Positions 1 to 64,000 of a stretch of 64,000 bases of DNA are shown here, piece after piece. The notes under the pieces were generated by a model. That model made no database searches and was not told the origin of the DNA. It saw only the letters and a program-made list of their open reading frames with translations. Source of the DNA: Candidatus Thiodiazotropha sp. (ex Epidulcina cf. delphinae) (GTDB lineage Bacteria > Pseudomonadota > Gammaproteobacteria > Chromatiales > Chromatiaceae); contig JAHXHS010000003.1 of the NCBI GenBank assembly GCA_025656455.1, positions 1-64,000 of the forward strand. The letters are read 5' to 3'. A program made the translations under genes and the position numbers. The first letter of the stretch is position 1. Each line of letters starts with the position of its first letter.

Positions 1-137
1 ACTGAACTCGCCGTGAAAATTGTGTCTGGCTGCTCATCGTAGTGCGCCAATACACTCGTAATGACATGTCGATCCTGGCTTAAGTCCATGTGAGACAGAT
101 TTATAAAACGTTGGGTGTCCCTGTATTGTTGGGTGTC
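1..137 (-). mobile_element. Terminal part of a RAYT-type transposon copy
   Basis: Read on the minus strand, this stretch matches the left end of the transposase-bearing element at 49504-50841: the terminal GGACACCC box, the segment around 'gtcattacgagtgtattgg', then 'gagcagccagacacaa', which continues into sequence beyond the small repeat. The element therefore runs off the window to the left and may carry another transposase gene there. The terminal box GGGTGTCC occurs twice in tandem (113-120 and 130-137). Confidence 0.65.
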
Positions 138-194
138 CCTGTATTGCCTGTATTGCTCTCTATTTATTCCGGTAATAGAAAGGTGGTGTGGGGA

Positions 195-215
195 GGGCGG
201 GTTAGAGACCCGCCC
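195..215 (-). terminator. Hairpin downstream of the HEPN-like gene
   Basis: A perfect 8-bp stem (GGGCGGGT / ACCCGCCC) with a 5-nt loop lies 20 nt past the stop codon of the minus-strand gene at 236-1543. There is no clear T-run on that strand, so it may be a weak or Rho-assisted terminator or an mRNA-stabilising hairpin. I checked it as an attC site and did not find the core boxes. Confidence 0.35.
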
Positions 216-235
216 TTACCCGATTAGCAGCTGAC

Positions 236-1543
236 TCATAAAGAAAGTGGTGCACCTGCCGCAATAAGAACTTTCCTTGCTACATACTGCATCAACTCAA
301 TGTCGTAGAATAAAAGCTCTGCTTCTTTAGAGAACGGAAGAAGCAGCTCGACTTCTCCGTCTTCACTTTCACCTTTGGTGTGTACTATTTTGCACCTAAT
401 ATCATATATAAGATCTGCCACAGGTGAACGAAGATCTGCATCTCGATTATTAATTGGAAGTTTGTGATCGGTTAATCCTTTCTGTTTTGCACAAAAGAAA
501 TCAGTTCTTTCTTCCTCTTCAGTTAAGAACTCTCTTAAATTATTTGCATCGACACATGCGTTAATTGTAGCTCGTAGCTGTGAGCGCTCGTCACCAAAGC
601 CTCTCCCATGACCAGAAACCGCCGTAAGAACTTTTCCAATATCAGCGTCCCTATCAGTTCTAAACGTTGGATCTTTTAATATTGTTCTTATTCGGCGTCT
701 TGCCTCTTCCTGAGAATAAGTTGGATAATAATATTCTATTACTTGATAAAAGGCCAGAAATTGTAATAAGGGCATACCAAGTGCACTTCTTGCATACCAG
801 TAAAGTGAACTCGGCCCCTCATCAAACTCAATTTTTGGAAACTCTAATTCAATTCGCTCTGGCGGTCCCCGCCTTGGTCTATGACCAAGTCTTCTCGTAT
901 GCCGTCTATCTCGGACAAGTGTAAGAGCAAAACCATCTTGTAGATCCAGCTGAAAAAATAAAGAATCAGTAAGTTTTTTTAGTATTTCTAAACTTCTATT
1001 GTGCTGGTTGATGTTTAGCCCTGTTACTCGTATGGAAAGAGCACCGTGACGGCCAAAGGGGCCTCTAGCTAAAAGTCTAAGTGAGTTACTAGCCTCTCCC
1101 AATTCAATTTTTACATTTCTTCCCTGATATTCCTGCTCAAGTACTATCGGCTCTAAATCTTCTTCTTCACTCAACTCTCCGAATAGTCTTTTATGTAGAA
1201 AAGACCGAGGCATTCCATTTATCGCCCTGACTACAGCTTCAATAGAATTTTCTGAATAATTAGCAATAGCTACAAAATCACCTAGGAAAACATATTTCTC
1301 AAAGTCAATTTCCAGGATTTCTTTAATTGCTTCAGCACTACCAAAAGATGTCCATCGTTTTTCTCGTCCGTTAGGAATACCTACCGAAACATATGTATCA
1401 CCGTCAAAATACTCTTTTACCTCAGCTTCTAGACTGGCTGATGTACAACGCTCAAGTAAATCGCTTTGCAGCCTCTTTAGTTCTTCTGGGTTTTCCTGAT
1501 CTTCTACTTCCTCAAGATCATCAACCATCAAATCTTCTGACAT
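236..1543 (-). CDS. Hypothetical protein with a C-terminal HEPN-like motif
   Basis: The 435-residue product has an acidic N-terminus, no signal peptide and no membrane segment. Near residues 380-390 it has the sequence YDIRCKIVHTK, which contains an R-x4-H motif as in HEPN domains (ribonuclease or nucleic-acid-binding, common in abortive-infection and toxin proteins). The remainder is not recognised; a mid-region segment, LLQFLAFYQVIEYYYP, is hydrophobic/aromatic. The start ATG has an AAGGA box 6 nt upstream. The gene is visibly more AT-rich than the operon to its right and runs divergently from the integron integrase, the position expected for a first cassette, although no clear attC was found beside it. 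A defence role is inferred from the motif and context only. Confidence 0.6.
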   Translation of the reverse strand: MSEDLMVDDLEEVEDQENPEELKRLQSDLLERCTSASLEAEVKEYFDGDTYVSVGIPNGREKRWTSFGSAEAIKEILEIDFEKYVFLGDFVAIANYSENSIEAVVRAINGMPRSFLHKRLFGELSEEEDLEPIVLEQEYQGRNVKIELGEASNSLRLLARGPFGRHGALSIRVTGLNINQHNRSLEILKKLTDSLFFQLDLQDGFALTLVRDRRHTRRLGHRPRRGPPERIELEFPKIEFDEGPSSLYWYARSALGMPLLQFLAFYQVIEYYYPTYSQEEARRRIRTILKDPTFRTDRDADIGKVLTAVSGHGRGFGDERSQLRATINACVDANNLREFLTEEEERTDFFCAKQKGLTDHKLPINNRDADLRSPVADLIYDIRCKIVHTKGESEDGEVELLLPFSKEAELLFYDIELMQYVARKVLIAAGAPLSL

Positions 1544-1580
1544 TTCTATTCCTTAATTTTGACTGCTAACATTGAGTAGT

Positions 1581-1867
1581 GTGCAATTTGCCTTAAAATA
1601 CGACTATCCCTGGGATTCAGCGAGCGTGCAAATTGCCTTCTATTTCGTCATATTCCGTTGGATCAAAGGCAAGTTGCACGAATTAAATCGTGCAACTTGC
1701 CTGCTATCTACACTACGGGAAGAGAGGACTTGCCTGACCTCGGCCGCACTGTTTGTTTATTTTTACCTAATTTTCAGAATCTTACCAGTTCCATATGGAC
1801 TCCCAGGTAAATGTTCAAGTTCTCGATCAGATGTCAATTCGTGCAATTCGCCTGCTATCCTACACTG
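1581..1867. repeat. Iterated GTGCAANTTGCC motifs upstream of intI
   Basis: A 12-bp motif close to GTGCAANTTGCC occurs at 1581-1592, 1626-1637, 1690-1701 and 1841-1852 on the plus strand and inverted at 1668-1679. The inverted copy and the next direct copy form a perfect 14-bp stem with a 6-nt loop (1668-1701). The copies at about 1689-1714 and 1840-1866 extend into a longer direct repeat that includes 'CCTGCTATC'. The block lies between the integrase start and the divergent gene at 236-1543, where attI and the integrase and cassette promoters are expected. Confidence 0.6.
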
Positions 1868-1936
1868 CTTGGTGATTGACTTTCTGGAAAAATTTGAATA
1901 TCTTTGCCAGGAAAGAGAACTTATAGAGAACATACC

Positions 1937-2923
1937 ATGGACGAAAGTGTCAAAAAATCACCCTTTCTTCAAGCGGTTGTGAATCAGATCCGCGTTCGCC
2001 ATTACAGTCGTCGAACAGAGGATACATATCTCCACTGGATCAGACGTTTTATCTTTTTTCATAATAAGCGACACCCCAGTGAGATGGGCGAGAGGGAGGT
2101 CGGACAGTTTTTGTCGGATCTCGCTGTTCGTAGGAATATTGCCGCCAACACTCAGAATATCGCTCTGAATGCCTTGGTTTTCATGTACCGTCATGTTCTG
2201 GATCGTCCGTTGAATGAGATCCATGGGGTTGTGCGGGCAAAAAAGCCGCAAAGATTGCCTGTCGTGCTAACCCAAAAGGAAGTCGCCAAGGTGCTTGTCA
2301 ACTTGAAAGGACCGTATTGGTTGATTGCCTGCCTGCAATATGGCTCTGGCCTGAGGTTGATCGAGAGCGTCAGATTGCGCGTTCTAGATCTCGACTTTGA
2401 CCGTCGGGCCATCTATGTAAGAAACGGAAAAGGCGGAAAGGACCGGGTCGTAACATTGGCCGATGCGATTATCACGCCTCTTCAACGCCACCTGGAGATT
2501 GTTCGTACACTGCACGAACGAGATTTGGCCGATGGTTTTGGCGCTGTTTATCTGCCACACGCTTTGGCTAAGAAATATCCAAATGCCGAAGGCGAATGGA
2601 AATGGCAGTATGTGTTCCCCGCTTCACAGCGCAGCATTGATCCGCGTTCCGGCATTAAGCGGCGCCATCATCTTGATGAAAGCTGTATCAGGAAGGCGGT
2701 CACCGGTGCCGTACGCGAGGCGAAGCTCAACAAAAAGGCCAGTTGTCACACGCTGCGCCACTCCTTTGCCACCCATCTCCTGGAGCGGGGACAGGATATC
2801 CGAACCGTGCAGGAACAACTGGGCCACAAGGACATACGCACGACTCAGATCTATACCCATGTGATTCAGCGTGGCGGCTCCGCGGTTCGCAGCCCTTTGG
2901 GCGATATTCTTTCGTCGGGCTAG
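1937..2923 (+). CDS. intI: Integron integrase (IntI-type tyrosine recombinase)
   Basis: A site-specific tyrosine recombinase of 328 residues that would recombine attI and attC sites of gene cassettes. The N-terminal SAM-like domain has the IntI signature [20 protein letters not shown]. The catalytic domain shows the first arginine in GSGLRLIE, the [12 protein letters not shown] box, GHKDIRTTQ and the nucleophile tyrosine in IYTHV. The insertion around [16 protein letters not shown] before the HxxR box is the extra segment that separates IntI from XerC/D. I chose ATG 1937 because the product then begins like other IntI proteins; an in-frame start at 1904 would add 11 residues. No cassette array with clear attC sites lies directly beside it, but one lacking an integrase sits at 51.8-55.1 kb. 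Confidence 0.93.
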
Positions 2924-2975
2924 TCCCAAACCAGTGACGGCTCCTCCATTGCCGACGCTGATACTTTTAGGGGAG

Positions 2976-4070
2976 CTAAATCGACGCGCCAGCGGCCCTC
3001 AATTCAATACTGCCACCCGGCCCCTGCAACCGCATGTGGGATGCGTTGCGGATGCTAAGCAAACTGCTCCCCGTTGAACCCACAAGATTCCGCTGCAGCC
3101 AATTAACGGCTTCAAAAATCAACACTTGATGGCCCTGCGGGTCCTGTGCGCTGAGCGGGATCGGGCCATCGGCCTTTTGGCTGGAAAGGCAGGCGATCAA
3201 CAATGTGGGATGCTTGGCCTGATTGATAATCGTCTCCGTGTATCTGAGCAACATCTTTTCATGCCGGGGCGAGGCGATGGTGTCCCTGGGCGTCAGCTCG
3301 ACAATAACGACATCGAGCATCAGCTCTTGGCCGGGCAATACCGACCAGCGGTAATTGACCGGCCTTGTCTGGTTGACGGTTTCGCTGTCTGGCGCAACCG
3401 GCCAAGGTTCAAAGTTGAAGAAACCGGCTGGAATCGGTGGGGATTGAAAACCGCGATGATCCGGCCTGCCATACGCCAACGCCTGATGCGATGAATCCAC
3501 CGGCCTGTGCACGGCGCTGGGCGGCGCGCGAAAAGGAACCGGTTTACGCCCGCCGCTATGCAATACCTGGATATGTCGGCCGACTTTTTCTGCGGCGGTC
3601 CTCAGATCCCTTGTCAATGCGGCCACCGATTTTGAGTAGCGTTCCCCTTGACCGATCGGCCAGGGATCGTTGATGCGCACGAAACTCCCCTGCGGGCTGC
3701 CGTCGCCGTAGATGCCGGTGATCACCACGGAGTGCAATCCAGGGCTGGCCTCGCCCACCCATAGTGGTCCCACTTCGTAGAGGATGCGCTTGAGCGCTTC
3801 CGGCGTCAGTTCCTCATAGTCGAGTGGATAGAGGCGCCATTGTTGCGATAACGCGACGATACTGTGAGGATCCAGGCCGTTTTGGTAGGCCTGCCAATGT
3901 CCTGCTCCCTGAGCAATGGCGTCTGGCTTGCTATGTAGGCACTCCCGCCAGCCCACCAGCATGGCTGCCGCCGCCGCCCAGCAACTCATGCCTGTCTGCT
4001 GCGGCACCAAGGGCACTTCGTGCCAGATATCCATGAACCTGGCAGGTCTTTGACTCGGGATGTTGTGCAT
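2976..4070 (-). CDS. Papain-like cysteine protease, last gene of the 14-gene run
   Basis: The 364-residue protein has an N-terminal papain-like fold of the C39/C70 (AvrRpt2-like) kind. The catalytic cysteine C30 is in QQTGMSCWAAAAAM, H113 is in GLHSVVITGIYG and N134 is in VRINDPWP. There is no signal peptide, so it should act in the cytoplasm or within an assembled particle. Residues about 150-215 are a Pro-rich linker; the C-terminal part (about 215-364) is an unrecognised alpha/beta region. It follows the 964-aa gene by 56 bp and faces intI convergently. A possible role is processing of the large operon proteins, inferred from context. A later in-frame ATG (M13) is an alternative start. Confidence 0.78.
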   Translation of the reverse strand: MHNIPSQRPARFMDIWHEVPLVPQQTGMSCWAAAAAMLVGWRECLHSKPDAIAQGAGHWQAYQNGLDPHSIVALSQQWRLYPLDYEELTPEALKRILYEVGPLWVGEASPGLHSVVITGIYGDGSPQGSFVRINDPWPIGQGERYSKSVAALTRDLRTAAEKVGRHIQVLHSGGRKPVPFRAPPSAVHRPVDSSHQALAYGRPDHRGFQSPPIPAGFFNFEPWPVAPDSETVNQTRPVNYRWSVLPGQELMLDVVIVELTPRDTIASPRHEKMLLRYTETIINQAKHPTLLIACLSSQKADGPIPLSAQDPQGHQVLIFEAVNWLQRNLVGSTGSSLLSIRNASHMRLQGPGGSIELRAAGASI

Positions 4071-4126
4071 CGCTCCCGCCGTCGATCAGGCCATGCCGGC
4101 TGAACCGGTAGAGACACTCGGGCCGG

Positions 4127-7021
4127 TCATGGGGTTCCCTCGACATACTCAACCCGCACACTCGCGGTCTGGCCTGCCCCGCTCAAGCGAACGGCGGTAT
4201 CGGCCGGCACGCTGTCGGCAAACTGCTGCTTATCGTTAACATACCAATTGACCCTGGCGTCGCTGCCGGGCGCGTCGTCGATATCGGCCCAAAAGAGGCT
4301 GTCTCCGGCTGTTCGGGGAAGCAGCGCCCGGCTATCCAATCCTAGCTGATGGTCACTGGTCTCCAGCCGATCGCTCTTGCTGTTCCAGCCGTCGCTCACT
4401 GACAGCTCGAAGGCCTGAATATCCGTGGCTTCTGAGTGCTTGAAGAGCATGTTGTCGAGATTCAGCCGGTTGGTGTTTCCTGTCGGCTGCGTGAACACCC
4501 TGGAGACGGCGCTGTTGCGTATGTGAATCCTTACCTGGGTGTCGAGCCCGGCGGAGTGCCCTTTTGACCAGCTTATATGGTGAGTGGTTGGGTTGTATTC
4601 GGCCTTGACGTCCACCTCTCCGGCGATCTTCTGAAGGGTGATCAGCCGGATCTTCGGCGTTGGCGTCACCGGTCGAAACGCGCTCCCTTTAAGGGCGGAG
4701 GCGTTCGACAGCAGACGAACGGATGCCTCGGCCAGCTTTGGTTGGGTGATCGATGTCACTTCGATGGCGAAGAGCTGGGGCATGTAGCGCAGCTCTATCT
4801 TGTCCAGATCGGCCAGATCCGGGAGACTGAGGGTGATATCGCCGCTGAAGGTTTCGGAGGGAAAGTTGATGCGCCGCTCGAACAGCAGTTGCCGGTTTTT
4901 TGAGTAACCTATCGCTACCCATTGCGACGGCACGGTTGCCATGTTGTTTTGTAGAATGCGCTGCTCTCTGTTAATGAATCTATCGGTGCTCAATGCGCCG
5001 TTGAGCGCCGTGATGCCTAGGTTGACGGCATCTTCCGGGGTGGCGTCGTTTGCCGGGGAGACGAGCAGACGCAGTTGATCGTATGCCTGGTTCAGCCGGT
5101 CGGGGGTGGCTGCTATCAGGCCGTTGGAGTTGGTCGACAATCCGACCTTGTAAAAAGAGGGGCTGGACTCTACCAGGGAGACCCAAATCGCCCCAGGCAT
5201 CCCGGAAGTGCGCTCTGCCATGGCGGCTAAGCGGTCGAGAACGGCCTGGGCGGCATTGTCTGAGAGGGTATCCTCTTCGCTCAAAAAGGTGACCTCTTCA
5301 TCGGCCATGAAGGGTAGGCGAACGGGGTTGAAACTAAGGTTTGCGTGCCTGCCGAGGGCATCGATCACGGCTGTTGCGGTATCCGAACTCACTTGCATCA
5401 CCTTGGCGGCGTTGTCGGCTGTGGCGCTATCGCCGGCGGTGGTGTGTAACAGGCCGGGGCGCACCACCACGATCGGCGTGTCAATCGAAGGCGTATCGGT
5501 AACTGAAACCTCGACGGTATCAACTGAGCCGGTGGGGCTTGTCGCGTCAAGCGTCTCGTCTTCGGCGTCACCCTCAGTCACATCGGCAAGCCAATGGCTC
5601 AGATCGATGGGCTCGATATCGTAGGCGGCGTTGCGCTTGCCCGCATACAGGGAGAGATAGAGATTGCGATCGGCCTCAGTGAGCGGGTCAAGGGCGAATG
5701 CAAAGGTCGCATAGGGCTCGTCCATCGACACTGTCTCGATGGGGATCTCGACTGAACCGGTCTCCCTGTGGCTCTCGAGCTTGAAGCGCGGTTTGGTTGC
5801 CGAAACAAATTTTATCTCCAACTTTGCCAAGGCGTCGGATCCGTCGGCCATCTCGCTCTGATCGGGAAAGATGATATTTTTTTCAATAATCCCAGGCCCC
5901 CACTTATTGCTTTTCTCTCGCTTGATAATGGGTATGATTTGGGAGTCCTCCGTATTGCCGGGCAGTTTTTCCAGGGGTACTGGCCAGGCTGTCAATACGG
6001 GGTGCTTGGCGTTTATTTTTTTCCAATGCTCGTTCATTCGCGCCCTGAATTTTTGACTCATCTCCAAGTCAGCCTCGGTTTGCAGGCCCAGCCATCCAGA
6101 AGGGTGGTCGTAGTCATTGATTTTCAGGGTGTTGCCGGTTAACTTGTAGTCCGTGCCAGTCAGCGCTTCCGGCTGGGTGGCGTAGCCTGATTTGTCGCCA
6201 TCAATCACACTCTCCCAGACAAAAAACGCCTTTAGCGAGTCGCCATGCTGCGCCGGATCGAAATCGGAGTCGATATGAATGCGATGATCGGCATTGCTGA
6301 CCTTGAGCGCTATGTTCTTAATCGCGATTCCCTTGCCGCCGTCCCAGCCTGTGAAATCCCGCTTTTTAAAATAGTTCTCGACCTCTTGCATCAGTTCATC
6401 GATGGCTATCGCCGAGGCCAGCTCCCGTGAGTCCCAAAAGGTGCGCGCCAGGGATTTCAGCAGCATATAGTTGGGTTGGGTCTTTGACTGCCGGCCGATG
6501 GATAGGATGAAGTTGTTGATATCCAGTCCGGTGTAGAGCACCCGCAGCAACGCCTGAACGGGCAGGGTCGCCAAGGCGTAGAACTTGATGACATCGATGA
6601 AGGTGTTTGTGGAGTTGGTCAGATTGAAGGGTTGCATGCCGACACGGCCCGCTGCCAGCGCCAGCACCACCAACTCGCCGTAGTGGATGAAGGTGTCGTT
6701 CAGATCGATTTTACTTTTCAGTCTTTCGAACGCCTCGTCATCGTAGTCACTTTTCGAGGGCAGCAGCTCACTGACCGCGTCACGGATATAGGCCTCTTCG
6801 GTGGCGACGGGAACGAGCAGATAACGCATGCGCTCGATGCTGTTCGGGTCGTTCGCCAGCACGCCGCCGGCTTCATTGGCCAGCCGGGTCAGGAACAGAA
6901 TCGGGTAGATCAGATCATCCAGGGCCGGTTGCATATCAGGATACTGTGCCGAGACATCTGAGATCATGGTCTCTACGGTGGATATTTTCCGATAAAACGG
7001 GCTCATTTTCAGGCTGTTCAT
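4127..7021 (-). CDS. Large operon protein of 964 aa, unknown function
   Basis: I do not recognise this protein. The start ATG at 7021 has GGAGG 5 nt upstream; a TTG at 7033 overlaps that box and is less likely. Residues 1-220 are predicted helical with a hydrophobic stretch near 150-165 (IKFYALATLPVQALLRVLY). The middle is mixed and acidic, with a low-complexity Asp/Thr/Glu/Ser section near 490-530. The last 180 residues contain beta-rich segments resembling fibronectin/Ig-like repeats (for example EVDVKAEYNPTTHHISW). No signal peptide is seen. A 270-bp MITE separates it from the upstream operon gene, so its expression may depend on read-through or a local promoter. Confidence 0.75.
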   Translation of the reverse strand: MNSLKMSPFYRKISTVETMISDVSAQYPDMQPALDDLIYPILFLTRLANEAGGVLANDPNSIERMRYLLVPVATEEAYIRDAVSELLPSKSDYDDEAFERLKSKIDLNDTFIHYGELVVLALAAGRVGMQPFNLTNSTNTFIDVIKFYALATLPVQALLRVLYTGLDINNFILSIGRQSKTQPNYMLLKSLARTFWDSRELASAIAIDELMQEVENYFKKRDFTGWDGGKGIAIKNIALKVSNADHRIHIDSDFDPAQHGDSLKAFFVWESVIDGDKSGYATQPEALTGTDYKLTGNTLKINDYDHPSGWLGLQTEADLEMSQKFRARMNEHWKKINAKHPVLTAWPVPLEKLPGNTEDSQIIPIIKREKSNKWGPGIIEKNIIFPDQSEMADGSDALAKLEIKFVSATKPRFKLESHRETGSVEIPIETVSMDEPYATFAFALDPLTEADRNLYLSLYAGKRNAAYDIEPIDLSHWLADVTEGDAEDETLDATSPTGSVDTVEVSVTDTPSIDTPIVVVRPGLLHTTAGDSATADNAAKVMQVSSDTATAVIDALGRHANLSFNPVRLPFMADEEVTFLSEEDTLSDNAAQAVLDRLAAMAERTSGMPGAIWVSLVESSPSFYKVGLSTNSNGLIAATPDRLNQAYDQLRLLVSPANDATPEDAVNLGITALNGALSTDRFINREQRILQNNMATVPSQWVAIGYSKNRQLLFERRINFPSETFSGDITLSLPDLADLDKIELRYMPQLFAIEVTSITQPKLAEASVRLLSNASALKGSAFRPVTPTPKIRLITLQKIAGEVDVKAEYNPTTHHISWSKGHSAGLDTQVRIHIRNSAVSRVFTQPTGNTNRLNLDNMLFKHSEATDIQAFELSVSDGWNSKSDRLETSDHQLGLDSRALLPRTAGDSLFWADIDDAPGSDARVNWYVNDKQQFADSVPADTAVRLSGAGQTASVRVEYVEGTP

Positions 7022-7070
7022 ATTGACCTCCAAATCGCTTTATAAAGTGATCGCGTTATCCGCATTGTGT

Positions 7071-7340
7071 TAGGGCCTGTTAACACTAATTTGATAGCCA
7101 CTGCCAAGACCCTGTTTTTGTCCAGCAAGGCAGAAGGAGCGCCGTGTAGCTGAGTCTACATAAGCGACTGATAACGCCGCTGGGCGAAAACAGGGCCTTG
7201 GCCCTTCGGGTTGCGCCTGAAAAAGCGCCACTCGGCGTTACTCGTCGCTTATTTGGAACAACCAAACTACGCTCCTCGTGCCTTGATTGGCGCTTTTTCA
7301 GGCACAACAGTGGCTATCAAATTAGTGTTAACAGGCCCTA
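7071..7340. mobile_element. MITE with perfect 33-bp terminal inverted repeats
   Basis: The ends 7071-7103 and 7308-7340 are exact inverted copies starting TAGGGCCTGTTAACAC. The flanking TA/TTA context suggests a 2-3 bp target duplication as for IS630- or IS5-like elements. The interior carries a second inverted pair around 'ccaagaccctgttttt'. No open frame encodes a transposase, so it is non-autonomous. It sits between two genes of the 14-gene run, 3' of DFP-E and 50 bp before the 964-aa gene. Confidence 0.88.
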
Positions 7341-7387
7341 AGGCCCTGGCTAAGACACCTTCATACTTGACTCTCGCATTCACGAAG

Positions 7388-8869
7388 TCAGGGGGCTGCC
7401 GTCTGTCCGCTGATGGCTCCGGCCGGGTTCGATAGCCTGTGCGTCATGGCGCCCGCCGCGGGCGTAGCAGCGGCCGCGCTGGCTGCCGGCCGTTCTTCAG
7501 CGCCTCCACCGGACGCTGTACGACCGCTGGCTGCCGGCCGTTCCTCGGCGCCTCCGCCAGACGCACTGCGGCTATCGGCGGCGGGTCTCTCCGTTGTTTG
7601 CCTGTCGCTTGTCTGCTCGGCGGGCGCCGGGCGGGCCCTTGCACCGCTGCCACTATCCCCTTGATTGGCGCGTCTGCGCGCCTCTTCGGCGCGTTCTACC
7701 TGGCGATTGGCCTGGTGGGCCCGCTGGGTGGCGGCGCTGGTGTCGGGCCGGGTCGGTTGCGCCGTCGCCCGGGTTGGTGTGTTGCCAAGCAGTGACCCCA
7801 GTTCGCGCTCACGTTCAGGCACCATGGTCTGGGACTGGATTTGTTGCAATGACCGGTCACCGGCCATCCGGGAGACATCGAGGGGCAGGGTCCTGAATCG
7901 CAAGTTGACCGATGACCGCAATCCGGCCGATGCGGCGATATCCTCGCGGCTGTAGCGCTCATCCGAATGGACAAAGCCGACGTTGGCGGTCATTTTCGCG
8001 CTGGCGCCCCAGGCGCCGACGCCGAAACTGCCGCCGGCCTCGGTAATGATCCGGGAGTCCACACTGTCCAGTTGTGACTGTTCCGCGATGCTGCGGGCAT
8101 CCACCTGCAGGCGCATCGATGCCTGCAGATGTCCGTCGTCCACCACCACCCGTTGCAGCCCCATCATGATCATGGTCGACAGCAGCGACTGTCTGTCCCG
8201 CGCCAGTTTGCGCTGCACCAGGGGCAGCAGGGTGGTGGTCAGGTCTGAATCGTCGATGTTGTCGACCTCTTCGCTGCCCGCCTCCAGCGTTGCTTGCAGC
8301 ACGCTGCGCTCCGGAAGGTCGGCCTCGTCGCTCAATATGAGTTCGGCCTCGTCGTCATCCCCAAGCTCGACGCTCATTCCGGGGAAGCGGGACGCCGCCC
8401 ATTGCGCGGCCTGAGCCGGACCGATTTGCTGCGCGCCGAACTCTGCTGAGGAAGTATTCACCGCCTCCAGCAGATCGGCGAAGGATTGCAGTTGTTGGAT
8501 GTTCGAGTTCTGAATCGACTGGAAGACGCCGTTGATCAGCGAAGTGACAAAACCCGGGAAATCGATGGCGTTCTTCAGCGCCTCGACCGTGCCGGCCGCC
8601 GAACGGACCGCGCTGCGGCCATGGATATCGCTGGCCTGCTGCGCCCTGGCCAGGAGGGGGGCGGCTTGTCGCTGTTCCCGTCGAGCGGTTATCGTCCTGT
8701 CCAGCGCCTGCTCCGTGGCAATCAGCTCGGCCGCGGCCATCGATACATTGACCATCCGATTCGCCACCTGGCGGCTCAGGGCCGGGTGTTGCTTCAGCGC
8801 TGGCGTCGCCTCGATAACGGATCTGACGGCTCGCCGCACAATGGCCAGGGTTTCCGTCCGATCGGTCAC
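7388..8869 (-). CDS. DFP-family protein E (493 aa) with repeat-bearing tail
   Basis: Most diverged of five paralogs in this run. The shared core is present: AIDFPGFVTSLINGVFQSI at residues 101-119, then MIMMGLQRVVVDDGHLQA near 233-250, then the beta-rich end SSVNLRFRTLPLDVSRM near 319-335. Unlike the others it has a long disordered tail (about 350-493), rich in Ala/Arg/Glu/Gln, with two tandem copies of a block including ASGGGAEERPAAS. GTG at 8869 is the likely start: GTGA overlaps the TGA stop of the upstream gene, indicating translational coupling. A longer in-frame start at 8992 would run deep into that gene. No signal peptide and no known family; function unknown. Confidence 0.8.
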   Translation of the reverse strand: MTDRTETLAIVRRAVRSVIEATPALKQHPALSRQVANRMVNVSMAAAELIATEQALDRTITARREQRQAAPLLARAQQASDIHGRSAVRSAAGTVEALKNAIDFPGFVTSLINGVFQSIQNSNIQQLQSFADLLEAVNTSSAEFGAQQIGPAQAAQWAASRFPGMSVELGDDDEAELILSDEADLPERSVLQATLEAGSEEVDNIDDSDLTTTLLPLVQRKLARDRQSLLSTMIMMGLQRVVVDDGHLQASMRLQVDARSIAEQSQLDSVDSRIITEAGGSFGVGAWGASAKMTANVGFVHSDERYSREDIAASAGLRSSVNLRFRTLPLDVSRMAGDRSLQQIQSQTMVPERERELGSLLGNTPTRATAQPTRPDTSAATQRAHQANRQVERAEEARRRANQGDSGSGARARPAPAEQTSDRQTTERPAADSRSASGGGAEERPAASGRTASGGGAEERPAASAAAATPAAGAMTHRLSNPAGAISGQTAAP

Positions 8870-9744
8870 CGGAAACCACCCCGTAGACCCTGGGCCGCGG
8901 CCAGCCAGGCCTCCGCGTTGTGGATCAGCGGGTGATGTCTGGCGATCAGGCGGCTGTTGGCGACGATTTGTCCCCCCTCCCGGGCAAACCATCGCAGCAG
9001 TTCGACACCGTTTTGGGCGAGTTGCAGATGGAGCGAGAACTGAGGCTGGTAACCGATCAGGGACGGCGCCCAGCGCTGCAGCATAAAACCGGCCGAGCCG
9101 CCGCCGAGGGCCTGGCTGATCTCCCTATCCGCCAGCGCCTCCAGGGCGGCCCTGATCTGCCCCACAATGTCTCGCGCCGCGAATCCACTAATGCCGACGG
9201 CGCGATCCGATAGCCCCCTGGTCAGGTCATGGATCTGCCAGGCGGCCCTGGTCTGAAGATGCAGAATGGCGTTGTCCATCGGCTCTCTGCCGATGGCGGC
9301 CAGGGCCCCGGCTGTCTGCCGCAACTGCTGATGAAGCCGGCCCTCGACGCCGGCATCGAGAACCTGGCGATAGAGCATCTGCCGCTCGGGCGCGGTGAAG
9401 CGGTGTTGCGCGCTGCGCCAGAACGGCCGCAGTTTGTCGGCGGCATGGTGTATCGGCAGGGTGAGTTGACCGGTGAAGACCCTTTCCGCCAGGGTCTCGA
9501 CAAAGGCGAGCACCCCTGCCTGTTCGACCTGGTCGCACCAATAGAGCACCGCGGCGCTGTTGACCTGGGCCGCTACGATCTCTCCCGGACGCTCCAGGGG
9601 CGGCAGATCCACCATCCCCAGGCCGTAGTTGCCATGGACCCGGGTCACCGATGCGATGTGCTCCGCCAGCAGGTGTTCGCAACAGGAGAGGCCCGCCGCC
9701 AGGTCGTCTTGCTCTAGAGGGGGGTGGGGTAGACAACTGCCCAT
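8866..9744 (-). CDS. 292-aa operon protein sharing a module with the 619-aa protein
   Basis: I do not recognise a database family. By eye it aligns with the C-terminal half of the 619-aa protein at 14448-16307. VLYWCDQVEQAGVLAFVETL matches VIYYCAQLEEMRLFATVDTV, followed in both by an aromatic segment and by ERQMLYRQVLDAG versus ERRGLYARVLGLA. Further on, IVGQIRAALEALADREI matches VVQEMIDMLSDTEI, and LLRWFAREGGQIVANS matches IISWLARKAPILSSAS. The two genes are therefore paralogous over about 200 residues. The protein is helical and has no signal peptide or membrane segment. It starts 3 nt after the DFP-D stop and ends inside the GTGA of DFP-E. Confidence 0.78.
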   Translation of the reverse strand: MGSCLPHPPLEQDDLAAGLSCCEHLLAEHIASVTRVHGNYGLGMVDLPPLERPGEIVAAQVNSAAVLYWCDQVEQAGVLAFVETLAERVFTGQLTLPIHHAADKLRPFWRSAQHRFTAPERQMLYRQVLDAGVEGRLHQQLRQTAGALAAIGREPMDNAILHLQTRAAWQIHDLTRGLSDRAVGISGFAARDIVGQIRAALEALADREISQALGGGSAGFMLQRWAPSLIGYQPQFSLHLQLAQNGVELLRWFAREGGQIVANSRLIARHHPLIHNAEAWLAAAQGLRGGFR

Positions 9745-9746
9745 GA

Positions 9747-10844
9747 TCAGCCTTCCCCGGTGGTATTGATCTGATTGACCGCATCGATCTGGGTCTGCGA
9801 AGCGAGCTTTTCCAGGGGAAATGTCTCGCTCTTGAAGTTCACCCGCACTTCGCCGCTAAGCTTGGCCTTGGTATCGATGGAGGATTGGCTGGTCTCTTCC
9901 ATGGCCGAGCTGACCACTGTGCGGGCGCCCGAGCGGCTGGTGACATCGTCAGAGAACCAGCCGCCGCTTTCGCTGCGGGTATGGGAGTACTTGGAATCGT
10001 AGTCCGATGCCCTGCGGTCGCGTTTGGCCTTGTCCTTGGTCCTGACGTCGATCATTACCTTGGCGTTGATCAAACCGTCCGTGACCACCACCCGGTTGAT
10101 GCCGAGAACCACCATGGTGGCGAGTTGCTTCTGTCTCAAGCGGGCCATCTCCAACTGGCCCCGCTGCGCCAGGGCCTGTTCGCTCTCCTCCGTATCCAGG
10201 TCGATCGATTGCTCCATGCCCAGGCTGTTTTGCACTTCGTCCAGGCCACTCTCCTCGGCATACTCGGTCAACGCCAGTTTCGGCTGTCCCATTTCCACGC
10301 TGGTGCTCAGGTGGCGGGGAAAGCGGTCGGTAAGCCAGTCCCGTCCCTGATTCAAGGTGAAGTTGTCGGTGGCGAATTCGTTCACACTCTTGACCACGCT
10401 CTCCAGAAGCTTCGCATAGGCGTCCATCTGTCGCAGCGAGGCGGTCACGATACTGTTGAACACGCCGTCGATGAGGCCCGAGACGAATTCGGGGAAGTCC
10501 ACCGCATTGACCAGGTCTTTGAATACCTCGGCACCCTCTCTCGCCGCCGCACCGGTGAAGTCGTTCTGCACGATGCCGTCGCTGGAGCCGCCGCCCCCTC
10601 GCCGTTTCGCTTGTGCAATGGCGACCGGGTTATCGGGAAGGTCTCCGGCAATGGCGTTCGGCACTTCCTGTCCCGCTTTGGCGTCGGCGAGATAGGCGAC
10701 CACATTGACCAGTGAGTTCGCCATGCCGCGGCGTTCTTCCGCCGGCAGGCCCTGAAAGGTGTCAGTGCGCTCCAGCAGGTCGCGCACCTGCTGGCGCACC
10801 ACGGTCTGTTTTTCCGGGGTAAGGGATTGCAGTGCGTCGCCCAT
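9747..10844 (-). CDS. DFP-family protein D (365 aa)
   Basis: Paralog of the proteins at 7388, 10844, 11994 and 18919. The N-terminal helix pair (EKQTVVRQQVRDLLER, residues 11-26) matches DFP-C. The hallmark AVDFPEFVSGLIDGVFNSI is at 114-132. The segment NQGRDWLTDRFP follows near 165-176. MVVLGINRVVVTDGLINAK is near 244-262 and the beta-rich KLSGEVRVNFKSETFPLE near 328-345. The segment between the last two is Ser/Arg/Asp-rich and probably flexible. The start ATG overlaps the DFP-C stop as TGATG, so the two are translationally coupled. No signal peptide. Function unknown; the array of near-equal paralogs suggests subunits of one hetero-oligomer. Confidence 0.82.
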   Translation of the reverse strand: MGDALQSLTPEKQTVVRQQVRDLLERTDTFQGLPAEERRGMANSLVNVVAYLADAKAGQEVPNAIAGDLPDNPVAIAQAKRRGGGGSSDGIVQNDFTGAAAREGAEVFKDLVNAVDFPEFVSGLIDGVFNSIVTASLRQMDAYAKLLESVVKSVNEFATDNFTLNQGRDWLTDRFPRHLSTSVEMGQPKLALTEYAEESGLDEVQNSLGMEQSIDLDTEESEQALAQRGQLEMARLRQKQLATMVVLGINRVVVTDGLINAKVMIDVRTKDKAKRDRRASDYDSKYSHTRSESGGWFSDDVTSRSGARTVVSSAMEETSQSSIDTKAKLSGEVRVNFKSETFPLEKLASQTQIDAVNQINTTGEG

Positions 10845-11989
10845 CAGCCACCTCCCGGTGCGCCCTGCTCGGCAGGTACCGGCGGCGCCTGTCCGGAGCC
10901 CTGGGCGAGATAGTTGATCTGGTCGAACTGCAGGGCATCCAACATCCGCTCGGGCGGCAGGGTCTCGGAGCGGAAATTCACCCGCACGTCGCCGGAGAGC
11001 TTGGCCTTCATGTCGGCCGCGGACTCGCTGGTGTCATCCACTGAACTGCGCACCATGGTGCGATGCCGTTGGGTTGTGCTCACGCCGCCCCCGCCGCCCC
11101 CCCAGGGGGCGATGCCGAAGCCGCCGGCAAACGCCTTGGTGGTGGATGAGGTAGTATCGGTCAGACCGGCGGACGCCTTGCGCTCCGCCAGGTCGCTGGC
11201 GGTGATATCGAACACCACCTTGGCATTGATGCGGCCGTTGGTGACGATAATGCGGTTGATGCCGAGCAGGACCATCAGCGCCATCAGCTTCTGTCGCTGG
11301 CGGGCCATCTCCAGTTTGGCGGCGTTGACCAGTTTCAGTTCCGACTGAGGATCGTCCAGGTCCACGGTTTGGCCCTCGCCGGCCAGGGCCTGCAGCGCCG
11401 AGGCGTCATCGGCCTCTTCCCGTAGCTGGAGTTGCGCCCCCTCAGCCGTGTTGGCGATGCGCACGACGCTGGGATGGCGCGAGGCGATATGCTCACGCGC
11501 CTGGGCGTCCGAGATATGGTCACTGGCAAACTGGCCGACGGTCTTGCTGGTTGCCGCCAACAACTCGCCATAGGCCTCCATTTGTTGAATGGAGGCGTCC
11601 ACGATCGCCTGGAACACTCCTTGAATCAGGCCGCTGACGAATTCGGGGAAATCGACCGCGTTCACCAGTTGCTTGAAGGTCTCGGTGCCCTCGCGCAGCG
11701 CGCCTGCCTTGAATTCGGCGCCGACTTGCCCCGGCTTTTCCGCCAGGCGCTTCTTTAAATCGTCGACCGGTCCCAGCGCAGCGGCGAGATCGGTGCGCTC
11801 TTCCGGGATCTCAGTGTTCAGCCAATCGGGATCCCGCGCCAGATAGCTGCTCACCTTGACCATGTTATTGGCCAGTTCGCGGCGCTTTTCCGGCGCCATG
11901 GTGCGCCAGTTATCGGAACTCTCCAGCACCTGACGCACTTCTCGGCGCACCAGATCCAGATCGTTGCGATTTGTTGCAGGATCAGCCAT
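10844..11989 (-). CDS. DFP-family protein C (381 aa)
   Basis: Closest to DFP-D and DFP-B. N-terminal helices (DLDLVRREVRQVLESSDNW) lead to the hallmark AVDFPEFVSGLIQGVFQAI at residues 112-130 and the helix VDASIQQMEAYGELL. LLGINRIIVTNGRINAKVVF is at 241-260. A Gly-rich loop follows (GFGIAPWGGGGGG, about 290-302). The beta-rich KLSGDVRVNFRSETLPPE is near 330-347. I chose ATG 11989, 4 nt after the DFP-B stop, with CGGAG upstream; an in-frame start at 12115 would overlap DFP-B by 120 bp and begin with a basic low-complexity stretch. Cytoplasmic by composition; no known family. Confidence 0.82.
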   Translation of the reverse strand: MADPATNRNDLDLVRREVRQVLESSDNWRTMAPEKRRELANNMVKVSSYLARDPDWLNTEIPEERTDLAAALGPVDDLKKRLAEKPGQVGAEFKAGALREGTETFKQLVNAVDFPEFVSGLIQGVFQAIVDASIQQMEAYGELLAATSKTVGQFASDHISDAQAREHIASRHPSVVRIANTAEGAQLQLREEADDASALQALAGEGQTVDLDDPQSELKLVNAAKLEMARQRQKLMALMVLLGINRIIVTNGRINAKVVFDITASDLAERKASAGLTDTTSSTTKAFAGGFGIAPWGGGGGGVSTTQRHRTMVRSSVDDTSESAADMKAKLSGDVRVNFRSETLPPERMLDALQFDQINYLAQGSGQAPPVPAEQGAPGGG

Positions 11990-11993
11990 GCGC

Positions 11994-13340
11994 CTATGCT
12001 CCGGTTGCGGCTTCCTGCGTTGCCTCTGTCGCTGGGGTCGCTGAGTCGTTGCTGGGCGCGCCGGCGCCACGGCCAGCGCTGCGGATGCCTTCGAGCTTGA
12101 AGATATCCGCCTCACTGATGACCTTGTTCAGATCCACGGTCTCGGATTTGAAATTCAGGTCGACGGTGCCGGCCAGTTGGCCCTTGGCCTCCAGTTCCGC
12201 CTGACTGCTGCTCTGGGTCACGTTGGTGAGCGTTACCATGGGTGCGGTGGTGGTCTGATGAGAGGAACTCGACCAGCGACTGCTCTCCCCGGAGCGGCTG
12301 CCGCTGCGCCAGCCGCTGCCGCTGCGGTAGTTGCTTGACTTGTAGTCCTTGCCGGTGCTGCTCTCGGATTCGTAGGCGCTCTGCTGGGTGGTGATATCGC
12401 CCTGGTTCTCATAGTCATAGTCGGTGGCGGTGGATGCGCCGAAATCACGGGAAGTGAACTGGAAGTTCATGCGCGCATTGATGCGCCCGTTGGTGACCAC
12501 GATCCGATTGATGCCCATCAGCAGGGTGGTCGCCAGCAGCGCCTGGCGCGACTTGGCCAGGTCATTTTTGGCCGCGGGGACCAGCTCTTGCTCGATCGTC
12601 TCTTCGTCGAGGAAATCGACGGGATTCTCTAATCCCAGCATGCCTTGGAGATCCGGCAGGTTCTCGCTGTCCGCGTCCGGCCTCAGCCCTACCTGTGGGC
12701 CCTGGTCGCCGATATTGACCTGAAACAGTTGCGGCGCCTTGCTGACCAGATGGTCGCGCGCCTGGTTCTCGGTGACATTGCTGTCGCGGAAGTCGCTGAG
12801 GCTCATGGTCACGCTCTGCACCAATTCGCCGTAGGCCTTCATCTGATCGATGCTGGCGTCGACCACCGCCTGGAACACCCCCTGAATCAGCTCCGCCACG
12901 AACGCCGGGAAGTTGACCTGGCGCACCATCTCGCCGGTGGCCGTCACCCCGGTGGTGACCGCTGAGCCGAAATCGGAGGTCGGGCCTTCGGTAGGCAGGA
13001 TGTCCCGGTTGGCATTGGGCTGGGCACCGCCGGTGAAGGTGGTGGAGTCGGAGCCGCGGCTCGGACTTTGGCTCTGGCCTGGCAAAGGCATCTGCGGCAG
13101 TTCGATCAACGGCACGGCATAGGGATCGCTTCGCGCCATGGAACGCCGGCCCGGCGAGGGCCGTTCCGAGCCGATCTGCGCCAGCTCGTTGTTGGCCATG
13201 GTCTCGACCACATCGGCCGTGTCCGCCCTGATCTGCGCCTGTTGCTGTGGCGGCAACTGATGAAACGCAGCCGAGCGATTCAACATTGCATCGACCTGAC
13301 GCTCTACCTCATGGCGCCCCTGCTGCTGTATCGGTTTCAT
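11994..13340 (-). CDS. DFP-family protein B (448 aa) with Ser/Tyr/Gly-rich loop
   Basis: Paralog of DFP-A, C, D and E. N-terminal helices (EVERQVDAMLNRSAAFHQLP) are followed by SDPYAVPL (71-78), a short motif shared only with DFP-A (ADPYAIPL). The hallmark QVNFPAFVAELIQGVFQAV is at 141-159, with Asn replacing the first Asp. MGINRIVVTNGRINAR is at 275-290. Residues about 300-370 are an unusual Ser/Tyr/Gly/Thr-rich insertion before the beta-rich LAGTVDLNFKSETVDLN (389-405). ATG 13340 has GGGAG 7 nt upstream and lies 19 nt after the preceding stop; an earlier in-frame start (13526) would overlap the 354-aa gene. Confidence 0.82.
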   Translation of the reverse strand: MKPIQQQGRHEVERQVDAMLNRSAAFHQLPPQQQAQIRADTADVVETMANNELAQIGSERPSPGRRSMARSDPYAVPLIELPQMPLPGQSQSPSRGSDSTTFTGGAQPNANRDILPTEGPTSDFGSAVTTGVTATGEMVRQVNFPAFVAELIQGVFQAVVDASIDQMKAYGELVQSVTMSLSDFRDSNVTENQARDHLVSKAPQLFQVNIGDQGPQVGLRPDADSENLPDLQGMLGLENPVDFLDEETIEQELVPAAKNDLAKSRQALLATTLLMGINRIVVTNGRINARMNFQFTSRDFGASTATDYDYENQGDITTQQSAYESESSTGKDYKSSNYRSGSGWRSGSRSGESSRWSSSSHQTTTAPMVTLTNVTQSSSQAELEAKGQLAGTVDLNFKSETVDLNKVISEADIFKLEGIRSAGRGAGAPSNDSATPATEATQEAATGA

Positions 13341-13359
13341 GCATCTCTCCCATTGTTGG

Positions 13360-14424
13360 TTAAACGCGATAGGCGTCCTGGGGCTGCGGCGCGCTGCCCG
13401 GTCCGGCGGCGCTCCGTCCTTGCCGGTCATAGCCGCTGGGGCGCAGGTAGAGGGAGCAGCGGGCCGGCGTTTCCGGCAATACCCGGACACTGATGACGCC
13501 GATTTCTCCAGGTCCCTGCATGTCATCCGGTGTCATGGCCTGCACCCAGCGATGCAGGTTGGACTGGGAACTTGGACGTTCAGACAGCACCATGTTGAGC
13601 AACTGGTACATCTGCTGGGGAGGATCCGGCAGACCGGCCACCAGCACATCCAGTTTCATCTCCAACCCCTTGTTGGTGTCGCGTAGACCGATGATCACCG
13701 AACCTTGAGGCAGCACGAACCGCCCACCGAATATCACCCCTGCCGCTGCCAGCAGACTGGGAAGCTGTTTACCTATGCCCAACTGGTTCAACAAGGGCTC
13801 AAGGTCCAGCAGTCGCAGGTCCCCGCGGTGGAAAAAATAGACACGCTGCGCGCCCCGGCCACGGCCACAGGCGATGGAGGTGAAGATGGGGGTCAGCTCT
13901 GGCATGATCTCCATCACGATGCGGGCGGCGTGTTTCAGGTTCGGCGGCAGGTTGTCGATGTCGCTTTCGCGCATTTCGTAATAGACCTTGCACTCCTGCA
14001 ACCCATAGGCGTCGGTCGCCATGCCGAACCAGGCGCCAAAGCGGGTGTCGCCGTGAGACATGCCGTTGCGCCAACGCTCGGAGCGCTGATCGAACCAATG
14101 CAATGCCTCTTTGCCGTAGTGCTGATGGGTAAGGCGGCGCATCTCACGGCTCGCCTCCTGCTGCCTCGCGTGGGCCGTGGCTTCAGGCCCCAAAGGCTGC
14201 ATGTCCAGCCGCAGCGCATTGCCCGCCACCTCCGAAAAACTGTGCTCCAGGGGGAATCTCCCTGGGGTCAACAGATTGTTTCCGTAGCGGGGATCGTGCG
14301 CCGGGAGGTGGAAACTGCGATCGAGCAGTCCCCCTATCGCTTCGGCGGGGTTTTTCGTACCCAGTCTCCGCGACGCCATTTCCATACGCCGCTTGGCCAG
14401 TTCTGATGCGGTAGTCACGCGCAT
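13360..14424 (-). CDS. 354-aa operon protein, unknown
   Basis: I do not recognise a family with confidence. From about residue 130 the protein shows spaced, similar beta-alpha units: KVYYEMR, QRVYFFHRGDLRLLDLEPLL, LEMKLDVLVAGL and VISVRVLPETPARCSLYLRP. That spacing recalls the alternating units of ABBA-fold aromatic prenyltransferases, but the sequence alone is not enough to assign it. There is no signal peptide. It lies 23 nt after the 619-aa gene and 19 nt before DFP-B, so it is co-transcribed with them. Confidence 0.72.
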   Translation of the reverse strand: MRVTTASELAKRRMEMASRRLGTKNPAEAIGGLLDRSFHLPAHDPRYGNNLLTPGRFPLEHSFSEVAGNALRLDMQPLGPEATAHARQQEASREMRRLTHQHYGKEALHWFDQRSERWRNGMSHGDTRFGAWFGMATDAYGLQECKVYYEMRESDIDNLPPNLKHAARIVMEIMPELTPIFTSIACGRGRGAQRVYFFHRGDLRLLDLEPLLNQLGIGKQLPSLLAAAGVIFGGRFVLPQGSVIIGLRDTNKGLEMKLDVLVAGLPDPPQQMYQLLNMVLSERPSSQSNLHRWVQAMTPDDMQGPGEIGVISVRVLPETPARCSLYLRPSGYDRQGRSAAGPGSAPQPQDAYRV

Positions 14425-14447
14425 GCTGATACCCTCCGGTTAGTGCC

Positions 14448-16307
14448 TTAGATTTGCGGAACCGCTGGCATCGCGGGCAATTCGATGCCGGCCTGATCGA
14501 GCGTGTTCTGGATGCCGGCCTGAAAGCCCGTGTTTTGACCCAGCATCGGTACCGTGAGCTGGGCATCCAGGTCGACCGGATCGGTATGGCGTTCGGCCAT
14601 CTCGTCGGTGGTGCCGGTGACGGCAAGCCAGCGCTCCGCCAACTCCGCCAGGGTGAAGAAGTCATTGGTCGGGCGGCGGTTTCCCCGGCCGTCGAAGGTG
14701 GTTATTCCCAAACCAAGCGCAGAGGCGCTGGAGAGTATCGGCGCCTTGCGCGCCAACCAGGAGATGATGCGCTCACCGCTTGCCGCCATGGTGCGGAACT
14801 TCACCCCGTTCGCCGCACCGTTCAGGTAGAGGGCGCTGACGCGATCGACCAGTTGCCAGATATCCCTCACGCCGTAGGAGCGAAGAATCTCCGTGTCACT
14901 GAGCATGTCGATCATCTCCTGCACCACGCCCTGCATTTCGATCGCCGCCGGCGCGGTAATACCGTAACCGTGCAGTGAAATATTGACGGCCAGATCGCGG
15001 CCGGCCTTGTGTATCTGCTCATCGCTCACCTGTGAACGTTCGGAACTGGTGATTTCGCGGAACTTGAGGCTGACGCTGGCCAGGAATCGGAACCACAGAT
15101 CACTGAACTCTCGGTTGGGCAACGGCTCATCCACACTCCCTTGGGCGAGACCCAACACCCGCGCATAGAGGCCACGGCGCTCGAATTCGTTGATGCGTTC
15201 GGGGGCGCGCTTGATCCAGCGATAGATGCGATCCAGCCCCGGTCCGCGACTGATCGGCAGCATCCCGGAAGTGGCATGCTCAACCACCGTGTCGACGGTG
15301 GCGAACAGCCGCATCTCCTCCAGTTGGGCGCAGTAGTAGATCACCCTGACCGCATGCAGATTGTCGGGGATGATCTCGACATGGGTGCCCGCGTCGAGAT
15401 CGGGCAGACTGATGCCGAAGGCGGAAAAGTTCCCATCCAGACCGCCGGACCCCGATGCGCTGCTGATGGTCCGGGCAATGACGCTCTGAATGGTAAGCCG
15501 GATATTGGGGTCGTTGGGATTCACGTTGTCACGAATCAGGCGTTCGGTCACATCCGCGAGTTGCTTGGCGCTGATCGTGACAGTGACTTGAGTGCCGTTG
15601 AATTTGCCTTGACTGTGCTCGTGCAAGCCACGATAGACCTGCTTGTACAATTCGCTGTAAGCACTGTACTGCTGCATCGCCTCGGTAAAACGGGTGATGA
15701 ACTCCGCGACGATCAACACCCGGAAGTGATAGAAGCGCTGGGTCGGCGGATTGGTTGAGCGATCCGGCCCGCGGGGGTCGGGCTCTGTGCCGAAGGTCTC
15801 GACCTTTACCGGACGAGAGCTTTCCGGCACCCACACGATATTTGCCGAAGAGACATCGTTTTCAGGCTGCGGCGCTGTGCGCATGCTGCCGCGAGGAAAC
15901 AGGCGGGCGAACTCCGATTCCTCATCCATGTCGATGTCGGCGTCTTCGACATCCTTGAGATATTTAGACCAACGCTCGATACGGGCAAAGGAGGGATCCT
16001 CATACCCGGCCAGTCTCAATTGACCGATGATCGCCAAAAAGCGGATCTTGTCTTCGTTGAAATAGTCCGGAATCTTTTTGCTTGGATCATTCGGATCATC
16101 GACCTTGTAGTAATCCTTGAACTGACTCGGGTCCGGCGTCAGTGGCGGATTGCCGGGATCATCGTTGGCCCGGTCGATACTGAACAACTCACTCAACAGG
16201 TGGCGAATAGCGAGATACAGGCGCTTGTTGGTGATATTGACCTCGTTGGTCGCGCCACCCGGCAGGTTTTCGTTAAATATCTCTGGAAATTTTTCTTTGG
16301 TGGTCAT
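14448..16307 (-). CDS. 619-aa operon protein sharing a module with the 292-aa protein
   Basis: Start ATG 16307 has GGAGG 9 nt upstream; the open frame continues upstream into the subtilase gene, but that extension is in the wrong context. The N-terminal 130 residues are acidic, with a Pro/Asp-rich loop (DDPGNPPLTPDPSQ). The middle part includes FYHFRVLIVAEFITRFTEAM, which loosely resembles the membrane-independent helix of the DFP hallmark. Residues about 345-540 align with the 292-aa protein at 8866-9744 (VIYYCAQLEEMRLFATVDTV, ISWLARKAPILSS). It ends with a Pro-rich tail. No known family, no signal peptide. The duplicated module suggests two related structural subunits. Confidence 0.78.
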   Translation of the reverse strand: MTTKEKFPEIFNENLPGGATNEVNITNKRLYLAIRHLLSELFSIDRANDDPGNPPLTPDPSQFKDYYKVDDPNDPSKKIPDYFNEDKIRFLAIIGQLRLAGYEDPSFARIERWSKYLKDVEDADIDMDEESEFARLFPRGSMRTAPQPENDVSSANIVWVPESSRPVKVETFGTEPDPRGPDRSTNPPTQRFYHFRVLIVAEFITRFTEAMQQYSAYSELYKQVYRGLHEHSQGKFNGTQVTVTISAKQLADVTERLIRDNVNPNDPNIRLTIQSVIARTISSASGSGGLDGNFSAFGISLPDLDAGTHVEIIPDNLHAVRVIYYCAQLEEMRLFATVDTVVEHATSGMLPISRGPGLDRIYRWIKRAPERINEFERRGLYARVLGLAQGSVDEPLPNREFSDLWFRFLASVSLKFREITSSERSQVSDEQIHKAGRDLAVNISLHGYGITAPAAIEMQGVVQEMIDMLSDTEILRSYGVRDIWQLVDRVSALYLNGAANGVKFRTMAASGERIISWLARKAPILSSASALGLGITTFDGRGNRRPTNDFFTLAELAERWLAVTGTTDEMAERHTDPVDLDAQLTVPMLGQNTGFQAGIQNTLDQAGIELPAMPAVPQI

Positions 16308-16392
16308 GGTCTGGTTCCTCCAGTAATCAAAGAGTGCTGAACATGTAAAGCGCGCTGTTTTGCCTCTCGCGGAGGCGGTTGTGGCCCCAGAT

Positions 16393-17859
16393 TCATCGGG
16401 AAGCCTCCGTGGAATCGCGTGCGGCGAGGGGCATGATGGGCAGCCACTGATCCCCTGCCCTGGACAGGGCCCTTTCCAGACCGCGTAAACTTGCCGGAAC
16501 GTCCAACACACCGGCGCCGCATCCCCTGCTGTCGGAGCCGATGGCAAAGGGGCGGGCATAGGCGCTGAGAAACGATTTGACGGTGGCAGCGTCCAGGGGC
16601 CTGCCGTAACGCGCCGCGCGGGAGAGCAACAGGGCGCAGGCGCCGGTGACGAAGGGCGCGGCAAAGGAGGTGCCGGTATTCTCTTGGTATTCGCCGTCCA
16701 GGGTCGCGGCCAACACGTCTTCGCCAGGGGCGCAGAGCAGGACATGGTCGCCGCGGGTGGAAAACGCTGACGGCTCACTGCGCGGGTTCACGGATCCCAC
16801 GGCCAGGACCTCCGGGTGAGCCGCCGGGAAATAGCGCTGGAACGCCCCGTCGTTACCCGACGCGGCAACCAGGATACAGCCGCGCTGCAAGGCATACTCG
16901 ATGATATCCTGATGGGGCATGGGATCATCGTCCCTCAGCGCGCTCGCCGGGGTGCCAAACGACAGATTGAGCACCCTCACGCCAAGGTCGACCAGGGTCT
17001 TGACGGCTTGATCGATATCGGGGAGGGAGCCCATTGCCGTCAGGTGATTGCTCTCCAGCATCCTGACCCCGGCGAGGGCACGGGCTGGAACCAGTTGGGC
17101 GGCGCCCGCGAGGCCTTTCGGCATACGTTGTCCCGTGGCGGCGATGATCGATGCGCAGGCGGTCCCGTGACCGATCTCGTCCCTTGGGATGCGGTCGGGA
17201 TTCTCGCTGTCGCCCACCAGATGGACATCGCCGGTCAATATCTGGGTGGGCAGATCCACGGTGTCCACCCCAGGCCGCAGCGCGGCAAGCAGCTCTGGAT
17301 GGCCCAGATCGACCCCGCTGTCGACGACGCCGACCTGCAGCGCCCGGTCGCCGGGTTCAAACCCAAGCGCCTCGGCCACGCCGACCATGTTTTGCGCATA
17401 GAAGGGGTCGGCGGGGCGGTCGTTGCCGTAACGGCGGTCAAGCTCGAACGGGGTATCGCACAGGTAGTGGGGCGTGGCCAGCTCCACGTTCGAGAGGCCG
17501 CGCAGGGTGTCGAGCAGATGCAGCAGACGGGTGTCTGGGTCGATATCGATGCGATAGGTTCTGGCCAGGCCGATGCGTTCTTCGATGTTGTCCCAGGCGT
17601 TGGCGACCGGGCTGCCGAGCAGCGGCGCGCGGGACGGTTGATAGGCCCGGGTCACCTGCATGGCGTGACTGTGGCGCCGTATCGCCCGATCGACGTTGCC
17701 CCGGTCGAAGTGCAGGGGCGCGGCCAATACGCCTGTCTGAAGATAGTGCGGCGCATTGCGAGGCCCGTCGTCATTCGCCATCTTGAGCAAGATGCGGCCC
17801 CGCAGGGCGCGGCGGGTGTGATCCGGCGACCAGGGTTGCGAAGGCGCCACATCTACCAT
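16393..17859 (-). CDS. Subtilisin-like serine protease (S8) of the operon
   Basis: A 488-residue peptidase of the S8 family with an intact triad: D180 in VGVVDSGVD, H231 in GHGTACASI and S398 in GTSFAAPFVTG, with oxyanion N336 in VAASGN. About 150 residues precede the catalytic domain and contain no signal peptide, so it is either intracellular or exported by another route; this region could act as a propeptide or docking part. Its ATG overlaps the end of the TIG-like gene by 7 bp. With the papain-like protease at 2976-4070 it gives the locus two protease types, fitting proteolytic maturation or a protease payload (inference). Confidence 0.93.
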   Translation of the reverse strand: MVDVAPSQPWSPDHTRRALRGRILLKMANDDGPRNAPHYLQTGVLAAPLHFDRGNVDRAIRRHSHAMQVTRAYQPSRAPLLGSPVANAWDNIEERIGLARTYRIDIDPDTRLLHLLDTLRGLSNVELATPHYLCDTPFELDRRYGNDRPADPFYAQNMVGVAEALGFEPGDRALQVGVVDSGVDLGHPELLAALRPGVDTVDLPTQILTGDVHLVGDSENPDRIPRDEIGHGTACASIIAATGQRMPKGLAGAAQLVPARALAGVRMLESNHLTAMGSLPDIDQAVKTLVDLGVRVLNLSFGTPASALRDDDPMPHQDIIEYALQRGCILVAASGNDGAFQRYFPAAHPEVLAVGSVNPRSEPSAFSTRGDHVLLCAPGEDVLAATLDGEYQENTGTSFAAPFVTGACALLLSRAARYGRPLDAATVKSFLSAYARPFAIGSDSRGCGAGVLDVPASLRGLERALSRAGDQWLPIMPLAARDSTEASR

Positions 17860-18683
17860 GACTTGATCCCCCCGACCCGGCGCATCGGCTGCCGCGCAGC
17901 GAACGGGTCGGCGTTCGGCTCGGTCGGCAATTCATAGAATCCGCCGGTCATTTGGCCGCCAACCTCCACCTCGAACCGCCCCTCCCGATGATGAGACATG
18001 GGTTTGACCAGCAGCTCGCTCTCCGAGGCCTCGAGCACCTCCACCGGCTCCCCTGACATCAGCACCCTTGGCGTCTCTCCCTTCATCAGGTTGGCGCCAC
18101 GGATGCGCAACAGTCGCCGCTTGTCCGCTCCCTGCACCGGTTCGTTGCCGGTCACTGTCGGTTGTGCGCTACGCTCCAGCGCCATGCGCAGGCGGTTGAC
18201 CGGAATACCCAGGTAGGCCTCCACCTGTTTGGGATCGGTGTTTTGCGACAGCCGTTTGAACTGGCCGACGGTGCGAATCCCGACCATTTCCAGTTGCCGC
18301 CTCTCTTGTTCGCCCAGCCCGCCCTGTTCGGTGATCTCGCTCAGCGCGCGCGGGTCTTCGTCCTGACTGAGAGAGAGACTGTTTTCCTCTGCCATGGCCC
18401 TGGTGATGGTTGTAAACGAAAGATGCACGGTGCTCGCCCCCTCTTCGTTGGGATTGGCGTGACGAAGCCTCAATTGCCCCTCAGGCGCCTCCCAAAACAC
18501 CTTTAAATCGACACTCAGATCCTTCAACGCGAAGGTCAAGGGCCGGCCGGTTTTCGCCTTGATGGCGAGCGCATCCTGGGCGCGGTCCAACTGCGCGGTC
18601 AGGCTTTGCACGAACTCCTCCACTGAGAACACCGGACCGCTTCCCGACCCTGTTCCCAATCCCGATCCCAGGTAACCGCTCAC
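17853..18683 (-). CDS. 276-aa protein with HhH-like and TIG-like segments
   Basis: Three parts can be seen. Residues about 20-105 (EEFVQSLTAQLDRAQDAL to VHLSFTTITRAM) have a helix followed by strands and resemble the small 'trypsin-co-occurring' (trypco2-like) domains found beside peptidases; this match is by pattern only. Residues about 115-175 (GLGEQERRQLEMVGIRTVGQ) look like a helix-hairpin-helix. Residues about 190-265 (LLRIRGANLMKGETPRVLM) form an IPT/TIG-like beta domain. No signal peptide. It overlaps the 80-aa gene by 4 bp upstream and the subtilase by 7 bp downstream, so expression of the three is tightly coupled. Confidence 0.72.
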   Translation of the reverse strand: MSGYLGSGLGTGSGSGPVFSVEEFVQSLTAQLDRAQDALAIKAKTGRPLTFALKDLSVDLKVFWEAPEGQLRLRHANPNEEGASTVHLSFTTITRAMAEENSLSLSQDEDPRALSEITEQGGLGEQERRQLEMVGIRTVGQFKRLSQNTDPKQVEAYLGIPVNRLRMALERSAQPTVTGNEPVQGADKRRLLRIRGANLMKGETPRVLMSGEPVEVLEASESELLVKPMSHHREGRFEVEVGGQMTGGFYELPTEPNADPFAARQPMRRVGGIKSW

Positions 18684-18922
18684 TCGGCTTCACTCCGCAC
18701 GAAGCTGACCCGGAGTCGTCCATGTGGCGCATCGAATCCGGTGGCCAGGCGGCCGTGGGGGAGCGTGACCGCCAACTCACCCGCTTCGTCGATGGTCGAT
18801 TCGATCGGCACGCTGAGTGAGAAGGTCTTTACCCCGAGCCCCTCTCCCGTATCCGCCTCAACAACGGCTGACGGCAGGTCGCTGCTGAGATCTACCAGAA
18901 ACTCAGAGACTCGCTGTTTCAC
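18680..18922 (-). CDS. 80-aa beta-rich operon protein, unknown
   Basis: A small protein with alternating strand-like segments (VKTFSLSVPIEST, GELAVTLPHGR, GRLRVSFVRSE) and an acidic N-terminal helix. It overlaps the upstream DFP-A gene by 4 bp (ATGA-type) and the downstream 276-aa gene by 4 bp, so the three are translationally coupled. Its size and position next to a TIG-like protein suggest an adaptor or a domain split off from it. No family recognised. Confidence 0.7.
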   Translation of the reverse strand: MKQRVSEFLVDLSSDLPSAVVEADTGEGLGVKTFSLSVPIESTIDEAGELAVTLPHGRLATGFDAPHGRLRVSFVRSEAE

Positions 18923-20136
18923 GGGCCACCTGAACTTTCACTATCGGGCATCGCCGTTTGCGGTTCGGCGGCCGTGTCGGTCGGAACTGGGTTTGCGGTG
19001 ATCGCCGCCCCCGGCGGTGCTTCACGTGACAGCGAATGGCGCGAAATCACCTGGATGATCGAGGCATCCGCGAAGTTGTTCAGATCGAAGGTCTCGGTGC
19101 GGAACTTGAGCGACACTTCGCCGACAAGATCCGCCTTGATCGCCACATCCGCCTGGGAGTTCACGTCGACCGTGCTCACCATGGTGGTGACGGCGCTTTG
19201 CAGACTGTTTTGCCGGCCGGCGATGCCGATCTGCTGTCCGCCGCCCTGGGAGACGATGTCGGCGCTGACCTTTTCCCGGGCGCGGGCGTGAAACTGCAGG
19301 CGCGCTTTCAGTTGACCATCGTCGACGACGATGCGGTTGATCCCCATCAACACCATGGTGGCCAAGTTGCGCATGCGCTCTTCGCCCAACTGTTGACGGC
19401 TGGCGTCGAGCAGTGGCCCCTCGATCAACTCAGGGGTCAGGGAGGCCCCGCCAAGACCATAGTTTTCCAGCCAATCGGGGGACGCTTCCGCATCGTCAGC
19501 AGCATCTACCCTGGGCTCGAAGGACTCCCCTGGACCGGGCAAGACCATTCGTAAGTCCCGGGAGTGCCGCTCCACCAGTTGATCGCGGGCCTGGTTGACG
19601 GAGACATTGGTATGGGTGAACTTATCCACTGTCTGGGACAGGTCCGCGACCAGTTTGGCGTACTCGCGGACCTGTTGCGATGTGGCGTCGACAATGGCGA
19701 CGAATGTCCCTTGAATGAGTTCAGCGACGAATGAGGGGAAGTCGACCGCCTCCAGCGCCCGACGGGCGCGCTCGCCGAGGATCTCCGTGCCTGCCGGTTG
19801 TCTGGGTCGTGGTTCGCTAGCCGGCGCCGCGGGTCGATCGAGCTGTGTTCGATCACCCTGGGATTGTCGCCTGGTTCCGCCCACCCCGATCAGGTCATTG
19901 GGCGTGGCCAGCGGTATGGCATAGGGATCCGCCGAATAGGGGGCGGCGGCAGTGCCGTATCCTTGAGCGGACCGGCCGTGGAGAGGACCCTCGGAAGAGG
20001 CCCCGAGCAGGGCCGATTCGATGCGGCCGAGATGGTAGTCCAGACTCGCTCTTTCATCGGCGCTCAATGTGCCGTATCCCGGAGAGCGCCTGAGCGCCTG
20101 GGTGGCCTGGAGTGCTTCCCTGGGCAGATCGGACAC
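18919..20136 (-). CDS. DFP-family protein A (405 aa)
   Basis: First DFP paralog in transcription order. The N-terminus carries ADPYAIPL (69-76), also seen in DFP-B, then a Pro/Arg/Gln-rich linker. The hallmark AVDFPSFVAELIQGTFVAI is at 130-148, with the following helix VDATSQQVREYAKLV. NQARDQLVERH is near 181-191, MGINRIVVDDGQLKARLQF near 264-282 and the beta-rich DLVGEVSLKFRTETFDLN near 336-353. It lies 1 nt after the stop of the 588-aa gene and overlaps the 80-aa gene. No signal peptide or membrane segment. Function unknown. Confidence 0.82.
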   Translation of the reverse strand: MSDLPREALQATQALRRSPGYGTLSADERASLDYHLGRIESALLGASSEGPLHGRSAQGYGTAAAPYSADPYAIPLATPNDLIGVGGTRRQSQGDRTQLDRPAAPASEPRPRQPAGTEILGERARRALEAVDFPSFVAELIQGTFVAIVDATSQQVREYAKLVADLSQTVDKFTHTNVSVNQARDQLVERHSRDLRMVLPGPGESFEPRVDAADDAEASPDWLENYGLGGASLTPELIEGPLLDASRQQLGEERMRNLATMVLMGINRIVVDDGQLKARLQFHARAREKVSADIVSQGGGQQIGIAGRQNSLQSAVTTMVSTVDVNSQADVAIKADLVGEVSLKFRTETFDLNNFADASIIQVISRHSLSREAPPGAAITANPVPTDTAAEPQTAMPDSESSGGP

Positions 20137-20137
20137 G

Positions 20138-21904
20138 CTATCGGCTCTCGCTCAGGTAGTCGGTGGGAGCGGTCTGTTCGAAGCGACGCTTCAGTGCCGC
20201 GAGCCGCTCCGCGAACGGCGTTTTTTGCGCCAACACGGCGTCGAGCATCTGTTGGGGAGTGAGCACCACGATGGGTGAATTCGCCCCCATGCCGCGCAGT
20301 GCGCCGGTCAGCGCCGCATGGCTTAGCGGATCCCAGACGCCCGTTGCCTCTAGGCCCTGGGATGCCTGGAAGGCGGCCAATTGAGCGCTGCCCGTGACGG
20401 CCTGTAACGCACTGCTGATATCGGCCTCGGTCCGTATCGGGCCGATCATGTCCATTAACCAGGCGACGCCGCCGCCGATGCCCATTTCGACGATGCGATC
20501 CATGATCATCGCCGGGCCAAACGGCGCGTTGAGTCCCAGCCAGAAGGCGACCCGTTCGGCGGGATCGGCAACCCGCTCGACCGCCACTTCGTTCTGGGCA
20601 TACTGAATGTAAGGGACAGCGGCCGCGGCGCTGAACCGGCTGAGCCAGGGTTCCTGCCAGAGCGGGGCGCCGCCTAGCGGCTGCATCCTGGCATTGGGAT
20701 CCACGGTTCGGGCAGGATCGGTTTGCGCCAGCAGTTGCTCCCACTCCTCTCCAAACAGGGTGGAGAGACGCTGTTGCGGTTCGAGCGTCTGTTCCTGCTC
20801 AAGCCTCAATTCCCGGTCACGCGCTTTTCGCAGCACCTCTCCCAGTTCACCGCTCCTTTGCCTGAAACCGGCCAGGCCCCATCTCAGGCCCGCCTGTTCG
20901 TCGGCGAATGTGGTGGCATAACCCTGTGTGCCGGGCATGCCTTCGCTGACCAAGCGAAGCAGGCGCACCTTTTCCGGAATATCGAGGGGTTGGTTGGTAG
21001 CGGGCGCATCGCTCAAAGGCGCGGAGGCGGGACCGACGGGCAGCGCCAGTTCAGGCATGGAGGCGTTGTAGTCGGCCTTGCCTCCGATAGTCGCCGGGGA
21101 GACTGTCGGATCGTGCGACGACATCGGGTTGTACGGCGAACGCTGGTCCAATCCAGAGGCAGGGCCGGATGAGAAATGGTGCGGCCTTGCGGCGGCAATA
21201 TCGGAATAGGTCCCATTATGCGAGGTTACCGATCCCAGGGAGTCCCCGGTGTGATGGTTGCTGCTGTAGCCGTTACTCCAAGAGGAGGCGCTGGATGAAG
21301 ATTCAGCATAAGAGATGCCGTCGGCCTGCCACAGCTCATTGCTGAATCCATCATCGTATTCAAGCGCGCCTGAGGGCTGCTGAAGGGGCTGCCGGGCGAT
21401 TTCGTCCCGTAGACGAGTCAGCGAATCATCGCCTCCCCAACGCAGTAGCTGTTCCCTCTTTTCCGTGTAGCCGGCGTGGTGAGGCGATCCGTAGGCGGGC
21501 GGTCTACTGCGGCGATATCGATTCGAAGCGCGTAACTTTTCAGTGAGGCGAATCCTCGGAACCTGATTCAAGGCGTGGGGAGAGATTGAGAACCTGGGGT
21601 CATCGCCCTTTTTGTCTCCATAGGAGCCGATGGCGTAGTAGAGACTTTTATTACCGGAGAATCGCTCCGCCTGATCCTGCGGCATCAGAAAGGTATGAGT
21701 GTCCCCGTTTGATTGCATGAGGCCGTGATTGCGGCTGGTGTAAAAGTTTTGCGGGCTTCTATACCTCGCATAGTCCGGGTGGTATAGATTGGGGTCTGTC
21801 GCGCATACGATTTCATAATGGCGTCCGGCAGGGACTCTCACCATGAAGGATATGACTGGAAAACGTTCAGATACGATTCGCCGACAAGGAGTGATTGTTT
21901 CCAA
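20138..21904 (-). CDS. Lysozyme/chitosanase-like protein with PG-binding-like C-terminus (588 aa)
   Basis: First gene after the sigma54 promoter. TTG 21904 is favoured by a GAGG box 9 nt upstream; ATG 21844 lacks one. Residues about 115-290 are low-complexity (Ser/Tyr/His/Pro). From about 300 (IPEKVRLLRLVSEGMPGTQG) there is a lysozyme/chitosanase-like module with a candidate catalytic Glu in VSEG, continuing to LWQEPWLSRFSAAA. Near the C-terminus AAFQASQGLEATGVWDPLSH matches the PG_binding_1 repeat. The likely role is cleaving or gripping peptidoglycan or a related glycan. No signal peptide, so it would have to be delivered with a particle or released by lysis. The fold assignments come from motif reading. 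Confidence 0.7.
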   Translation of the reverse strand: METITPCRRIVSERFPVISFMVRVPAGRHYEIVCATDPNLYHPDYARYRSPQNFYTSRNHGLMQSNGDTHTFLMPQDQAERFSGNKSLYYAIGSYGDKKGDDPRFSISPHALNQVPRIRLTEKLRASNRYRRSRPPAYGSPHHAGYTEKREQLLRWGGDDSLTRLRDEIARQPLQQPSGALEYDDGFSNELWQADGISYAESSSSASSWSNGYSSNHHTGDSLGSVTSHNGTYSDIAAARPHHFSSGPASGLDQRSPYNPMSSHDPTVSPATIGGKADYNASMPELALPVGPASAPLSDAPATNQPLDIPEKVRLLRLVSEGMPGTQGYATTFADEQAGLRWGLAGFRQRSGELGEVLRKARDRELRLEQEQTLEPQQRLSTLFGEEWEQLLAQTDPARTVDPNARMQPLGGAPLWQEPWLSRFSAAAAVPYIQYAQNEVAVERVADPAERVAFWLGLNAPFGPAMIMDRIVEMGIGGGVAWLMDMIGPIRTEADISSALQAVTGSAQLAAFQASQGLEATGVWDPLSHAALTGALRGMGANSPIVVLTPQQMLDAVLAQKTPFAERLAALKRRFEQTAPTDYLSESR

Positions 21905-22000
21905 TGCCTAATACCTCATCAATTTAAAAAGAGTGATCTTTTCATCCTGACCATGCTGCGAAATAGCGGTGCGCCATGAGCCAGTTCGCATAGCCATTGG

Positions 22001-22016
22001 TGCACACTTTGTGCCA
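22001..22016 (-). promoter_or_regulatory. Sigma54 (-24/-12) promoter for the 14-gene run
   Basis: On the minus strand the sequence TGGCACAAAGTGTGCA has the invariant GG and GC exactly 10 nt apart and a perfect TGGCAC -24 box. The expected start of transcription is about 85 nt before the TTG codon of the 588-aa gene. The sigma54 activator gene lies about 600 bp upstream. Confidence 0.72.
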
Positions 22017-22231
22017 AGCAAGGCTTTGCTATCGGTTTCGCCAACCCATCACGCCATCTCAGCGGGGCGTACCCTGGTTGGCTGCTGTCTGCATCGCTGA
22101 TGTCAGCAACTGGCGTGATCGTGTGGGGCGAACCTCAAGACCACGGCCAGCCTTCCCTGGAGGGCGCGGATCTGGGTTTCAACGGTTACAGCGGTTATGG
22201 GATGCACGATAGCCGAATCAGAAGGCATCAC

Positions 22232-22468
22232 CCTAGAATCCTCAGTTGACCGCTCCAACGTAAAGGTATGGTGCTGATATGAAAGCGGTAAGTATCGACT
22301 TGCCCTTTCACCCCATGGATGAATCACGCTACGGGGTGAATTGCACGCTTGCGGCGGCACGGGGCTGCGTTACAACTCCTTGGAATAGAATAACTATTCC
22401 GCGTCGTTGTGCCTTGCCCCGCACCCCCGCAAACGCACACTTCACCCCGTCCAACTGAGGATTCTAGG
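22232..22468. mobile_element. 237-bp MITE with 17-bp TIRs and 5-bp target duplication
   Basis: Ends CCTAGAATCCTCAGTTG (22232-22248) and its exact inverse (22452-22468) are flanked by direct repeats ATCAC (22227-22231 and 22469-22473). No transposase frame inside. It lies in the 700-bp gap between the sigma54 promoter of the operon and the activator gene, i.e. in the region where activator-binding sites would be expected. Confidence 0.88.
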
Positions 22469-22487
22469 ATCACCGTGCCCGATAAGG

Positions 22488-22512
22488 CATGCCCGAACGG
22501 GCATGTTTTTTT
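22488..22512 (+). terminator. Intrinsic terminator with no obvious upstream gene
   Basis: A perfect stem CATGCCCG-aa-CGGGCATG followed by seven T residues. It would stop rightward transcription, but no plus-strand gene precedes it in this gap. It could end an unannotated small RNA or be carried-over sequence. Confidence 0.7.
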
Positions 22513-22609
22513 GTGGGAGCGAAGCGGCGCGAAAGCCGATCGGTTGCGCGATCAAGGGGTGACTCGATGGGGTGAAGGGAGAGATCAGACAGCAATAAAA
22601 GTCAGGTGA

Positions 22610-23650
22610 TTATTCAAGATTGTAATTCAAGCCATTTATTTTTTTAAAAATTGTTCGATTATGTATGCCCAATCTCTGGGCGGCGCGGCTTCTGTTGTTT
22701 TTTTCTGCTCGCAAAGCCGCGCATATCAGTTTCTTTTCACAAAAAGCCATCGCCTCGCCAAGAGAAAGACCGTTGGATTCAACGAGTTGCCAGAGATCGA
22801 CTACGCTGTCATTCAGCTCTGCCTGATGGCTCGGTGAGCGCAGCTCCATTGAGATCTCAACATTATCGATATCGATAAGGTGATGCTTTGAGAAAATCAT
22901 TGCCCGCTCAATGCAGTGTTTGAGCTCTCTGACATTACCTGGCCAATCGTAAGCGTTAATCAGTGACATGGCTCTGTCTGAGATACGGTATTTTCCACCG
23001 CCGAGGATGTTGAGAAAATGCCGGGCGAGCACCTCGATATCGTCTATGCGTTCTCGCAGCGGCGGGATTTTCAGATGCACCACATTCAGGCGATACAGCA
23101 GATCTTCTCGGAAGCGCCCCTCGCGCACCTCCTCTTTCAAGTTGCGGTTGGTAGCGGCCAATACCCAGACATCATTGGCCTTTTCAATCCGATCCGAACC
23201 GACTGGGCGGTACTCTTTTGACTCGAGAAAACGGAGGATTTTCGCCTGGAACTGCAGGTTGGATGAGTTGATTTCGTCGAGAAAAAGCACCCCTTTGTTA
23301 GCGGCGTTTATCAGTCCCTTGCGTTCCGCTGCGCCGGTAAACGCTCCCCTTGCATGGCCAAAAAGTTCAGACTCGATAAGCTCTTCGGGTAAAGCGCCGC
23401 AGTTGACCGGTATAAAAGGCGCGGGCGAACCGAAGGCGTGTTCATGCAGGGCCTTGGCCAGCACTTCCTTTCCAGAGCCGGTCGGACCGCTTATCAGCGT
23501 GGTGCATTTTGCCCTGGCAACAGCGGGTATTTTATCAAATAGTGCGCTTATAGCTCTGGATGATCCAATCATAGTTGTTCTGTATCCCTTAATGAGCATT
23601 CGGCTAATGACTAACTCGCTATCTTGTTCCCTGCTGTATTTGTTCGCCAA
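22610..23650 (-). CDS. Sigma54-dependent transcriptional activator without sensory domain
   Basis: An AAA+ bacterial enhancer-binding protein of 346 residues. Walker A is in SGPTGSGKEVLA, the sigma54-contact loop is GAFTGA, Walker B is GVLFLDEI, and the arginine-finger region is present (FREDLLYRL). The C-terminus has a Fis-type helix-turn-helix (NRSRAAQRLGIHNRTIFKKI). Only about 30 residues precede the AAA+ domain, so there is no receiver, GAF or PAS input; such activators (PspF type) are usually held off by a partner protein. It sits between the two -24/-12 promoters of the window and is the natural candidate to drive both the 14-gene run and the 24133 gene. Confidence 0.95.
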   Translation of the reverse strand: MANKYSREQDSELVISRMLIKGYRTTMIGSSRAISALFDKIPAVARAKCTTLISGPTGSGKEVLAKALHEHAFGSPAPFIPVNCGALPEELIESELFGHARGAFTGAAERKGLINAANKGVLFLDEINSSNLQFQAKILRFLESKEYRPVGSDRIEKANDVWVLAATNRNLKEEVREGRFREDLLYRLNVVHLKIPPLRERIDDIEVLARHFLNILGGGKYRISDRAMSLINAYDWPGNVRELKHCIERAMIFSKHHLIDIDNVEISMELRSPSHQAELNDSVVDLWQLVESNGLSLGEAMAFCEKKLICAALRAEKNNRSRAAQRLGIHNRTIFKKINGLNYNLE

Positions 23651-23925
23651 CCATTTAAGAACGGCTTGATTGATTTTTTTTATGGGTCAGTTTTTTCAGG
23701 GGCTATACCCCGAACTTACAGGTTATCGCAATCGGAAACTACTCTTCAAATATTTTCATACCCTTCGCCTGTCAGACGCCTTAGCTGACTGGTGACTCCG
23801 TGCGGGAAATAATCTGGCGTCCATCTGGGTCTTGCATTAAAACGCAGTTTAAATAGAGCGAATCACAATCGCGGACGGGTCTCTTTCAATCTTGTAAGCA
23901 AAGAATGAACCATGTTTGAAGACGA

Positions 23926-23941
23926 TTGGTATGGAACTTGC
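23926..23941 (+). promoter_or_regulatory. Sigma54 (-24/-12) promoter upstream of the membrane-anchored protein
   Basis: TTGGTATGGAACTTGC keeps GG and GC exactly 10 nt apart and has a perfect TTGC -12 element; the -24 box is TTGGTA. It points toward the gene starting at 24133, leaving a leader of about 180 nt. The rest of the 480-bp gap 23651-24132 holds no gene I can support. Confidence 0.6.
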
Positions 23942-24132
23942 CACAGACAGATTGAAAGTCGTAGTGAGTCAGTCGAAGGGAGAGGACAGAGTCCATAGCG
24001 TTCTTTTCCGCAAGCGCAGAGACGGGTGTTGAGAGAAACCTGCATTTGTCATGGCAACACTGCCCTGTGCCGACCAGCAAGTCACGACAGTTTTAAACCA
24101 ACCCGCAAACGACACAGCTGAGAGGATCAGAC

Positions 24133-24912
24133 ATGACCAACAGATATCAATCAGGATTGCCCGTGCCACACCAGGGTGTAAACAGACAGGCGCATCCGGA
24201 CAGTTATACCGGTTACCCGGCCGCGGTCAATCCGCACGCTGCCTACGGTGCGCCGAACCAGCAAAATCCGAACGGCTTTCGTGTCGAAGTGAGCTTCCCA
24301 AACCAAGCCGCTGAGAGCTATCCACCCGGCGGCAACGTCTATGGCGGCGCTGCAAACGCCAATCGTCAGGCATACCGGGGCAATCGATGCCAACCCCAGG
24401 GCTATGGCGCCATGCCGGCGGCGGCCATCTACGGCAATCCGGTGGTCATCAGGGTAAGTGACGCGAACTGGACTGACGCACTGGTCGCAGCGATGGAGCA
24501 GGGCCAAGGCGTCGATCTGATCTTCGATGCGGATAATGTGGTCCGGGATCTTGTGCAGGCGATAGAGAATGAGATCGGTTCCTTTGGCAGCGCCATTGAG
24601 CGATTCGGCCGTGGGGTGTTGGACAAACTGTTTTCGGCCGGTCTGGCATACCCGAATCCGAATGTGCCGGCTCAGGCGATGGTTGCGCCGGCGGTGGTCG
24701 CTGCGATTGTGGTCGTGGCGTTGGCGATCATCGGTGCGGTCGTGGCGATCTACAACATTAATGCTTCGAGACGAATCGCCGAACTGGCGATCGAAAGAGG
24801 TTGCGATGTCGTCGACATTGAAACCAGCGGCTCCAGCGAAGGTTCCAGCAGTGGCTGGTTCGATTTTCTGACCGGTTCCAGATGGCAAATTCGTTGCGGC
24901 GGCGCACAGTAA
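24133..24912 (+). CDS. Membrane-anchored protein with Tyr/Pro/Asn/Gly-rich N-terminus
   Basis: A 259-residue protein. Residues 1-100 are low-complexity and rich in Asn, Gln, Pro, Gly, Tyr and Ala. Residues about 105-175 are a soluble region (VVIRVSDANWTDALVAAM). A single strongly hydrophobic helix follows near 180-210 (VVAAIVVVALAIIGAVVAIY) and then a short Ser/Gly-rich tail with two cysteines. There is no N-terminal signal, so it is probably a tail-side membrane anchor. The start has AGAGGA 6 nt upstream. The -24/-12 promoter in front and the adjacent activator link it to the 14-gene run. No family recognised. Confidence 0.8.
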   Translation: MTNRYQSGLPVPHQGVNRQAHPDSYTGYPAAVNPHAAYGAPNQQNPNGFRVEVSFPNQAAESYPPGGNVYGGAANANRQAYRGNRCQPQGYGAMPAAAIYGNPVVIRVSDANWTDALVAAMEQGQGVDLIFDADNVVRDLVQAIENEIGSFGSAIERFGRGVLDKLFSAGLAYPNPNVPAQAMVAPAVVAAIVVVALAIIGAVVAIYNINASRRIAELAIERGCDVVDIETSGSSEGSSSGWFDFLTGSRWQIRCGGAQ

Positions 24913-25004
24913 TCCGCCCCTGTGTTCGCTGAGGTGTGGCAGGCGCGATAAGCGCCTTGTCCGGTAACATATTTGGCTGCCGGGTTAATAGTCACGTAAT
25001 GTCT

Positions 25005-25073
25005 TGACCTGCCCGTCTCATAGGTGGAGATGGGGAGCTCTCAACGCAGAGCCATGATTGAGAGGGCAGGTCA
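25005..25073. repeat. Inverted repeat in the convergent gap
   Basis: TGACCTGCCC (25005-25014) is inverted exactly at 25064-25073. It lies between two convergent genes and could form a stem that limits read-through. No T-run follows. Confidence 0.45.
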
Positions 25074-25143
25074 TTGGACAGGTTTTCCGGTTATCGTCAG
25101 GGAGTCGACGCAGTGGCGCCGGCAGCGATGTGTGCAACCCTGC

Positions 25144-26055
25144 TCAGACGTTGGGATTGCTCCAGACAAGCTGTATCAAGGTGCTGCGTCTTATCTCGGT
25201 GAGCCTGTCCCCGAACTCTTGAATATTGGCGTCCAGCAGATCCGCCAACTCGAGTTTACCCTCGCGGGCGTTGAGCAGTTCCACTCTTTTTATTCTTAGC
25301 CGGTCGATGGAGCGGACATCGCGCTGCTTCGCGTATGAGACCACGGAGGCGGCCGGGTCGACCGGTCTGTCTGATAGCAACGCCCTTTTTCGCTGCAGAA
25401 TCTCCCGATCCAGTTCGAGAATCTCGTCGTTGAGCTTGCCGATGACCTCCAGCTGTTCATCCCAGATCGCAAACAGGTTGTCGACACCCTCTTCCACCCA
25501 GTTTTGGATCTCCTGCAGGTGTTGTTCCTTGAGCAGCTGCATCACATGGATAGAGTCGGGCATGGAGAGCAGATGTTCGAACACCTCGATCCATCCCTCC
25601 TCCCGATAGTTGAAGAGCTTGTTCATGTAGTGCAGCAACAATCCGACGGATTCGCTGTAATCGTAACCGGTATAGTTCTGACTGACGGTGTTGAGGATGT
25701 CGGCGAAATTGACCGCGGTTCCGGTGAACGCCCTGTCGTCCTGGGCGCGTATTCCCTTTGCATAGATGCGTGTCAAACGGTTTAGCATGCGAATGTAACC
25801 GTCGTCCTGGATTTGACTCTTACCAGAGCGGAGGAAGCGGGAGACCTCTCTTAACATCTCCCGTAACTGACCGATATCGATGCTGTTGTCTTGCAGGGTG
25901 AGGCTCGATTCCAGGTAGTCGAAATATTGCTTGATGATATGGCAGGATTCGTCCTGAGCCATCACAGGAAGCTGTTCGACACGGCCGATTCTGAAGGGGA
26001 TAATCCCCTCATCGAAATCCCGTGCCGGGCTGAAATCCTGATATCTGTTGCTCAT
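25144..26055 (-). CDS. Helical hypothetical protein (303 aa)
   Basis: I do not recognise this protein. It is predicted almost entirely alpha-helical and is rich in Leu, Glu, Gln and Arg, with a probable coiled coil near residues 205-245 (IGKLNDEILELDREILQRKR). There is no signal peptide or membrane segment. The first residues MSNRYQ resemble the MTNRYQ of the protein at 24133, which may be chance. It lies convergent to that gene, and I found no convincing -24/-12 promoter for it. Whether it belongs to the sigma54-controlled locus is open. Confidence 0.75.
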   Translation of the reverse strand: MSNRYQDFSPARDFDEGIIPFRIGRVEQLPVMAQDESCHIIKQYFDYLESSLTLQDNSIDIGQLREMLREVSRFLRSGKSQIQDDGYIRMLNRLTRIYAKGIRAQDDRAFTGTAVNFADILNTVSQNYTGYDYSESVGLLLHYMNKLFNYREEGWIEVFEHLLSMPDSIHVMQLLKEQHLQEIQNWVEEGVDNLFAIWDEQLEVIGKLNDEILELDREILQRKRALLSDRPVDPAASVVSYAKQRDVRSIDRLRIKRVELLNAREGKLELADLLDANIQEFGDRLTEIRRSTLIQLVWSNPNV

Positions 26056-26373
26056 CTGGTTGTCGTGCCTTGGAAAAGCCCATTTATAGTAGGTACATTA
26101 TATTAATATTTTCTTATATTTCAAGCTATTTCAGAGTAATCTACTGCTGTTTTGTTTACCTGTCTTGCGGTCTCTATCGGCTGTCATGCCAGAAACTTGA
26201 GACTTGAAATAGTACATATATGAACGTAACTAATTGATACTAAATAAGTAAGTATTGATACTGCATTTCGAATAAACTAACCCGCTTTGCGGGTAGTAGA
26301 TGATTGGCGGCCCATTAATTCTCTTTCTGTTACCCACTTGATCAGGGGAAGAAGCAAAAAATGAGCCTCCCTC

Positions 26374-26778
26374 TTAACCCCGGCGATAGCTGGCCAGGGC
26401 GCTGTCCGTTTCGTGGATCGACACTTCGACCACGGGGAAGCCGCCGGTTTCGACCCGCTCGAAGATGAGTCTGGCGATATTCTCGGCGGTGGGATTGTTT
26501 TGCATGACATAGACCGGTTCGCCGGCCTCCCGCAGCAGGGGCAATACCGGATCGTCTGCGTGCAGCAGCATGCAGTGATCGAGGGTCTGGTCGATCCAAT
26601 CCTTGACATAGTCGCCGATATCGCTGAAATCGCAAACCATTCCCAGAGGGTCTAGCTGGTCCGACTCCAGACGAATGACCGCTTTGGCATTGTGTCCATG
26701 CAGATGGCGGCACTTTCCTTGATGGTTCAGCAGCCGATGGCCGTAGCAAAAGTGGATCTCTTTGATAACCGTGTACAT
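26374..26778 (-). CDS. queD: 6-carboxy-tetrahydropterin synthase / 6-PTPS family (QueD-like)
   Basis: Zinc enzyme of the QueD/6-pyruvoyl-tetrahydropterin synthase family, which converts dihydroneopterin triphosphate in queuosine or pterin synthesis. Zinc ligands H14, H27 and H29 (YGHRLL, RHLHGH) and catalytic C23 (GKCRHLHGH) are present, as is the C-terminal SIHETDSALASY, whose ExxS/T-type end binds the pterin. I chose ATG 26778 because it places these residues as in the family; an in-frame ATG at 26832 would add 18 unrelated residues. Other queuosine genes are not in the window. Confidence 0.88.
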   Translation of the reverse strand: MYTVIKEIHFCYGHRLLNHQGKCRHLHGHNAKAVIRLESDQLDPLGMVCDFSDIGDYVKDWIDQTLDHCMLLHADDPVLPLLREAGEPVYVMQNNPTAENIARLIFERVETGGFPVVEVSIHETDSALASYRRG

Positions 26779-26903
26779 TTCCCGAGAGGCGCCTTTTTCT
26801 GAAGGGCGCCAGTATACGGGGAGGTTCGCCATTCCGCCAGGGTCGGTAAAGGTTTCAGCCGCACTGCCGATAGCCTAAGAGTGGTGAAAACACGCGTGAG
26901 AAC

Positions 26904-27371
26904 ATGGCTGAAACACTCGATTTTTTTGTAACGGCGAGGGAGGCGATTGATCAACTCAAGCGCCTGACCCGTGATTTTCCTCATCTCTCCTCCAAACCGG
27001 TGCGGATTGCGATTGAGGTCTGGAACGAGGATATGTTTCGCAAAGGGGAACTGATCTGGCTGGAGCGAGAACGGATCAGGCTGGAGAGGAGTGCGTTGGA
27101 GGATCGTGCCGTCGAGATTCTCGACACCAACCTGGTGGATGACGCGATCGATTTACTGAGCAAGGAGTTTTCCATGGATGTGGACTATCTCGGCCTGATC
27201 GATCTGGTAGGGAGAGATAAGTACATTGCCGCATTGCGCAGGGAAGGCATTGAACTGAAGATGAATTTTATCTCCCCGGAGCAGACGGCGGATCTGTGGA
27301 ACGGCCAGGGAAAGCCGCCTGTCGGCGGAGAGCGTTGGAATGCCACGGGGGTATCCGTGCTGATGGGCTGA
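26904..27371 (+). CDS. Conserved-looking hypothetical protein (155 aa)
   Basis: I do not recognise the family. The protein is mostly helical, starting with TLDFFVTAREAIDQLKRL, and is highly charged in the centre (WLERERIRLERSALEDRAVE). No signal peptide or membrane segment. It is divergent from queD and convergent with the phosphopantetheinyl transferase gene, which starts on the other strand only 5 nt past its stop. Confidence 0.7.
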   Translation: MAETLDFFVTAREAIDQLKRLTRDFPHLSSKPVRIAIEVWNEDMFRKGELIWLERERIRLERSALEDRAVEILDTNLVDDAIDLLSKEFSMDVDYLGLIDLVGRDKYIAALRREGIELKMNFISPEQTADLWNGQGKPPVGGERWNATGVSVLMG

Positions 27372-27376
27372 CGGAA

Positions 27377-28036
27377 TCAGGGCGAAGCCGTCAGTCGCCC
27401 GGTCAGAAAACAGCCAGTATAGAGGTGATCGTCCTCTACCCAATAGGATCCGTGAAAATTGAGACTCCCTGGGAAGCGTGTGTGATTCTCCGGGGTCGGC
27501 GTGAAATGGAAGCGCTGTTCAGGAATGTCGATATTCAGGCTGACTGAATGAAAGCCGAAATAGTGCTGCAGCAAGGGGTAGTAGCATTTGTAGAGGCTCT
27601 CTTTGGCGCTGAAGATCAATCTGCCGGGCAGTGAGTCATGCCGTCGCATAAACTGTTCCTCCTGTGCTGTGTTGATATATCGGGCGATACCTTCCGGTAG
27701 GGGCGTCAGGGGTTCTACGTCAATGCCCAGGCTGACGATATCCCCTTTTTCGGCGCAGACCGCGACGCAGGCATCCCGGCAATGGGTGATGCTTCCCAGG
27801 AACCCTGTGGGCCAGAGCGGTTGGCGTTTCTCTCCACGCAGCAGGGGGGCGGACGGTGCGTTCAATCGATCCAGGGCCGCATGAGCGGCATGCCGGCCGG
27901 CGCGAAACTCCCTTTGACGCTTTTCCACGGCGCCCTCGATCAGTTTCTCCTCTTCCAGGCACAACGGTTTTGCCCACATCTCGGTGGTGGCCTTGACGAT
28001 AACGGCATCCGGTGGAAACAGACTGGAGAGGTTCAT
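27377..28036 (-). CDS. 4'-phosphopantetheinyl transferase (EntD-like)
   Basis: Transfers phosphopantetheine from CoA to a carrier-protein serine. The family motifs are present in order: GSITHCRDACVAVC near residue 80, SLGIDVEP with the magnesium-binding Asp/Glu, and FSAKESLYKCYYPL near 140-155 with the WxxKES-type glutamate and lysine. The length (219 aa) fits the EntD/Sfp group. No polyketide or siderophore genes adjoin it, so its carrier-protein partner is elsewhere. Confidence 0.9.
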   Translation of the reverse strand: MNLSSLFPPDAVIVKATTEMWAKPLCLEEEKLIEGAVEKRQREFRAGRHAAHAALDRLNAPSAPLLRGEKRQPLWPTGFLGSITHCRDACVAVCAEKGDIVSLGIDVEPLTPLPEGIARYINTAQEEQFMRRHDSLPGRLIFSAKESLYKCYYPLLQHYFGFHSVSLNIDIPEQRFHFTPTPENHTRFPGSLNFHGSYWVEDDHLYTGCFLTGRLTASP

Positions 28037-28162
28037 TATTCTGGCTGGCGAAGGCTATTCCCGGGGATTGTATCAGTTGTCGGCGTGTCGGGTGGTTGCG
28101 GCTGCCGGATGGAGAGGATAATCCGCTTGACCTTATTTTCTTCCGCGTGCATGCTGACGTCT

Positions 28163-28264
28163 ATGAATCACTACTTTCTGACCAAGATGATGGCTGACAA
28201 GCGCCGCCTGTTCGTATGGGCATTGGCCTGTTCATCTGCGTCCGGGAGTCTGATTCACAGCTAG
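28163..28264 (+). CDS. Possible 33-codon leader ORF before the EamA gene
   Basis: A short open frame (MNHYFLTKMMADKRRLFVWA...) ends 23 nt before an intrinsic terminator that itself precedes the EamA gene. The layout resembles a leader peptide with attenuator, but there is no run of one regulatory amino acid and no clear ribosome-binding site. Confidence 0.25.
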   Translation: MNHYFLTKMMADKRRLFVWALACSSASGSLIHS

Positions 28265-28287
28265 CAACATAAGCAATCGGATTTTTC

Positions 28288-28325
28288 AAAGGCCGCAGAT
28301 GGCAACATCTGCGGCCTTTTTCGTT
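28288..28325 (+). terminator. Intrinsic terminator directly upstream of the EamA gene
   Basis: GGCCGCAGATG-gcaa-CATCTGCGGCC forms a perfect 11-bp stem followed by TTTTTCG. It ends only about 17 nt before the ATG at 28342, so it could act as an attenuator of that gene. The arm AAAGG on the other side would also allow it to work for leftward transcripts. Confidence 0.85.
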
Positions 28326-28341
28326 TTTAGGAGGAAATATC

Positions 28342-29250
28342 ATGTCTGTTCCGGCCGCCTACCTGGGGATCGTGCTGATCTGGGGAACCACGCCGTTGGC
28401 GATCAAATGGAGTGGTGAGGGTGTGGGTTATCTGTTCGGTGTCACAGGACGGATGGTTATCGGTGTGGCCCTGGCTCTGTTGGTGCTGCGACTGATAGGC
28501 CTGCGCCTTGCGTGGCATAAACAGGCGCGATGCACCTATCTGGCGGCTGGTTTGGGTATTTTCATCGCCATGACCTCAGTCTACTGGTCTTCCCAGTTCA
28601 TCCCCTCTGGCTGGATCTCGGTGATGTTCGGTTTGTCACCCATTGTCACCGGGCTGATGGCGCGTGTCTGGTTACAGGAACAGGGGCTCGATTTACAGCG
28701 CCTGTTGGCGGTGCTGGTGGCGCTTGCAGGGCTGGCGACGATCTTCACGGTAGGTCTGCACCTGGGTGTGAACTTTGTCCTGGGGCTGGGTGGCGTGCTG
28801 ATTTCGGTGACCACCCATTCGGCCAGCGCCGTCTGGGTGAAACGCATCGATGCGCAGCTGCACGGTTTGGTGGTGGCCACCGGCGGATTGCTGGTGGCGG
28901 TGCCGCTGTTTCTGCTGAGTTGGTTCCTGCAGGGAGAGAGCTGGCCGATGGTGATCGATCGGCGGGCTCTCTCTGCAATCATCTATCTGGCTATCGTGGG
29001 TTCGGTGCTCGGGTTTGCCCTCTACTTCTATGTGTTGCGTTATGTGGAGACGACGAAGGTGGCGCTGATCACTCTGGTCACCCCTGTCATTGCCCTGCTG
29101 GCGGGGCAGTGGTTGAACGCGGAGCAGGTGGATGGGCGTGTCTGGGCGGGCACCCTGCTGATCATGCTGGGCCTGTTGGGGTTTGAACTGGGCGGTCGGT
29201 TTCGCATTCAGCCCCGATCCAGCAGAGCGAGCGAGAGCGAAGGCCAATAG
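28342..29250 (+). CDS. EamA/DMT-family permease
   Basis: A drug/metabolite transporter superfamily protein of 302 residues with about ten hydrophobic helices and the two-fold EamA repeat. It starts with AAYLGIVLIWGTTPLAIKW, the typical first helix with the WGTTP-like signature. An AGGAGGA box lies 7 nt before the ATG. Substrate is unknown; relatives export amino acids or other metabolites. The gene overlaps the 3' end of dctM on the other strand by 43 bp. A terminator-like hairpin just upstream may regulate it. Confidence 0.92.
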   Translation: MSVPAAYLGIVLIWGTTPLAIKWSGEGVGYLFGVTGRMVIGVALALLVLRLIGLRLAWHKQARCTYLAAGLGIFIAMTSVYWSSQFIPSGWISVMFGLSPIVTGLMARVWLQEQGLDLQRLLAVLVALAGLATIFTVGLHLGVNFVLGLGGVLISVTTHSASAVWVKRIDAQLHGLVVATGGLLVAVPLFLLSWFLQGESWPMVIDRRALSAIIYLAIVGSVLGFALYFYVLRYVETTKVALITLVTPVIALLAGQWLNAEQVDGRVWAGTLLIMLGLLGFELGGRFRIQPRSSRASESEGQ

Positions 29251-30482
29251 GTGATGATCAATACCGCGCCGAACAGGAGCATGAACCAGGGAAGGGTGGC
29301 GCGGTAGATCTCAGTGATCGGCTTGTCGAAACGGTAACTCGCGATGAACAGGTTCATGCCCACGGGAGGGGTGAAGTAGCCGATCTGCATGTTGGCCAGA
29401 AAGATGATCCCGAGATGGACGGGATCGATATCATACTGAATGGCCACGGGGAGCAGCAGCGGCACCATTAACACGAGCGCGGAAAAGATGTCGAGCATGG
29501 TGCCGAGTATCAACAGAAAGATATTCAGTAGAATCAGGAAGGTGAGCGGGTCATTGACCCGTTCATGCAACCAGCCGAATAGCTTGCTCGGCACGTCTGC
29601 ATCGATCAGGTAGTTGGTGGAGGCCAGGGAGAGACCGAGTATCACCAGAATCCCCCCCACCAGCAGCATCGCCTCGCGCATCACCCGGGGGAGTTGCCTG
29701 AAGGGAATCTCCCGATGGATCAGTACCTCGGTGATCAGTACGTACACCGCAGTGACGGCAGCGGCTTCAGAGATGGCGAAGTAACCACTGTAGATGCCGC
29801 CCAGGAGGATGAATGGTAACGGTAGTTCCCAGACAGCCTCCCGTATCGCCGCCTTTGCCTCGTCCATCGAGAAGGGGGTGAGGGGCAGGTGGCGTCCCGA
29901 CCAGAGTCCCCAGGCAATCAGGATCAGCAGCATCAGCACGCCGGGCAGAATCCCGGCCAGGAACATATCGTCCACGGTGATGGAGCCGCCTATGCCCAGT
30001 TGCTGGGCGACGATGGCATAGAGAATCAATGGCAGCGCCGGGGCGAACAGCAGGCCCAGACTGCCGGAGGTGGTGACCAGACCCAGGCTGAAATTCTGCC
30101 GGTATCCTGCTTCGCGCAACGCCGGATAGAGGAGGGCGCCCAATGCCACGATCGTGACCCCTGAGGCCCCGGTGAATGCCGTGAACAGGGCGCAGGCGAT
30201 GAGTGCGACGAAGGCCATGCCACCGGGCATCCAGCCGAGCAGGGCCTCGGTCACCCTGACCAGACGGAACGGTGCTTTGCTTTCGCTCAGCAGATAGCCG
30301 GCGAAGGTGAACAGAGGGATCGCCAGCAATATCGGCATCTCCGCCAATCGAAAGAACTCGATCGCCACCACCGAAAGATCGATCTCCGACTGATGGAAAC
30401 CCCACAGGGCGCTGGCCCCGATGATCGTAAAGAGAGGGGCGCCGCAAAGGGCCAGCAGGATTAAACCCAATCCGATCAACAC
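29208..30482 (-). CDS. dctM: TRAP transporter large permease DctM
   Basis: Large membrane subunit of a tripartite ATP-independent periplasmic transporter (424 aa, about 12 helices). GTG 30482 is chosen because it gives the family's usual length and overlaps the dctQ stop by 7 bp; an upstream start at 30647 would run through dctQ. Family segments include ALGALLYPALREAGY, GSLGLLFAPALPLILYA and GYFTPPVGMNLFIAS. It acts with DctQ and the periplasmic DctP encoded at 31962-32972, probably importing a carboxylate driven by Na+ or H+. Confidence 0.95.
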   Translation of the reverse strand: MLIGLGLILLALCGAPLFTIIGASALWGFHQSEIDLSVVAIEFFRLAEMPILLAIPLFTFAGYLLSESKAPFRLVRVTEALLGWMPGGMAFVALIACALFTAFTGASGVTIVALGALLYPALREAGYRQNFSLGLVTTSGSLGLLFAPALPLILYAIVAQQLGIGGSITVDDMFLAGILPGVLMLLILIAWGLWSGRHLPLTPFSMDEAKAAIREAVWELPLPFILLGGIYSGYFAISEAAAVTAVYVLITEVLIHREIPFRQLPRVMREAMLLVGGILVILGLSLASTNYLIDADVPSKLFGWLHERVNDPLTFLILLNIFLLILGTMLDIFSALVLMVPLLLPVAIQYDIDPVHLGIIFLANMQIGYFTPPVGMNLFIASYRFDKPITEIYRATLPWFMLLFGAVLIITYWPSLSLALLDRG

Positions 30483-30967
30483 GGGTCGTTCCTGTGCATG
30501 AACTGCAGCGGTATGTTGAAAAGAAAACGCAGCGACATGGCGCCGAATCCGATGGGGATGATCGCCTCGCCCATCCAGGCGGGCAGGCTGGCGAAAAGTT
30601 TGCTTCCCACCTGCCATTCGAGATACACGAAACGCACCGCATGCCATGTAATGACGCCACAGACAAGTGCGCCGAACAGGTTGTTGAGCGCGGACACGAT
30701 GGATTTACCGCGGTTGGAGAGATAGTGGGATAACAGGTCGATGCGAATATGCCGATCCTCTCTGGTGGCCGCGATGGCCCCCAGCAAGGCAACCCACAAC
30801 ACCATGATCCGCAGCGTGGGATCGGCCCAGATCAGGCCGCTGTCAAACAGATTGCGTAACAGGATCTGGCTGGCGGCAAGCAGGATCATAGCGCCCAGCA
30901 GGATGGCCATCAGGCCCTCTTCGAATCGTAGCATCAGGTCTCTGATGCGTTGCAGTGAGGTTTTCAT
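30476..30967 (-). CDS. dctQ: TRAP transporter small permease DctQ
   Basis: A 163-residue protein with four hydrophobic helices (LMAILLGAMILLAASQILL, LRIMVLWVALLGAIAA and two more) and the family's RNLF and RIDLLS motifs. It supports DctM in the inner membrane. The stop overlaps the dctM start, so the pair is translationally coupled. Confidence 0.93.
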   Translation of the reverse strand: MKTSLQRIRDLMLRFEEGLMAILLGAMILLAASQILLRNLFDSGLIWADPTLRIMVLWVALLGAIAATREDRHIRIDLLSHYLSNRGKSIVSALNNLFGALVCGVITWHAVRFVYLEWQVGSKLFASLPAWMGEAIIPIGFGAMSLRFLFNIPLQFMHRNDPC

Positions 30968-31415
30968 GATTGTGAATTATACGGATTTGTCCAACTCGTG
31001 GATGCGGCAAATGATGCATGAGAAATACGGGTTAGTCCGCTCCCCGATCCAGAGGGTAACAGAAAGCGCATGATTAGGCCGCCAATGAACGCAAATTTCT
31101 CAATGCTTCGGATTGATGGTAAATCAGTTGCTTGTTACCGTTTCAAGTCGGTTTATCGGATGGCGCCCAGGATTCACAGGTTCCGACAACCCGATGAATT
31201 GCAAACCGGGTGGCCAGGCATCGCATAGAGGATGAAACCATTCGCGTTGAATTTGCGGTGATTGGCGGTTAATAACGGCTAAGGCGTCTTCATGCCCAGT
31301 TTGAATGTGTCTCGTTGTGAGGGATGGGTGTGTGTCAGCGATTGATAAGCTGCCCCTGACTGGCTGTCTGAAGCGTCATCGTAAATCCGTTCAATCTCAG
31401 TTTGCGGCAATCTGT
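30968..31415. other. Gene-free interval of 448 bp
   Basis: No open frame, RNA or terminator that I can support. It contains degenerate fragments similar to the right part of the 347-bp repeat element at 46667-47013 ('ccgccaatgaacgcaaat' near 31080). It separates the membrane TRAP genes from the cupin gene. Confidence 0.4.
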
Positions 31416-31727
31416 CTACCGGATATGTACGGCAAGCCAAATACAGTGTGGCTGGTGACTGGTCGTTATCACCCGGTGTGGCGTGTGGGCGGGTATCAGC
31501 GCGCTATCTCCGCGATGCAGGTTGAGGTGTGCATCAGCCATTTCCAATCTTGCGCTGCCCTGTAGGACACAGACCCACTCATCATGGGGTTGTTGAGTGA
31601 TTGCCGTGGACGTGTCAGGAGGGCTCAGAATCCTTTCTATGGCAATATTCTTCATCTTCAACAGAGTGTCGAAAGTCTCACCCAGCCCTTCGGCCGTATC
31701 GGGTTTAAACAGATTCATCGAGGACAT
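31416..31727 (-). CDS. Cupin-domain protein
   Basis: A 103-residue single-domain cupin. The two motifs are present: QPHDEWVCVLQGSARLEM (residues about 46-63) and RGDSALIPAHTPHRV near 72-86, giving likely metal ligands H48, E50 and H84. Such small cupins are regulators or enzymes of varied function; nothing in the sequence specifies the substrate. It sits between the DctP gene and dctQM on the same strand. Confidence 0.85.
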   Translation of the reverse strand: MSSMNLFKPDTAEGLGETFDTLLKMKNIAIERILSPPDTSTAITQQPHDEWVCVLQGSARLEMADAHLNLHRGDSALIPAHTPHRVITTSHQPHCIWLAVHIR

Positions 31728-31961
31728 ATTTTCTTAGTACCCCCCTGTCGGTGGCTTAAAGCATGTGCGGGAAAGGTGTCTGAATCATGTACGAAATACG
31801 TTCCGGATGCTGGTTTGTTACGATATCCGGGGGCGGGTACAGGTTCATGAGCAGACAACTTTCGAATGGATTGATAGCTAAGTGTAGATGATTGAAAACG
31901 AGAACGGTGCCTGTTATTCGTACTTACACCATTGGCAGCGATTTGTGAAGATGGCAGATCC

Positions 31962-32972
31962 TCAAGGTGTTTTCACCGACTCATCCTGCCGCTTCTGCTG
32001 GATCAGGGTCTGCATTCTGTTGAGCATTCTTGCGTTGACGATCCCGTCGCTGCGCAGTTTTTCGAGGGTTGTCCTGGCGTGCCTTTCCCATGCCAGCTGC
32101 TGATCTGGACTCGGGCTGACAAATTGGATCCCCTGGCGTTTCAGGGCCGCCAGGGCCTGTACATTATCCTTACGGTTTTGCTGGTTGATTGAGACGAAGG
32201 TTGCCTCGAGCGTCCGTTTGACAACCGCCCGGTCGGCCTTGCTGAGTTTCATTAACGCCTTTTCCTTCACCACCAGGGTGGCATAGAGATAAGCCAGGGG
32301 CACCTGAGTCAGATAGTTCACCCGGGTGTGCCACTGCAGGGCGATGGCGCCGATGGGGGCGCTTGCGATGGTGTCTATCAGGCCGGTTTGCAGGCCGGTG
32401 AGCACGTCGGTCAATGGCAGTGGGATGGGTGAAATGCCCAATGCTTTGAACATGTTTGCATTGATCCGGTCCCCTTCTGGGATCCAGATCTTCAACGCCC
32501 TCATGTTCTCAGTGGATTTTACCGGCGAATTGGATAGGAGATAGGCGAAGCCTCCCTCGCTCAAGCCGAAACTGATGAACCCCTCTTTCTGCAGACCGTC
32601 GATGATCTGTTTGTCCATCACCCGGCGCACCGCATCGACCTCTTGCAGGTTGCGGAATTGAAACGGTAGGGTGTAGATCTGGGCTTCGTTATAGATGGCG
32701 CTGAGGCCGCCGCCGGTAATGGCGCCGCCCTGCAACTGGCCGATACGAATCTTGCGCAGTACGCTGTTGTCATTGCCCATGACGCCGCCTGGATAGAATC
32801 TGATTGTGACCCGTCCGTCGGTCTCTTGCTTGATCTGCTTGGCCGCCGCCCGCATCTCCTTCATCCAACTGGTGCCGTCCGGCGCCAGAGTCGCGATCTT
32901 CAACGTGGAGCTGGCATGGCTCAAAGGCGTTAGCAGAAAGAGCAGAATCAGTGCATTCAACATGCGCGGCAT
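31962..32972 (-). CDS. dctP: TRAP transporter substrate-binding protein DctP
   Basis: A periplasmic solute receptor of 336 residues with a Sec signal peptide (LLFLLTPLSHASS, cleavage near residue 20). It starts with the family pattern LKIATLAPDGTSWMKEM, and has GRVTIRFYPGGVMGND and the ligand-pocket region LPLTDVLTGLQTGLIDTI. It delivers substrate to DctQM. With the TatT lipoprotein upstream this is the TRAP-T arrangement. Confidence 0.94.
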   Translation of the reverse strand: MPRMLNALILLFLLTPLSHASSTLKIATLAPDGTSWMKEMRAAAKQIKQETDGRVTIRFYPGGVMGNDNSVLRKIRIGQLQGGAITGGGLSAIYNEAQIYTLPFQFRNLQEVDAVRRVMDKQIIDGLQKEGFISFGLSEGGFAYLLSNSPVKSTENMRALKIWIPEGDRINANMFKALGISPIPLPLTDVLTGLQTGLIDTIASAPIGAIALQWHTRVNYLTQVPLAYLYATLVVKEKALMKLSKADRAVVKRTLEATFVSINQQNRKDNVQALAALKRQGIQFVSPSPDQQLAWERHARTTLEKLRSDGIVNARMLNRMQTLIQQKRQDESVKTP

Positions 32973-33067
32973 GGGGGATCCCTCGGTTATGACCAGATCT
33001 TTATCACAGTGTACGTTTGTAGGCCGCGAATGGACGCAACAAAAACAATTCGCTTACTGTGGGAGGT

Positions 33068-33937
33068 TTAAAAATAGTCGTCTTTCAATAGAAGCTCGGC
33101 CTGCTGTTGCGCCATGATATTGCTCAGGGTGAGTCCCGGCTGCACCGGGTCGGCCTGAATGACCTCATTGAGCAGTTCATCGTGCAGTGTTTTATCGAAT
33201 ACCAGGCGGGCATAGTGTCGGGCATATTCCAGTTTTGCCATCAGATCGCGGCCCGAGGAGTAGTCGATGGCCTGTTCGAAATGCCTGCGCCCGATCTCGG
33301 GTTTACCGCCCAGGGCGGGTGGTATCTGGCTGCGGATGACACCGAGATAGAGTTGTGCGCGGCCGTTTTCATAGCCCGGTTCAACGGAGACGACACGTTG
33401 CAGCAAGGCTTCCGCCTTGGCCAGTTCGGCAATGGCATTCCAATCATTCGTGCGCGCTTGTATCCAGCCGGCCCAGCTGGTGCCATAGAGATAGAGTCCT
33501 TCGATATCATCCGTGCCGACCTTGTCCAGTGCGGCGACGAAACTTTCGAAGGGGTGTTGGCTGCGCTCGCAGATGCTGGGCTGCTGTTGGCAGAGTCCCC
33601 GGCCGGCATAGTCCAGGGCCTTTTGGCTGAGACTTTTTTGCCGTTGCGGATCGCTCACCAGCCCCCCGGCATAAGCGCCATACAGTCTGGCGCCGGCGTA
33701 GAGCAGACCCTGATCATCGGGACTCTCCTCGATAAGCGAGTCGAGCAACAGCAGATAGGCGGGAGCGCCGTGGCGCACGATTTCCGGATCTGTCTGGTTG
33801 AGCATCGCGTTCGAAAGATTGGCCGCCAACCGGTCGGTGGCCATGGAGACACAACCACCGATCGACAGCAAGAGCAGCCCATACAGTAGCATAGCGATAG
33901 GCGGACGGCGGCAGGCCAGGATCAACGGGCGGTTCAT
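33068..33937 (-). CDS. tatT: TRAP-associated lipoprotein (TatT/T-component family)
   Basis: ATG 33937 gives a 289-residue protein with a lipoprotein signal ending in LSIGGC (C29). It then has helical repeat pairs rich in Leu, Ala and Tyr (TPR-like) as in the TatT periplasmic T-component, for example LLYAGARLYGAYAGG and GRAQLYLGVIRSQIPPALGG. TatT trimers bind DctP-type receptors. It lies just upstream of dctP and supports co-expression. Confidence 0.9.
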   Translation of the reverse strand: MNRPLILACRRPPIAMLLYGLLLLSIGGCVSMATDRLAANLSNAMLNQTDPEIVRHGAPAYLLLLDSLIEESPDDQGLLYAGARLYGAYAGGLVSDPQRQKSLSQKALDYAGRGLCQQQPSICERSQHPFESFVAALDKVGTDDIEGLYLYGTSWAGWIQARTNDWNAIAELAKAEALLQRVVSVEPGYENGRAQLYLGVIRSQIPPALGGKPEIGRRHFEQAIDYSSGRDLMAKLEYARHYARLVFDKTLHDELLNEVIQADPVQPGLTLSNIMAQQQAELLLKDDYF

Positions 33938-33957
33938 GGAGGGGATTGTGACAGAAA

Positions 33958-34326
33958 TCAGCGATGTTTTCTGCCAACCTGTTCCATGTGGTGAAGCCAG
34001 TTGTTGAACATGGCGCCAATGGAGCCGCTGCCGGCGCGTCGACCCTTGAAGGTGTGGAAACAACGCTCTTCCTCCTGGGAAAAGCGCGCCGCGCCGATAT
34101 CGAGGCAGAAGTAGATCAGGGCGATATTCAGCACCACCACAATAACGGCGATCGGGACATGGATGACGGTATCTGTTTTCAACCAGCCGAGGATCGGGGC
34201 GTAAAAGGCCGTGACGAGGTAGAGGGTGCCGAAGAAGAGCACGGCGGCGAGCAGGGTGAAAAGATCAGCCAGACGCTCATGCTTCCGGGAATACCCTTTG
34301 AGACTTTTCCAGACTGACATGGGCAT
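33958..34326 (-). CDS. Small membrane protein of the TRAP cluster
   Basis: 122 residues with two hydrophobic helices (LFTLLAAVLFFGTLYLVTAF near 22-41 and VPIAVIVVVLNIALIYFCLD near 56-75) and a charged C-terminus. The family is not recognised. It precedes tatT by 20 nt on the same strand and is probably co-transcribed with tatT and dctP. Confidence 0.7.
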   Translation of the reverse strand: MPMSVWKSLKGYSRKHERLADLFTLLAAVLFFGTLYLVTAFYAPILGWLKTDTVIHVPIAVIVVVLNIALIYFCLDIGAARFSQEEERCFHTFKGRRAGSGSIGAMFNNWLHHMEQVGRKHR

Positions 34327-34468
34327 GAACCACGTAGGAAGTTGATATATTGCTTAATGAGGTTAGCTGGCAACCAAGAGGATCTCAAGGATATTATTAA
34401 CCTGGCACCCTAAAACAGGCCATGTCAGCCCCTGTGTTTTGGGGGCGCTCTGACACGGGGTGTGTTAA

Positions 34469-34577
34469 GTTAACCCCAAGGTTGCAGAAATTATCGGGCT
34501 GACGACGCTAACCTCTTGCCATAGCACGGAAACTAGCAAGCCTCAGCCCCAATAATTTCTGCAACCTTGGGGTTAAC
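34469..34577. mobile_element. 109-bp palindromic element with 26-bp inverted repeats
   Basis: GTTAACCCCAAGGTTGCAGA... (34469-34494) is inverted exactly at 34552-34577. An inner GGGCTGA/TCAGCCC pair extends the stem. No coding capacity. It lies 60 bp upstream of the AGCS symporter gene and would form a long hairpin in that gene's leader if transcribed. No clear target duplication seen. Confidence 0.8.
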
Positions 34578-34636
34578 GGCAGGTCGAGCCAACGGTTTTC
34601 CCGCTTGCGGCAAACAACAACAAATCGGGGGATAGC

Positions 34637-35995
34637 ATGGAGATAGTGACCGGTCTCGTCAATGGTTTGAATGGTATCGTCTGGGGCCCTCTGATGCTGG
34701 CGCTGATACTGGGCACCGGCCTGTTTCTCATGCTTGGGCTGAAACTGATGCCCCTGGCCAGGTTGGGATACGGCTTTAGCATGCTATGGCGCGGCCGCCA
34801 GGGACTGGGCGAGGGTGAGATCAGCCCTTTCAACGCCCTGATGACTTCGCTTTCGGCTACCATCGGTACCGGCAATATCGCCGGTGTGGCCACGGCGATA
34901 GCCCTGGGAGGGCCGGGCGCCCTGTTCTGGATGTGGTGCACGGCCCTGGTCGGGATGGCGACCAAGTATGCCGAGGCGGTATTGGCGGTCCGCTACCGTG
35001 AAGTGGATGAGAACGGCAACCATGTCGGGGGCCCGATGTATTATATCAAGAACGGACTCGGCAGCCGTTGGCGATGGCTGGGGACCCTGTTTGCCATCTT
35101 TGGCGCCCTGGCCGGTTTTGGCATCGGCAATACCGTACAGGCCAATTCGGTGGCCCAGGCCTTGCTGGAAAACAGCAATCTGGGTATAGCACCGGCTATT
35201 ACGGGCGGGGTGATGGCCGTGCTGGCTGCGCTGGTGCTGATCGGGGGTATCCGGCGTATTGCCGAGGTGGCTGGTATGCTGGTTCCCTTCATGGCCATCG
35301 CCTATCTTCTCGGCGGTTTGGTGGTATTGATTCTGAATCTCGGAGCAATACCTGGGGCGGTGGTGCAGATTGTCGAGCACGCTTTCACCCCCACGGCGGC
35401 GACAGGCGGTTTTGCCGGTGCGGCAGTCTGGGCGGCGATCCGTTTCGGTGTCGCTCGCGGGGTCTTTTCCAACGAGGCGGGCCTCGGCAGTGCGCCGATC
35501 GCCCATGCCGCGGCAGCCACCGACAATCCGGTGCGCCAAGGTACTGTCGCCATGCTTGGCACCTTCATCGATACCCTGATCGTCTGCTCTGTCACCGGAT
35601 TGGCAATCGTGGTGACAGGCGCCTGGACCAGCGGTGAGACAGGGGCGGCCCTCTCCTCCATGGCCTTCGAATTGGCCCTGCCGGGTGTCGGTGGTTATAT
35701 CGTCAGCATTGGCCTGGCGGTTTTTGCCTTTACCACTATCCTGGGGTGGAGCGTCTACAGCGAGCGGTGTATCGAGTATCTGTTTGGTGTCAAGGCGATT
35801 ACCCCTTTCCGCAGCCTGTGGGTATTGATGATTCCCGTGGGGGCCTTGGCCCAGGATCATCTCGGCTTTGTCTGGTTGGTGGCCGATACCCTGAATGCAC
35901 TGATGGCGATCCCGAATCTGGCGGCGTTGCTGATGCTCAGTCCGGTGGTGTTCAAATTGACCCGGGACTATTTCGCCGAGTCGAAGATCTCGTAG
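34637..35995 (+). CDS. Alanine/glycine:cation symporter (AGCS family)
   Basis: A 452-residue sodium-coupled amino-acid symporter with about 11 helices. Family signatures: ALMTSLSATIGTGNIAGVAT, GGPGALFWMW, GGPMYYIKNGLG and FSNEAGLGSAPIAHAAA. It likely imports alanine or glycine. The gene stands alone, with a hairpin element just upstream. Confidence 0.94.
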   Translation: MEIVTGLVNGLNGIVWGPLMLALILGTGLFLMLGLKLMPLARLGYGFSMLWRGRQGLGEGEISPFNALMTSLSATIGTGNIAGVATAIALGGPGALFWMWCTALVGMATKYAEAVLAVRYREVDENGNHVGGPMYYIKNGLGSRWRWLGTLFAIFGALAGFGIGNTVQANSVAQALLENSNLGIAPAITGGVMAVLAALVLIGGIRRIAEVAGMLVPFMAIAYLLGGLVVLILNLGAIPGAVVQIVEHAFTPTAATGGFAGAAVWAAIRFGVARGVFSNEAGLGSAPIAHAAAATDNPVRQGTVAMLGTFIDTLIVCSVTGLAIVVTGAWTSGETGAALSSMAFELALPGVGGYIVSIGLAVFAFTTILGWSVYSERCIEYLFGVKAITPFRSLWVLMIPVGALAQDHLGFVWLVADTLNALMAIPNLAALLMLSPVVFKLTRDYFAESKIS

Positions 35996-36106
35996 ATCTT
36001 TTTCGACCACTTGGAGCAGGGCGACAAAAGGCGCTATTTTTGCCGCAGCCCTAAATTGTAAAAGTATTTGATATTTTGCATAGAATTACCGGGGAGGTCA
36101 GGTGAA

Positions 36107-36484
36107 TTATGCTGCCTGAGTATCCTCAACTTCAGCGAAGTGTTGTTCAAGGAAACGGAGAATCTCATCCGACTCATACAGCCATTCCACCCGGTCATCG
36201 TGGCGGATCTTCAGGCAAGGAGTTTGCAGCTTGCCGCCCTCCCTGCGCAGCTCATCCGCCCAGTTGTCCCAACGAAAGACGTTGCGGCGCTCAATGCGTA
36301 GATTCAATCGCCGGATGCCCCGGCTCACTTTGAGGCAGTAGGGGCAGAGAGGAAAGTGATAGAGCGCCAGCCGGCTTGTCTCTTGGTTTACCTGTCGCTG
36401 CCGCTCAGGAGTGCGTCTTACCGGTAGGGTGATGAGTCCGAATAGTCTAAAGGACACTACACTAGACACTCTGCTTTGAACCAC
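36107..36484 (-). CDS. Glutaredoxin-like / GST N-terminal-domain protein
   Basis: A thioredoxin-fold protein with the redox motif CPYC at residues 47-50 (LALYHFPLCPYCLKVSRGI) and a cis-proline context in KLQTPCLKI. The N-terminal 35 residues are atypical and overlap bolA, so the true start may be later. The ending FLEQHFA is typical. Adjacent BolA and glutaredoxin genes are a recurring pair that handles Fe-S clusters. Confidence 0.85.
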   Translation of the reverse strand: MVQSRVSSVVSFRLFGLITLPVRRTPERQRQVNQETSRLALYHFPLCPYCLKVSRGIRRLNLRIERRNVFRWDNWADELRREGGKLQTPCLKIRHDDRVEWLYESDEILRFLEQHFAEVEDTQAA

Positions 36485-36785
36485 CGAGACACTCGGGTGA
36501 ATCGGGGACGGTGCCGCCCCGATTGAACCAATCCTCCGGGGTCAGGGTATGCAGGGCCAGGCCATGGACGTCGCCCTGTAACTCCTCGGTCAGCACCTTG
36601 TTGACCTGCCGGTGGCGGTTGATCAATGTCTCACCCTGAAAGGCATCACTGACCAGTACCACCTTGAAATGGGATTCCGCACCCTCCGGCACGCTGTGCA
36701 TGTGGCTTTCGTCGATGACCTCCAGATGCAATGGAGAGAAGGTCGACTGCAGCTTTTGGCGGATGATTTGCTGAGTGGTTGTCAT
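36462..36785 (-). CDS. BolA-family protein
   Basis: 107 residues with the BolA pattern: ..LQSTFSPLHLEVIDESHMHS, ESHFKVVLVSDAFQGETLIN and RHRQVNKVLTEELQGDVHGL. BolA proteins bind monothiol glutaredoxins and [2Fe-2S] clusters; the overlapping downstream glutaredoxin-like gene fits. It has a longer C-terminal tail than usual. Confidence 0.92.
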   Translation of the reverse strand: MTTTQQIIRQKLQSTFSPLHLEVIDESHMHSVPEGAESHFKVVLVSDAFQGETLINRHRQVNKVLTEELQGDVHGLALHTLTPEDWFNRGGTVPDSPECLGGSKQSV

Positions 36786-36959
36786 ATCGGCACCTGTTTC
36801 TCGCTCGCGGCAGGACGGGGTTCGGCGCAGCCTGTTCCGGCAGGCCTTCCCTTGACACCGTCGCCCAATGGCTCATTTCCATCTTCAGTCCGCTTATCCT
36901 CTCGAAAAAAGAGAGACCAAACAACTGAAAAATGTAAGTAATAGGACTCGTATATCGTC

Positions 36960-37640
36960 TCAGAGGTTCAGGATTTCACGGACAAACGGTATGGTCAGAC
37001 GGCGTTGTGCGGCCAGGGAGGCCTGATCCAGCCGGTCTAGGAGCAGGGTCAGAAAATGGATATCCCTGGGGGTCCTCTGCAATAGAAAAGCGGCGGTCTC
37101 CACGCTCATGGACATGCCGCGTCGCTTGGCGCTGCTGATCAGCAGCTCAAGGCGTTCCTCGTCATTCAGCGCAATCAGGTGGTAGCAGGGCCCCCAGGTC
37201 AGTCTGGAGGCGAGATCGGGAAGCTTGAGCGAGAGCTGAGCCGGGGGACGGTCGCACGCCACCACTAGCTGTGCGCCCTTCTGACTTAGCTGATTGAAGA
37301 GGTTGAATACCGCCAGCTCCCATGCTGGATCGCCTGCCAGCACTTCCAAGTCGTCGAGGCAGACCTTGGAGAAGGCCTCTAGTCCCTCCAGCATGGCAGG
37401 CTCCAGGCCATGCTCCGATTTGAATGGCAGATAGGCAGGTCGTGCGCCTTCGGCCTGTGCCTGATGGCAGCTTGCCTGCAACAGATGGCTCTTGCCGGTG
37501 CCCGATTCGCCCCAGAGGTAGATGAAGGGGTCGAGATGGCTGCGTAGCCGGGATATCGCCTCGCCATTGCGCCCGATGATGAAACCGGCGAAATCGACGC
37601 TGGGTCTGATACTGAGGCCGAGTGGCAACTGGGTCGACAT
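36960..37640 (-). CDS. hda: DnaA regulatory inactivator Hda
   Basis: A 226-residue AAA+ DnaA-like ATPase. The N-terminal clamp-binding QLPLGL, Walker A WGESGTGKSHLLQA, Walker B VCLDDLEVL and the sensor region RLTWGPCYHLIAL are present. Hda with the beta clamp stimulates DnaA-ATP hydrolysis after initiation. It follows wrbA by 11 bp. Confidence 0.95.
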   Translation of the reverse strand: MSTQLPLGLSIRPSVDFAGFIIGRNGEAISRLRSHLDPFIYLWGESGTGKSHLLQASCHQAQAEGARPAYLPFKSEHGLEPAMLEGLEAFSKVCLDDLEVLAGDPAWELAVFNLFNQLSQKGAQLVVACDRPPAQLSLKLPDLASRLTWGPCYHLIALNDEERLELLISSAKRRGMSMSVETAAFLLQRTPRDIHFLTLLLDRLDQASLAAQRRLTIPFVREILNL

Positions 37641-37651
37641 GGGGCGGATGC

Positions 37652-38272
<621 letters not shown>

Positions 38273-38382
38273 TTATGTGATTATTAACCCGGCACTAGGC
38301 CATGTTCAGCCGTCGTGCGTCGCGCTAAAAATAGCGATCTTCGGTTTTTGATTGGCGCATCTTAATAAGGACTGAAAGAGAG

Positions 38383-38730
38383 CTACAGGATCTCCGCTAC
38401 CTTTTCGGGAGGCCGGCCGATCATTGCTTTGCCATTGTTGATCACAATCGGGCGTTCAATCAATTTAGGGTGGGCGATCATGGCTTCGATCAGCTGCTCC
38501 CGGCCAAGTGCCGGGTCGTCCAACCGATGCGCCTGGTACTCCTTTTCCTTTTTTCGCATCAGATCCCTGGGCTCCAGTCCCAGCAGATCCAGGATATGGG
38601 TTAAGGTTGCTTTGTCCGGCGGGGTTTTCAGATACTCCACCACTTTGGGGGCGATGCCTCTGTCCTGGAGAAGCTGCAGGGCCTGTCTTGATTTGCTGCA
38701 GCGTGGGTTGTGATAGATCTCAACGCTCAT
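38383..38730 (-). CDS. arsC: Arsenate reductase, glutaredoxin-dependent (ArsC/YffB family)
   Basis: 115 residues, with the nucleophile C11 in HNPRCSKSRQAL, the QAHRLDDPALG region and the arginine-containing RPIVINNGKAMIGRP. This family reduces arsenate with glutathione/glutaredoxin. No arsR or arsB gene is adjacent, so a housekeeping role is also possible. Confidence 0.9.
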   Translation of the reverse strand: MSVEIYHNPRCSKSRQALQLLQDRGIAPKVVEYLKTPPDKATLTHILDLLGLEPRDLMRKKEKEYQAHRLDDPALGREQLIEAMIAHPKLIERPIVINNGKAMIGRPPEKVAEIL

Positions 38731-38991
38731 GGTTTATTGCCTCAACAGTGATTTGCGGCCATTGTATCCATCCGGGCGAGTGCCCTCCAGACGGTTCTTT
38801 CCCGGATCAACTGGGTAACAGGATAGCGCATGAGTAAGCCGCCAATCACCGCAAAGAATCATGAATTTTCCATGATTCGGGTTAATATTTTCCATGGACT
38901 ACCATTTCAGGCAAGCTGATCGATAGTAAACAGGCTGAACACGGCATATTGGGTTGCCGGGTCAATAATAGTGATTGCATGGAGTTCACTG

Positions 38992-40224
38992 ATGAACCAG
39001 TCGGCTGCTATCCAGACCATTCTCTCCCCCCTGCGGCACATCCGCTCCTTCATGCGGCTGCTGATACACCATTTCATGAAAGACGGCGGGGTGCAGCATG
39101 TGGCGGCGCTGACCTACACCACATTGCTCTCTCTGGTGCCGTTGATAACCGTCATGCTGGCCCTGTTCTCGGTATTTCCCGCCTCCGAACGGATGTCTGG
39201 GCAGATCGAAAACTTTCTGTTTGAAAATTTTGTGCCGGCTGCCGGTGAGGCGGTGCAGGAGCATTTGAGGAATTTCAGCCGCAAGGCGGCGCAACTGACC
39301 GGGGTGGGATTTCTATTTCTGATCCTGGTGGCGTTGCTGCTGATGAGCAATATCGACAAGGCCTTCAACACCATCTGGCACGTCAGGCGCAAGCGTGCGC
39401 CGCTTGCCAAGTTCACCGTCTACTGGGCCATTCTGTCCCTTGGCCCGATCTTGATCGCAATGAGTGTGGGGGCCACCTCCTATCTCGTTTCAATGCCGTT
39501 TTTTGATGATGCCCAGGCTGTGGTGATGGTGCGTTCACGATTGCTCGGGATGATGCCGGTAATGATCTCGGTCCTGGCCTTCACCCTGTTGTATGCCCTG
39601 GTGCCGAACCGCTCGGTTCCGCTGCGTCATGCCCTGGCCGGAGGCGTGGTCGCGGCCCTGTTGTTTGAGATCTCCAAGCGGGGCTTTGCCCTCTATGTCA
39701 CCACCTTTCCAACCTATGAGGCGATCTACGGGGCCTTGGCGGTGGTCCCTATCTTTCTGATCTGGATCTATCTCTCCTGGCTGGTGACCCTGCTCGGCGC
39801 GGAGTTTACCTACTGTCTCGGTATCTACCGGGAAGATTGGCGGGAGAGCCTGCTGCCGCGGGGAGGCGGGCTCCTGCTGGCCATGAAGCTGTTGCAGCGG
39901 CTGCGTGAGTCGCAGCGCCGGGGGGACTCCCTCTCGACCCGGCGGTTGCAGGATGAGGTGGATGGGGTCGCCGAAGAGCAATTGGAGGAAGCATTGATGC
40001 GGTTGCAACAGGCAGGTCTGGTATTGCGGACCGAGGAGAAGGGTTGGGCGCTGGCCCGTGATTTACGTGAAGTCATGTTCACGGATCTCTACCGCTCCGA
40101 TGCCTATGTGCTGCCTGATAAGCAACAGGTTGAAAGGGGTTCCGATGCCCTGCGTCGCCTGATTGAGAAACTGAATGACGATATGCGCCAGATCATGGAT
40201 CGTTCGCTGGAAGAGTTGTTGTGA
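38992..40224 (+). CDS. YihY/BrkB-family membrane protein
   Basis: ATG 38992 with GGAG 8 nt upstream gives 410 residues. About six helices follow, with family segments ALTYTTLLSLVPLITVMLAL, LLLMSNIDKAFNTIWHVRRK and YALVPNRSVPLRHALAGG. The C-terminal 120 residues are a soluble winged-helix-like extension (RLRESQRRGDSLSTRRLQDE). The family was once called RNase BN; its function is unsettled. Confidence 0.92.
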   Translation: MNQSAAIQTILSPLRHIRSFMRLLIHHFMKDGGVQHVAALTYTTLLSLVPLITVMLALFSVFPASERMSGQIENFLFENFVPAAGEAVQEHLRNFSRKAAQLTGVGFLFLILVALLLMSNIDKAFNTIWHVRRKRAPLAKFTVYWAILSLGPILIAMSVGATSYLVSMPFFDDAQAVVMVRSRLLGMMPVMISVLAFTLLYALVPNRSVPLRHALAGGVVAALLFEISKRGFALYVTTFPTYEAIYGALAVVPIFLIWIYLSWLVTLLGAEFTYCLGIYREDWRESLLPRGGGLLLAMKLLQRLRESQRRGDSLSTRRLQDEVDGVAEEQLEEALMRLQQAGLVLRTEEKGWALARDLREVMFTDLYRSDAYVLPDKQQVERGSDALRRLIEKLNDDMRQIMDRSLEELL

Positions 40225-40269
40225 TGAGCAGGCCCTGATTCAGGGGAAGCGCATTGGGTCCGGGTCGTT

Positions 40270-41889
40270 TCAGACGCCTTTGATCCGATAGCGTTCGAAC
40301 CTGGCCGTGGTCTCGAGAAGTTGTAAGGGGATGACACTGGGTGCGGGGATCATCTCTTCCACCCGGTACTCCTGCCCGATGACGAAGAAGTGTTTCGGCA
40401 CGATCAGGGAGCTGCGATGGGTATGCCCCTGATCGATGAAGATGCCGGGACGATCCACCGTCTCCTCTTCACTCTGTTGCTGATTCATGGAGCGCAGGAT
40501 GATCGGTTCGATTTTTCCGAGAATGAACTGCAAGCCGATCTCGAGCTGGTCGTTCCGGCAGTTCAAGGCGCGTTTCACTATCCCGATCTTCCAATCGTTT
40601 CCCTCTCGCTTACGATGGTTGGAGATCAGCACGACCTCGCCGACCAGCGGCAGCTTGGTGCTCTGTTTCGCTATCCGCAACGCAACCCCGGAGCGGCTCT
40701 GATTGCTGCGCTGGCCGGTCAGTTGGCTGGTTGTGTCGTTGTCCCCCACATTGTGAATCCCGGCCGGCTGGGACATGGTGATCTCCTGCTCCTGCTCCTG
40801 GTGTTCCGGGGTAATCTGCTCGCCCATCAGGTAGCTGTGGACATGCTTGATTCCGACCCACAACATGACTTGGCCAGAGGTGTTGTGGCGCTCGCTGTCA
40901 CGCTTCAGGCGGATATGCCAGGTCCTCAGCATGCGCGCCAGCAGATTGGTGGCCTCCTGAGTCGTCAGTCCGGCGATTTGATCCGGTTTTCTCTCCTCAG
41001 CGCGCTCCATGCGTCTGAGCTGATGGTGCAGCCGCTGGCTCACGGGGTTGAGATCGAACAGGGTAAAGCGGGGTTGCGCCAGGTTGTCGCGGCAATCCGG
41101 GTCATAGAGGTACGGCGGCACTTCGCCCAAGCGGTCGATGACATAGTGTCCGGTGGGTTCTGTGTTGGCGATCGGCGGTACGAGACGGACTTCCCCGGCA
41201 AGGGTATTGAGATAGTCGAAACAGAGTCTCGGCTCACCCTCCTGCAGATGGCAGGGATCGAGGAGGGTCAGTAACATGAAACGATTGAACTGGTGTTCGA
41301 TGGTGGCCTGTTCAGGGTCGGGCTGATCAGGGTCGTCGATTTGATTGAGGTGCAGTTTCTGTTCTTCGGCATAGGTCCTCAGTCGGGATATTTCACGATA
41401 GGCGGTTATCGACCGGCAGTCGAAATCCTCACAGGCCAGGAGGAATTCAAGCAAGAAATACTTGAGAGCATAGTAGATGGCGCGGTTTAGCCGCTCCAGA
41501 TTCTTCCGGTTGGGCTTGTTGCCGATGCACTCATTCGCGATGTGACAGTAGCCGTAGGCCATCTCTGTCATGACTCTACGGATCAGCGATATCGGTGCCT
41601 GTCCCTTGCGTTGGGCAAGTCCGTGGGAGAGTCGGATCGAAGGCGTGGAGTAGATCTCCATCAACGCTTCGCGTTTCTTTACCTGGCCTGGAAACCGGTT
41701 CAGGCGGCCCAGGCTGGTGATCACGGATTCAGCAAGCTGCTGTTGATTGGCGAACGGCAGCGCCGTGGCCCACTGGCGGAGCTGTTCAGGGTCGGTTTCG
41801 ACCAGGGGGTTTTCGAAGGGGTCGGCCTGGGGCACGAAAAATACTGCTTGCTGCGCCGATGTGCTTCGATGGGAGAAAAAATCAAACAT
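40270..41889 (-). CDS. Protein with C-terminal PilZ-like domain (539 aa)
   Basis: The N-terminal 360 residues are helical and unrecognised. Near residue 390 NQSRSGVALRI matches the [D/N]xSxxG half of the PilZ c-di-GMP-binding motif, followed by PilZ-like strands (GEVVLISNHRKREGNDWKIG, QLEIGLQFILG). The preceding RxxxR half is not clearly identified, so c-di-GMP binding is possible but unproven. It may link to c-di-GMP signalling of the GGDEF/EAL protein at 60218, but they are far apart. Confidence 0.65.
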   Translation of the reverse strand: MFDFFSHRSTSAQQAVFFVPQADPFENPLVETDPEQLRQWATALPFANQQQLAESVITSLGRLNRFPGQVKKREALMEIYSTPSIRLSHGLAQRKGQAPISLIRRVMTEMAYGYCHIANECIGNKPNRKNLERLNRAIYYALKYFLLEFLLACEDFDCRSITAYREISRLRTYAEEQKLHLNQIDDPDQPDPEQATIEHQFNRFMLLTLLDPCHLQEGEPRLCFDYLNTLAGEVRLVPPIANTEPTGHYVIDRLGEVPPYLYDPDCRDNLAQPRFTLFDLNPVSQRLHHQLRRMERAEERKPDQIAGLTTQEATNLLARMLRTWHIRLKRDSERHNTSGQVMLWVGIKHVHSYLMGEQITPEHQEQEQEITMSQPAGIHNVGDNDTTSQLTGQRSNQSRSGVALRIAKQSTKLPLVGEVVLISNHRKREGNDWKIGIVKRALNCRNDQLEIGLQFILGKIEPIILRSMNQQQSEEETVDRPGIFIDQGHTHRSSLIVPKHFFVIGQEYRVEEMIPAPSVIPLQLLETTARFERYRIKGV

Positions 41890-41933
41890 GGCAATGTGGC
41901 ATTTAATTCCTTGGCTTCATTGTCCAGCTACTA

Positions 41934-42075
41934 AGTGCCCGTCCGGAAAGAAAAACTCTCGCAAAGACGCCAAGATCGCAAAATTATAACTTATTGTTTT
42001 TTTATTGTATTTATTTTTTCCTTGGCGATCTTTGCGTCTTTGCGAGAGAAACTGTCTTGTTTCTGGACGGACACT
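41934..42075. mobile_element. 142-bp MITE with AGTGYCCGTCC ends
   Basis: Imperfect inverted ends AGTGCCCGTCC and AGTGTCCGTCC frame a palindromic AT-rich core with 'ctcgcaaagacgc' arms. The same element occurs at 46597-47093, there split by another insertion. Flanks TACTA/AACTA give an imperfect 5-bp duplication. The remaining gap to 42290 holds no gene I can support. Confidence 0.85.
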
Positions 42076-42289
42076 AACTATAGCATCCGCGAGATCTAGG
42101 CAGAATAGCGCTTTTCGCCAGACATATCTGATCCCTGAGCCGCATGCGGCGCGTCAATATCGACGCTTATAAGGTTTACCTGAATTGCACTGATCGGAAT
42201 TTAGCCCGAGAATATGGGTCTGATAGGACTGTTGACCGGTCCGGTAAACAGGTCTGGCTCTTAATTCAGATATATCACGGGAGAGAAAT

Positions 42290-42772
42290 ATGCCCCATCC
42301 TAGTCCGCTGCGATGCGCCATTTTGATCTGTGCGCTGTCATTTCTTTCAAACGCCGCAGTGGCTGAACAGGTGGATTTTGAATTACCGGGGCTTGACGGT
42401 AAAAACTATCGACTATCGGACTACCGGGGAAAGTGGGTGCTGGTCAACTATTGGGCGACCTGGTGCCCGCCCTGTCTGGAAGAGTTGCCTGAACTGGAGG
42501 TCTTTCACAACACCCACAAGGACAAGGATGCGGTGGTATTGGGTGTCGCCATGGAGCGCATCGATCCACCTCGTCTCAAGACCTTCGTCGATGAGCAGTT
42601 TCTCAGCTATCCGATTTTACTGACCAAGCCGGCTGCCCGCACCGAACTGGGTAGAGTGCCTGGGTTGCCAACCTCATTCCTGGTCAATCCAGAAGGGAAG
42701 TTGGTCGCCCGTCAGGTGGGTCCGCTGACCCTGGACGATCTGGAGGCATTCATTGAGGGCAAGGTCCAATGA
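42290..42772 (+). CDS. TlpA/ResA-like periplasmic thiol-disulfide protein
   Basis: 160 residues with a signal peptide (LICALSFLSNAAVA) and a thioredoxin fold carrying the WCPPC motif (C59, C62 in YWATWCPPCLEELPEL). The cis-proline is in GLPTSFLVNPEGKLV. It would reduce or oxidise periplasmic cysteines. It begins a four-gene set ending in a TolC and an HlyD protein; the next gene starts 10 nt after its stop. Confidence 0.92.
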   Translation: MPHPSPLRCAILICALSFLSNAAVAEQVDFELPGLDGKNYRLSDYRGKWVLVNYWATWCPPCLEELPELEVFHNTHKDKDAVVLGVAMERIDPPRLKTFVDEQFLSYPILLTKPAARTELGRVPGLPTSFLVNPEGKLVARQVGPLTLDDLEAFIEGKVQ

Positions 42773-42782
42773 GGAGAAAGCG

Positions 42783-43316
42783 ATGCTGCGCATAGGATGC
42801 CTGTTTATTGCGCTGTCGGTGATGCTTGCGGATGTCGGGGCGACGACCCGTGATCCTGGCAGCCATTTCTTCGACCAGTCATTGGGGGATTTCAACGAGG
42901 AGCTGGAACTGGCCAGGGAACAGGGCAAAAAGGGTGTGCTGATCATGTTTGAGATGGATGAGTGCCCTTTCTGCCATCGCATGAAGACCCGGGTGCTGAA
43001 TCAAGTCGATGTGCAGGACTATTTCAAGCGATATTTCCTTATTTATTCAGTGGATATCGAGGGCGATGTGGAGATTGTCGATTTTCAGGGCCAGACCATG
43101 AAGGAGAAGGATTTCGCCTTCAGGCAGCATAAGGTTCGCGCCACACCGGTGTTCGGCTTTTTTGACCTCGAAGGCAAGATGGTCGCCCGTTTTACCGGGG
43201 CGACCAATGATGTCCATGAGTTCCTTTGGCTCGGCGAATTCGTGGTCGAGGGACACTACAAGTCGGGCAACTTTTCACGTTTCAAGCGAGCAAAAAGAAA
43301 GGAACTCCGCAAATAG
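42783..43316 (+). CDS. Periplasmic thioredoxin-fold protein (SoxW/DUF255-like)
   Basis: 177 residues from ATG 42783, with GGAG 7 nt upstream. A short signal peptide precedes a thioredoxin fold with the unusual redox motif CPFC (C61, C64 in MDECPFCHRMKTRVL). RATPVFGFFDLEGKMVAR carries the cis-proline. Related proteins work with sulfur or thiol oxidation systems. Its stop overlaps the GTG of the TolC gene (TAGTG). Confidence 0.85.
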   Translation: MLRIGCLFIALSVMLADVGATTRDPGSHFFDQSLGDFNEELELAREQGKKGVLIMFEMDECPFCHRMKTRVLNQVDVQDYFKRYFLIYSVDIEGDVEIVDFQGQTMKEKDFAFRQHKVRATPVFGFFDLEGKMVARFTGATNDVHEFLWLGEFVVEGHYKSGNFSRFKRAKRKELRK

Positions 43317-44617
43317 TGAGCAGGTTTCCCCGTTTGTCGGCCGCCGCTGGCGGCTGTCTGTTCCTGACACTCGGGCTGGGCGTTTGTTGGCCGGTTTTTT
43401 CCCTGGAGCCGCTGCCTTCGCCGCTGACCTTACAATATGCGCTGGTATTGGCGGAGGATCTCCATCCCGAGCGGGTGTTGGCGGACGCAGCATTGGCGCA
43501 GGCTCAGGCCCGTCGCCAACAGGTGGCGGCAAGGGAGGATGTGCGCGTCGATTTGACAGCGGAGCTGCGCGCCATCGAGCCCTCCGAGATCGCCGTCGAT
43601 CAAACACGCAACGATAGTCTCGCCCGGCTCAGTTTCAGCAAGCAGTTGTATGATTTCGGTCGCACCACCCATGCCGAGGAGGCCGCCGAGGCTGGACTGG
43701 AGTCCCGCCAGTGGCATTTGCTTGAGGTTCGGCAACAGCGCAGGTTGGATGTGATGGCGCGCTTCTTTGATGTCCTGTTGGCGGATTTGGAGTTTGCCAG
43801 GGACAACGAGGCCCTCTCCGTTGCCTTTATTCGCTTCGACAGGGCTAGCGCCAGGAATGAACTGGGCAAGGTTTCGGATATCGAGATGTTGGAGCTGGAG
43901 AGCCGCTACCAGCAGTCCCGGCGCCGGATGAATGCCAGCCGGAACAGGCAGCGCATCACCCGTTCGCAACTCGCCATCAGTCTCAGTCGTCCCCTGGATC
44001 TGCCGAGCGACCTGGCGATGCCGGTGTTTGAGACTTTGCGGGAGATAGAGGATATTGAGGTTTTGCTGGAGCGGGCCCTGCGGGACAACCCCCGACTCGG
44101 CGTCCTGCGCGCGGAACTGTTGGCGGCGCAAAGGCAGCTCCAGGCAAGCGAAGCGGAGGATAATCCAGTATTGCGTGCGGAGCTTGAAGCGGCTGCCTAC
44201 AGGCGTGAGTTGGGGGGGAGGAATCCGCTTGCGGCCGCCCTGGTGCTCGAATTGCCGCTCTATACCGGCAATCGGGTAGCGGCGGAGGTTGCCGAAGGCC
44301 GCGCCCTGATTCAACAGAAGCAGGCGGAACTGACCGCCTACGAATACGCATTGCGACAGCAATTGCTGGACCATTGGATGGAGTTGGACCGACTGCGGCT
44401 GCAGCGGGATGAGTTGCAGGTGACAGGGGATTATCGGGACCTCTATCTGGATCGCAGTCGTACACTCTATGAGATGGATATGGCGACCGATCTGGGCGAT
44501 TCCATGAGTCAGATCGCCGATATCCAGCTCGAACGAGCAAGGAACGCGTTTCAGATTCAGTTGGTCCATGCGCGTGTTCAGGCGCTCACAGGGGGCGGGG
44601 CAGGGGTAAGGAAATAG
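43316..44617 (+). CDS. TolC-family outer-membrane efflux protein
   Basis: GTG 43316 overlaps the previous stop and gives 433 residues with a signal peptide (GGCLFLTLGLGVCWPVFS). The long helical arms are typical: LLADLEFARDNEALSVAFIR and LEIRQ-like repeats, each half starting with Ala/Leu/Gln-rich helices. It would form an outer-membrane channel. The next gene encodes an HlyD-like adaptor, but no inner-membrane pump is found beside them. Confidence 0.9.
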   Translation: MSRFPRLSAAAGGCLFLTLGLGVCWPVFSLEPLPSPLTLQYALVLAEDLHPERVLADAALAQAQARRQQVAAREDVRVDLTAELRAIEPSEIAVDQTRNDSLARLSFSKQLYDFGRTTHAEEAAEAGLESRQWHLLEVRQQRRLDVMARFFDVLLADLEFARDNEALSVAFIRFDRASARNELGKVSDIEMLELESRYQQSRRRMNASRNRQRITRSQLAISLSRPLDLPSDLAMPVFETLREIEDIEVLLERALRDNPRLGVLRAELLAAQRQLQASEAEDNPVLRAELEAAAYRRELGGRNPLAAALVLELPLYTGNRVAAEVAEGRALIQQKQAELTAYEYALRQQLLDHWMELDRLRLQRDELQVTGDYRDLYLDRSRTLYEMDMATDLGDSMSQIADIQLERARNAFQIQLVHARVQALTGGGAGVRK

Positions 44618-44667
44618 TGTCCGTGCGGAATGCCGAGACTAATGATAGATTGCGTGGGAGGGGAGCG

Positions 44668-45432
44668 ATGAGGGTTGTGGTGATTTTCTGTCTGCTGCTC
44701 AGCGGCCAATCGCTTGCCCGGGATCTGCAGGCGGTGACCGATTGGCATAATCGTATGGCGTTGAGCACCGTTGCCAGCGGCATGGTCAACCGGGTGAATG
44801 TGGCGGTCGGCGAAGTCGTCAGCCGTGGATCGGTGCTTATCGAATTGGACCTGCGGCAAAACAAAGCCGAGCTTGCAGCGGCCGAGTCACGCCTCGAGGC
44901 GGCGACACAGCAGAATGACGAAGCGCGTCGGGAGTTGGACCGCTCGCTAGAGCTGTATGACCGGACCATGCTGTCGGATCATGAACGCAAGCAGGCCGAG
45001 ATCGAAGCCGCCACCGCCGATGCCGCCTACCGCGAGGCCCAGGCGAAGCTCGTCGGGATTCGCCTGCAACGGGAGTACAGCCGGGTGACCGCCCCCTTCG
45101 ACGGTATCGTCGAGAGGATTCATGTGCAGCCGGGACAAGCGGTGATCAACCGCTTCAACGCCATACCTTTACTGACCCTGTTAGAGCATGGTGTCATGAA
45201 GGCGGTGGCCGATGTCGATGAACGGACTGCCGCGAAGCTGGAACCGGGGACAGGGGTGCGGATCGGTGTACGTGGGCAATGGTTGGACGGAAAGATTGCT
45301 TTCATCGGCATCCAGCCGATGGCGGGGGATGCCGAAGGTGCGAAGTATAGGCTGGAAGCCAGTTTCACTCCGATGTCGGGGATGCGTTTACGGGCGGGGG
45401 AGAAGGCCGTGATGAGGTTGCGGGATGAGTGA
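44668..45432 (+). CDS. HlyD/RND-type periplasmic adaptor protein
   Basis: ATG 44668 follows a strong GGAGGGGAG box and gives 254 residues with a signal peptide (VVIFCLLLSGQSLA). The lipoyl halves are seen in VASGMVNRVNVAVGEVVSRG and TAPFDGIVERIHVQPGQAV, flanking an alpha-hairpin rich in Glu/Ala/Arg. The C-terminal beta domain is short. It would bridge the TolC protein to an inner-membrane pump not encoded here. Its end overlaps acylphosphatase by 8 bp. Confidence 0.9.
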   Translation: MRVVVIFCLLLSGQSLARDLQAVTDWHNRMALSTVASGMVNRVNVAVGEVVSRGSVLIELDLRQNKAELAAAESRLEAATQQNDEARRELDRSLELYDRTMLSDHERKQAEIEAATADAAYREAQAKLVGIRLQREYSRVTAPFDGIVERIHVQPGQAVINRFNAIPLLTLLEHGVMKAVADVDERTAAKLEPGTGVRIGVRGQWLDGKIAFIGIQPMAGDAEGAKYRLEASFTPMSGMRLRAGEKAVMRLRDE

Positions 45433-45715
45433 TCAGTCGGAAAGCGGAATGGTGTGTGTCCGTTGTCATGTGGCGGGACGCGTTCAGGGTGTCTTCTTTC
45501 GCGCCTCGGCGCGACATGAGGCGCAACGTTTGGGCATCAAGGGGTATGCCAAGAATCTTCACGACGGTCGAGTGGAGGTGGTGGCCTGCGGCAGTGTCAG
45601 CGCCGTGGGGGAGTTGCGGGAGTGGTTGCGCAAAGGTCCGGCTAACGCTGTGGTGAGCGGTGTCTCCTGTGCGGTCATCGATTTTCACGATTACCCACAA
45701 TTCGTCGTTGGCTAG
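45425..45715 (+). CDS. acyP: Acylphosphatase
   Basis: 96 residues with the signature VAGRVQGVFFRASARHEAQR holding the phosphate-binding arginine, and GYAKNLHDGRVEVVACG with the catalytic asparagine. It hydrolyses carboxyl-phosphate bonds. It overlaps the HlyD gene, so it is probably co-expressed. Confidence 0.95.
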   Translation: MSDQSESGMVCVRCHVAGRVQGVFFRASARHEAQRLGIKGYAKNLHDGRVEVVACGSVSAVGELREWLRKGPANAVVSGVSCAVIDFHDYPQFVVG

Positions 45716-45834
45716 TCCTGTCGGCCCGGCTTTGAGGCGTACAACTCGTGAAGCCCCTGATAAAACGGCAAAAATGTTCCATACTGGGAAGCGAGAAGCG
45801 TAAAAAAAAACAACTTTCCACATGGGGAAATTCG

Positions 45835-46260
45835 ATGCCGAAAAAAAGCAAATCCAGTAAGAATCTGCAAGCCGAAATTCAGCGGAATCTCCGCAAGAAA
45901 TTTGCCAAATCCCGTAGCCATCAACAATTGAAAGAACGAGTCGACGCCCTGGAAAAGGAACTCGGCGAAATTCGCCGGATGCTTGGTGAAAGCGGTGGGA
46001 AACCCCGACCGGCGCCGAAAAAGGCCGCAACCAAAAAGAGCGAATCCTCAATCAACAAAGACAACCTGCAGCGCATCAAGGGTATAGGCGCCGTCATTGA
46101 AAAGCGATTGCGTGACTATGGCGTTGACGGGTATGCGCAGATTGCCGCCTGGAAAGATGTTGATGTGGAGGACTTTTCTCAAAGGCTCAACTTCAAGGGC
46201 AGGATTCAACGCGAGCGTTGGGTAGAGCAGGCAAAGGCTTTGATGACTGACGCTCCTTGA
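45835..46260 (+). CDS. Helix-hairpin-helix protein with basic N-terminus
   Basis: 141 residues from ATG 45835 (GGGGA upstream). The N-terminal half is Lys-rich with a short coiled coil (LKERVDALEKELGEIRRML). The C-terminal half is a DUF4332/HhH-like domain: NLQRIKGIGAVIEKRLRDYG and FKGRIQRERWVEQA. Such domains occur in ribosomal L21-type fusions and DNA-binding proteins; nucleic-acid binding is likely. Confidence 0.8.
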   Translation: MPKKSKSSKNLQAEIQRNLRKKFAKSRSHQQLKERVDALEKELGEIRRMLGESGGKPRPAPKKAATKKSESSINKDNLQRIKGIGAVIEKRLRDYGVDGYAQIAAWKDVDVEDFSQRLNFKGRIQRERWVEQAKALMTDAP

Positions 46261-46398
46261 AGGCGTGTTATCAACCCGGCATTAGCGATGGCCACCTTGT
46301 CATTCCGGTCCATGCCAGAATTCAGGGCTCGTATGCGAGTTAGCGAATACCATCCATTTGCATCCCTAGTCAGTTGATGAAAACAAGGATTCAAAGCG

Positions 46399-46520
46399 TA
46401 GGGTGCGGCCCAGCCGCACCGTGTTAAAACAGGATGCCAGCGTGCAGGCGCAGAAAAACGAGAGTTAGCCCAGGCATAGCCCCCTTTGGGGGCTTTCATC
46501 GTGCTACCCGCTTTGCGGTG
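46399..46520. repeat. Dispersed repeat with GTGCGGC-CCA-GCCGCAC palindrome
   Basis: About 120 bp starting 'gcgtagggtgcggcccagc' and including 'aaacaggatg' and 'ggggctttcatc'. Similar copies are at about 48959-49030 and 51312-51430, the last directly before the group II intron remnant. It may be a REP-type element or part of the intron's 5' RNA; I cannot tell which. Confidence 0.6.
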
Positions 46521-46596
46521 CGTAGATGATTCGTTCAACCCGCTTCGCCTGCTTGCCCAAAAAATCCAAATCCTGGAGAGTAATGCGGGCTAGCCT

Positions 46597-47093
46597 AGTG
46601 TCCGTCCAGAAACAAGACAATTTCTCTCGCAAAGACGCCAAGATCGCCAAGGAAAAATAAATACAAGGCTCCTCCCCTGATCGGGTGGGTAGCTCATACA
46701 AATCACTATCCAACTCAAAGCTGATTGTCCGCGAATGAACGCAAATAAACGCAAATGCAAATAATCCATCTGTAGCTTGCCTTGATGGTTTTCAATCGCG
46801 GCGAAAAGAGACTCTCGCCAAGCCCGCAAAGCCTCTTCAGGCCTTGCATGCTTGGCGAGAGAGATTTCGCAGCGACCCCAGCGGGTTAGCGGAACCACGG
46901 CATCAGGCCATTCACAGCGAATTTGCGTTTATTCGCGTTCATTTGCGGACAAATCCTGCTTGATATGACTTGATGCGCATGACTTTCTTACCCACCCGAG
47001 TAGGGGAAGAGCCAAATACAATAAAAAAAACAATAAGTTATAACTTTGCGATCTTGGCGTCTTTGCGAGAGTTTTTCTTTCCGGACGGACACT
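46597..47093. mobile_element. Second copy of the AGTGYCCGTCC MITE, interrupted
   Basis: The two ends match the 142-bp MITE at 41934-42075 (inverted). They are flanked by exact AGCCT target duplications (46592-46596 and 47094-47098). The core is split at 46667-47013 by another element. Removing that insertion restores a sequence nearly identical to the other copy. Confidence 0.88.
46667..47013. mobile_element. 347-bp nested element with 8-bp target duplication
   Basis: Ends GGCTCCTCCCCTGATCGGGT and its imperfect inverse, flanked by AAATACAA on both sides (46659-46666, 47014-47021). It contains a second large inverted pair around 'ccgcgaatgaacgcaaat'. No transposase frame. Degenerate relatives are at about 55140-55480 and possibly near 26330 and 31080. 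Confidence 0.85.
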
Positions 47094-47174
47094 AGCCTAA
47101 GCTCAGGTTAGTATGGGGCGAGTCCAGTGTTCTTTTCAGACAGATTGCATGACCCTTGGTCGAAGGAGATATCA

Positions 47175-48620
47175 ATGTCGCGCCAGTACCGTTTTGCGCC
47201 GATGATTGCCGGTGAAATCGAACCCGTTGGTAGCCTCAAGGTGACCGCGCCCTTCGATCAGCAAGTGATTGCCACCATCGATACGGTGGACGGACGGGGG
47301 GTGGAGCAGGCGTTGAATAACGCCAGAAAGCTGTTTGACGATCCTCACGCCCGGCTGCCGTTGGCGGACAGGATCGAAATCCTGAAACGCACCGCCGTGA
47401 TCATGGCGGAAAGGGCCGAGGAGCTGGCCCTGGAAGCTGCCAGAGAAGGGGGCAAGCCGCTTACCGACTCCAGGATCGAGGTAGCCCGCGCCGTCGACGG
47501 TATTCAGATCTGTATCGAGACCCTGCGCACCGAGGCCGGCGAAGAGATTCCGATGGGGGTCAATCCCGCCTCTCAGGGGCGTCTGGCATTCACCCATCGG
47601 GAGCCGATCGGGGTAGTGGTGGCGGTCAGCGCCTTCAACCACCCCCTCAACCTGATCGTCCATCAGGTGGCGCCCGCCGTGGCCACCGGGTGTCCTGTCA
47701 TTATCAAGCCGGCAGAGGATACCCCCCTCTCATGCATGCGCTTGATTGAGATTCTCAGACAGGCCGGGCTCCCGGATGGTTGGGCCCAAGCGTTGATGAC
47801 CAGCGATCATCAGGTGGCGGAGCAACTGGTGTCCGATCCCAGGGTCGATTTCTTCAGCTTCATCGGCAGCGCCAAGGTGGGTTGGTGGTTGCGTTCCCGG
47901 CTAGCCCCCGGCACCCGCTGCGCCCTGGAACATGGCGGCGTGGCGCCGGTGATCGTGGAGGCCGATGCCGACCTTGCCGATGCGCTGCCCCTGCTGGCCA
48001 AAGGCGCCTTCTATCATGCCGGGCAGGTCTGTGTTTCGGTGCAGCGGGTCTTTGCAGACGCCGCCATCGCCCGCCGGGTGGCTGAGGGACTGGCGGCCGA
48101 GGGTGGGCAGATGAGCGTCGGCGACCCGACCCTGCCAGAGACCGGGATCGGCCCGCTGATCCGGCCCCGCGAAGTGGAGCGGATTCACGACTGGGTCAAA
48201 GAGGCCGTGGCCCAGGGCACAGAGCTGGTGTGCGGCGGCGAACCGCTATCCGAGACCTGCTATCCGGCCACCGTGCTCTACAATCCGCCGCCGCAGGCCA
48301 AGGTGAGCACCCAGGAGGTCTTCGGGCCGGTGGTCTGCGTCTACGCCTGCGAGGAGATGGAGCAGGCCATCGAGCAGGCCAATGCCTTGCCTTACGCCTT
48401 CCAGGCCGCCGTCTTTACCCAGAATCTGCAGGCCGCCCTGCGCGGCTATAAACGGCTCAACGCCTCGGCCGTAATGATCAACGACTTCACCGCCTTTCGT
48501 GTCGACTGGATGCCCTTTGCCGGTCTGCGGCAGTCGGGGATGGGGGTGGGGGGGATTCCTCATAGCATGCGCGATATGCAGGTGGAGAAGATGATGGTGA
48601 TTCGGTCTTCGGAACTTTAA
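47175..48620 (+). CDS. NAD(P)-dependent aldehyde dehydrogenase
   Basis: 481 residues from ATG 47175 with AAGGAG 7 nt upstream. The fold signatures are SAFNHPLNLIVHQVAPAVAT, the NAD-binding FIGSAKVGWWLRSRL, catalytic Glu in ALEHGG (family LELGG) and nucleophile Cys in AGQVCVSVQRVFA. FGPVVCVYACEEMEQAI follows. The substrate is not specified. Its last 75 bp and the 3' flank are duplicated at 50889-51372. Confidence 0.94.
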   Translation: MSRQYRFAPMIAGEIEPVGSLKVTAPFDQQVIATIDTVDGRGVEQALNNARKLFDDPHARLPLADRIEILKRTAVIMAERAEELALEAAREGGKPLTDSRIEVARAVDGIQICIETLRTEAGEEIPMGVNPASQGRLAFTHREPIGVVVAVSAFNHPLNLIVHQVAPAVATGCPVIIKPAEDTPLSCMRLIEILRQAGLPDGWAQALMTSDHQVAEQLVSDPRVDFFSFIGSAKVGWWLRSRLAPGTRCALEHGGVAPVIVEADADLADALPLLAKGAFYHAGQVCVSVQRVFADAAIARRVAEGLAAEGGQMSVGDPTLPETGIGPLIRPREVERIHDWVKEAVAQGTELVCGGEPLSETCYPATVLYNPPPQAKVSTQEVFGPVVCVYACEEMEQAIEQANALPYAFQAAVFTQNLQAALRGYKRLNASAVMINDFTAFRVDWMPFAGLRQSGMGVGGIPHSMRDMQVEKMMVIRSSEL

Positions 48621-49018
48621 TTTTGAATGATGAGTTTTGAATTTTGAATTGATGTGTACGCTGCGCGTACGGCTTTTTGGGGAAGCATCATGGCCTTGTC
48701 AGGGGGTGTGAGACGCCTTCAGGCAGAGGCGTTATATCGGATCATCCAGCCGGACGATGCTGAGCCGAATGGCGCTTAACTTAAGATCAAAGCCACCGTC
48801 ATCCCGGCGGATGCCGGGATCCAGAATCGCAAACAGGCAAAACCGAATCGATAAAGGAGTAAGCAGCACAGGAAGTTTTCGGGCCACCATTGTCTTGCTC
48901 ACACCATTCGGCAGGAAGGCAAAAGCGGCTATTATCAGGCATATTCAAAGAGATAGGCGTAGGGTGCGGCCCAGCCGCACCGAGTTAAAACAGGATGTCA
49001 GCGTGCAGGCGCGGAAAA
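48545..49018. repeat. Long direct repeat, copy 1 (ALDH 3' end and flank)
   Basis: About 475 bp, from within the last codons of the aldehyde dehydrogenase gene through the 3' flank, is repeated nearly exactly at 50889-51372. The intervening 1.9 kb holds the 110-aa ORF and the RAYT element. The repeat itself contains the dispersed palindrome near its 3' end. No separate gene is supported in it. Confidence 0.85.
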
Positions 49019-49099
49019 GCGAGAGCTAGCCCCGATGTAGTCCCTAAATACAAATTGATAAAGTATCAGTAACCTTTCAAACTTTAATGGGAGATATCC

Positions 49100-49432
49100 A
49101 TGAATGCAGAGCATGCAAAAGAGCTAGAAGAATTACGCAAAAAAGGGCTAACTAAGCTGTGTATTCACGGTGTTGGTGGCGAATTTACATTCATAGTAGA
49201 TAAGAGAGTTCAAAATAAAATATCGTATGACCTAATTGGGAAAGAACAGGAAATTTGCGAGTTCTTGGATCGCTCAGAAGATAAACCAGGTCTTTGCCAC
49301 CTTTATAAAGGCACATTCATGGTGAATACAAAATATCTTTTGCCTGAAGAACTTGAGGAGCATAAAGTTAAAGAAGAAGGCACTTTGGTAAAATGTGAGA
49401 ATAAAACCTTCAAGCCTCTGAGCACCTCTTAG
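49100..49432 (+). CDS. Small cassette-like protein (110 aa), paralog of the 53252 ORF
   Basis: A GGGAG box precedes the ATG. The product resembles the protein at 53252-53578: EHAKELEELRKKGL vs EHAKKLKELAKQDL, then VQNKISYDLIGKEQEICEFL vs VPNKIAHDFLEKELEISVFL, and SEDKPGLCHLYK vs DEDKPGKCHLYK. No known family. It is AT-rich relative to the aldehyde dehydrogenase. A possible degraded attC ('cttaggcattggccacc') follows but is not convincing. Confidence 0.75.
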   Translation: MNAEHAKELEELRKKGLTKLCIHGVGGEFTFIVDKRVQNKISYDLIGKEQEICEFLDRSEDKPGLCHLYKGTFMVNTKYLLPEELEEHKVKEEGTLVKCENKTFKPLSTS

Positions 49433-49503
49433 GCATTGGCCACCAATTAGCCAAACACGACGCTCCGCCTGACCAAAAAACGCAAAATACAAGCAAAATA
49501 CAA

Positions 49504-50841
49504 GGACACCCAACATTTAAAAAATCTGTTTTACATAAAATTAGGCCATGCTCGGTAAGTCATTAGGAGTGCACTGGTGCACTACAATGAGCAGCCAAAC
49601 ACAATTTTCATGACGCGTTTGGTTTTGAGAAGGGGAATGTGAAAGGATTTTCTGTACTGGGAATATAGCAGCACCGGCCGAGGGCAAAACCATCAGCCAG
49701 CTTGAAACGACTTGAACTTCTGACCTGAAATGCCGGTCAGCAAGGCGCGTAACGATACAACTGCAAGGATGCACCGGTGACACACAGCCATTTTCTGCCT
49801 AGGGCTTGACTGTATTGCTTGATTGCTTCCCGTGTGCCAACGACACGGTAGTAGCGTCTGCCATAATCACGCATCGTGTCCAGCCAAGCATCTGGTTCGA
49901 TGTTCAACCGTTCCAGGATGGGCGCCAGGTGGGCAGGTATGGCCCCCGCCTTGTCATGGCGTATTGCCCTACCTGCCCAGTCAGTCAGTTGGAGGTAATC
50001 TGCAAGGCTGAAGGGTAACCCCTGTTCCTTGTCAATGCACTCTCCGCCTGTGAATGGGAGCAACCCTGTTGGCGTGGGAGGCATCTCACCGGTGGTGTGA
50101 TCGGTTTGACCCTTTGTCCTGTGAAAATGTTCGATGCGCTGTTGAATTGAGGTGTAGTCTGAGGTTTCCGGCGTGGTGGCGATCCCGGCTCGAACCGGAT
50201 TCAGGTCCACATAGCTCATACAGGTCAGCAGAGCCGCTTCATCCAGCAAGGCCTGACTTTTAAAGCGGCCTTCCCAGAACCTTCCGGTGCAGCCATCTTC
50301 TGCATTGGCCCTTCGGGCAATGGTTTCATTCAGGTTGCGCATAAACCAGCTGATGTCATAGAGCCTGTGTCGCCATTTTTCGATATCGTTCGAGACCACG
50401 GTTTGTTCTGCCGCAGTCAGCTTGATGCCAGCCAGACGGCGAGCGACCAGCGGGGTAGGCTTGTAGAGCGCGGTCCAGTGCGCGATCACTGCCTCGTCGG
50501 TCCAGGCCAGGGCTCGTGGCTTATCAATGCGCACCACGGTATGGGTATGGTTGTGCAGCACCGCATAGGCGCAGATATCAATGGAGAAGACCGCCGAGAG
50601 CTGTTTGAGTCGTTCGACAACCCAATCCCTACGGTGCTCATAACTGCGTCCCGAGAGTGTATCTTCGCCACACAAGAAGGCGCGGCGGACGCAACGGGAT
50701 ACGCAATGGTAATAGGGTGTCTCTTCCAGGCAAATCTGGCTTTTGCGGGGTGTTGTCATGAGTCCTCTCCTTGGCGCTTGGTCTGTCCGTATGCAGGCTA
50801 CTCTAACTCATGCTAAAGTTGATTTCAATCGATGGATGTCC
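49504..50841 (-). mobile_element. RAYT transposon with GGACACCC / GGATGTCC ends
   Basis: The element begins with GGACACCC at 49504 and ends with GGATGTCC at 50841; a second, tandem copy of the right box lies at about 50855-50862. It encloses the Y1 transposase gene. The same ends frame a 106-bp non-autonomous derivative at 53041-53146, and a second full-length-type left end lies at 1-137. Confidence 0.75.
49737..50759 (-). CDS. REP-associated tyrosine transposase (RAYT, Y1/HUH family)
   Basis: 340 residues. The N-terminus ETPYYHCVSRCVRRAFLCGE is the usual RAYT start. The HUH motif is in AVLHNHTHTVVR and the catalytic-region helix is MSYVDLNPVRAGIA, with the tyrosine nucleophile. A long C-terminal extension (about 230-340) is typical of the subgroup that mobilises short palindromic repeats. 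It acts on single-stranded DNA. The gene lies within matching terminal boxes, so it may move its own element as well as the 106-bp derivative. Confidence 0.93.
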   Translation of the reverse strand: MTTPRKSQICLEETPYYHCVSRCVRRAFLCGEDTLSGRSYEHRRDWVVERLKQLSAVFSIDICAYAVLHNHTHTVVRIDKPRALAWTDEAVIAHWTALYKPTPLVARRLAGIKLTAAEQTVVSNDIEKWRHRLYDISWFMRNLNETIARRANAEDGCTGRFWEGRFKSQALLDEAALLTCMSYVDLNPVRAGIATTPETSDYTSIQQRIEHFHRTKGQTDHTTGEMPPTPTGLLPFTGGECIDKEQGLPFSLADYLQLTDWAGRAIRHDKAGAIPAHLAPILERLNIEPDAWLDTMRDYGRRYYRVVGTREAIKQYSQALGRKWLCVTGASLQLYRYAPC

Positions 50842-50888
50842 TCGTTTAGGTTGATGGATGTCCTTGTTTAGGTTGTTGAGGTTGTTGA

Positions 50889-51372
50889 GGTTGGGGGGGA
50901 TTCCCCATAGCATGCGCGATATGCAGGTGGAGAAGATGATGGTGATTCGGTCTTCGGAACTTTAATTTTGAATGATGAGTTTTGAATTTTGAATTGATGT
51001 GTACGCTGCGCGTACGGTTTTTGGGGAAACATCGTGGCCTTGTCAGGGGGTGTGAGACGCCTTCAGGCAGAGGCGTTATATCGGATCATCCAGCTGGACG
51101 ATACTGAAACGATGCTGAGCCGAATGGCGCTTAACTTAAGATCGAAACCACTGTCATCCGGCGGATGCCGGGATCCAGAATCGCCGACAGGCAAAACAGA
51201 ATCGATAAAGGAGTAAGCAGCACGGAAAGTTTTCGGGTCACCACTGTCTCAAGTGCCCCGCTCGCCATAAAGGTAACAACCTCTATTAACAGGCATATTC
51301 AAAGAAATAGGCGTAGGGTCGGCCCAGCCGCACCGAGTTAAAACAGGATGTCAGAGTGTAGGCGCAGAAAAG
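50889..51372. repeat. Long direct repeat, copy 2
   Basis: Copy of 48545-49018, including the last 20 or so codons of the aldehyde dehydrogenase and its stop codon, now detached from that gene. It starts right after the RAYT element. Scattered substitutions and a few short indels separate the copies. Confidence 0.85.
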
Positions 51373-51439
51373 CAGCCTCCTTATGGGGACTTTCATCATC
51401 CTATCCGCTCAGAGGGTAGCCGATGATTTTGAATTGATG

Positions 51440-51730
51440 GGGGGTAAGGACAGGTATGTTGCTTGGGCGGGGTGTTGTTTGAGAACATTTATGGTAGCAA
51501 AGCTGTACAATGCAAAGATCCATGGTTGGATAAATTACTACGGATGCTACTGTAAATCGGAATTACGACGAACCTTACGCATCCTTGATTGCCGTTTGAC
51601 GAGATGGGCAATGCGGAAATACAAACGCCTGAAGGGTCATCGGAAAAGAGCAACGCTTTGGATGTCCAGAATAGCTGGCGACCAAGCGTGTCTATTTGCT
51701 CACTGGAGATCCTTTGGGTGGAATGGCTGA
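51440..51730 (+). pseudogene. Group II intron reverse transcriptase/maturase, C-terminal remnant
   Basis: The frame encodes VAKLYNAKIHGWINYYGCY, RLTRWAMRKYKRLKGHRKR and GDQACLFAHW, which match the maturase (X) and end region of bacterial group II intron proteins. The reverse-transcriptase domain is absent. It is followed directly by the intron's RNA domains V and VI. Upstream is the long direct repeat, so the 5' part was lost by deletion or recombination. Confidence 0.88.
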
Positions 51731-51735
51731 ATGAT

Positions 51736-51803
51736 AAGCCGGATGAATGGAGACTTCACGTCCGTGTCTGTGAGAGCCTTAGGGGGTGGTTCCTTTTGGC
51801 TAC
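51736..51803 (+). ncRNA. Group II intron domains V and VI (3' end)
   Basis: AGCCGGATGAATGG-aga-CTTCACGTCCGT forms a domain V-type hairpin, followed by a domain VI-like stem GAGCCTTAGGGGG...CCTTTTGGCTACT. It sits 5 nt after the maturase remnant, as in intact introns. The intron boundary is followed by 'cgaccgggc' and the attC-like hairpin. Confidence 0.75.
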
Positions 51804-51808
51804 TCGAC

Positions 51809-51860
51809 CGGGCATTTATCCGCCATGCTGCGCATGGCGGATAAATACTTAACTGTTAGA
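51809..51860 (+). other. attC remnant abutting the group II intron
   Basis: A 16-bp stem ATTTATCCGCCATG.../...CATGGCGGATAAAT followed by 'cttaactgttagaagc', with a GTTAGAA core box (51854-51860). The left boxes are missing because the intron 3' end takes their place. Introns of the C-attC type target such sites, which fits. Confidence 0.55.
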
Positions 51861-51891
51861 AGCAACAAATTATCAAAGAGAGAATGAAACA

Positions 51892-52152
51892 ATGAAATGC
51901 TGTGCTTCATGTGGAATGCCCATGCAAAAAGATGAAGATCATGGTGGAAATGATGCATCAAACGATTGGTGCGTCCATTGCTGTCATGAAGACGGGAGTC
52001 ATAAAAGTTATAACGAAGTGTTGAATGGAATGGCAACATTTATGTTAAGTGATGCTTGCTCACAAGCTGGAATGGAAAAATCAGAAAATATGGAAGAAGC
52101 TCTTATTCGAGCCAAAAAATATATGCAGTCAATGCCTGGTTGGTCTGAATAA
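51892..52152 (+). CDS. Zinc-ribbon domain protein (86 aa), first cassette gene
   Basis: Four-cysteine ribbon-like pattern: CCASCGMPMQ and WCVHCCHEDG. It matches the putative zinc-ribbon family often found as small stand-alone proteins. AT-rich, and followed at once by an attC site, so it is a gene cassette. Function unknown. Confidence 0.82.
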   Translation: MKCCASCGMPMQKDEDHGGNDASNDWCVHCCHEDGSHKSYNEVLNGMATFMLSDACSQAGMEKSENMEEALIRAKKYMQSMPGWSE

Positions 52153-52155
52153 AGG

Positions 52156-52237
52156 CTTCTAACAAGGCCGCTCAAGCCGATCGCATACTCTTCCGCTGCG
52201 CTCCAGAGCAAGCGTCGGCGTAGCGGCAACGTTATAA
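52156..52237 (+). other. attC recombination site
   Basis: TTCTAACAAGGCCGCTCAAGCC (written from 52157) pairs with ...TAGCGGCAACGTTATAA at the right end. The R'' box TCTAAC and R' box GTTATAA are present, the latter deviating from GTTRRRY. It separates the zinc-ribbon cassette from the toxin-antitoxin cassette. Confidence 0.8.
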
Positions 52238-52305
52238 ATCCCTCTAGCCATACTACCCTGACTGTACTAATATGTAATACAAATCACTACACTGAGGCTA
52301 GTTTA

Positions 52306-52572
52306 ATGAGCATTACGAGTATTCGGATCGCTGACGATGTGGATAAACCCCTGGAGGCTCTTTCCAAAAAGCTTGATAGGAGTAGAAATTATATTATAAA
52401 TCAAGCTATTAAGGAGTTTCTTGCAAGGCAATCCCTGGAAGATTCAAGGTGGCAGGATACCCTCGAAGCACTTGAATCCATAAAGGCAGGTAAAACCATT
52501 GATGAAGAGGATGTGAATGCCTGGCTGAATAGCTGGGGCACCAATGATCGCAATTCGCCACCTAAATTATGA
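52306..52572 (+). CDS. Ribbon-helix-helix antitoxin (CopG/ParD-like)
   Basis: 88 residues starting TSIRIADDVDKPLEALSKKL, then SRNYIINQAIKEFLARQ, the classic RHH operator-binding fold. The C-terminus would bind the toxin. Its stop overlaps the toxin ATG (ATGA), the standard antitoxin-first order. It would repress its own promoter. Toxin-antitoxin cassettes stabilise integron arrays. Confidence 0.92.
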   Translation: MSITSIRIADDVDKPLEALSKKLDRSRNYIINQAIKEFLARQSLEDSRWQDTLEALESIKAGKTIDEEDVNAWLNSWGTNDRNSPPKL

Positions 52573-52856
52573 AGGTAAGGTATTCGCCGGAGTCTATCGA
52601 TGATCTCCAAAGAGTGGTGGAATTTGTAGAGGTTAAGAATCCATTCGCAGCCCGTCGAATAGCGATAGATCTACAAGAGGGCGTTGATAAGCTGAAGCAA
52701 TTTCCAAAAATTGGTTTACCCATTTTGAAAGCCCCAGACCCGGAGCAAATCCGTGATCTTTACATAGGTAACTATACAGTACGATACCTTATCGCCAATG
52801 AAATTATCTATATATTAAGAATTTGGCACAACAAAGAGAATAAAAAGAATTTATAA
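52569..52856 (+). CDS. ParE/RelE-superfamily toxin
   Basis: 95 residues. KVRYSPESIDDLQRVVEFVE, AARRIAIDLQEGVDKLKQFP and RDLYIGNYTVRYLIANEIIY with the final IWHNKENKK are the family hallmarks. It would be a gyrase poison (ParE) or mRNA interferase (RelE); the sequence favours ParE. Coupled to the antitoxin upstream. Confidence 0.92.
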   Translation: MKVRYSPESIDDLQRVVEFVEVKNPFAARRIAIDLQEGVDKLKQFPKIGLPILKAPDPEQIRDLYIGNYTVRYLIANEIIYILRIWHNKENKKNL

Positions 52857-52898
52857 CACAGCGCTTCACACGGACAAATTACTCGCTATGCTCGGCCA
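52852..52898 (+). other. Truncated attC after the toxin-antitoxin pair
   Basis: TATAACACAGCGCTTCACAC followed by 'ggacaaattactcgctatg' is the left half of a VCR-like attC. The right half with the GTTRRRY box is missing; the sequence runs straight into another small ORF. Confidence 0.6.
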
Positions 52899-52903
52899 AT
52901 AAA

Positions 52904-53036
52904 GTGATTAGTAAAGAACACACCATTGCTGAAATTCAACGTGCTGCTAATGAAAATGGCGGTAAGGCACCTGGCCGCCAAGTGTTTGAAAAAGAAACAG
53001 GCATTAAGCGATCTGATTGGAATAAACAGGGAATAA
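52904..53036 (+). pseudogene. Truncated homing-endonuclease-associated-repeat protein
   Basis: EHTIAEIQRAANENGGKAPG and FEKETGIKRSDW match the repeat found in HNH/homing-endonuclease-associated proteins. The gene is cut after about 44 codons where the 106-bp RAYT-type MITE begins. Confidence 0.7.
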
Positions 53037-53040
53037 ACAG

Positions 53041-53146
53041 GGACACCCAATATTTAGATTTTAAAAATCTGTCCTACATGGACTCAAGCCGGGATAGACA
53101 AGTCATTACGAGTGTATTGGCGCACTACTTCAATCGATGGGTGTCC
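53041..53146. mobile_element. 106-bp RAYT-derived MITE
   Basis: It begins GGACACCC (53041) and ends GGGTGTCC (53146). The interior resembles the left end of the transposase-bearing element at 49504-50841 and the copy at 1-137 ('gtcattacgagtgtattgg'). Too small to code; presumably moved by the RAYT at 49737. It interrupts a cassette ORF. Confidence 0.85.
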
Positions 53147-53251
53147 TCGTTTACTCCGTTTATTCTTGCTTACTGAAATTTTATCATTCACTGAAACAAA
53201 CATTTACGCCCTACAAGGCTGCTTTTAACATTCAACAAATGAGGAGGATTT

Positions 53252-53578
53252 ATGGATCCAGAACACGCGAAAAAATTGAAAGAATTGGCAAAGCAGGATC
53301 TGTGTATGATGTCTCTAAAAGGAAATGACGTAACGGTCATAGTCCACAAAAATGTTCCAAATAAAATTGCGCATGATTTTCTTGAGAAAGAGTTAGAAAT
53401 ATCGGTATTTCTTGATAGAGACGAGGATAAACCCGGCAAATGTCATCTTTACAAATTATGCAACCTTACTCCTATCATCCATAGTGATGAGGATGCATAC
53501 AAAGAAGAATTAATTATGGAAAATGACGAATTAAAGCAATACCATACAATGGTTCTTAAAAAGAAAGAAAAGAGCTAA
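53252..53578 (+). CDS. Small cassette protein (108 aa), paralog of the 49100 ORF
   Basis: GAGGAGG lies 5 nt before the ATG. It shares about the first 70 residues with the protein at 49100-49432 (EHAKKLKELAKQDL, IAHDFLEKELEISVFL, DKPGKCHLYK). The C-terminus is a charged Lys/Glu tail. The stop lies inside the following attC, as in many compact cassettes. Family unknown; two copies in one window make it worth noting. Confidence 0.78.
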   Translation: MDPEHAKKLKELAKQDLCMMSLKGNDVTVIVHKNVPNKIAHDFLEKELEISVFLDRDEDKPGKCHLYKLCNLTPIIHSDEDAYKEELIMENDELKQYHTMVLKKKEKS

Positions 53579-53655
53579 CAAGGCCGCTCAAGCCGACAGC
53601 TTGCCCTGGAGCGCAGCTCCAGGGCAAGCTGTCGGCTTGAGCGGCAACGTTGGGT
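53573..53655 (+). other. attC recombination site, well formed
   Basis: GCTAACAAGGCCGCTCAAGC at the left and ...GCTTGAGCGGCAACGTTGGG at the right pair along nearly their whole length, with R' box GTTGGGT fitting GTTRRRY. The central stem CCCTGGAGC/GCTCCAGGG is perfect. This is the clearest attC in the window. Confidence 0.92.
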
Positions 53656-53669
53656 GAAAAACTAAGGCA

Positions 53670-54462
53670 ATGGTAGATTTGACACGATCTCAGATCCGGG
53701 CGATTGAAGAAGCTATGGCTTATCCAAATGGCTTTGGTTACGTCTTGGATTTCTCCGATAGGACGATGGCGGAGTTTTTCGAGGATGAATTCAATATTGA
53801 AATCTACGCGAAAGAAAACCAAGCAAGTGGGACATCAAAGCGGAATTGTTTAACTACATTCCTCCTTCGTACCGATACAAATACAGCTCTAAAAGTATTG
53901 CGGGCACTGTGGGAGCGACGTGAAGGACTTCTCGCTGTTCACCCCAATTCTGAATATACCCAGGAGCCTCTGGCCAAATCTAAACCATTCCAGAAAGTTA
54001 TCGAGCAGCTTCAAAGCGAACCTGCACCGCTCGCATCAGCAGGTGTTGAGCAGTTTTCTAGTGACCGAACACTCGAAGAGTTAGTTGCGGATATTGAAAG
54101 AACGCTTAATGCAAACAAGCCAGAGGTTGCAATTGACCACCTTCACACTTATTGCGTTAAAAAATTTACTCATCTTCTGGAAATACGAGGCATCGATTGT
54201 GCTCAGGACGAGCCGCTTCATTCGAGATTTGGCAAATATCGAAGATGCCTAGTAAAGTGAACAGAACCTCCATGAGTTCACAAGTCGTGCACTTAAATCA
54301 TTTATTAGCATGTTAGAAAGCTTTAACGACATACGGAATAAACGATCATTTGCGCACGATAATGAAATACTGGAACCTTTCGAAGCAAGGTTTATCTTCA
54401 GCAGCGTGAGCGCAATGTTAGTTATGCTTCGCACATTGGAATTATCTCGGTATGGTGAATAA
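53670..54462 (+). pseudogene. Abortive-infection (Abi_C-type) gene with a frameshift
   Basis: The first frame (53670-54260) encodes an N-terminal part ending PLHSRFGKYRRCLVK. In a second frame from about 54258 to 54462 the continuation reads SFISMLESFNDIRNKRSFAH and then DNEILEPFEARFIFSSV, which is the Abi_C end with a HEPN-like RN-x5-H motif (RNKRSFAH). A one-base change at about 54250-54262 explains the split. Abi_C proteins trigger phage-induced abortive infection. As it stands the gene is probably inactive unless the frame is corrected by recoding or the break is a sequencing error. Confidence 0.8.
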
Positions 54463-54467
54463 AAAAT

Positions 54468-54541
54468 ACACCCAACCAGAAAATACAGCCGACCCAAAAA
54501 CCGCTGCGCGTTTTTCGATCGTCTGATTTTAACATTAGGTG
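54468..54541 (+). other. Probable attC, degenerate
   Basis: CACCCAAC at the left and ATTAGGTG at the right are near-complementary core boxes, with 'CAAAAAC...GTTTTT' arms between. The R' box is ATTAGGT in place of GTTRRRY. It falls exactly between two cassette genes. Confidence 0.55.
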
Positions 54542-54596
54542 TCTGCAACGCAAGTGCATAAATTGAATAAAAATTGATTTAAAAGGAGAATATTTT

Positions 54597-54971
54597 ATGA
54601 TAAAGATTTCTGTGAGTATTGATGTCTCTGATCTGAAGCAAGCAGAGGCTTTTTATGTAAAGGCGCTCGGTTGTAAGAAGGTTAGAGATCAAGGCTCTGA
54701 TATGGTTGTTCTTTCTACAGAGAACTGCGATTTATATCTACAGGAAAAAAAAGCAGGAACAAAGCCTCTTGTGTCAAGTGAAGTGGTCCGTGACTATAAA
54801 CGCCATTGGACACCTGTTCATTTGGATTTTCTTACCGAGAATGTTGATAGGGTTGTTGAAAAAATACTTAAACTAGGCGGGCTACATGAAGGCGGAGAAA
54901 GTGGTGACTGGGGATCTATTGCTTATTGTGCTGACCCTTTCGGTAATGGGTTTTGTATAATCAATGAATAA
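54597..54971 (+). CDS. VOC-superfamily (glyoxalase-like) cassette protein
   Basis: 124 residues with the VOC beta-alpha-beta-beta-beta units: KISVSIDVSDLKQAEAFYVK, and WTPVHLDFLTENVDRVVEKI. Likely metal ligands are the His in PVHLDF and the Glu near the end (DPFGNGFCIINE). AGGAG precedes the ATG. Substrate unknown; VOC cassettes often give metabolite or drug resistance. Confidence 0.9.
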   Translation: MIKISVSIDVSDLKQAEAFYVKALGCKKVRDQGSDMVVLSTENCDLYLQEKKAGTKPLVSSEVVRDYKRHWTPVHLDFLTENVDRVVEKILKLGGLHEGGESGDWGSIAYCADPFGNGFCIINE

Positions 54972-55040
54972 AATAAATAGCAATCAGAGTCAGTGTGTCA
55001 TGAGTTTTAAAGCAAAAAAATTATTTATGGTATTAAAAAC

Positions 55041-55112
55041 ACCTAACAAGGCGCTCGTTCGGACGCAAACTACGCTGCGCTTCGTTTGCGCCGAATAGCT
55101 TTGTCGTTATGA
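55041..55112 (+). other. attC recombination site
   Basis: ACCTAACAAGGCGCTCGTTC has a perfect R'' box (RYYYAAC). The right half TTTGCGCCGAATAGCTTTGT leads to GTTATGA. The GCAAAC/GTTTGC stem surrounds 'tacgctgcgc'. It ends the recognisable array. Confidence 0.85.
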
Positions 55113-55139
55113 AGCAAGAGAAATCACGTGCCAAGAAAC

Positions 55140-55480
55140 GCTGTTATTGTACTTGGATGGTTTTCAAGCAGGGCAAAATTTATCTTGCTAAGCATGCAAG
55201 CTCTGAAGACTCTTTACGGGTTTGGCGAGGGTCTCTTTTCACCGCATGTCCTAGCGGGCTCAACGACTGACCGGGTTCTAGTCTTTGCTCCGTAGACGGT
55301 GCATCCATGCCCACTCTTCCGGGATGGCCTGCCTGGATGGACACTGGATAAGTGGATGGAACCAGGGTATGAGATCACCCACAGCAAATTTGCGTTCATT
55401 TGCGGACTTAATTCAGCTTGATCTGACATGAGCGATGGTGGCGCATGGTATCTCCTGCCTACTCAATCGAAGGAAGACCC
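55140..55480. repeat. Degenerate copy of the 347-bp element
   Basis: Segments 'ggatggttttcaa', 'agcatgcaagctc', 'tttggcgagggtctctttt' and 'tttgcgttcatttgcggac' correspond in order to parts of the element at 46667-47013. No open frame. It fills the gap between the last attC and the PA2779-like gene. Confidence 0.6.
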
Positions 55481-55628
55481 TGTTGAATTCAAGATCCCGT
55501 AATCACAAGATTTTTTTGATTGTGTCCACAGAAAGTCATCAAGTCATTGCGTAGCGCTTGCCATGGCTGCATTTTGAAAGGTATAAACCTCTTTTACCCC
55601 GCCATTCCGGCGGCATTGGAGGATCCAC

Positions 55629-56009
55629 ATGCTCAAATCCACGCTCAAGCGTCTCCTGATTCTCATCCTTGCCCTGAACACCGCCGCCATCGGCTTTCCC
55701 TCCTTTGTCCTGGCATCGCCGATCAGCACTCAGGTCGTTATACAAATGGATGAAAGGCAGGCGCATATCGACCGTATCCGTGCCGCCATGGCCCGGGAGG
55801 ATGTCCGTAACACCATGATCGGGATGGGGGTGGATCCGGTCGAGGCTGAACTGCGGGTGGATGCCCTGACTCTTGACGAACTGGTGATGCTGGAGCGGCA
55901 AATAGAGAGCCTGCCGGCCGGTGGTGTATTGGAGGTTCTTGGTGTCGTGCTGGTGGTGTTGATCATATTGGAAGTGCTGGGCATCACCAACATCTTCACG
56001 CATCTGTAA
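55629..56009 (+). CDS. PA2779-family membrane protein
   Basis: 126 residues with an N-terminal signal/anchor (LLILILALNTAAIGFPSF), a helical middle (DERQAHIDRIRAAMAREDVR, GVDPVEAELRVDALTLDEL) and a C-terminal hydrophobic helix (EVLGVVLVVLIILEVLGITN). The family usually pairs with a PA2778-type C39 peptidase gene just downstream, as here. Function of the pair is not established. Confidence 0.88.
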   Translation: MLKSTLKRLLILILALNTAAIGFPSFVLASPISTQVVIQMDERQAHIDRIRAAMAREDVRNTMIGMGVDPVEAELRVDALTLDELVMLERQIESLPAGGVLEVLGVVLVVLIILEVLGITNIFTHL

Positions 56010-56100
56010 AATAGCACGGCAGGTCCGGCTTAACCAAACTGCTCGATCGAGCATCGATGAGGGTGTCGAGTTGACGGAGGTTTTCTGCAGAAGGCTAGCC

Positions 56101-56341
56101 CGCATTTCTCACACCCTATCTATTGCGGCGGCCCAATGGCGCGCGCTGAGCGGCTTTTACGCTGTCGGGGTGCTCGACAGCGTATCGACGATGCCTGCGC
56201 GCCCCTCGGCCGCGACAAATCCGCCGGGAGCGGATTTGGACAGCTTTGCTGGCCCGAAGGGTGGAGGGCAGGACGCCCGACACAAAGCCGCTCATCACGC
56301 ACCCTCGACCCGTCTTGCTGCGATCGGGTGTGAGAAATGCA
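56101..56341. mobile_element. MITE with GCATTTCTCACACCC ends at the start of the peptidase gene
   Basis: CCCGCATTTCTCACACCC at the left is inverted with one mismatch at the right (GGGTGTGAGAAATGCAGG). The 241-bp body lies between the PA2779-like gene and the lipobox of the PA2778-like protein. The open frame passes through it in phase. Confidence 0.75.
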
Positions 56342-57315
56342 GGCTGGCTGTATTGGTGCTTCTGGTGTTGGCTGGCTGCGCTAGCCATCGGCCAGTCCTC
56401 TTACCCTCGCTCTCAGGAGAGGCGGTAGCTCCCGAGCTGGAATTGCAGGCGACGCCGTTCTATCCCCAAAGGCAGTACCAGTGTGGCCCTGCCGCGCTGG
56501 CCACCGTGCTCGACCAATCTGGCATATCCGTGACCCCTGATGAGCTGGTCCCCCTGGTCTATCTGCCGGAAAGAGAAGGCAGTCTGCAGGTGGAGATGAT
56601 CGCCGCCAGCCGTCGCTTCAACCGGATTCCCTATGTCATTACCCCGGACTTGCATGCCCTGATGGCGGAACTGCAGGCCGGGCGTTCGGTGCTGGTGCTT
56701 CAGAATCTGGGATTGAGGCGATTTCCTCTCTGGCACTATGCCGTGGTGATCGGCTACTCGGTGGAGCGGGATGAGGTGTTGCTGCGCTCTGGCGTTACCC
56801 GCCGCAAGGTCCTCTCTGCTCAGCGATTTCTCGACACCTGGGGGGCTGGCGGCCGTTGGGCCTTGGTGTTGTTGAAACCCGGAGAGCTACCGGAAAGGCC
56901 GGAGCGGCTAACCTATCTGAAAGCAGTGGCTGCAATGGAACAGGTCGCCTCGCCCCAAACCCTGATTGAGGCATATCAGGCGGGACTGAACCGCTGGCCC
57001 GGCGACCAGTTGGCACTGTTTGGGATGGCTGCGGCCCTGCATCGCAAGAATGATCTGGCCGCGGCTGAGTCGGCATACCGGAGACTACTCGCCGGGCAAC
57101 CGGGCCACACAGCGGCGCGCAATAATCTGGCCGAGGTACTGGCCGATCGTGGGTGTTTTACGGAGGCGATGGCTAACATCGACCAAGCGCTGGAAGGAGA
57201 CAATGGCAACCTTCGACAGGCATTGATAGAGACCCGCCGGGGGATCCAGAAGAGAAAAAAACAGACGAGCACCAGCCTCGCTACTTGTGAGCGGAGCATT
57301 TATCCACAGCATTAA
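56191..57315 (+). CDS. PA2778-family C39-type cysteine peptidase with TPR tail
   Basis: The core begins with a lipobox (VLVLLVLAGC), then a C39-like domain: catalytic Cys in YQCGPAALATVLDQSG, His in FPLWHYAVVIGYS and Asp/Asn after it. The C-terminal 110 residues hold TPR units (GQPGHTAARNNLAEVLADRG). The start is uncertain: the ATG at 56191 lies inside a MITE, giving a foreign 54-codon lead, while TTG/GTG at 56353/56356 would leave a signal peptide without its charged N-end. The MITE may thus have removed the native start. Confidence 0.78.
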   Translation: MPARPSAATNPPGADLDSFAGPKGGGQDARHKAAHHAPSTRLAAIGCEKCRLAVLVLLVLAGCASHRPVLLPSLSGEAVAPELELQATPFYPQRQYQCGPAALATVLDQSGISVTPDELVPLVYLPEREGSLQVEMIAASRRFNRIPYVITPDLHALMAELQAGRSVLVLQNLGLRRFPLWHYAVVIGYSVERDEVLLRSGVTRRKVLSAQRFLDTWGAGGRWALVLLKPGELPERPERLTYLKAVAAMEQVASPQTLIEAYQAGLNRWPGDQLALFGMAAALHRKNDLAAAESAYRRLLAGQPGHTAARNNLAEVLADRGCFTEAMANIDQALEGDNGNLRQALIETRRGIQKRKKQTSTSLATCERSIYPQH

Positions 57316-57467
57316 GCCGTGTCTATTTTGGTTGCTTTGATGTATTGCACCAACAAATAATCAGTTATGATGCATTTCTTCAACCGGCTAAACATCAGGA
57401 TCGGTTATAACTCAAGAGTGGTGAGTGACCAGCGTTACTACTGCGACGGAGCCACGGAAAAAACCGC

Positions 57468-57833
57468 ATGGAATCGATAAAGACGAACTATGGCAGGAAG
57501 ATAGGTGCTTATATGGTGTACATGCCCGAACATATTGCTATCAGAACCCTCGAGAATTGGACCAATGAATTCGAGCGAACTTTGGAAGAAAGAGAAAATC
57601 CCCAAGAATTCTCTCTTCTCTTAGATACAAACAGGCATGATTTTGAATCGATAGAATGCTTGAAATATCTTAGAGGTTTTTTACACAAACTAAGTCGAAT
57701 GCAAGGAGGCTTAATTAAAATCGCTTTTGTTCAACCGGCTAAGTATAGAGTGCCGGGTATAGTAAGCAGTAGCGAGGCCTATTTCTCTAATACGCTGGAG
57801 GCAAAAAACTGGCTGACGTTTGAGCAAAATTAA
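57468..57833 (+). CDS. Hypothetical STAS-like protein (121 aa)
   Basis: The protein alternates strands and helices (GAYMVYMPEHIAIRTLENW, FSLLLDTNRHDF, LIKIAFVQPAKYRVPG), which resembles STAS/SpoIIAA-like folds, but I cannot assign a family. AT-rich relative to flanking genes. No partner kinase or phosphatase nearby. The 380-bp gap after it shows no gene I can support. Confidence 0.6.
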   Translation: MESIKTNYGRKIGAYMVYMPEHIAIRTLENWTNEFERTLEERENPQEFSLLLDTNRHDFESIECLKYLRGFLHKLSRMQGGLIKIAFVQPAKYRVPGIVSSSEAYFSNTLEAKNWLTFEQN

Positions 57834-58214
57834 GAAGAAGAAAAAATCCAACTGCAAGTTTGCGGATACAAGGAGTAAGGGAGATATTTTTTGTGTTTTC
57901 CAGTTGACGCTAAACGCTGATAACGAGTGCTTATTGCCTGGTTATGCTGATCGTATGTTTCAAAATCATCATGAATGGTATAGGATGATACAAATACGCA
58001 TTCTCTTTTGAATAGATGTCCGTCTAATTCGATGTTTAGGTGTGGCGAAAATCTGGATTTCGGGCAGTGGCAACAGCATGCAATGTGTACATAGAGTGAT
58101 TGCCTGTACGAAAGCGAGTGCAACAGAGGGTCGGAGACAGGAAAAACTGCACATCCGGGATTGCTTGGGGGTTGGGTAAGAGGCGTTTCTATCATCCTAA
58201 GAGTGAGCGAAAAC

Positions 58215-58829
58215 ATGGACACGTATCGAAATTATGGAGAGCTGGCGGCACAAGAGCAAGAAGGGAGTGATTTTTCTGTAAAAGTAGTTGATCGAGCCAA
58301 TGCAAAAACACTTCTTTTAGCGCCACATGGCGGTGCAATTGAGCCAGGTACATCTGAAATAGCGCGAGCAATTGCCGGAGATGATCTATCTTACTATTTA
58401 TTTGAGGGAATAAAATCCAGCAACAATCGAATATTGCATATTACAAGCACAAACTTTGATGAACCGAGAGCACTTGAAATTGTAGAGGAATTTCAAAATA
58501 TAGTGGCGGTTCATGGTGAAGGGAGTGAAGATGAAATTGTATATTTGGGGGGGCGTGATAACGGATTATTGAACCATCTTAAAGCGGCGCTTGTGGAGGC
58601 GGGATACACCACAGAAACACACACAAATCCCTCATTGCAGGGAAAATCACTAAATAACATATGCAATCGTGGTTGTTCGTCGGCTGGAGTTCAGTTAGAA
58701 GTGGCTAGAGGCCTTCGCCGCCGCTTCTTTAGTGCACTAAATTCAGCCGGACGTAAAGATCCAACTGCTAAATTGAATCTGTTCGCAAGCGCAATCAGAA
58801 ATGGACTGCAAAAAGCAAATGCACTCTAG
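58215..58829 (+). CDS. Poly-gamma-glutamate hydrolase family protein
   Basis: 204 residues. The family's zinc-binding LLAPHGGAIEPGTSEIAR, then LHITSTNFDEPRALEI and VAVHGEGSEDEIVYLGG with further His/Glu ligands, and CNRGCSSAGVQLEVARGLRR near the end, match the PGA hydrolase (PF05908-type) enzymes found in phages and bacteria. It would cleave gamma-linked glutamate polymers. No phage genes adjoin, so an isolated transfer is plausible. Confidence 0.88.
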   Translation: MDTYRNYGELAAQEQEGSDFSVKVVDRANAKTLLLAPHGGAIEPGTSEIARAIAGDDLSYYLFEGIKSSNNRILHITSTNFDEPRALEIVEEFQNIVAVHGEGSEDEIVYLGGRDNGLLNHLKAALVEAGYTTETHTNPSLQGKSLNNICNRGCSSAGVQLEVARGLRRRFFSALNSAGRKDPTAKLNLFASAIRNGLQKANAL

Positions 58830-58859
58830 TGAGTGAAACGAACGCAGGGAACTCAAAAC

Positions 58860-60221
58860 TCAATCCCCCTCTTTCTCCACCACCCGACAGACAAGAAAAC
58901 CTTTAACAAGCCTGGCCCGAATATTCTCGCCTATCGCTATTTCATTCGTAGCCCGCAGGACCCGGCCGTCCGACTCACGGCTAACGATGGCATAGCCTCT
59001 GCCCAGGGTGTTGAGGGGGCTTAGGTTGTTCAGGTCGCGCGCCAGTTGGGTGAGCCTGGTCCCCTCGTTATTGAGACGTTGGGTAATCGTTCGGTGCAGC
59101 CGTTCTTCCAGTTGTCTGGCGGTCTGTGCGACGCTTTCCAGCCGCTGTTGCGGTGAGTGTCTGGCCAGCCTTGCTTGTAGCTGTTCCAGTTTATGGCCGA
59201 ACCGCAGTTGGCGGACATGCAGAGCCCGATTCAGCCGCTGGTTCATCTCGTCGACTCGTTGCGCCCGCTGCTGTAAGCGCTGCCGGGGATGCTGATTCGA
59301 TAATCGCTTTTCCAGTGCCGTGGTTTTATCAAACAGTTGTTGAAGCCTTTGTCGCTGACGCTGGCTGAGACGCCGCGCCAATTGTGTCACTCTCTGATAC
59401 CACTCCTGTTGATCCGGGGTCACCAGTTCGGCGGCGGCGGATGGGGTGGGCGCTCGGCGGTCGGCGACAAAATCGGCGATGGTGAAGTCGATTTCGTGTC
59501 CGATGCCGGTCACCAGTGGTATCTGCGAGGCATGGATGGCCCTGGCCAATCCTTCGTCGTTGAAGGCCTGCAGATCCTCCAGTGAGCCGCCACCCCGGCT
59601 AAGGATCAGCAGGTCGCACTCTTGACGCTGATTGGCCAGTTGCAGCATGCGGATGATCTGCCTCGGGGCGTCTTCTCCCTGGACCTGCACCGGGTAGATG
59701 ATCACCGGCAGGGCAGGGAAGCGCCGCCGCAGCACGGTCAACAGGTCACGCACCGCGGCGCCGGTGGGGGAGGTGATGATGCCGAGCTGGTTTGGCGGCG
59801 ATGGCAGGGGCTTTTTGGTTTCGCTATCGAACAGCCCTTCTGTGGCGAGTTTGTGCTTGAGCTGCTCAAAGGCGAGACGTAAAGCGCCTTCCCCGGCAGG
59901 CTCCATCTGTTCTACGATCAACTGGAACTCGCCCCGCGCTTCGTAGAGGCTGACCCTGGCGCGGATCGTCACTTGTTGCCCGTTCTCCGGGCGGAAGCGC
60001 AACAATTGCCGCTTCATGCGAAACATGGCGCAGCGCACCTGGGCTGCTTCGTCTTTCAGGCTGAAATAGATGTGGCCTGAGGCGGGCTGCGCCAGATTGG
60101 ATAGCTCACCGCTTACCCAGATCAGGGGGAAGCTTCCTTCCAGTATGGCGCGGGTCTCCCGCACCAGTCGTGACACCGAGTAGATCTCTCTTTGCGAAGC
60201 TTGGAGGGTGGAGGTGTTCAA
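58860..60221 (-). CDS. xseA: Exodeoxyribonuclease VII large subunit
   Basis: 453 residues with the N-terminal OB fold (REIYSVSRLVRETRAILEGS) and the catalytic signature TGIGHEIDFTIADFVADRRA leading to PTPSAAAE. A long coiled coil follows. It degrades single-stranded DNA with XseB, which is not in the window. Its ATG overlaps the stop of the sensor gene upstream. Confidence 0.96.
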   Translation of the reverse strand: MNTSTLQASQREIYSVSRLVRETRAILEGSFPLIWVSGELSNLAQPASGHIYFSLKDEAAQVRCAMFRMKRQLLRFRPENGQQVTIRARVSLYEARGEFQLIVEQMEPAGEGALRLAFEQLKHKLATEGLFDSETKKPLPSPPNQLGIITSPTGAAVRDLLTVLRRRFPALPVIIYPVQVQGEDAPRQIIRMLQLANQRQECDLLILSRGGGSLEDLQAFNDEGLARAIHASQIPLVTGIGHEIDFTIADFVADRRAPTPSAAAELVTPDQQEWYQRVTQLARRLSQRQRQRLQQLFDKTTALEKRLSNQHPRQRLQQRAQRVDEMNQRLNRALHVRQLRFGHKLEQLQARLARHSPQQRLESVAQTARQLEERLHRTITQRLNNEGTRLTQLARDLNNLSPLNTLGRGYAIVSRESDGRVLRATNEIAIGENIRARLVKGFLVCRVVEKEGD

Positions 60222-63200
60222 ACGAGTTCTTTCTTCAGATTGGCTTCGAATTGATCCGCTGGCAGCGGATGGCTGAAGTAGTAACCTTGAAATATCTTGC
60301 AGCCGTTGTCACGTAGAAATTGCAGTTGCGCCTCGGTCTCCACGCCGATGGCAACCACCTCGATTTCCATGAGACGGGCCATGGTGATGATGGTCTGCAC
60401 CAATTGTGCATCCTTGGGATCGCCGGTGATGTCCCGCACGAAACTTCGGTCTATTTTGAGTTCATCCAGGGGCAGCCGTCTCAAGTAGGCGATGGAGGCG
60501 TAGCCGATACCGAAACCGTCGATGGAAAAACGCACGCCCAGTTTTTTCAACTTGAGAACCTTTTCCGCGGCCTCTTCGAAATTTTCCACCAGGGTGTCTT
60601 CTTGAATCTCCAGGGTCAATTGGCTGGGATTGACGGATGTCTCCTGCAGGATCTGTTCTATCTGATCGGCAAAACCGACCTGGTGAAAATGCACCGAACT
60701 GATGTTGATGGCGATGCGTTTGAGATTAACGGCCCCGTCCATCCACTGTTTACCTTGGGTCAGGGCCTGTTTCAACACCCACTCGCTGATCTGCAGGATC
60801 TGCCCGGACTCTTCCGCCACGGGAATGATGATCCCGGGCTCCACGATGCCATTCTGCGGATGCGCCCAGCGCAGCAAGGCCTCTGCGCCGATGAGGTTTT
60901 CATCGACATCCATCTGGGGTTGGAAATAGAGTAGCAGCTGGTCGTTTTTTAGCGCATACCGCAGGTCGTTCTGCAGGCGCAACTGCTCCTCTGCGGCTTG
61001 CTGCATGCCGGGGAGAAAGAAGCGAATGGTGTTGCGGCCCTCATCCTTGGCCCGGTACATCGCGGTATCGGCATATTTGAGGATGTCATCGGCGTTTTCA
61101 CCATCCATCGGAAAAATCACGATGCCGATACTGGGGGTGATGTGCAGTTCGTTGTCGTTGATGGTGTAGGGCTGGGACAGGGCTTTCTGAATCTTGCTGG
61201 CGCCTTGCTGGGCCTGCTGCGCGGCGAGTTGGTGATTGCCGCTCAGTTCTGAGAAGAGGACGACGAACTCGTCACCGCCGAGCCGGGAGGCGGTGTCTTC
61301 GTTGCGGATCTGGCGCAGCAGTCTGTGCGCAACCTGTTGCAGCAGCAGATCACCGACGTTGTGGCCAAGGGAGTCGTTGATGGTCTTGAAATGGTCCAGG
61401 TCCATGAACAGTACAGCCCCGTTATGGTGATGACGTCGGCAGCGGGCCTGGGCCTGAGTCAGGCGGTCGATCAGCAACCGCCGGTTCGGCAGTTCGGTCA
61501 GGACATCGAAAGTGGCCTGGTGCTCCAGTTTGTCCATGGCGCGCATGCGTTCGATTTCGGCGCTAATGCGCGCGGCGATGATATCCATCACATCCGCCCA
61601 GTCGGGGGCCATGAACAGCGGTTTGCGCGATACCACCCAGACGATGCCGATGACATCTCCGCTGAGGTCGCGGATCGGGGAGCCGGCGTAACCCTGGACA
61701 TTCAGCACCACCAGGTCTTCATCCCCCGGAAACAGGTCCTGAATACCTTGAGGATAGAGACGGGCGCCCTGGTTGATGACATTGTTGCTGGGTGTGCCCT
61801 TGAGATTGTACTTGAAGTCCTCCACGATCTTGTTGTCCACAATGGTGGCCAGCGCCCTGACACGGTTGTTATCCACCAGTTCTCCGATATTGGCCGCGTC
61901 GGCGTCGAACCAGCGGCAGAGCTCCCTCGCGACATGCTCGAAGAAGTCCTCGCCGGTGATGCCGACCATACTTTGCATCAGGGTGTGCAGGGTCTCTGCC
62001 GCACGTTTGCGCTCGCTGATCTCCTGATGCGTGCCGCAGGCGCGGATTGGGTGCTGGGTGAGTGGGTCGTGCTCCACGGCTCCTCCGGAACCTTCGATCC
62101 AGATCCAGTGCCCGTCGCTATGCAGCATACGGAATTCCACCTTGTAAGGCGTGCCATCCTCGATATGCTTGGTGACGATCGGCAGGATGCGCTCCTCGTC
62201 ACCGGGATGCAGGCGACCGCGCCAGTCATCGATATGGTTCATCAGGTCGGTGGGCTCCAGGCCGAGCATTTCCATCCAACGATCATTGACGATCAGTTCG
62301 TCGGTGGCCAGATTCCAGTCCCAGAAACCCAATGAAGCCCCTTTGATCACCAGAGAGAGCTGCCTTTCGGTCTCACGCAGATGAGTGACATCCAACATCG
62401 AGACCGGGATGTGGCTAGCCGCATCCATGGTCTCTGAAAGGGGAAAGGAGACGATCGCCAGGATCGTACGGCCATCGGCGGTCAGCAGGGGAACCTCACA
62501 GGCAAAAGTCGCCTGCTGATCGTTGACGGCCACCAGAAATTCTTTGAAGGCGGTACAGACCTCGGGTGTGACACTCTTTGGCACCCATCTTTGCAGTTCG
62601 GTCAGGGTGTTGACCCCGAAGAGCTTGAGCGTCGCCGGATTGGCGTTGACGACCCTGATAAGCGCGAGATAGGCCTTGAGTTCATCGGGGTTTGTGTCGA
62701 AGTATGCCCTCACGTCCTGTACGCCGGAATCGATGAGCTGTTCAAGCTTGTCCAGCGCCCTTGAGCTGTCCCCCTCACACAGGGCGGTGGCGACACCGTC
62801 GAAAAAACGGTGATACCGGGCTTCGGTAGTGGCTAGTTCGCGGCTCTTTTTCTTGATCTGCCACCTGAGGATCTGGGCGGCAATCAGCAGGGCGGCGACC
62901 AGCAAGCCGCCAACCGATGCAGCCTGGTATATCCAGGCGGGTGTCTGCACGATTTTCTCATTCCGTTCAAACAGGCTGCTCAGCCGCTGATGATAGATGG
63001 AGAAATCGTCGGCTTTCATGATCGTCAGCTGATGATCGATTTGCTGTTTGATCTCCTCTGCATGGGGATTCATGCGGGATATGGCGATACGGGTATCCAG
63101 CGGCATCAACACGATCGGGCTGGCAATCGGGGTATAGGTGTGGCCCCTGGTGGCGCCGAACAGGCGATTGACCAGGCCGGCATCGGCCTTTCCTTGCACG

Positions 63201-63784
63201 ACCGCCCGCAAAACCATGTCATAGGTGGCATACTCAGTGAGCTTGCAATCGATGTCGAAGGCCTCGCAGATGTTCATCAACCCAGGATCAGCAGTGATAT
63301 AGACATCATCGCGCAGAACCGCGATACGCTTGCCGTCCAGGTCCGGAATGGACTGGATATCCGAGTCTTCAGATACGAAGATCTGTCCCCAGTTGGCAAT
63401 CACAGTGTGGTCGGAGAAGAGAAATCGCTGTTGGCGGGCTTCGTTGAAGGCGATGGCGGGCAGAAGGTCGATACTGCCCGTTGACAGCCGCTGCAATTGA
63501 TCGCTCCATGTGCCGACGATATAGCGCAGCTTCCAACCTTCCTGGCGAGCGATCTGCTCCAGAATGTCGATAAAAAGGCCGCCTGGCCGGCCCCGCAGAT
63601 CAGTGGTTACCAGCGGAGGATTCATGTAGATCCCCACCCGTAATGTCGTGGGGATTTGTCCCGGCAAGGCGCTGCTGAAAATCAGCAGGGTGTAGAGTAG
63701 AAGCAGCAGGTATCTACCTTTGACTGCCCGTTTGTGCATATCTGCACTCCACGACTTCATGTGAATATTCCTTCTCTGAAGCAT
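60218..63784 (-). CDS. Periplasmic-sensor PAS/GAF/GGDEF/EAL protein
   Basis: 1188 residues. A signal/membrane segment is followed by a periplasmic solute-binding domain (TLRVGIYMNPPLVTTDLRGR), a membrane helix near 280-300 (GGLLVAALLIAAQIL), two PAS domains, a GAF-like domain, then GGDEF with an intact SRLGGDEFVVLFS and EAL with EALLRW at about 970. In the EAL domain the DDFG motif reads DGFG (residues 1089-1092), removing one metal-binding Asp. It probably senses a small molecule and makes c-di-GMP, with phosphodiesterase activity reduced or lost. It ends in a stop overlapping xseA. Confidence 0.93.
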   Translation of the reverse strand: MLQRRNIHMKSWSADMHKRAVKGRYLLLLLYTLLIFSSALPGQIPTTLRVGIYMNPPLVTTDLRGRPGGLFIDILEQIARQEGWKLRYIVGTWSDQLQRLSTGSIDLLPAIAFNEARQQRFLFSDHTVIANWGQIFVSEDSDIQSIPDLDGKRIAVLRDDVYITADPGLMNICEAFDIDCKLTEYATYDMVLRAVVQGKADAGLVNRLFGATRGHTYTPIASPIVLMPLDTRIAISRMNPHAEEIKQQIDHQLTIMKADDFSIYHQRLSSLFERNEKIVQTPAWIYQAASVGGLLVAALLIAAQILRWQIKKKSRELATTEARYHRFFDGVATALCEGDSSRALDKLEQLIDSGVQDVRAYFDTNPDELKAYLALIRVVNANPATLKLFGVNTLTELQRWVPKSVTPEVCTAFKEFLVAVNDQQATFACEVPLLTADGRTILAIVSFPLSETMDAASHIPVSMLDVTHLRETERQLSLVIKGASLGFWDWNLATDELIVNDRWMEMLGLEPTDLMNHIDDWRGRLHPGDEERILPIVTKHIEDGTPYKVEFRMLHSDGHWIWIEGSGGAVEHDPLTQHPIRACGTHQEISERKRAAETLHTLMQSMVGITGEDFFEHVARELCRWFDADAANIGELVDNNRVRALATIVDNKIVEDFKYNLKGTPSNNVINQGARLYPQGIQDLFPGDEDLVVLNVQGYAGSPIRDLSGDVIGIVWVVSRKPLFMAPDWADVMDIIAARISAEIERMRAMDKLEHQATFDVLTELPNRRLLIDRLTQAQARCRRHHHNGAVLFMDLDHFKTINDSLGHNVGDLLLQQVAHRLLRQIRNEDTASRLGGDEFVVLFSELSGNHQLAAQQAQQGASKIQKALSQPYTINDNELHITPSIGIVIFPMDGENADDILKYADTAMYRAKDEGRNTIRFFLPGMQQAAEEQLRLQNDLRYALKNDQLLLYFQPQMDVDENLIGAEALLRWAHPQNGIVEPGIIIPVAEESGQILQISEWVLKQALTQGKQWMDGAVNLKRIAINISSVHFHQVGFADQIEQILQETSVNPSQLTLEIQEDTLVENFEEAAEKVLKLKKLGVRFSIDGFGIGYASIAYLRRLPLDELKIDRSFVRDITGDPKDAQLVQTIITMARLMEIEVVAIGVETEAQLQFLRDNGCKIFQGYYFSHPLPADQFEANLKKELV

Positions 63785-63850
63785 AGCGCTTTGACGGAGG
63801 CAACGCAGCGCTTTTCTGAATGGCGGGTGAATCGGATTTCAGACTGCCGG

Positions 63851-63879
63851 TTTACCGGCTACCCGGCAACTTCTATAAT
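63851..63879 (+). promoter_or_regulatory. Sigma70 promoter for guaB
   Basis: -35 TTTACC and -10 TATAAT with 17 nt between, about 65 nt before the guaB start. A short hairpin CTGAACC/GGGTTCAG lies in the leader. Confidence 0.65.
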
Positions 63880-63942
63880 GCCCCGCTTACTCCACCCTGA
63901 ACCCCTGGGTTCAGGTTTACCCCTCCAGTTGGAATGAATGCT

Positions 63943-64000
63943 ATGCGTGTAATCGAGGAAGCCCTCACATTCGACGATGTTCTCCTGGTGCCCGCCCACT
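63943..64000 (+). CDS. guaB: IMP dehydrogenase, 5' end (runs off the window)
   Basis: The first residues MRVIEEALTFDDVLLVPAH match the start of IMP dehydrogenase, the NAD-dependent first step from IMP to GMP. An in-frame ATG at 63934 is an alternative start. Only 19 codons are in the window. Confidence 0.92.
   Translation, partial: MRVIEEALTFDDVLLVPAH

What the first reader, a model, noticed from the sequence alone, without database searches (positions are those of the whole stretch)
7388..20136. Five paralogs with one core but different loops
DFP-A to E keep three blocks in order, but the loop between the GINRxVVxxG block and the beta end differs: Ser/Tyr/Gly-rich in B, Gly-rich in C, Ser/Arg/Asp-rich in D. 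E adds a repeat tail. Only A and B carry DPYAxPL. Stepwise duplication with specialised surfaces fits a ring or filament with non-equivalent subunits.
Basis: partly seen in the sequence, partly recalled or inferred. Interest (0 to 1): 0.7.

Follow-up and report, generated by a model that had tools for sequence, protein, structure and literature searches.

The report
Conserved operon with non-equivalent paralogous proteins
Five related proteins of no known family sit in a rare, horizontally moved bacterial operon beside an intact protease and cell-wall- or protein-cutting enzymes; each copy keeps its own gene position, ancestry and loop length across several phyla, which points to an undescribed multi-part machine built from non-interchangeable subunits.

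Summary
DFP-A to E are collinear homologs over an N-terminal three-helix domain, a helical core and a long beta hairpin whose tip is the variable loop. They lie in a tight operon: [sigma-54 activator]-effector-A-80aa-Trypco2/TIG-S8 protease-G14-G13-B-C-D-X8-E. Its order is conserved in over 30 genomes of Pseudomonadota, Myxococcota, Gemmatimonadota and Actinomycetota; a single-DFP version occurs mainly in cyanobacteria. In a 140-row tree the copies group by gene slot, not species; within-genome duplication is rejected (AU p=1e-5). Loop length follows the slot (eta2 0.77; B longer than A in 33/33 genomes); DPYA among DFPs occurs only in slots A and B. Stepwise duplication with specialised, non-equivalent subunits is supported; ring or filament is untested. 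No Pfam, PHROGs, NCBIfam, PDB or BFVD match exists for DFPs; a distant tie to DUF2589 is suggestive for slot E only. The effector slot carries a shared N-terminal domain plus variable lysozyme-like, amidase, papain-like and trypsin domains; S8 is intact in all 42 scorable sequences. Best reading: a protease-controlled, hetero-oligomeric conflict or lysis system; mechanism inferred (about 0.4).

The parts
18919..20136 (-). DFP-A, 405 aa, slot A, DPYAIPL in the linker
   Evidence: overlaps the start of the 80-aa gene by 4 bases
11994..13340 (-). DFP-B, 448 aa, longest loop (90 aa, Ser/Tyr/Gly), DPYAVPL
10844..11989 (-). DFP-C, 381 aa, Gly-rich loop
9747..10844 (-). DFP-D, 365 aa; AlphaFold2 model m9c02d115da15 (pLDDT 74.9, pTM 0.48)
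7388..8869 (-). DFP-E, about 493 aa from GTG 8869, repeat tail, most divergent paralog
8866..9744 (-). X8, 292 aa, paralog of the C-terminal domain of G14; no Pfam hit
13360..14424 (-). G13, 354 aa, conserved in the multi-DFP operons only, no Pfam hit
14448..16316 (-). G14, 622 aa, mostly helical, in multi- and single-DFP operons; no Pfam hit and no significant fold match
16393..17859 (-). S8 subtilisin-family protease, intact Asp/His/Ser
17853..18683 (-). adaptor-like protein; its family carries Trypco2 and TIG domains
   Evidence: Trypco2 in 11/33 homologs (best E 1.7e-6), TIG in 6/33 (4.4e-6), none in the window copy itself:
18680..18922 (-). G186, 80 aa, conserved small protein
20138..21904 (-). 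G20, 588 aa, effector-slot protein: conserved N-terminal domain (..RFP..FYTSR..) plus probable GH46/lysozyme-like C-terminal part
   Evidence: GH46 in 6/37 slot proteins; chitosanase, E 0.69, not significant alone
22610..23650 (-). sigma-54 activator (AAA+ and Fis-type HTH)
   Evidence: same place in L001, L009, L010, L019, L080
22001..22016 (-). sigma-54 -24/-12-like site TGGCACAAAGTGTGCA in front of the operon
   Evidence: one mismatch; 2 found against 2.6 expected in 64 kb, so only its place is telling
4127..7033 (-). G968, lone downstream protein, no relative found in the other loci; membership uncertain
2976..4070 (-). C70 papain-like cysteine protease, homologous to domains of effector-slot proteins elsewhere; membership uncertain
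   Evidence: (E 1.3e-27)

Best explanation
The operon encodes a horizontally moved multi-component conflict or lysis system. Shown: DFPs are four or five ancient, slot-fixed paralogs with one predicted architecture (N-terminal three-helix domain, disordered linker, helical pair, long beta hairpin with a slot-specific loop), encoded together with an intact S8 protease, a Trypco2/TIG adaptor family, G13/G14/X8 and a slot whose protein has a common N-terminal domain and changing hydrolase domains. Inferred: the DFPs co-assemble through their common core into a hetero-oligomeric scaffold; the slot-specific loops and the DPYA linker motif of A and B bind different partners (adaptor, protease, effector); after sigma-54-dependent expression and on a trigger, S8 cleaves a component and releases or activates the effector, which attacks peptidoglycan or proteins and kills or lyses a cell.
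For: Operon order conserved over four phyla; tree by slot and AU test; loop length by slot and DPYA among DFPs only in A/B, DPYA also in tails of some Trypco2/TIG proteins; S8 triad intact in 42/42; effector slot Peptidase_C70 20/37, C39_2 10, Trypsin_2 7, C92 7, GH46 6, Amidase_2 4 with a shared N-terminal domain; Trypco2 in adaptor homologs, a domain described in peptidase-armed conflict systems (PMC7159879); sporadic distribution (0 of 21 congeners) at a site whose flanking gene is in all 15 congeners searched; plasmid copies.
Against: No ATPase/NTPase sensor or other hallmark of a named defence system in the conserved core; PADLOC gives only subtilase models. No oligomer, cleavage site or membrane activity was tested. 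DFPs lack any fold match, so 'scaffold' is an inference from paralogy. The target of the effector (own cell or another) is unknown.
Confidence: 0.4

Rival explanations
1. DFPs are pore formers: the long hairpin with a Ser/Gly-rich, partly amphipathic tip inserts into a membrane after S8 cleavage, as in protease-activated gasdermin or aerolysin-like pores.
For: Long beta hairpin with a flexible tip in the model; E-type and DUF2589 loops share a glycine-rich alternating stretch; a protease next to the pore protein is common for bacterial gasdermins (PMC9612521).
Against: B and D tips are strongly polar and charged; no fold match to a pore former; no DFP segment above 1.65 on a 19-residue Kyte-Doolittle scan.
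Confidence: 0.2
2. An exported particle or antibacterial weapon: DFPs, G13, G14 and X8 form a body that carries cell-wall hydrolases to other bacteria.
For: Effector slot with a conserved N-terminal domain and variable peptidoglycan-active domains, like polymorphic toxins; PG_binding_1 protein in a cyanobacterial operon.
Against: No obvious membrane segment in the operon proteins, no tail, sheath or baseplate family, no immunity gene recognised.
Confidence: 0.22
3. A housekeeping-type intracellular scaffold or storage body with no role in conflict.
For: Large structural paralogs with low-complexity tails; no hydrophobic export signal seen.
Against: Rare and patchy presence, island position, plasmid copies and changing hydrolase domains.
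Confidence: 0.1

Closest known systems
DUF2589 (PF11655)
   Same: Same layout: amphipathic helix, hairpin strand, Ser/Gly-rich loop, second strand; in most genomes where it was found it occurs as a tandem pair. The slot-E profile aligns end to end, hhalign probability 60%, 0/60 block shuffles as high.
   Different: Other slots score only 19-22, and slot A no better than its reversed control; no DFP reaches the Pfam model. DUF2589 is about half the size and lacks the N-terminal domain and the alpha/beta insert.
Peptidase-armed conflict systems with Trypco2 (VMAP ternary and NucA-peptidase systems; PMC7159879)
   Same: Trypco2 adaptor, trypsin-like and S8 peptidases, lysozyme-like and papain-like cell-wall enzymes as variable effectors.
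   Different: No vWA, MoxR, VMAP or NucA seen in the operon; only passages of that paper were read, and DFP, G13, G14 and X8 were not recognised in them.
Bacterial gasdermin and CARD-NLR systems (PMC9612521, PMC13236601)
   Same: Protease encoded with a putative structural or pore protein.
   Different: No gasdermin, CARD or NLR match; several DFP paralogs instead of one pore protein.

Membership tests
DUF2589 (PF11655) | match to the Pfam model above its cut-off | tested here: not met
   no hit for A-E; 0 matches in the own genome even at E 10
DUF2589 (PF11655) | distant profile homology over the whole architecture | tested here: inconclusive
   slot E 60% probability, score 35.8 against 26.8 reversed; other slots 19-22, slot A equal to its reversed control
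VMAP/MoxR-vWA ternary conflict system | MoxR ATPase and vWA protein in the operon | tested here: not met
   no such Pfam hit in the window operon proteins; none annotated in the B. pyrrocinia operon
VMAP/MoxR-vWA ternary conflict system | Trypco2 adaptor next to a peptidase | tested here: met
   11/33 homologs of the 17853-18683 gene match Trypco2, best E 1.7e-6; the neighbouring gene is S8. The window copy itself gives no hit.
bacterial gasdermin system | gasdermin-family protein | tested here: not met
   no gasdermin family in Pfam, NCBIfam or PADLOC scans of the DFPs and partners
bacterial gasdermin system | pore formation after proteolysis | not testable with these tools
   needs biochemistry
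phage tail-like or contractile injection particle | sheath, tube or baseplate proteins | tested here: not met
   no Pfam or PHROGs family in the operon proteins scanned; no phage record matches DFP-D
   only single chains could be predicted

The most novel reading that the evidence does not exclude
An undescribed bacterial machine: a hetero-oligomer of up to five ancient, slot-fixed DFP paralogs with G13/G14/X8 that a dedicated S8 protease and a Trypco2 adaptor turn into a killing or lysis device with exchangeable cell-wall and protein hydrolases, possibly with DUF2589 pairs as its minimal relatives.
Probability: 0.35. Interest if true: 0.85.

Novelty: new variant of a known kind. Interest (0 to 1): 0.62.

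Why it matters
Several gene families with no match in the libraries scanned (DFP, G13, G14, X8) are tied together here by a conserved operon found in four phyla, with a reduced single-DFP form mainly in cyanobacteria. If the inference is right, it is a new architecture for protease-controlled cell killing in bacteria and a natural case where gene duplication built a complex from non-equivalent subunits, with a one-subunit form still available for comparison.

Tried and rejected
Phage structural origin: no PHROGs match above noise and no phage record; a scan of viral contigs could not be run because the alignment had no sufficiently conserved stretch. Fold searches of DFP-D and G14: best Foldseek E 0.26 (PDB) and 0.026 (BFVD) for DFP-D, 0.95 for G14; best VIA Z 4.6 and 5.7 over short stretches, all in the range of chance. 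Recruitment of effectors through the DFP N-terminal domain: the domain is found only on DFPs in these loci. DFP-like core in G14: hhalign probability 0.2%. PDB sequence search with the DFP profile: nothing credible. Known defence models: only subtilases. First hhalign run was made with a wrong option and discarded. Literature: DUF2589 and DUF3467 each appear in one paper, neither about such a system.

Full report
Observation. The five proteins are real, on the minus strand, and collinear over their length. A profile of them finds only these five in the 5.0-Mb genome. Corrected starts: B at 13340, C at 11989, E at GTG 8869, which overlaps the stop of X8. The genes from G20 to E overlap or are spaced by less than 100 bases, as in one operon. 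A fourth common part, an N-terminal three-helix domain, was missed.

Architecture. The AlphaFold2 model of D (96 sequences, pLDDT 74.9, pTM 0.48) has helices 10-53, a disordered linker 58-98, a long helical pair (99-151, 219-249) with a small alpha/beta insert, and a long hairpin 257-275/319-337. The variable loop is the low-confidence tip 277-319. No solved or viral structure matches. This is a monomer model; pTM is low and says nothing of assembly.

Conservation. Fifty loci from named genomes were fetched. Where the contig is long enough the order is effector, A, 80-aa gene, Trypco2/TIG, S8, G14, G13, B, C, (D), X8, E, with some variation around X8. Eight further loci (six cyanobacterial, plus Skermanella and a proteobacterial MAG) have one DFP in the order S8-G14-DFP-(others)-80aa-Trypco2/TIG; two loci (L043, L048) show a DFP without the rest of the order. 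A B. pyrrocinia plasmid carries the full form and a Tolypothrix plasmid the single-DFP form. Within the window's genus none of 21 other genomes has DFPs, while the flanking gene 25144-26055 is in all 15 congeners searched. In a draw of 398 Pseudomonadota genomes only the own genome matched, with few candidates scored per genome, so this is a rough lower bound.

Paralogs. In a 140-row maximum-likelihood tree of the core, rows group by slot: ten label changes against 84 in shuffles; E is a group at 99, A is one side of a branch but with low support (7). The window's five held as one clade are rejected. D exists only in the window's clade, and Burkholderiales L004/L007/L025 duplicated B/C on their own. 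Loop length by slot: A 46-54, E 52-60, C/D 58-80, B 58-98; eta2 0.77 against at most 0.17 in shuffles. Related sequences are not independent, so the comparison inside each genome is the better one: B longer than A in 33/33 genomes, C/D longer than A in 26/26. DPYA in a DFP linker occurs only in slots A and B, in eight clusters (window, L001, L002, L015, L017, L019, L026, L028); the full DPYAxPL is rarer. DPYA also appears in tails of three Trypco2/TIG proteins, which makes a docking motif plausible, not shown.

Partners. S8 keeps Asp, His and Ser in 42 of 42 scorable sequences. The gene just before S8 in the operon belongs to a family of which 11/33 members match Trypco2 and 6/33 TIG. The effector slot (G20 in the window, multidomain proteins of up to about 1,580 aa elsewhere) shares an N-terminal domain and carries C70, C39-like, trypsin, C92, GH46 or amidase domains. 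G20 itself is only probably GH46-like. A sigma-54 activator precedes the operon in several genomes, and a -24/-12-like site lies between it and G20 in the window; the pattern is expected 2.6 times per 64 kb, so its position is the only argument.

Relation to DUF2589. Recalled from its pattern, then tested. Slot-E profile against 21 DUF2589 stretches: probability 60%, score 35.8, reversed 26.8, 0/60 block shuffles as high. Other slots score 19-22, with 0, 0, 1 and 2 of 60 shuffles as high for A, B, C/D and the single-copy type; slot A equals its reversed control. A lead, not a membership.

Mechanism. Shown: ancient, slot-fixed paralogs; constant protease, adaptor and G13/G14/X8; exchangeable hydrolases; mobility. 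Inferred: co-assembly, docking by loops and DPYA, S8 as trigger, killing or lysis as outcome. The rivals (pore, exported weapon, housekeeping scaffold) stay open.

Noticed in passing
window 1904-2923 (+): Integron integrase (TIGR02249, E 5.7e-140) beside the operon, its 3' end facing the C70 gene; whether it has a cassette array was not examined.
   Followed up: partly
window 7070-7341: 272-bp element with perfect 34-bp terminal inverted repeats between E and G968, MITE-like.
   Followed up: partly
window 22331-22450: Imperfect 35-bp inverted repeat between the sigma-54 activator and the operon.
   Followed up: no
L080 18101-22698: In B. pyrrocinia the operon is followed by an adenylate/guanylate cyclase protein and a patatin-like phospholipase, possible further effectors.
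   Followed up: no
L057-L074: DUF2589 genes come as tandem pairs in most genomes found, one beside an amidase-like gene (L061) and one fused to a TIG-like stretch (L062); the pair has no assigned function.
   Followed up: partly
L009 6088-6585; L080 1712-2119: DUF3467 protein between the sigma-54 activator and the effector in B. pyrrocinia, with a similar-looking protein in Sphingomonas leidyi.
   Followed up: no
window 49737-50759 (-): REP-associated tyrosine transposase-like gene (NF047646, below its cut-off).
   Followed up: no
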